Shown here piece by piece: positions 1 to 16,223 of a DNA stretch of 16,223 nt (the first letter of the stretch is position 1; the number at the start of each line of letters is the position of its first letter). Source of the stretch: Lachnospiraceae bacterium (GTDB lineage Bacteria; Bacillota; Clostridia; Lachnospirales; Lachnospiraceae); the NCBI GenBank assembly GCA_014804565.1, contig JAAUZN010000079.1, positions 1 through 16,223 on the forward strand, read 5' to 3'. The notes beneath the pieces are model-generated. The model was given only the letters and a program-made list of their open reading frames with translations. It made no database searches and had not been told where the DNA came from. The position numbers and the translations under genes are program-made.

Positions 1-207
1 AATCCAGTAGAAAGGAACAATTCGTTTAATTTTTTTCTTCCAATATCCCTCTATTCCTTTCTCAGTAGAGTACATCATCAAAAAACCACTGATGATGAAA
101 AAAATATCCACTCCAAAACTTCCTGACTTAATAAAACTCATATGTGTCAACACAACACTAAGTGTTGCAAATGCCCGTAATGCCTGAATGCTCTCTATCC
201 TCTTCAT
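1..207 (-). CDS. Acyltransferase family 3 (membrane O-acyltransferase), 3' part beyond window
   Basis: This is the N-terminal 69 codons of an integral-membrane acyltransferase of the Acyl_transf_3 family, which typically O-acetylates or O-succinylates surface polysaccharide sugars. The translation starts MKRIESIQALRAFATLSVVL. The R-A-F-A-T-L-S-V-V-L-T-H segment (residues 11-22) is the hallmark first helix carrying the family's conserved His. It is followed by a G-V-D-I-F-F-I-I-S-G-F motif (32-42) and a basic K-K-K-I-K-R-I-V-P-F stretch (57-66), all in the usual order. The start ATG overlaps the stop of the upstream glycosyltransferase as ATGA, so translation is probably coupled. The gene runs off the left edge, so the end at base 1 is artificial. 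Its position last in the visible operon fits a decoration enzyme for the exopolysaccharide. The exact acyl donor and sugar target cannot be told. Confidence 0.9.
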   Translation of the reverse strand, partial: MKRIESIQALRAFATLSVVLTHMSFIKSGSFGVDIFFIISGFLMMYSTEKGIEGYWKKKIKRIVPFYWI

Positions 208-1439
208 TCTGTCAGCTTCTCCACCATATCAAGGACTTTCCGGTACCCTGCCTTTCTGTCAAACTGCATTTCTGCGACATTCCTTGCATTTCGCCCCATT
301 CTCACACAGTCTTCCGGATCCTCCAGCAGTTTCAATATTGCCATGACAAGCTGCTTCTGATTTTCCGCTTCGATATTGATACCAAACCTTTCCCTTTCTA
401 CCTTTTCCATAAATTCCGAACTTGCCAGAGTATTTATCATCGGTTTCCCCGCCGCAAGATAGTCTCCAATCTTCGTCACAATACTTTGCGGCGCATTTTT
501 GACATAAGAATTTATCAAAACATCTGACTTGCTCAAAAAAGCGGCCATCTTCTGATATTCCACATAGCCCATAAATATAACGTTTTCACAATTTATATCT
601 TTTGCATACTGCTCGAGTTCTTCCTTTAAAGGACCTGTCCCAAGGATATAAATCTTAATATCTAATCTTCCTTGGCAGAGCAACATCTTTGCCGCATCAA
701 TCAAAGTTCTGATATCATAGCTTGCCCCGATAGAACCCGCATAGGTTACCCAGAACTCGTCGTTTGATTTTTCAAATTCGCTGCTGTATTTACAAACGCC
801 TTCATCAAACACGTCCAATTCCGTTCCTACATAAACCGTCGCATATGGAATGTCCTTTTTTCGTTTTTTAAACGCCCGCATTGTGTATTCATCAGATGTT
901 CCCACAACACCATTAGCATAACGATATGTTTTTTCTGCGTCTCTCCAGTATGGATAGAAAAGAGCGTTACTTACAAACGGAACCTTAAACACCATTTTCA
1001 TGGCTTCCGGCCACAAATCTTCTATATCTACAATGAAGGGCACTCGATATTTATGGCATATCTTTCCTGCTTTTGCCGACAAAACATTTGGTGGTATAAC
1101 GCAATATACCAAATCATATTCTGAAATATGTCTTTCCAGAAATTGAAGTGTATTGCGCGCCAGAATGTAATTGCTATATATTCTTCTTATATCTATATTT
1201 TTCCTGTACCCGGGTTCCTCAATAAAAACAAGCTTGTATGGAAGCTGCATTGCTTCCAGCCTCTCTATATCCCGAGGTGCTTTTTTAAAGTGCTGAAATG
1301 TGGAACCGATCAGGTCAACTTTATATCCATGTTCCGCCAAAAATCCTGCCATATAGCTGAATCTGCTTGTCCCAGCCTCTCCCGGCAACCACGCATATCC
1401 CGGCGCGATGATTGCAATTTTTTTCTTCATCCCCATCAC
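204..1439 (-). CDS. Glycosyltransferase family 4 (GT-B fold) of the exopolysaccharide cluster
   Basis: A 411-residue retaining-type glycosyltransferase of the GT4 superfamily, expected to transfer a nucleotide-activated sugar to the lipid-linked repeat unit on the cytoplasmic face. The N-terminal Rossmann-like half begins KKKIAIIAPGYAWLPGEAG with the donor/acceptor glycine-rich loop. The C-terminal half carries V-T-Y-A-G-S-I-G (about 232-239), the I-L-G-T-G-P strand, V-I-F-M-G-Y-V and the K-I-G-D-Y-L-A-A-G-K-P nucleotide-sugar motif (about 322-332). The start is ambiguous: GTG at 1439 overlaps the upstream stop as GTGA and has AGGA 10 nt upstream, but ATGs at 1436 and 1430 are also possible. 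It is translationally coupled to the sugar transferase upstream and to the acyltransferase downstream. The substrate sugar cannot be inferred. Confidence 0.9.
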   Translation of the reverse strand: MMGMKKKIAIIAPGYAWLPGEAGTSRFSYMAGFLAEHGYKVDLIGSTFQHFKKAPRDIERLEAMQLPYKLVFIEEPGYRKNIDIRRIYSNYILARNTLQFLERHISEYDLVYCVIPPNVLSAKAGKICHKYRVPFIVDIEDLWPEAMKMVFKVPFVSNALFYPYWRDAEKTYRYANGVVGTSDEYTMRAFKKRKKDIPYATVYVGTELDVFDEGVCKYSSEFEKSNDEFWVTYAGSIGASYDIRTLIDAAKMLLCQGRLDIKIYILGTGPLKEELEQYAKDINCENVIFMGYVEYQKMAAFLSKSDVLINSYVKNAPQSIVTKIGDYLAAGKPMINTLASSEFMEKVERERFGINIEAENQKQLVMAILKLLEDPEDCVRMGRNARNVAEMQFDRKAGYRKVLDMVEKLTE

Positions 1440-2818
1440 ACCATCAAATTCCTATCACCCAACTCCACCCTCATCAACTGCACCGCCTCATCACTAAACC
1501 CTTCCGTACTTTCCAGAATAAACAACATCTTCAAAGTCAACATGATCAGCTTCATATCCAGGATTAAGCTCCGATTCTCTATGTATATCAGATCCAGCCG
1601 TAATTTATCATAAGCGGATGTGTTATATTTCCCGTAAAGCTGCGCATAACCGGTCAAACCGCTTTTCACTTGCAGACGATACGCGAACTGCGGCAGCTCT
1701 TTCGTATATTTTTCCACGTTTTCCACCCGCTCCGGTCGTGGACCTACCAAGGCCATATCTCCTTTGAGCACATTGACCAGCTGGGGAATTTCATCAATAC
1801 GAAATCGTCTGATCACCGCTCCCACCTTTGTGACACGATTATCATTAACCCCGCACAACATAGCTCCATCCTTCTCAGCATCCATTATCATGCTTCGGAA
1901 TTTAATGACATAAAACTTTTTCCAGTCCTTTGTATAACGCTCCTGCCTGAAAAATACTGTTCCGCCGTCTTCCAGTTTGATTGCGATCATAGTAATCAAG
2001 GTGATCGGGAGAGTGATGACCAGCCCGAACAGGGACACCCCAATATCCATGCTTCTCTTCAGAAAGGCCATCATAAGCGACTCCTGATAACAACTGTGTT
2101 TCATCAGAGGACTGTCTATGAAATGTCTGTTCTCAAAACCGCACGCAACGATATCAGTAATGGTAGGCGTCACATAGAATACTTTTTTTTGGTTGACGCA
2201 GTAATATATCAGTTCTTCTCTCAGGCTGTAATCAATCTGATAGAGAATAACCGTTTCAGAACAGTCTATAGCTGCTTTTATTTCTTCTATCCCTTTCTCC
2301 GCAGACACTTTGCTATGTATATGGAAAAGTCTCCATGATTTCTCTTCTATTTTTCTAAGAAATTCTTTCACACTTTCATCGCCGTAGATTACCGCCGTCT
2401 CCTGCGGCGCAACGTGCCTATGGTAATATCTTTTGGCAGCAACCGCCCAGAGACAGGCGATGGCAAACTGTATCATGACCGTGATAAATCCGGGCACAAT
2501 AGAAACATACCCTCGCGCAATAAAACAGCATTCCACATAGAATATGAGGTCTGTAATCCCAAAAGCAAGGAGCTGTGAAAATACAGTCTCACCAATGGAA
2601 TACTGTGCAATCTTATCCGCCCTGTATATCCTTACCAACCTGTAGTAAATGGTACAGTAAAGTAACAGAGAAATAATCCCTCCCATCAATCGATGGGTGC
2701 GAAAAGCAAATAAGTTATAGTAAGATATCCATATAAACCCAAACAGCAAAAGCTGTATTGGAATGATACTTGCAGACAAAATCCTGGAAAAATATTTTTC
2801 TTTGCCGCTATTTTTCAT
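1436..2818 (-). CDS. Polyprenyl glycosylphosphotransferase (WbaP/CpsE-type initiating sugar transferase)
   Basis: A 460-residue polyisoprenyl-phosphate hexose-1-phosphate transferase that would start repeat-unit synthesis by loading a sugar-phosphate onto undecaprenyl phosphate. The N-terminal part (about 15-130) has several hydrophobic membrane helices, followed by a soluble CoA-binding-like region. The C-terminal catalytic domain starts at K-R-S-M-D-I-G (about 254) with one membrane hairpin. It then shows F-F-R-Q-E-R, F-Y-V-I-K-F-R-S-M, R-R-F-R-I-D-E-I-P-Q-L-V-N-V-L-K-G-D-M and L-V-G-P-R-P-E-R, all diagnostic of the bacterial sugar transferase family, with the catalytic Asp-Glu pair in R-I-D-E-I-P. 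The ATG is preceded by GAGAGG at 8 nt. A hairpin (2846-2872) lies just upstream, between this gene and the secreted-protein gene. Which sugar is transferred is not determinable. Confidence 0.95.
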   Translation of the reverse strand: MKNSGKEKYFSRILSASIIPIQLLLFGFIWISYYNLFAFRTHRLMGGIISLLLYCTIYYRLVRIYRADKIAQYSIGETVFSQLLAFGITDLIFYVECCFIARGYVSIVPGFITVMIQFAIACLWAVAAKRYYHRHVAPQETAVIYGDESVKEFLRKIEEKSWRLFHIHSKVSAEKGIEEIKAAIDCSETVILYQIDYSLREELIYYCVNQKKVFYVTPTITDIVACGFENRHFIDSPLMKHSCYQESLMMAFLKRSMDIGVSLFGLVITLPITLITMIAIKLEDGGTVFFRQERYTKDWKKFYVIKFRSMIMDAEKDGAMLCGVNDNRVTKVGAVIRRFRIDEIPQLVNVLKGDMALVGPRPERVENVEKYTKELPQFAYRLQVKSGLTGYAQLYGKYNTSAYDKLRLDLIYIENRSLILDMKLIMLTLKMLFILESTEGFSDEAVQLMRVELGDRNLMV

Positions 2819-2845
2819 TCCATTATCCTCTCAAAAATCGTCAGA

Positions 2846-2872
2846 CGTACCGCCGCTCTACGCGGCAGTACG
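2846..2872 (-). terminator. Hairpin with downstream T-run; possible internal attenuator
   Basis: On the minus strand an 11-bp stem (CGTACTGCCGC pairing with GCGGCGGTACG, one G-T pair) closes a 5-nt loop. After a gap of about 8 nt comes a run of five T. It sits in the 109-bp gap between the secreted-protein gene and the sugar transferase gene, only 28 nt before the latter's ATG. The displaced T-run suggests a partial terminator or an mRNA-processing/stability hairpin rather than a full stop, because the downstream genes have no obvious promoter of their own. Confidence 0.5.
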
Positions 2873-2927
2873 CATAACCCCACACTTGTATAGAAATATA
2901 TCAATGCTTCCAATATGAACTCTCAAA

Positions 2928-3617
2928 TTACTTACTCGGCATTGCAATAAATGCCAAAGTTCCCAGAGATGTCATCTCAACTACAACATGATCATCCCTG
3001 ATTTCGGTTACATCAACTTCCAGCCATCGTCCGTTGACGATCTGGAACACTTTAATATTCTGCCCCGTTCTGATGCCTTTCATATAGAAATTCACCTGCG
3101 CGGTTCTGAATCCTGATACAGATGCCTTAACACGCGTAACAGTCAACACACTGCCGCCCAGAGATGCAGCAAATGTCTTGGCAGAACTAACATCTACAGA
3201 CGCTGGCTTTAACAACGTGAATACCTGATTGCTGGGAGCGCCATTGATGATGACATGTCCACCCTGTCCGATCGGTACTGCATTATCAAGTCCCGGAATC
3301 GTTACGAGTGCATTGTTCAAATACTCACCTACAGTCTTTCCTTCCGCCGCCGCAGCTTGTGCTACGGCTGCCGGTACAGAAGATGCCTCGACTGCCGGAG
3401 CAGGTGCGGCATTCTCTTCTCTCGGCTTTTTCTTCGGCTTTGTGTTAGATGCAGTCGAACTCATAGCCCCTTGGTCTTTTTTGTCTTCCTCAGTGCCGTC
3501 GGAACCTTCGTCGACATCCTCTGCCGTCGTCGCCGCTTTCGTCGTTTCTTCCGCCGCCATGACAGGCACGGTAATCAACATGGTTCCTGCCAATACAAGC
3601 GCTAAAAACTTTTTCAT
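2928..3617 (-). CDS. Secreted protein of unknown function in the exopolysaccharide operon
   Basis: I do not recognise a named family. The start is ATG 3617, preceded by AGGAGGG at 6 nt; an in-frame ATG at 3635 would place the ribosome binding site inside the coding region. The 229-residue product has a clear Sec signal peptide (MKKFLALVLAGTMLITVPVM, cleavage likely after VMA near residue 21). Next comes a low-complexity Thr/Asp/Glu/Lys-rich stretch (22-60), a K-P-K-K-K-P-R basic patch and an Ala/Pro-rich linker (to about 90). The C-terminal domain of about 130 residues is beta-rich and glycine-containing (about 95-229, ending F-I-A-M-P-S-K). There is no LPXTG- or NPQTN-like sorting motif, no C-terminal membrane helix and no lipobox. 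It lies directly downstream of the sortase-like gene, so the two may work together at the cell surface, but that is inference from position only. Confidence 0.8.
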   Translation of the reverse strand: MKKFLALVLAGTMLITVPVMAAEETTKAATTAEDVDEGSDGTEEDKKDQGAMSSTASNTKPKKKPREENAAPAPAVEASSVPAAVAQAAAAEGKTVGEYLNNALVTIPGLDNAVPIGQGGHVIINGAPSNQVFTLLKPASVDVSSAKTFAASLGGSVLTVTRVKASVSGFRTAQVNFYMKGIRTGQNIKVFQIVNGRWLEVDVTEIRDDHVVVEMTSLGTLAFIAMPSK

Positions 3618-3692
3618 TGGAAACCCTCCTTTCATATTCTAAGTGTGGTTTATATTTACGTTTAAGAAAACGCAAATAACTTTTTATTCTCT

Positions 3693-4451
3693 CTATTCGG
3701 TAACTACTCTGTTTATTGTTCCTGCCTCATCCTGCACCAATACTGCAAGCACTACGAATTGCTTCTCAGCATTTTCTTCTCTCTGCGTCGTGAGTGTGAT
3801 CACATAGTTATATACACCAACGCCCTCCCAACCTTCGCGCAGATTCATCGACATGTCTCTGGTTCCATACAGGTCGTCCAAAAACTGCTGGCATCCGGAC
3901 AGATAGGTAAAGTCATAGGTGCGAATCAGACTCGTATTTTCCCTCTCATAGGCGGCAAAAATCTCATAGGTCAGAACATTGCCGTCCAGATACAGATAGG
4001 CATACTCATGGTCCTCAAAAAAATCCGGGTCTGCAAACCGATACAGATCAGCAAACAGACCGTCTCCATCCTCCCCGGCCCTTCCATGCAGTACGGTGTT
4101 AAAGTCGCACATACTCGTCAGATTAGCCAACTCTATATAGATTGCCCCTGTATCGTCCTCTTTCCCCTCTGCATTGTGGCTCTCATAAAAGGTATCCGAC
4201 TGTACGCTCTGTAAAACAGGATAGTCGATCTCTGTACCGGGAATGGAAAGCCATGCAAAGATATCAGGATTTATCTCTCTTAATTCATCAAAATCGACTG
4301 ACGCATTCGTCGTCTCTTCCGTTATTTCCTCCGTTGTTTCTTCTGTCATTTCTTCCCTGTGTTCCTCTTTATCAGTTCCGCACGCGCCGAGTGCCGCAGC
4401 TACTAAGAACAGATAAACCAAAACACCCCATTTTATAGCCTTTCCCCGCAT
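3693..4451 (-). CDS. Class B sortase-like lipoprotein lacking the catalytic Cys and Arg (pseudoenzyme)
   Basis: A 252-residue protein related to class B sortases, the transpeptidases that attach proteins to peptidoglycan. The N-terminal hydrophobic helix ends in L-G-A-C (21-24), a plausible lipobox, followed by an acidic Thr/Glu linker (25-50). The sortase core shows N-P-D-I-F-A-W-L-S-I-P-G-T-E-I-D-Y-P-V (61-79) and the His position in V-L-H-G-R (His122). The catalytic T-L-x-T-C site reads T-L-T-T-Q: codon 223 (3783-3785) is CAG, Gln in place of Cys. The Arg expected a few residues later, before F-V-V, is Gln231. The frame is intact, so this looks like a conserved non-enzymatic fold rather than decay, perhaps a surface scaffold. 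It follows the kinase-LCP gene by 26 bp. Family confidence is high; loss of transpeptidase activity is inferred. Confidence 0.85.
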   Translation of the reverse strand: MRGKAIKWGVLVYLFLVAAALGACGTDKEEHREEMTEETTEEITEETTNASVDFDELREINPDIFAWLSIPGTEIDYPVLQSVQSDTFYESHNAEGKEDDTGAIYIELANLTSMCDFNTVLHGRAGEDGDGLFADLYRFADPDFFEDHEYAYLYLDGNVLTYEIFAAYERENTSLIRTYDFTYLSGCQQFLDDLYGTRDMSMNLREGWEGVGVYNYVITLTTQREENAEKQFVVLAVLVQDEAGTINRVVTE

Positions 4452-4477
4452 ATTCCCCTCTATTCCGAAGTAACTTC

Positions 4478-6394
4478 CTACTCCACTTTCTCATAAAACA
4501 CATTCAGAATAAGCTCATATAAAGCATTTTCATCCGGATAAAATTCCTCAAATTCTTCTCCCCTGACAGTTTCGCCCTCCAGAAGATAAAAATCCTCTTC
4601 ATCGAAAGTATAGTCCGATAAAATCGATGCCAGATAAGCAGCTTTATCCAGAGAGATATCTGTAACCATCTGGGGCGATATGGTCCGATACAAATCCAGA
4701 GCCGTGGAAATATGATTTTTTGTCTCCTGCTTCGCGGTCTTGACCAAATTGGTCAAATACTGTTGTTGTCTGACCAGCCGCATATCCGCCGAACCAAAAA
4801 CACTGGTATCCCTGTACCTCACATACACCAGAGCGTTTTCTCCGCTCAGATGCACAGAACTGTCTTTCACAAGATCTGCGTCCGCCTCGGTCAGATCCTC
4901 CAGCACCTTCACATCCACACCCCCTACCGAATCGTTGATCGCAGGAATGGCGCTCATATTGACGGCGGCATAACCATGTATGGGCAGTTGGTAAAACAGC
5001 TTTTCCACCGCCTTCTTCTGATATTCGCAGCTCTTTTCCATCCCGTCGCCGAAGCCGTGCTGCACCGCAATCTGGGCTTCTGAAGTGGCGATATAGGCAC
5101 CTTCGCTGTTATAGAAATCTATATCTGTCATCGTATTGCGATTGATGCCGATAATCTTGATACTCTTATCCTTCGGATTCATCACGGTCAGAAACAGAGC
5201 GTCCGCCTGTCCGCCCTCCGTTCCCTCTTTTACTGCCACCGCGTCGCTGTTCTTGTCAATGCCCATGATGAGCAAGGTACGGATATCCTGATTATATTGG
5301 TAGATGGTATCCTGATATTTCACCCATCCGTTCTGCCATTTGCTCTCCTCCTCTTTCAGCAGTTCGCCTCCGCCTATCACAGGCTGCAGCTGCGGCCTCT
5401 CGCTGTCAGGAGTGCTCGCCAGATGCCTTTTCCCCATCGCCTTGACGGTTTCCAGGCCGCCCAGAAGCAGTCCGCATATGAGCAGGATAATGGCCGCCGC
5501 CGTGAGAAGACGTTTTGCGGACTTTCTGACCGTCTGTCTTACTTTTTCTTTTCTGAGCTGCCTCAGCTCTTTCTTTTCCTGCTCTTTCCTATCCTGTTCT
5601 TCACGCTTTTGGCTTTCATGGAACTCCTTCTGAAGCTCCTGACGCAGTTGCTCTTCTTTCTCCTTCTTTTCTAAGGACTTAGGATCTTCTCCATAATCTC
5701 CATAATATTTCCCGTAATATTTGCCATAATATTTTCCGTAATGCCCGTAATACCCCTTGCCGCTCATGTCCACTTTATTCAGGACAACGCCCAGAATACG
5801 GCTTCCTGTTTTATCCAGCTGGTCCTTCACCTTCTGAACAAATCGGTAGCTGACGGAATTACTTTCCACTACCAACACGGCTCCATCGCAGTTTTTTGCC
5901 ACCACCGCCGCGTCTATCACGCTTCCCAGCGGCGGGGTGTCCACAACGATATAGGCGAAGGGTCTTTTCACCACATTCAACATTTCCGTAAATTTCCTGC
6001 TTCCCAGAAGCTCGCTGGGATTAGGCGGCACAGGACCGGAAAAAAGCACATAAAGTTTGGGGACATCCGTCTCGCAGATCGCATCCATATAGGGCTGCTT
6101 GCCAATCAAGCAGTGGCTCAAGCCGTACTTTACCGCGCCTGTCTTATACCGCCCTATCAATACCGATTTGCGCATATCCGCATCGATTAACAGCGTCACA
6201 TTGCCAGCCTCCGCAAACGACTTGGCCAGTTCCATAGCAACGCTGGATTTCCCTTCATGTGCCATACAGCTTGTGACAGCGATCACTTTGATATCATCAC
6301 CGCAGAATTCTATGTTGCTGCGCAAAGTCTTGAAAGCTTCTTTTATATAAAAATCGCTCTTTTTTTCAAAGAATAGCTTTACGTTCTGCATCAT
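4478..6394 (-). CDS. Fusion of CpsD-type bacterial tyrosine kinase with a LytR-CpsA-Psr (LCP) domain
   Basis: A single uninterrupted 638-residue frame joins two normally separate capsule proteins. Residues 1-210 are a BY-kinase: E-A-F-K-T-L-R-S-N-I activator-contact motif (19-28), Walker A S-C-M-A-H-E-G-K-S-S (42-51), Walker A' L-L-I-D-A-D-M-R (68-75), P-V-P-P-N-P-S-E-L-L (121-130) and Walker B Y-I-V-V-D-T-P-P (148-155). Residues 215-234 are a tyrosine cluster for autophosphorylation. Residues 238-295 are highly charged and predicted coiled coil; 297-314 are a membrane helix. Residues 371-553 are an extracellular LCP domain (L-L-I-M-G-I-D, Q-A-D-A-L, N-R-N-T-M, V-R-Y-R-D-T, D-M-R-L-V-R-Q-Q-Q), the family that transfers polymers from lipid carrier to peptidoglycan. 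The start overlaps the Wzz stop as ATGA, with GAGG 5 nt upstream. This would physically link cytosolic length control to cell-wall attachment. Confidence 0.93.
   Translation of the reverse strand: MMQNVKLFFEKKSDFYIKEAFKTLRSNIEFCGDDIKVIAVTSCMAHEGKSSVAMELAKSFAEAGNVTLLIDADMRKSVLIGRYKTGAVKYGLSHCLIGKQPYMDAICETDVPKLYVLFSGPVPPNPSELLGSRKFTEMLNVVKRPFAYIVVDTPPLGSVIDAAVVAKNCDGAVLVVESNSVSYRFVQKVKDQLDKTGSRILGVVLNKVDMSGKGYYGHYGKYYGKYYGKYYGDYGEDPKSLEKKEKEEQLRQELQKEFHESQKREEQDRKEQEKKELRQLRKEKVRQTVRKSAKRLLTAAAIILLICGLLLGGLETVKAMGKRHLASTPDSERPQLQPVIGGGELLKEEESKWQNGWVKYQDTIYQYNQDIRTLLIMGIDKNSDAVAVKEGTEGGQADALFLTVMNPKDKSIKIIGINRNTMTDIDFYNSEGAYIATSEAQIAVQHGFGDGMEKSCEYQKKAVEKLFYQLPIHGYAAVNMSAIPAINDSVGGVDVKVLEDLTEADADLVKDSSVHLSGENALVYVRYRDTSVFGSADMRLVRQQQYLTNLVKTAKQETKNHISTALDLYRTISPQMVTDISLDKAAYLASILSDYTFDEEDFYLLEGETVRGEEFEEFYPDENALYELILNVFYEKVE
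5690..5752 (-). repeat. Tyrosine-rich KYYG repeat segment of the kinase
   Basis: Residues 215-235 of the kinase-LCP fusion contain ten tyrosines within 20 residues, including three tandem K-Y-Y-G units (221-232). This corresponds to the C-terminal Tyr cluster of CpsD kinases that is autophosphorylated and dephosphorylated by CpsB. Here it is internal, because the LCP module follows it. The encoding DNA is a short imperfect 12-bp tandem repeat, which could change length by slippage. Confidence 0.8.
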
Positions 6395-7125
6395 TTCTTC
6401 CTCTTAAGTTTTTTCTTTCTCGCAGTGTTATCTTCTGAAATCACCGGTATCATCGCCAACGTACTGAGTCCGAGGTATTTTTCCACATCTTCCGAAGATT
6501 TGATGGTATCATCCAGCAAAAATATAATCAAAATGACTGCAGAGGCAAAAAATACTCCTGCGAAACCGCCTGCCAGTGTCCATTTCACAATACTGGGTCC
6601 GGACTTCTCCATCGGCATATTGGCTGCTTCAACTACATTGACCGCCTCGATATCCATTACATTCTGAATGTGTTCCCCCGCCACTTCTCTGATGCAGTTT
6701 GCTATTTTCTGAGCCAATGCCGGATCCGTATGTTCTACCGTGATGGACACGATACGCGTATCCACAGGGGTATTGACAGATACCTTTTTCATAAGATCCT
6801 TATACTCCATGTCTTCCAACGAAAGTTGTCCTATCACTTTCTCTATCACGTATCTGCTGTTGATCAGTTCTGCATAATCTTTTGTTAACTGCGTTCCCAT
6901 CTGCACATCAGTATAGGTAACCGTCGTATTATCTGTTTTGTTCAAAATATAGATCTTGGTGTTTGATTCATAGACCGGTGCAAGGATATAGCCGCTGATT
7001 CCAAAACAAATAAGCGCCGCTATGACACCGGCCCCCAAAATAATCCAGAATCTGCTAAGCAGAATATGAATTATCTCCAGTAAATCAATCTCTATTTCAT
7101 TCGTATTTTCTCTCCGGTTTTCCAT
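6391..7125 (-). CDS. Wzz/CpsC/CapA-type polysaccharide co-polymerase, tyrosine kinase adaptor
   Basis: A 244-residue membrane protein that sets polysaccharide chain length and acts as the transmembrane activator of a CpsD kinase. The start ATG 7125 (MENRRENTNEIEIDLLEI) is chosen because CAGGAAG precedes it at about 10 nt. An upstream ATG at 7167 would overlap the phosphatase gene by 23 bp. The layout is typical: an N-terminal cytosolic stretch, helix 1 (about 26-46), an extracellular region (47-180) beginning P-V-Y-E-S-N-T-K-I-Y, the proline-containing M-P-M-E-K-S-G-P-S segment just before helix 2 (about 180-202), and a basic cytosolic tail (K-K-K-L-K-R-K-K). The tail is where contact with the kinase would occur. 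The stop overlaps the kinase start as ATGA, so the pair is produced together. Confidence 0.92.
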   Translation of the reverse strand: MENRRENTNEIEIDLLEIIHILLSRFWIILGAGVIAALICFGISGYILAPVYESNTKIYILNKTDNTTVTYTDVQMGTQLTKDYAELINSRYVIEKVIGQLSLEDMEYKDLMKKVSVNTPVDTRIVSITVEHTDPALAQKIANCIREVAGEHIQNVMDIEAVNVVEAANMPMEKSGPSIVKWTLAGGFAGVFFASAVILIIFLLDDTIKSSEDVEKYLGLSTLAMIPVISEDNTARKKKLKRKK

Positions 7126-7144
7126 TTCTTTTTCTTCCTGTCTG

Positions 7145-7879
7145 TCAATACATCGTGATCTCTTCATCCCTGATCACATGCAGTGGATTCTCATTGAATA
7201 ACTGCTGACTGTAATTTCCACCGTATTTTTTTTGGATAAAATATGCACAGTCTGAAAGACGGGGCGCTCTTTTTTCCATATCGTGTGCATCTGTCGCTAC
7301 AAAATGAACCTGTCGCCGTTTTAACATAGTTCTGACAAAACGTTTGGTTTTTTGTCCTGCCTTTCCCATAACACTGCCTGCATTCACCTGAATATAACAG
7401 CCCATCTCAATCAGATCATCTATTCCGGACTTCCCGGCGCAGACATTCCGATACCGCTCCGCATGCGCCAGAATGGGATAATACCCACCTGTCAGCAAAG
7501 CATAGATTCCGTTTCGGATGTAGTCATAATCCTCCAATGGATTAAACTCCACAAGTACATAACGGGAACCCGCCATTGTTCCGGCCATATCATTTTCAAG
7601 TTCCTCCAAAAGGCCGTTTCGGTAATACAGCTCACTTCCCATGTACAGATCAATATTTATGCTGCCTTCTGACATCATTTTTCGCAGGCCTTCCACTCTG
7701 GACATCATTTCAGAAAAATGCCTTTGTCTATGTCCCGGTTTATTATGTGGTGTGAGTATGATTCCGGATATTCCATCATCCACCGCACATCTAAGCATCC
7801 GCATACTCGTTTCAAAGCTGTCCGATCCGTCATCCACCCCGGGTAAAATATGGGAATGTATATCGATAAAATTTTTCAT
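7145..7879 (-). CDS. CpsB/YwqE-type PHP-domain protein tyrosine phosphatase
   Basis: A 244-residue manganese-dependent phosphotyrosine phosphatase of the PHP family, which dephosphorylates the kinase Tyr cluster. Metal-binding motifs are all present: D-I-H-S-H-I-L-P-G-V-D-D-G-S (6-19), L-T-P-H-N-K (42-47), G-S-E-L-Y-Y (81-86), L-A-H-A-E-R-Y (about 136-142) and A-T-D-A-H-D (about 195-200). The length matches the family's usual 240-260 residues. It is the first gene after the operon promoter (7932-7960), giving an untranslated leader of about 45 nt. The SD is modest (GGTGA, 4 nt from ATG). CpsB-Wzz-kinase order is the conserved Gram-positive phosphoregulatory module for capsule assembly. Confidence 0.95.
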   Translation of the reverse strand: MKNFIDIHSHILPGVDDGSDSFETSMRMLRCAVDDGISGIILTPHNKPGHRQRHFSEMMSRVEGLRKMMSEGSINIDLYMGSELYYRNGLLEELENDMAGTMAGSRYVLVEFNPLEDYDYIRNGIYALLTGGYYPILAHAERYRNVCAGKSGIDDLIEMGCYIQVNAGSVMGKAGQKTKRFVRTMLKRRQVHFVATDAHDMEKRAPRLSDCAYFIQKKYGGNYSQQLFNENPLHVIRDEEITMY

Positions 7880-7931
7880 TTTTCACCATTTATCTGGAGC
7901 TTTCGCTAAATTTAAACTAACATCTTGTTTG

Positions 7932-7960
7932 ATTATAATAGATTAAATCTTTTATGTCAA
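7932..7960 (-). promoter_or_regulatory. Consensus sigma-A promoter of the exopolysaccharide operon
   Basis: On the minus strand TTGACA (7955-7960), a 17-bp spacer and TATAAT (7932-7937) form a perfect consensus. Transcription should start near 7925, about 45 nt before the phosphatase ATG. The -10 is nearly palindromic: a plus-strand TATAAT (7934-7939) lies on it with TTTAAA at 17 bp (7911-7916), a weak candidate promoter for the divergent regulator. Such a strong core promoter suggests that control is by repression. Confidence 0.85.
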
Positions 7961-7978
7961 CCAGAATATCCCATTACA

Positions 7979-7991
7979 TCTATCGAATAGA
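7979..7991. promoter_or_regulatory. 13-bp palindrome, candidate operator for the divergent HTH regulator
   Basis: TCTATCGAATAGA is a perfect palindrome around a 3-bp centre (TCTAT-CGA-ATAGA), 19 bp upstream of the consensus -35. It is nested in further symmetry: CGAAT (7984-7988) pairs with ATTCG (7994-7998), and ATTACA (7973-7978) with TGTAAT (7999-8004). A related half-site, TCTATTGCATGAG, follows at about 8011. It is placed where a regulator could act on both divergent genes. No consensus for this regulator is known to me. Confidence 0.45.
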
Positions 7992-8030
7992 GCATTCGTG
8001 TAATGTACAATCTATTGCATGAGGGGGATT

Positions 8031-8054
8031 ATGGCTATGGAAAGGGCATGGTAA
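8031..8054 (+). CDS. Possible 7-codon leader mini-ORF (MAMERAW) before the HTH gene
   Basis: An ATG at 8031 follows GAGGGGG at 3 nt and reads ATG GCT ATG GAA AGG GCA TGG TAA, ending just before the HTH gene start. Its SD is stronger than any directly serving the HTH start, so ribosomes may initiate here and reinitiate downstream. Equally it may be a chance reading frame in a purine-rich leader. Confidence 0.25.
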   Translation: MAMERAW

Positions 8055-8060
8055 TAATTG

Positions 8061-8372
8061 ATGTATGAGAATTTTCTTCCTGACAGGTTGGCTGAGTTGA
8101 GGATGCAAAAGGGTATTTCTGCGCGTGATATGTCTTTGTCGTTGGGACAGGCAAACAATTATATCAATACGATCGAAAATAAGAAATCGCTGCCGTCCAT
8201 GCAATCATTTTTTTATATTTGTGAGTTTCTTAACATTACCCCGCAGGAATTTTTTGACGAGGGGAATTCTAATCCTCAGAGGCTCAGAGAATTTATAAAT
8301 GAAGCCAAGAAGTTGAACGATAATTCATTGTCACACCTTCTTGGCATTATGAAAGAACTGAACAAAAATTGA
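8061..8372 (+). CDS. XRE/HTH_3-family transcriptional regulator, divergent to the exopolysaccharide operon
   Basis: A 103-residue DNA-binding protein with one Cro/CI-type helix-turn-helix near the N-terminus. From about residue 6, L-P-D-R-L-A-E-L-R-M-Q-K-G-I-S-A-R-D-M-S-L leads into S-L-G-Q-A-N-N-Y-I-N-T-I-E-N-K-K-S-L-P-S, the recognition helix, then F-L-N-I-T-P-Q-E-F-F. The C-terminus (about 70-103) is helical and charged and could mediate dimerisation. The start is uncertain: ATG 8061, or TTG 8058 with AAAGGG 11 nt upstream. Divergent placement next to a consensus promoter and a palindrome suggests it controls the polysaccharide operon, as small HTH regulators do in other Firmicutes matrix operons; this is inference. 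It converges with the sirtuin gene with only 2 bp between stops, so no separate terminator fits. Confidence 0.85.
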   Translation: MYENFLPDRLAELRMQKGISARDMSLSLGQANNYINTIENKKSLPSMQSFFYICEFLNITPQEFFDEGNSNPQRLREFINEAKKLNDNSLSHLLGIMKELNKN

Positions 8373-8374
8373 CT

Positions 8375-9334
8375 TCAAAGCGTCTTCATATCCTCAATAC
8401 TCTTCTTTATATCCGCATTGATACCCACCGCCCTGTCTCCAAGACTTTCCGGCACGATAGCTTCTTTTAAGTTCAGACGAATCAGACTGATATTTTCATG
8501 TTCCCCTGCCAGCTTCTCAAAAGGAAACCTGATGATGGTTGGAGTGTTAAAACCAACCCCCAATTCCAACAATACTATATTTGCCGTCTTATCAGCCAGC
8601 ATTTCCGAGAGAAATTCCCCAAACCGTCTCTCCGCCGCATGCCAGGCATCATCCTCCACGAAATATCTGTCTGTTCGAAGATTCATATTCATGGTGCCGC
8701 CGCATACAGGACATTTCGGCACCAGTTCGGAAGGCACCTTACAATCTTTTCTCTCCAGGTCCATCTGCCGAAACAGTTCCACGCCATCATAGGTTTTCGG
8801 ATGACACCCCTTGGCACACTGGATGTGAAAATAATCTCCCTGTGTGCAGAAGATCTTTTCTTCCGAAAGTCCTGCTTTCTCAAACTGTTTATCCGCATTC
8901 GTGCTCAGTACGAATATCTTTTTCCCCTGCAGCATCTCCAAAAGTGCCCGGTGCAGCGGCGTATGGTCTGCATCTATACCTGCCAAAAGCGCCTGCTTCG
9001 ACCAATATCCCCAGAAAGATTCTTCATCGGGATAGGGATAAAAGCCTGCGGAATACATATCCTGCATATAAGGGCCTCTTCCGTATTTCTTCTGAAATTC
9101 CCCAAAGTTTTCCTCAAAAAAACTGCCGCCGTACTGTGCCCCCGCTGCCGTGGACAGCCCTGCACCCGCCCCTATTAAAATATAGTCGGCATCTTGCAGC
9201 ATGGCAGAAGCACGCTCTATCTGTCGGTCATATGCCTCCTCCTGAAATACATAGTCTTCTGCAGGACTTCCTGATAAAAAATCCTGAAATGTCATTCTGT
9301 TTTTTCCGCTCATCTTTCTTATACCTTCCAACAT
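8375..9334 (-). CDS. Class M sirtuin-like (SirTM) NAD-dependent protein, likely ADP-ribosyltransferase
   Basis: A 319-residue Sir2-fold protein. The NAD-binding loop G-A-G-A-G-L-S-T-A-A-G-A (55-66) is followed by G-G-S-F-F-E-E-N-F instead of the G-I-P-D-F-R deacetylase motif, then D-M-Y-S-A-G-F-Y-P (92-100). The active-site segment reads S-T-N-A-D-K-Q-F-E-K-A-G (144-155), with Asn146 and Asp148, then C-T-Q-G-D-Y (163-168), where Gln165 replaces the catalytic His of deacetylases. A zinc site is supplied by Cys173, Cys177, Cys208 and Cys211. These features match class M sirtuins, known to ADP-ribosylate lipoylated GcvH-L in operons with a macrodomain protein; no macrodomain, GcvH-L or lipoate ligase is in this window. 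It starts 1 bp after the ferredoxin-fusion gene with GAGGG upstream, and is last in the radical SAM peptide operon. Substrate unknown. Confidence 0.87.
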   Translation of the reverse strand: MLEGIRKMSGKNRMTFQDFLSGSPAEDYVFQEEAYDRQIERASAMLQDADYILIGAGAGLSTAAGAQYGGSFFEENFGEFQKKYGRGPYMQDMYSAGFYPYPDEESFWGYWSKQALLAGIDADHTPLHRALLEMLQGKKIFVLSTNADKQFEKAGLSEEKIFCTQGDYFHIQCAKGCHPKTYDGVELFRQMDLERKDCKVPSELVPKCPVCGGTMNMNLRTDRYFVEDDAWHAAERRFGEFLSEMLADKTANIVLLELGVGFNTPTIIRFPFEKLAGEHENISLIRLNLKEAIVPESLGDRAVGINADIKKSIEDMKTL

Positions 9335-9335
9335 G

Positions 9336-9950
9336 TTACCCTCTTTTCCGAACCGCTTTTACAGGACAATTTTCGAAACAACTGCCGCAGTGCAGACAGT
9401 TATTCTGCCTGATCACATAGGGCTTTCCTTCTTCAATACATCTCTGTGGACAATTTTTAGCACAGGCTCCGCATCCGATACATCTGTCAGTTATATCATA
9501 CCCTTTTTCATGGATGATTGCATCTCCCAGCGTATAGCTTTCCCGAAAAATTGGATTGACGCCCAGATTAAAATATTCGATCTCACCTCGATCAATGCAA
9601 AAAATGATTCCTATGCTTCGGGTATCTCCCGGATATACATTCGACAGATAGGGCTGTTCTTCAAATATCTTATCCCGCCACTTGCTCTGCTCCTCCTCCG
9701 GAACGGCATATGCCTTCCCGGACAACCGAATCATCTCTTTATACTTTGTATAACACAGAATCTGTACCCTTCCGTCCGCAAGCAGTTCTGCGCAAAAATT
9801 TTTCCCCCTTGCAGTATAAAAATATAACGCATCCGGTTCATAATGAATCGCGCTGATATTTCTGATCTGCGGTGCCCCTTCACTGTCTACCGTCGCAAAG
9901 GCAAGGACGCCGACTAACTCCATTTTCTTAAGACAAGTCTGTAAATCCAT
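9336..9950 (-). CDS. FMN-binding split-barrel (pyridoxamine-phosphate-oxidase-like) protein fused to 2x[4Fe-4S] ferredoxin
   Basis: A 204-residue two-domain redox protein. The start ATG 9950 is chosen because AGGGAGG precedes it at 8 nt; an in-frame ATG at 9971 would lie inside the preceding gene. Residues 1-140 resemble the PNPOx-like flavin split barrel (V-G-V-L-A-F-A-T-V-D, then Q-I-R-N-I-S-A-I-H-Y and A-L-Y-F-Y-T-A-R-G-K-N). The C-terminus has two ferredoxin motifs: Cys157, 160, 163, 167 (C-I-G-C-G-A-C-A-K-N-C-P) and Cys185, 188, 191, 195 (C-L-H-C-G-S-C-F-E-N-C-P). It could pass electrons from ferredoxin clusters to a flavin, or to the neighbouring radical SAM enzyme or nitroreductase. 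Its presence in a radical SAM operon makes an electron-donor role attractive, but this is inference. It lies 13 bp after the nitroreductase and 1 bp before the sirtuin. Confidence 0.88.
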   Translation of the reverse strand: MDLQTCLKKMELVGVLAFATVDSEGAPQIRNISAIHYEPDALYFYTARGKNFCAELLADGRVQILCYTKYKEMIRLSGKAYAVPEEEQSKWRDKIFEEQPYLSNVYPGDTRSIGIIFCIDRGEIEYFNLGVNPIFRESYTLGDAIIHEKGYDITDRCIGCGACAKNCPQRCIEEGKPYVIRQNNCLHCGSCFENCPVKAVRKRG

Positions 9951-9963
9951 ATGTATTACCTCC

Positions 9964-10539
9964 CTACACAATAACCTTCACTCTGCCCGGCTTTCTTGGC
10001 TTGCTCTGGGGCTGTTCTCCATCAATATAACCCAAAATCACAAAACAGGAGCAGACATAATTCTCCGGGACTTCCCATTCCTCCAAAAGCTTTCTGCCTT
10101 CTTCACCGGCAAATGTCTCCTCTCCTCTGGAGATGATACAGGAAGCGATCCCCAGCTCCGTTGCCTGCAAGACCATGTTCTCTGCGATACAAAAGGCGTC
10201 CGCCACCCGGAACATAAAGTTGCTCTGTCCAAAGATCGCAACCACGGTAGGGGCACCGTAGAATCCGTTTTTTATGGTAGGGTCATCAATACTGCTGGGT
10301 TGCTCTTTTGACACATAAGAACCTTCCAGCCTACTCCTGTCGAATTTAGCCAGATTCATGATGCCGATCCTGGTTGTCAATTCCGCATTATTTACGGCTA
10401 CCATCATACTTCTCTGCCCGCCGCCTGCATTAGGCGCAAAATTGCCGGCCTCCAGTATTTTATCCAAATCCTCTCTACTGACCTGTTGCTTCGTATATTT
10501 TCTGATCGAATGTCTTGCCTTGATAAGATCCATCAACAT
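9964..10539 (-). CDS. Nitroreductase-family FMN oxidoreductase
   Basis: A 191-residue member of the nitroreductase superfamily, homodimeric FMN enzymes that reduce nitro compounds, quinones, enones or flavin-linked substrates. The start ATG 10539 is preceded by AGGAG at about 10 nt and overlaps the radical SAM stop by 7 bp; ATG 10533 is the alternative. FMN phosphate-binding motif R-H-S-I-R-K-Y (9-15) is followed by A-P-N-A-G-G-G-Q, the central V-A-D-A-F-C-I-A-E-N-M-V-L-Q-A-T-E-L-G-I-A-S-C helix-loop and the C-terminal V-I-L-G-Y-I-D-G-E. The basic end (K-P-R-K-P-G-R-V-K-V-I-V) is typical. Length is normal for the family. Co-translation with the radical SAM enzyme suggests it acts on the modified peptide or supplies redox balance; alternatively it is a general electrophile-detoxifying enzyme controlled by the divergent HxlR regulator. 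Confidence 0.92.
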   Translation of the reverse strand: MLMDLIKARHSIRKYTKQQVSREDLDKILEAGNFAPNAGGGQRSMMVAVNNAELTTRIGIMNLAKFDRSRLEGSYVSKEQPSSIDDPTIKNGFYGAPTVVAIFGQSNFMFRVADAFCIAENMVLQATELGIASCIISRGEETFAGEEGRKLLEEWEVPENYVCSCFVILGYIDGEQPQSKPRKPGRVKVIV

Positions 10540-11597
10540 AATAGACTCTCTCCTTTTATCGTATTTTTCTCTTTCCAGCACTGCGGATCCGGCGCATAAA
10601 AATTACCGCCGCTTGTTCCCGCCGCCACAGCAGGACATCCTCTGCACCAGGGCTTCAATTCACATTTACTGCATTTTTTAAACTTTTCATACTCTCTGTA
10701 GCTCTCCATCTGACAGACCCACACGTCTGCCAATCTATCGTGGAATACATTGGAAACCCTACTGTTCTGCACCCGCCTACAGGCGTATATATCACCGTTT
10801 GGAAGAATTGTCATATGACAGTTTCCGCAATTGCAGCCGCCGTATATCATGCCTTCCTCTGCATTGTCCGGGATAGTAAACTCTCCCTTTTCATATTCAT
10901 AGAGCGTCCACAGATGATCCTTTTTATTAAAATAGGTCTCGCAGCCCGCCGCTTCATAAGCCTTAAATTTTGCGTCACATATTTCCAGCAGCTCCCTGTA
11001 TTCCTGCGGCGTCATATTCGTGTCTTTTTCATCGCTGGTGGGACAATATCTTGCAAAGGCAAACACATTCGCCTGATGCGCCACCACGGTATCTATGATA
11101 TCCGGAATCTCTTTTCGGTTTGTCCCGGAAACAGTCGTCATGATAACTGCCTTGATCCCCGCTTTTTTGATGCAGTCTATTTTTTCCAGCGTTATGTCGA
11201 AAGATCCCGGTTTCCGAAACCAGTCATGTGTTTTTTGCATACCGTCAAGGGACAACTGATACTTTTCACATCCCATCACTTTTAACATTCTGCATATTTC
11301 ATCTGTCAGATGAAAAGGATTCCCAAGAATCGTAAAGGGAATTTCTTTGCTTTTCAGTAAGGCAAGCAGCTTCCAGAAATCAGGATGCAGGATCGGATCT
11401 CCTCCTGTAATATAAAAATACGGTAGTCTATGATACATTTTGCAGAAGTCCTCACAATTTGCAACAACCTCCTGCATCTGTTCCCAGTTCATAGACTCTA
11501 TTTCTTTACAATTATTTTCCGAAAAAATATAACAATGTTTGCAGCGTTGGTCACATTCATCTGTAATGTGCCATTGAAATGCAAAATATTCACTCAT
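10533..11597 (-). CDS. Radical SAM/SPASM peptide maturase of the ACGX-type system
   Basis: A 354-residue enzyme (from ATG 11597, which has AGGTG 6 nt upstream; GTG 11606 would add three residues). The radical SAM cluster motif C-D-Q-R-C-K-H-C (Cys15, 19, 22) binds the [4Fe-4S] that cleaves S-adenosylmethionine. I-T-G-G-D-P is the SAM-binding GGE-like motif, and Q-L-S-L-D-G lies in the barrel. The C-terminal SPASM region is Cys-rich: C-N-C-G-N-C, N-G-D-I-Y-A-C-R-R, C-S-K-C-E-L-K-P-W-C-R-G-C and a final D-P-Q-C, holding auxiliary clusters. It follows the Cys-repeat peptide gene, so the peptide is almost certainly its substrate; related enzymes make thioether or other crosslinks from cysteines. 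I recall this type named 'radical SAM/SPASM, ACGX system' but cannot confirm the model. It overlaps the nitroreductase by 7 bp. Confidence 0.93.
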   Translation of the reverse strand: MSEYFAFQWHITDECDQRCKHCYIFSENNCKEIESMNWEQMQEVVANCEDFCKMYHRLPYFYITGGDPILHPDFWKLLALLKSKEIPFTILGNPFHLTDEICRMLKVMGCEKYQLSLDGMQKTHDWFRKPGSFDITLEKIDCIKKAGIKAVIMTTVSGTNRKEIPDIIDTVVAHQANVFAFARYCPTSDEKDTNMTPQEYRELLEICDAKFKAYEAAGCETYFNKKDHLWTLYEYEKGEFTIPDNAEEGMIYGGCNCGNCHMTILPNGDIYACRRVQNSRVSNVFHDRLADVWVCQMESYREYEKFKKCSKCELKPWCRGCPAVAAGTSGGNFYAPDPQCWKEKNTIKGESLLC

Positions 11598-11628
11598 CTG
11601 CTTCACCTGCTTTTTCCATTTTAATATC

Positions 11629-11655
11629 GGCGGCCGTCAGAAACAGACAGCCGCC
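11629..11655 (-). promoter_or_regulatory. Stable hairpin between precursor and maturase genes
   Basis: On the minus strand GGCGGCTGTC pairs with GACGGCCGCC (10 bp, one G-T pair) around a 7-nt loop. No T-run follows (next bases GATATTAAAATGG), so it is not a standard terminator. Placed in the 81-bp gap between the precursor peptide stop and the maturase ATG, it would protect or partly terminate the precursor message, keeping more peptide than enzyme, as in many peptide-maturase operons. Confidence 0.55.
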
Positions 11656-11678
11656 AACTCCTCTGATCAGCCCTCGAC

Positions 11679-11867
11679 CTACTTGTCCGATGCTCCACAC
11701 GCGCTGCCGCATGCTGCGGGCTTCTCTTCCGGCTTGTCGGATGCCCCACACGCACTGCCGCAAGCTGCGGGCTTCTCCTCCGGCTTGTCGGATGCTCCAC
11801 ATGCACTGCCGCATGCAGAACCTACATTTTTGTCCTCGTTCCATCCTGAAATGTTTGAAAGTGCCAT
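11679..11867 (-). CDS. Ribosomally made, Cys-repeat precursor peptide (ACGX-type radical SAM substrate)
   Basis: A 62-residue peptide starting MALSNISGWNEDKNVGS, with an ideal ribosome binding site (AGGAGG, 8 nt from ATG). After the 17-residue leader-like start, three copies of A-C-G-S-A-C-G-A-S-D-K follow, the first two joined to the next by P-E-E-K-P-A, giving a 17-residue period. The six cysteines (19, 23, 36, 40, 53, 57) form three C-x-x-x-C pairs, each Cys flanked by Ala and Gly. There is no double-glycine cleavage site and no hydrophobic core, so it does not resemble a classical bacteriocin. It is first in the operon, followed by the radical SAM/SPASM enzyme. The likely product carries several Cys-based crosslinks or could bind a metal or cluster. 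The name 'ACGX-repeat peptide' is from memory; the mature structure is, to my knowledge, unknown. Confidence 0.9.
   Translation of the reverse strand: MALSNISGWNEDKNVGSACGSACGASDKPEEKPAACGSACGASDKPEEKPAACGSACGASDK
11682..11816 (-). repeat. Tandem 51-bp coding repeat (2.65 copies) in the precursor gene
   Basis: Two full 51-bp units and one of 33 bp plus the junction encode residues 18-62. The copies differ mainly at silent third positions (for example TCC/TCG, GCT/GCC, CAC/CAT), so they are kept under protein-level selection and are not a fresh duplication. Unit number could vary between strains. Confidence 0.85.
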
Positions 11868-11908
11868 GATACTTACCTCCTGTGATAAATTTGTAAGGCT
11901 TTTACCTT

Positions 11909-12056
11909 GTTACAGATTCATCTTAACAGGAGACTCCTCACTGCGTAAGTACGCACAATAAAGTGCCCTGGTAACCCTCTGGTGGTTTAGTTACCTTTTG
12001 GTAACCCCTATCTTTTCTCATAAAGGTATGTTACACTATATTTGTAATGTTACACT
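11909..12056. promoter_or_regulatory. Divergent control region with repeated GTTAC/GTAAC operator-like motifs
   Basis: The 215-bp gap between the precursor peptide (minus) and the HxlR regulator (plus) holds six GTTAC/GTAAC motifs: 11909-11913, 11970-11976, 11990-11995, 12000-12006, 12028-12037 and 12047-12056. GTTACCTTTTGGTAAC (11990-12005) is a perfect inverted repeat. ATGTTACACT occurs twice, 19 bp apart. TGTAA-TG-TTACA (12043-12054) is another dyad. A separate dyad TGCGTA-AG-TACGCA lies at 11942-11955 and AGGAGACTCCT at 11928-11938. No convincing -35/-10 pair was identified on either strand. The motifs are good candidates for HxlR binding. Confidence 0.55.
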
Positions 12057-12082
12057 CAATTTGAAACTATTGGAGGTTTATC

Positions 12083-12412
12083 ATGCTTTCAAAGGAAAAT
12101 CTGCCCGCCTGCCCGGTGGCGACCACAGTACAACTGATCGGCAGCAAATGGAAGCTGCTCATTTTAAGAAATTTACTTGTAAGGCCCTGGAGATTCAATG
12201 AGTTAAAAAAGAATCTCGAAGGAATCAGTCAGAAAGTCCTGACCGATTCCCTTCGGGCATTAGAAGAGGATGGCATTGTAACCCGCACCGTATACCCGGA
12301 GGTGCCTCCCCATGTGGAATATGCGCTGAGTGAACTGGGAGAATCTATGCGTCCCATTTTAAAGGCCATGGAAGAATGGGGTGTGGCTTATCAAAAATCT
12401 TTCTTTCATTAA
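12083..12412 (+). CDS. HxlR-family winged-helix transcriptional regulator
   Basis: A 109-residue dimeric winged-helix regulator of the HxlR/DUF24 family. It shows the diagnostic N-terminal C-P-V (Cys10), then L-I-G-S-K-W-K-L-L-I-L-R-N-L (18-31), R-P-W-R-F-N-E-L, I-S-Q-K-V-L-T-D-S-L-R-A-L-E-E-D-G-I-V-T-R (recognition helix and wing) and P-P-H-V-E-Y-A-L-S-E-L-G. The conserved N-terminal Cys is the redox/electrophile sensor in characterised members (YodB, CatR, HypR), some of which control nitroreductase genes. That fits the nitroreductase in the divergent operon. GGAGG lies 6 nt before the ATG. Regulation of both directions from the shared GTTAC-rich intergenic region is inferred. The next gene follows after 12 bp. 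Confidence 0.93.
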   Translation: MLSKENLPACPVATTVQLIGSKWKLLILRNLLVRPWRFNELKKNLEGISQKVLTDSLRALEEDGIVTRTVYPEVPPHVEYALSELGESMRPILKAMEEWGVAYQKSFFH

Positions 12413-12424
12413 AGGTGTGTAAAA

Positions 12425-13357
12425 ATGATATTGAATACAGGCAATCGGACAGATATCCCAGCCTTTTACAGCGACTGGTTTTACAACCGCGTCAAGGAGG
12501 GCTATGCCCTTGTCCGCAATCCCTATTATCCGACACAGATCACCAAATATCTTCTAAAACCGGAGGTCATAGACATTCTGGTTTTCTGTACCAAAAATCC
12601 TATCCCTATGCTGGACAGGCTGTCTCTGTTGTCGGCATTTGATATGTTCTGGTTTGTGACGATCACGCCCTACGGGAAAGAGATCGAACCTCTTGTTCCT
12701 CCCAAGGAACAGGTGATCTCTTCTTTTCAGCAGCTTTCTGCGCTGGTTGGGAGCGACCGCATGAGCTGGCGGTACGATCCCATTTTTATCACAGAGCAAT
12801 ATTCCGTTTCTTATCACATCGAACAATTTCACCAGATGGCGGAGATGCTTTCCGGCTGTACGGACCAGTGCGTGGTAAGCTTTATTGACCTATACGAAAA
12901 GACAAAACGAAATTTTCATGGCATCCGCAGCGTCACAGACAGCGACCAGGAAACGCTGATCGCTGCATTCTCAGAGATTGCAAAAAGGAACCATCTGCAA
13001 ATACACTTATGCTGTGAGAATGCCAACCTTGTCCGGGAAAATGTGGACGCGGACGGCTGTATGACAAAAGCGGTACTAGAAAAGGCATTAGGCTGTCGGT
13101 TGGATGTCCCCCAAAAGAAAACGGCGCGGCAGGAATGTGCCTGCCTGTTAGGGGCAGATATCGGCGCCTACAACACCTGCCCTCATGGCTGCCTGTATTG
13201 TTATGCGAACTATGACCAAGAGACGGTTAAGAGAAACCAAAAGCTGCATCACGCTTCCTCTCCTCTGTTGATCGGCGAGGTGACTGCCGATGATGTGATC
13301 AAACAGGCCGAGCAAAAATCCTGGAAAAACGGACAGATGACAATTTTTGATTTATAA
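12425..13357 (+). CDS. DUF1848 family protein with Cys-rich C-terminus, function unknown
   Basis: A 310-residue protein I assign to the DUF1848 family from its start (M-I-L-N-T-G-N-R-T-D-I-P-A-F-Y-S-D-W-F), the F-C-T-K-N-P-I-P-M segment (54-62), F-W-F-V-T-I-T-P-Y-G (75-84), W-R-Y-D-P-I (115-120) and the C-terminal C-P-H-G-C-L-Y-C-Y-A-N (252-262). The C-x-x-x-C-x-x-C pattern (Cys252, 256, 259) resembles a radical SAM cluster motif but lies at the wrong end of the protein, and C-A-C (238-240) precedes it. An iron-sulfur cluster is likely; the reaction is unknown. It follows the HxlR gene by 12 bp with AAGGTG before its ATG, so the two form an operon divergent from the peptide cluster. It converges on the esterase gene with a 13-bp gap. 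Confidence 0.85.
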   Translation: MILNTGNRTDIPAFYSDWFYNRVKEGYALVRNPYYPTQITKYLLKPEVIDILVFCTKNPIPMLDRLSLLSAFDMFWFVTITPYGKEIEPLVPPKEQVISSFQQLSALVGSDRMSWRYDPIFITEQYSVSYHIEQFHQMAEMLSGCTDQCVVSFIDLYEKTKRNFHGIRSVTDSDQETLIAAFSEIAKRNHLQIHLCCENANLVRENVDADGCMTKAVLEKALGCRLDVPQKKTARQECACLLGADIGAYNTCPHGCLYCYANYDQETVKRNQKLHHASSPLLIGEVTADDVIKQAEQKSWKNGQMTIFDL

Positions 13358-13370
13358 TCATCCTTTGTGT

Positions 13371-14174
13371 TTACTGAAAAATATACTTGCAGAAATTGTA
13401 GATTCCGCTGCTGATCGCCGGATTACCGTGATCGGAACCGGGGATTTCCCACCACACATGCTCTACCTTATTTCTCTCATAAATATCGTGATAGTTCTTG
13501 GGAAATTGTCCCACCGTGCCATCTTTGTCTCCGCAACAGACCATCAGAAGAAGCGGTTTCTCATCGTGAAACACCAGCTCATCCTCAACGAACTGGCCCT
13601 CGTGTTCCATTGCCCAGTCTTTTCCCGGTACCAGACCGGGCGCCGGGGCGATGGCTCCCACATACCCGAACAGATCGGGCTGCTGCAGTCCGATCGCCAG
13701 CGATTCTCTTCCTCCCATAGAAAATCCCGTAATCGCAGTGTTTTTCCTACCCTCCGCAATGGGATAATTTTCCTTAATGAAGGGCATCAGATCCGTCACC
13801 AGATCATTGACGAAATTGTCATAAACAGCCACATTTTCTTTATCAATAGCAGTACACGCATCCCTGGTCTTGCTGGCGTACATATAGGGATAGACAACGA
13901 TCATATCTTTCGCGATTCCCTCGGTCATCATATTCTGAATAATAATGCTGTTATTGTTCATATCGTTTTGTGTACCGAAAATACCGTGAAGTACATACAG
14001 CACCGGATACTCTTTTTCCTCCGAGTACTCCACCGGCAGTACAATGTTTACCGGTCGCTCCTTCTCACAGGTCGTAGAATAATAAGTAGTCTTGATCACA
14101 TCGCTATACTTGGCATCAGCGTTTTCCTTTGTATACTCTTCCGGGCAAAAAATCTTGATTTCGTAGTCCTGCAT
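13371..14174 (-). CDS. Alpha/beta-hydrolase esterase (esterase D / CE1-like)
   Basis: A 267-residue serine esterase of the esterase D/feruloyl-esterase-like group. The start ATG 14174 is chosen because GGAGG lies 8 nt upstream; the in-frame ATG at 14189 is part of that SD region. The fold begins with N-I-V-L-P-V-E-Y and Y-P-V-L-Y-V-L-H-G-I-F-G (57-68, oxyanion-side HG). The nucleophile elbow is G-F-S-M-G-G (Ser152), the acid is probably Asp216 in C-C-G-D-K-D-G, and the base is His249 in G-S-D-H-G-N. No signal peptide is seen, so it acts in the cytosol, perhaps on acylated sugars or small esters taken up from diet. It has its own promoter (14212-14239) and is divergent from the MerR regulator, which could control it. 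Confidence 0.88.
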   Translation of the reverse strand: MQDYEIKIFCPEEYTKENADAKYSDVIKTTYYSTTCEKERPVNIVLPVEYSEEKEYPVLYVLHGIFGTQNDMNNNSIIIQNMMTEGIAKDMIVVYPYMYASKTRDACTAIDKENVAVYDNFVNDLVTDLMPFIKENYPIAEGRKNTAITGFSMGGRESLAIGLQQPDLFGYVGAIAPAPGLVPGKDWAMEHEGQFVEDELVFHDEKPLLLMVCCGDKDGTVGQFPKNYHDIYERNKVEHVWWEIPGSDHGNPAISSGIYNFCKYIFQ

Positions 14175-14211
14175 AGTCTTATCCTCCATAATTGCATCTA
14201 ATAATGATATA

Positions 14212-14239
14212 ATTATACACGATATAAAATATAAGACAA
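14212..14239 (-). promoter_or_regulatory. Sigma-A-type promoter of the esterase gene
   Basis: TTGTCT (14234-14239), a 16-bp AT-rich spacer and TATAAT (14212-14217) on the minus strand. The predicted start lies about 30 nt before the esterase ATG. The upstream edge is 19 bp from the MerR -35 region, so a MerR-family dimer at its dyad could affect both promoters. Confidence 0.65.
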
Positions 14240-14257
14240 AAATATTTTTAAATCCAC

Positions 14258-14288
14258 TTGACTCTCACGCTGCGTCATAGTCTAAAGT
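14258..14288 (+). promoter_or_regulatory. MerR-type promoter with 19-bp spacer and central dyad
   Basis: TTGACT (14258-14263) and TAAAGT (14283-14288) are separated by 19 bp, the over-long spacing typical of MerR-activated promoters. The spacer region is an imperfect 23-bp dyad: GACTCTCACGC (14260-14270), T, GCGTCATAGTC (14272-14282), matching at 9 of 11 positions. This arrangement indicates autoregulation by the MerR-family gene that follows about 70 nt downstream. Confidence 0.85.
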
Positions 14289-14359
14289 GATGTTTGCAAC
14301 AGATAAAAGCATTTGCAGTATGATGGAATTTTTAACCAAGATAAGGAGGACCTGCGGGC

Positions 14360-15208
14360 ATGAGAACCGTGAAAGAACTATCGGATTTGACAGGTATCAG
14401 CGTGCGCACACTTCACTATTATGATGAGATCGGGTTACTTACTCCCACCAGAAAAAGTGAAGCGGGATACCGGCTTTATGACGATAAAGCGCTGGAGACA
14501 TTACAGCAGATATTGTTTTTCCGCGAATTTGATATTCCCCTCAAGGAGATCAAGTCTGTTATGGAAAATCCTGCTCTCGACAGAACCCGGATATTGCAGA
14601 TGCAAAGAAAGATGCTGGTGGCAAAAAAGGAACGCATGGAGCGTCTGATCGCCGGTATCGACGATATTCTGAAAGGAGAGAACAGGATGGACTTTACAAT
14701 TTTTAATCAGACAGAATTAGAAGAAATGTTTCAGGCGATGATAGAACACATGCCGGAGGAAATAAGGCAGACAGCTATCAATGAATTTGGAAGCGTCGAA
14801 CAGTGGAGGCAGCATTATCTTGAAGTGACCTCATCAGAAAAGATGCAGAAAAACTATGCCAAGGTGGTAGAATGGTACGGCGGAAAAGAGGAGTATCTGT
14901 CCGTCTTAAAAAACCCGGTCAGCAAAGAAGTGGCTGAGAGCTACAACAAAAGAATCGAGGCGATCCTGCAAAAACTGATCGCCAAACGCGACTGTCCCGC
15001 GGATTCCTTTGAAGTGAAAGAAATCGTGGGCGAATATGGTTTTGTCATGAAACAGTTCAGCCAGATCAAAGATGAAAAGGAGCTGATGCTGGCAACCGCC
15101 CGCTCCTACCGTAACGAGCCTTACAAGTCAAATCTGGATCAAAAATACGGCGAGGGAGCCGCCGAGTTTTTTGCCCGGGCGATAGAAGCATTCTATTCGG
15201 AAAACTGA
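14360..15208 (+). CDS. MerR-family regulator with TipAS-like effector domain
   Basis: A 282-residue activator. The N-terminal winged helix begins M-R-T-V-K-E-L-S-D-L-T-G-I-S-V-R-T-L-H-Y-Y-D-E-I-G-L-L (1-27) and continues with G-Y-R-L-Y-D (36-41). A dimerisation coiled coil covers about 76-106. The C-terminal region (about 110-282) resembles TipAS antibiotic-binding domains (E-E-M-F near its start, W-R-Q-H-Y, Q-K-N-Y-A-K-V-V, E-F-F-A-R-A-I-E-A-F-Y at the end), which bind thiopeptide-like or other bulky ligands. AGGAGG lies 10 nt before the ATG. Its promoter has the 19-bp MerR spacer, so it probably activates itself when ligand binds; the divergent esterase is a possible second target. A hairpin terminator follows. 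The real ligand is unknown. Confidence 0.92.
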   Translation: MRTVKELSDLTGISVRTLHYYDEIGLLTPTRKSEAGYRLYDDKALETLQQILFFREFDIPLKEIKSVMENPALDRTRILQMQRKMLVAKKERMERLIAGIDDILKGENRMDFTIFNQTELEEMFQAMIEHMPEEIRQTAINEFGSVEQWRQHYLEVTSSEKMQKNYAKVVEWYGGKEEYLSVLKNPVSKEVAESYNKRIEAILQKLIAKRDCPADSFEVKEIVGEYGFVMKQFSQIKDEKELMLATARSYRNEPYKSNLDQKYGEGAAEFFARAIEAFYSEN

Positions 15209-15218
15209 TCCGTTTCTT

Positions 15219-15252
15219 AGCCGCCTCAATGACACGATTCATTGGGGCGGCT
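15219..15252 (+). terminator. Rho-independent-type terminator after the MerR gene
   Basis: A 14-bp stem (AGCCGCCTCAATGA with TCATTGGGGCGGCT, one G-T pair) closes a 6-nt loop. The following sequence is T-rich but mixed (TTGTGGTGTTCG), with a clean T-run only about 20 nt further on. The stem is strong and starts 10 nt after the stop codon, so termination is likely though not textbook. Confidence 0.7.
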
Positions 15253-15294
15253 TGTGGTGTTCGTAATTCCGTTTTTATTTCTATTGTTTTTCTC

Positions 15295-15323
15295 TTGCCT
15301 TTCAAATATTTTCATGCTACAAT
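15295..15323 (+). promoter_or_regulatory. Extended -10 promoter for the Rpn-family gene
   Basis: TTGCCT (15295-15300), a 17-bp spacer and TACAAT (15318-15323), preceded by TGC to give an extended -10 (TGCTACAAT). It predicts an untranslated leader of about 150 nt. That leader holds short inverted repeats (ACAAAT/ATTTGT, CTGCCA/TGGCAG), and GCTACAATAT (15316-15325) recurs inverted as ATATTGTAGC at 15446-15455. The leader shows no gene. Confidence 0.6.
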
Positions 15324-15483
15324 ATCGTTACAATTCAAAACAAATCTTGATTCTTATTTGTGCGCACGACATCATAAAGCGCGTATTCCGGCGATTCTGC
15401 CAGAGATTCACATTTGTTTGGCAGGACTGCTGTGAAAATGAAGATATATTGTAGCTTTCCTGCACTTTTATAGGGAGGTTACT

Positions 15484-16223
15484 ATGAAAGATAAAAGCAC
15501 TATCGAAACTTATGAAGACAAAAAACAAAGAACCGCTGTCTTCAACCTGACAAGCGATCTCTTTGCCGGAAAAGTATTTGAAGATACCGGTGCCTGTCAG
15601 GAACTCTGCCAAATATTGTTACAAAATGAATACATCGCATTAAAAAGTGTCAAAACGCAGTATACCATACGGAATCTCGAAAATCATTCCGTGGAACTGG
15701 ACATTCTGGCGGAAGAAATATCCGGAAATCTTATTAATGTAGAACTACAGATGTATAAAGAGCCAGAACCGTTTAAAAGAACGCGGTACTACCTTTCCAG
15801 CATTGATATGAGCATACTGGAAAAGGGCAGACCTTATTACGAACTGCCGGATGTGACCGTGGTATACATTACACAAGAGGATTTTATCGGCGGTAAAAGA
15901 GGCCACTATGACAAAAACATAATGGCAAATGGGCAAAAAATGGCTACACTTCTGGATAATGGTCAGAATGAAAGCTATTTCAATCTGGAATATCCGACAG
16001 ATGATGCGAAAATCAACGAATTATTAGAATATCTCAAGAACTCTGATCCATTTTATCAGACAAAGAATTTCCCCAGAATTGTGGAACGGGTCAAATATTT
16101 TAAAGTACAGAAGGAGGGGGTTACCATTATGTGTGAGATTGCAGACAGAATCAGACAGGAAGGGCTTATCGAGGGAAAAATTGAATCTATACTGGAATTA
16201 TTAGAAGAACTCGGCAATATTCC
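15484..16223 (+). CDS. Rpn/PD-(D/E)XK nuclease family ('transposase'-like) protein, C-terminus beyond window
   Basis: An open frame from ATG 15484 (AGGGAGG 5 nt upstream) to the right edge, 246 codons with no stop. The N-terminus reads M-K-D-K-S-T-I-E-T-Y-E-D-K-K-Q-R-T-A-V-F-N. The nuclease-like core has E-L-D-I-L-A-E (Asp73) followed by I-N-V-E-L-Q-M (Glu87, Gln89), the D...E-x-Q variant seen in Rpn/PDDEXK_2 proteins. Next come R-T-R-Y-Y-L-S-S-I-D (about 99-108) and the P-D-V-T-V-V-Y-I-T strand. The C-terminal part is helical, with I-R-Q-E-G-L-I-E-G-K-I-E-S (about 223-235). These proteins are called recombination-promoting nucleases or putative transposases and are often multicopy in Clostridia; no terminal repeats or partner gene are visible to show a mobile unit here. 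Confidence 0.85.
   Translation, partial: MKDKSTIETYEDKKQRTAVFNLTSDLFAGKVFEDTGACQELCQILLQNEYIALKSVKTQYTIRNLENHSVELDILAEEISGNLINVELQMYKEPEPFKRTRYYLSSIDMSILEKGRPYYELPDVTVVYITQEDFIGGKRGHYDKNIMANGQKMATLLDNGQNESYFNLEYPTDDAKINELLEYLKNSDPFYQTKNFPRIVERVKYFKVQKEGVTIMCEIADRIRQEGLIEGKIESILELLEELGNI

Follow-up and report, generated by a model that had tools for sequence, protein, structure and literature searches.

Five same-strand genes in a Lachnospiraceae bacterium encode a cysteine-repeat peptide of the ACGX family (AcgA), its radical SAM/SPASM maturase (AcgM), a nitroreductase, a PNPOx-like/ferredoxin fusion protein and a class M-type sirtuin (SirTM), and this gene set is beyond chance, because independent genomes show the partners together again. 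The best reading of it, which we put forward tentatively, is of an intracellular peptide redox centre, induced by thiol stress, which works with flavoproteins and is turned off and on through reversible ADP-ribosylation. The features discussed here (Table 1) lie in the window, i.e. the whole stretch of 16,223 nucleotides that was analysed.

Locus organisation

The initial annotation had described five same-strand genes, and the open reading frames, all on the minus strand, bear this out over the same span. If ATG is taken as the start codon of the maturase (11597), nitroreductase (10539) and PNPOx/ferredoxin (9950) genes, the spacings are 81, -7, 13 and 1 bp in the order acgA, acgM, nitroreductase, PNPOx/ferredoxin, SirTM. 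Its five family assignments are likewise upheld by profile and PDB matches, as are its suggestions that the sirtuin is of the ADP-ribosylating type (QG motif; best match 5a3a) and that the set includes a redox or electron supply (the nitroreductase and PNPOx/ferredoxin proteins). Two features are new relative to that description, viz. the divergent HxlR gene with its common promoter and a zinc macrodomain partner. The terminator scan returned a single minus-strand terminator-like match in the operon, inside the nitroreductase gene, and gave 4 sites against 3.7 in shuffles; the promoter scan was likewise no better than shuffles.

Table 1. Features of the ACGX locus, with positions in the window
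Feature	Position	Strand	Evidence
acgA, ACGX-repeat peptide, 62 aa	11679..11867	-	TIGR04341 68.6 bits, cut-off 28
acgM, radical SAM/SPASM maturase, 354 aa counted from ATG	10533..11597	-	TIGR04340 599.5 bits, cut-off 400
Nitroreductase-family flavoenzyme	9964..10539	-	PF00881 84.7 bits; best PDB match 3ek3
PNPOx-like (FMN split-barrel) domain fused to two-cluster [4Fe-4S] ferredoxin	9336..9950	-	PNPOx_N and Fer4 matches
Class M-type sirtuin (SirTM), 319 aa	8375..9334	-	5a3a E 1.7e-46; 8rsn E 2.2e-27
HxlR/DUF24-type regulator, divergent	12083..12412	+	PF01638 111.9 bits
Divergent promoter region common to HxlR gene and acgA	11868..12082	.	HxlR divergent upstream in relatives
GTGCGTACTT box, predicted to be a promoter element or regulator site	11947..11956	-	Position relative to acgM across loci

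Recurrence of the gene set

The comparison started from 112 loci, of which a 97% identity threshold on the maturase left 107, and the main counts were made on those 81 whose downstream flank measured 5.5 kb or more; of 577 loci confirmed in the contig search the best 80 were used, and the sample therefore favours close relatives of the window's maturase. Genes were taken as mechanical ORFs, with profile matches preferred and unlabelled ORFs shorter than 100 aa left out, and the neighbour profiles derive from the window and the first 31 loci, which means that distant partners are missed. Among the 81 loci, drawn partly from the best 80 of 577, a reductase was present in 63, PNPOx/ferredoxin in 48, SirTM in 49 (at most 6.5 kb downstream or 3.5 kb upstream) and the macrodomain in 40; a nearby SirTM was missing in 32, and reductase, PNPOx/ferredoxin and SirTM stood together in only 28. 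The initial annotation would have been undermined by peptide–maturase pairs consistently lacking the downstream genes and by transcript ends between maturase and nitroreductase, an objection that fails because only 3 of the 81 loci lack reductase, PNPOx/ferredoxin, SirTM and macrodomain alike, and because the maturase and nitroreductase genes overlap by 7 bp.

Counted on any flank across the 107 loci, a set again drawn partly from the best 80 of 577, the partners were HxlR (88), ACGX peptide (87), nitroreductase (59), PNPOx/ferredoxin (59), SirTM (58), macrodomain (42) and an MDR quinone-reductase-like protein (24), followed by ABC ATPase (12), MerR-like (9), sensor-like (9) and DUF1848 (9) clusters, the generic cluster names being our own interpretation. 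In an evenly drawn family sample, SirTM occurred in 16 of 31 non-window loci, counted regardless of flank length. For Roseburia sp. 831b, a complete plasmid record shows the order acgA–acgM–nitroreductase–4Fe4S–macrodomain–Sir2, and its annotation uses the names acgA and acgM. Four maturase matches were found among plasmid records, a single Methanosphaera plasmid accounting for two of them in different versions; a phage origin was considered and set aside, the phage collection giving no maturase match at E<=1e-20.

The literature searched contained no description of the five-gene set, as the initial annotation had supposed, nor of the combination as a whole, although the peptide–maturase pair carries the names acgA/acgM. 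This already named pair is functionally unstudied, and no function for the ACGX family was found in the same literature.

The HxlR regulator and the promoter box

The window's HxlR protein scores 118.3 bits against the RrpB model, under the cut-off of 175. HxlR genes lie divergently upstream in 74 of the 96 loci having at least 1.5 kb upstream (a set drawn partly from the best 80 of 577), and their products share one invariant cysteine, Cys10, present in 88/88 linked HxlR proteins; the ACGX-locus regulators thus carry the N-terminal cysteine of HxlR/DUF24 thiol-stress regulators. According to the part of PMC6943732 available to us, YodB, CatR and HypR detect quinones, diamide and HOCl via such a cysteine, and the nitroreductase YodC is one of the induced genes.

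The GTGCGTAC pattern is concentrated at the operon, with 99 of its 112 occurrences in 1.70 Mb lying no further than 900 bp upstream of the called acgM ORF or 100 bp into it, a span in which it is found in 90 of 107 loci (drawn partly from the best 80 of 577). GTGCGTACTT occurs just twice in the 3.1 Mb genome, compared with once for the reversed control pattern, which rules out a common genome-wide site; the 3 kb examined for the second copy hold no labelled gene. Among SirTM operons without acgM or unlinked to it, some have the box close to their start (L223, L238, L250, L287, L288), and it was not found in others, e.g. L216, L217, L219, L283 and L284.

Reductases and the PNPOx/ferredoxin protein

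The PNPOx/ferredoxin protein matches PNPOx_N and, in two stretches, Fer4; its ferredoxin part has eight invariant cysteines (alignment A3), and its predicted structure (pLDDT 92.8) is nearest in fold to 2hhz and 2ig6. The type of reductase varies, such that the 97 loci whose downstream flank reaches 1.2 kb or more (drawn partly from the best 80 of 577) comprise 56 with a nitroreductase only, 21 with an MDR protein only, 2 with both and 18 with neither. In ACGX loci SirTM goes more closely with PNPOx/ferredoxin (38 loci with both, 10 with PNPOx/ferredoxin only, 11 with SirTM only, 22 with neither; p 4e-5) than with nitroreductase (34/14/15/18; p 0.02).

The sirtuin and the zinc macrodomain

In the window sirtuin QG replaces the catalytic HG (Q165-G166), as in class M sirtuins, and the Pfam SIR2 model gives 21 against a cut-off of 24, just below it. 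Q165, G166, N146 and R220 are invariant in the SirTM alignment (A2), and N146, Q165 and R220 align with N128, Q147 and R202 of the 5a3a chain, which we take to be SpySirTM. With a constant offset of 10 these correspond to Asn118, Gln137 and Arg192, the SpySirTM residues named in the accessible part of PMC4518038. Across ACGX loci, QG is found in 59 of 60 SirTM rows, the exception being a diverged paralogue in L056; of the 45 macrodomain rows 43 have Cx4HxCxDx3H, the other two being fragments of 72 and 110 aa. These are the motifs of PMC4518038 and PMC11490716. The zinc macrodomain is the known eraser of the mark set by class M sirtuins. In the window there is no zinc macrodomain beside SirTM; an unlinked copy with the zinc motifs lies on another contig (C26) of the genome. 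None was found within 10 kb of the locus in the nearest relative (L076), while elsewhere it is adjacent to SirTM (L082) or three genes on (L077). We label the window sirtuin class M-type by sequence because this linkage, from which the class takes its name, is lacking in the window.

Genomes with acgM are enriched in SirTM, at 27/31 against 104/219 of those without it in the family sample (p 1.8e-5) and 15/17 against 45/324 in the class sample (p 1e-10), counts taken by hand from match tables at E<=1e-25, a threshold that includes a diverged branch. SirTM is nonetheless far commoner than acgM (131 versus 31 of 250 family-sample genomes), and its presence in those 104 genomes, about half of the acgM-negative ones, rules out that SirTM needs ACGX and weighs against a direct link of peptide and sirtuin, so that the initial annotation's option of a sirtuin acting on the peptide stays hypothetical. 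The target of SirTM need not be the peptide, because 38 SirTM loci without acgM, hand-picked from the score list (39 were fetched, and L224 was excluded for an acgM fragment at its edge), have a macrodomain in 30 and HxlR in 14, with PNPOx/ferredoxin in only 7. The ACGX-locus SirTMs are not one clade, and a single origin is not supported, yet they are more clustered than chance: ACGX association requires 18 parsimony changes, at least 8 of them forced, against a shuffled mean of 32.6 with 0/500 as low, on a tree whose bootstrap had not settled, which drew a long-branch warning and whose midpoint root is for drawing only.

An alternative that we rate only slightly below the best reading is that two stress modules share one promoter and act on separate substrates; peptide, maturase and reductase would deal with electrophiles, PNPOx/ferredoxin, macrodomain and SirTM would regulate something else, perhaps PNPOx/ferredoxin itself, and the AcgA peptide would never be ADP-ribosylated. 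The association of PNPOx/ferredoxin with SirTM inside ACGX loci, its appearance in some SirTM loci without acgM and the greater frequency of SirTM all favour such a division, whereas the enrichment of SirTM in acgM-positive genomes above background, its closeness to acgM in 49/81 loci and a tree that demands repeated gains or losses of the association speak against it.

The ACGX peptide and its maturase

Both proteins of the pair exceed the TIGR04341 and TIGR04340 cut-offs, and their genes are adjacent. AcgA has an N-terminal MALSNISGW followed by three ACGSACGASDK units, with six cysteines; 2329 relatives were found at E<=0.01, and the 120 listed among them carry precomputed PF27855. AcgM has CxxxCxxC and conserved C-terminal (SPASM) cysteines (alignment A1), and its predicted structure (pLDDT 89.4) is nearest in fold to SuiB, SkfB and anSME, the fold search reaching general SPASM relatives only. 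An aspartate stands at +4 (C-X3-D) after 301 of 347 unit-final cysteines and a glutamate after 8, the C-X3-D/E pattern expected of a PapB-like ranthipeptide precursor; C-X3-D is the motif that PapB cross-links (PMC9413430). In the Methanosphaera peptide C-X2-E mostly takes the place of C-X3-D, and one locus (L133) has a frame with a single ACG unit. In three protein clusters (P0001-P0003) an ACGX tail is fused to the C-terminus of a PF01613 flavin reductase.

The cysteine content, two to thirteen per peptide among 95 peptides, together with an HxlR-type regulator and reductases of the nitroreductase and quinone-reductase kinds, would also suit a metallothionein-like intracellular thiol sponge or metal trap, capturing electrophiles rather than taking part in catalysis, with AcgM adjusting the cysteines and SirTM incidental. 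We consider this unlikely, as the near-strict A-C-G and the Asp at +4 are more specific than a sponge needs, one frame has just a single ACG unit and the fusions involve one enzyme class. Least probable of all is a secreted bacteriocin-like RiPP with accessory redox enzymes and a sirtuin for self-protection or peptide modification, even though a repeat precursor adjoins a radical SAM/SPASM enzyme with RiPP maturases (SuiB, SkfB) among its nearest folds, and an ABC ATPase and a MATE-like cluster occur in 12/107 and 6/107 loci. Both these clusters are infrequent and found on either strand, no protease cluster reaches 4 of 107 loci (unlabelled ORFs under 100 aa left out), the partners include a redox regulator and a macrodomain, and the peptide sits C-terminally in the flavin reductase fusions. 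The initial annotation had left the choice between a natural product and a peptide cofactor; the same paucity of proteases and transporters, with the flavin-reductase-fused peptide, tells against the former and makes the latter the better fit.

A proposed redox switch

On the favoured reading, the redox centre with reversible ADP-ribosylation, the operon would be a thiol/electrophile-stress module in which HxlR, as repressor or activator, detects thiol oxidation by Cys10 and governs the GTGCGTAC promoter. AcgM would alter the cysteine repeats of AcgA, possibly forming Cys-to-Asp thioethers at C-X3-D, and the peptide would remain intracellular and act as a sulfur redox or nucleophile carrier, with the nitroreductase and PNPOx/ferredoxin proteins serving it; a carrier role served by flavoproteins is supported by the natural flavin reductase–ACGX fusions. 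By analogy with lipoylated GcvH-L, SirTM may add, and the zinc macrodomain remove, ADP-ribose on AcgA or PNPOx/ferredoxin, giving an off/on switch. The identity of the genes, their catalytic motifs, the recurrence of the set, the common regulator and promoter box and the fusions are observations, while what AcgM makes and what SirTM modifies are inferred. Counting against this reading are the SirTM genes in genomes without acgM, the lack of a single SirTM clade, the closer tie of SirTM to PNPOx/ferredoxin than to the nitroreductase, the 32 loci with no SirTM nearby, the unlinked macrodomain of the window genome, the occurrence of transporter-like clusters and the C-X2-E of the Methanosphaera peptide. 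More speculatively, a radical-SAM-made peptide might act as an enzyme-attachable intracellular redox carrier with SirTM as writer and zinc macrodomain as eraser, and such a carrier, though we would not yet call it likely, could form a second class for class M sirtuins after lipoyl-GcvH-L, in effect a sirtuin-controlled RiPP.

Because of this operon SirTM has a few candidate substrates encoded alongside it, and the ACGX peptide can be assigned redox partners, a regulator and a probable cellular location. A recurring stress-type gene set of a gut bacterium may point to a new kind of peptide-based redox switch; if so, modified peptides would serve as switchable intracellular redox cofactors in anaerobes, not as secreted products.

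Comparison with known systems

The curated ACGX models that recognise both window proteins cover the pair only, and HxlR, reductase, PNPOx/ferredoxin, macrodomain and SirTM lie outside them. After TIGR04340, the nearest named subfamily to AcgM is SbtM (TIGR04082; 177.8 bits, below the cut-off of 350), presumably with a thio(seleno)oxazole role, to judge from the model's name. The PapA/PapB freyrasin ranthipeptide resembles the present system in its repeated C-X3-D and radical SAM/SPASM enzyme, as far as the available part of PMC9413430 goes; AcgM, however, scores 66.5 bits on NF047865 (cut-off 340) and is not in the PapB subfamily, and the ACGX motif and gene context differ. The YodB/YodC and HypR/HypO (DUF24/HxlR) regulons likewise place an N-terminal-Cys HxlR beside a nitroreductase-family enzyme (PMC6943732, same part), to which the ACGX operon adds a Cys peptide with its maturase and ADP-ribosylation-type genes.

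The closest parallel in the ADP-ribosylation genes is the SirTM/Zn-Macro extended operon with GcvH-L and LplA2, for which the accessible portions of PMC4518038 and PMC11490716 report a reversible ADP-ribosylation switch on lipoylated GcvH-L. Common to both are the QG sirtuin, the zinc macrodomain (motifs Cx4HxC, Dx3H and NAAN), which is linked to the locus in ACGX-locus relatives, oxidoreductase partners and a redox-stress setting. Neither GcvH-L nor LplA2 was found among the window ORFs scanned, and GCV_H gave one weak partial match (25.9 bits) in the whole window genome. In the ACGX operon a nitroreductase or MDR protein replaces OYE/LLM, the macrodomain is unlinked in the window genome, and a Cys peptide with its radical SAM maturase stands in place of the lipoylated carrier.

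The operon and its neighbours

The initial annotation had noted the five-gene set as a possible peptide natural-product or peptide-cofactor system; the observation was sound but understated, as the set recurs with an HxlR-type regulator, a Cys-repeat peptide and its maturase, and a writer/eraser pair for ADP-ribosylation. The genes are spaced by 81, -7, 13 and 1 bp (window ORFs). The sirtuin has 5a3a as its top PDB match (E 1.7e-46), which we take to be SpySirTM, with N146, Q165 and R220 aligning via 5a3a with Asn118, Gln137 and Arg192, all three at one constant numbering offset. QG replaces HG, and by sequence the protein is of class M type (SirTM). Mutating any of these three SpySirTM residues is reported to strongly reduce activity (PMC4518038).

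Location of the operon genes and of related features
Feature	Location	Strand	Identification
ACGX-repeat peptide (AcgA), gene 1	window, within 8375-11867	-	TIGR04341
Radical SAM/SPASM maturase (AcgM), gene 2	window, within 8375-11867	-	TIGR04340, 599.5 bits (cut-off 400)
Nitroreductase, gene 3	window, within 8375-11867	-	
PNPOx-like domain fused to two-cluster ferredoxin (PNPOx/Fd), gene 4	window, within 8375-11867	-	
Sirtuin, gene 5	window, within 8375-11867	-	class M type by sequence
HxlR-family gene	window, upstream of operon	divergent	PF01638
Promoter box GTGCGTAC	window, 11947-11956		
DUF1848 gene	window, 12425-13357	+	C-terminal CPHGCLYCY
Small helix-turn-helix gene	window, 8058-8372	+	HTH_3/HTH_19
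P-loop/LytR-CpsA-Psr protein	window, 4478-6394	-	ParA/MinD-type P-loop domain
Zinc-type macrodomain	same genome, contig C26 (L073), 1162-2004	+	
Rubrerythrin-like (putative)	contig C26, 2356-2931	opposite to macrodomain	
Fur/PerR-type regulator-like (putative)	contig C26, 2946-3344	opposite to macrodomain	
Second sirtuin-like protein	same genome, contig C88 (L075), 1459-2274	-	30% identity to window sirtuin
Macrodomain-SirTM fusion frame, 513 aa	bacterial ACGX locus L069, 1936-3477	-	
Tandem SirTM-like genes	Lachnospiraceae locus L056, 4535-6332		
Variant ACGX region	plasmid of Methanosphaera sp. ISO3-F5 (L278), 4440-8024		

The DUF1848 gene lies 12 bp behind the HxlR gene, carries a radical-SAM-like motif and is possibly a further partner; its cluster occurs in 9 of 107 ACGX loci, i.e. 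loci with an acgM homologue. The small helix-turn-helix gene is convergent with the sirtuin gene and ends 2 bp short of it, and the single P-loop/LytR-CpsA-Psr protein is encoded in a capsule/exopolysaccharide locus (CpsB/CapC, Wzz, sugar transferase).

Recurrence in other genomes

In an even draw of 250 genomes from the window's own family, its genome included, 31 have the maturase. To the loci from this sample we added the best 80 of 577 in a public genome collection, a set biased to close relatives, giving 112 with the window and 107 at 97% maturase identity; partners were counted in the 81 whose downstream flank reaches 5.5 kb or more. A nitroreductase or MDR (quinone-reductase-like) gene is found in 63 of these, PNPOx/Fd in 48, SirTM in 49 and a zinc macrodomain in 40, 39 of them together with SirTM; reductase, PNPOx/Fd and SirTM coincide in 28, and only three loci lack all four partners. 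Where at least 1.5 kb upstream was available (96 loci), a divergent HxlR gene occurs in 74 and an ACGX frame in 90. The less biased family sample has SirTM in 16 of 31 non-window loci (flanks of any length). BLAST clustering of called neighbours (n = 107) ranked HxlR (88), ACGX (87), nitroreductase (59), PNPOx/Fd (59), SirTM (58), macrodomain (42) and MDR (24). Below these came an ABC ATPase cluster (12) and further generic ones, with a MATE-like cluster in six; no protease cluster reached four loci. Nitroreductase and MDR largely replace each other (nitroreductase only 56, MDR only 21, both 2, neither 18).

The order acgA-acgM-nitroreductase-4Fe4S-macrodomain-Sir2-DUF1848, preceded by a helix-turn-helix gene facing the other way, is found on a complete plasmid record of Roseburia sp. 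831b.

The ACGX peptide

Across 95 peptides, 574 of 598 Cys are preceded by Ala and 594 followed by Gly; 251 have Cys at +4, and 301 of the other 347 have Asp there. C-X3-D/E is described as the motif that PapB cross-links (PMC9413430), but AcgM falls outside the PapB subfamily (66.5 bits on its model, cut-off 340), which makes a Cys-Asp thioether product a guess. In three protein clusters among the 120 relatives listed of 2687, a PF01613 flavin reductase, a leader-like segment (SLNKLADW or GLSQLAGW) and ACGX units are combined in a single chain; one cluster comes from Anaeromicropila herbilytica and another is the sole TIGR04341 match of its genome (locus L051), encoded just upstream of acgM. 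Because of this fusion, the scarce transporter clusters, the absent protease clusters and the flavoprotein partners, we consider an intracellular carrier or tail more likely than a secreted product.

On the archaeal Methanosphaera plasmid, ~4 kb from BREX genes, the variant peptide has C-G-X-E units, and its maturase is annotated in two pieces/frames. Alongside are genes for a PNPOx-ferredoxin protein, a zinc-binding dehydrogenase and a helix-turn-helix protein.

Writer, eraser and target

SirTM is enriched with acgM both in the family sample (27/31 genomes against 104/219 without acgM, p 1.8e-5) and in the class sample (15/17 against 45/324, p 1e-10). Mapped onto the SirTM tree, membership of an ACGX locus takes 18 changes, at least 8 of them forced, so the association has been made or lost repeatedly; against a shuffled mean of 32.6, these SirTMs are also clustered, the window's lying on a different branch from most. 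Enrichment and repeated association argue for a sirtuin acting on the peptide, whereas the frequency of SirTM without acgM argues against it. In 38 such loci, hand-picked from a score list, a macrodomain accompanies SirTM in 30, HxlR in 14 and PNPOx/Fd in seven. Within ACGX loci SirTM also tracks PNPOx/Fd (both 38, PNPOx/Fd only 10, SirTM only 11, neither 22, p 4e-5), which makes PNPOx/Fd and the peptide equally good candidate targets. We regard the strongest version of the mechanism proposed below, with the peptide as SirTM's direct substrate, as less likely than not.

The ~260-aa neighbour of SirTM in relatives is a macrodomain: one copy (L040) matches PF01661, and among solved chains the family profile has its best matches in 8rsi, 5kiv, 8rsl and 8rsm. 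Zinc macrodomains, which erase the mark of this sirtuin type, are characterised by Cx4HxC, Dx3H and NAAN (PMC11490716); Cx4HxCxDx3H is present in 43 of 45 macrodomain rows of ACGX loci, the other two being fragments. Since an unlinked copy lies on contig C26, the window's genome has both the writer and the eraser type.

The two putative genes near that copy are named from translations with N-derived X letters. The second sirtuin-like protein is diverged, with CG at the expected QG position by eye on the translation. In a second, distant SirTM branch in Lachnospiraceae (L056, L251-L253), SirTM-like genes occur as tandem pairs or triplets without a directly adjoining macrodomain label. The fusion frame of L069 resembles fungal Mfs1 fusions.

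Regulation

One Cys is common to 88 of 88 HxlR proteins from ACGX loci (Cys10 in the window). In YodB, CatR and HypR an N-terminal Cys is reported to sense quinones, diamide and HOCl, and the nitroreductase YodC belongs to the induced genes (PMC6943732). The HxlR gene and operon share a promoter region containing GTGCGTAC; 99 of its 112 occurrences in 1.70 Mb (~52 expected overall under uniform composition) fall from 900 bp upstream to 100 bp inside a called maturase ORF, covering 90 of 107 loci. The 3.1 Mb genome holds two copies of GTGCGTACTT. Scanned for consensus terminators, the operon had a single minus-strand match, within the nitroreductase gene, and the scan's matches were no more numerous than in shuffles.

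Comparison with known systems

The peptide-maturase pair already has a name, and SirTM is known to pair with macrodomains. Among the CC-licensed PubMed Central papers searched, none contained TIGR04340, TIGR04341, ‘ACGX-repeat’ or ‘ACGX system’, nor the combinations radical SAM, macrodomain, sirtuin and peptide; RiPP, ADP-ribosylation, radical SAM and precursor peptide; or sirtuin, macrodomain, nitroreductase and operon. Papers with the string ACGX or ‘acgM’ were unrelated by title among the matches listed.

In the known system, SirTM is described as modifying the lipoylated carrier GcvH-L and a macrodomain as reversing this, with two oxidoreductases alongside and oxidant scavenging by the carrier suggested by the authors (PMC4518038; PMC11490716). 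Neither GcvH-L nor LplA2 was seen in the window; genome-wide, a single weak and partial GCV_H match turned up. Here the lipoylated carrier's place would fall to the ACGX peptide or the PNPOx/Fd protein, and we tentatively propose, at somewhat less than even odds, that the peptide bears a redox centre that ADP-ribose would switch.
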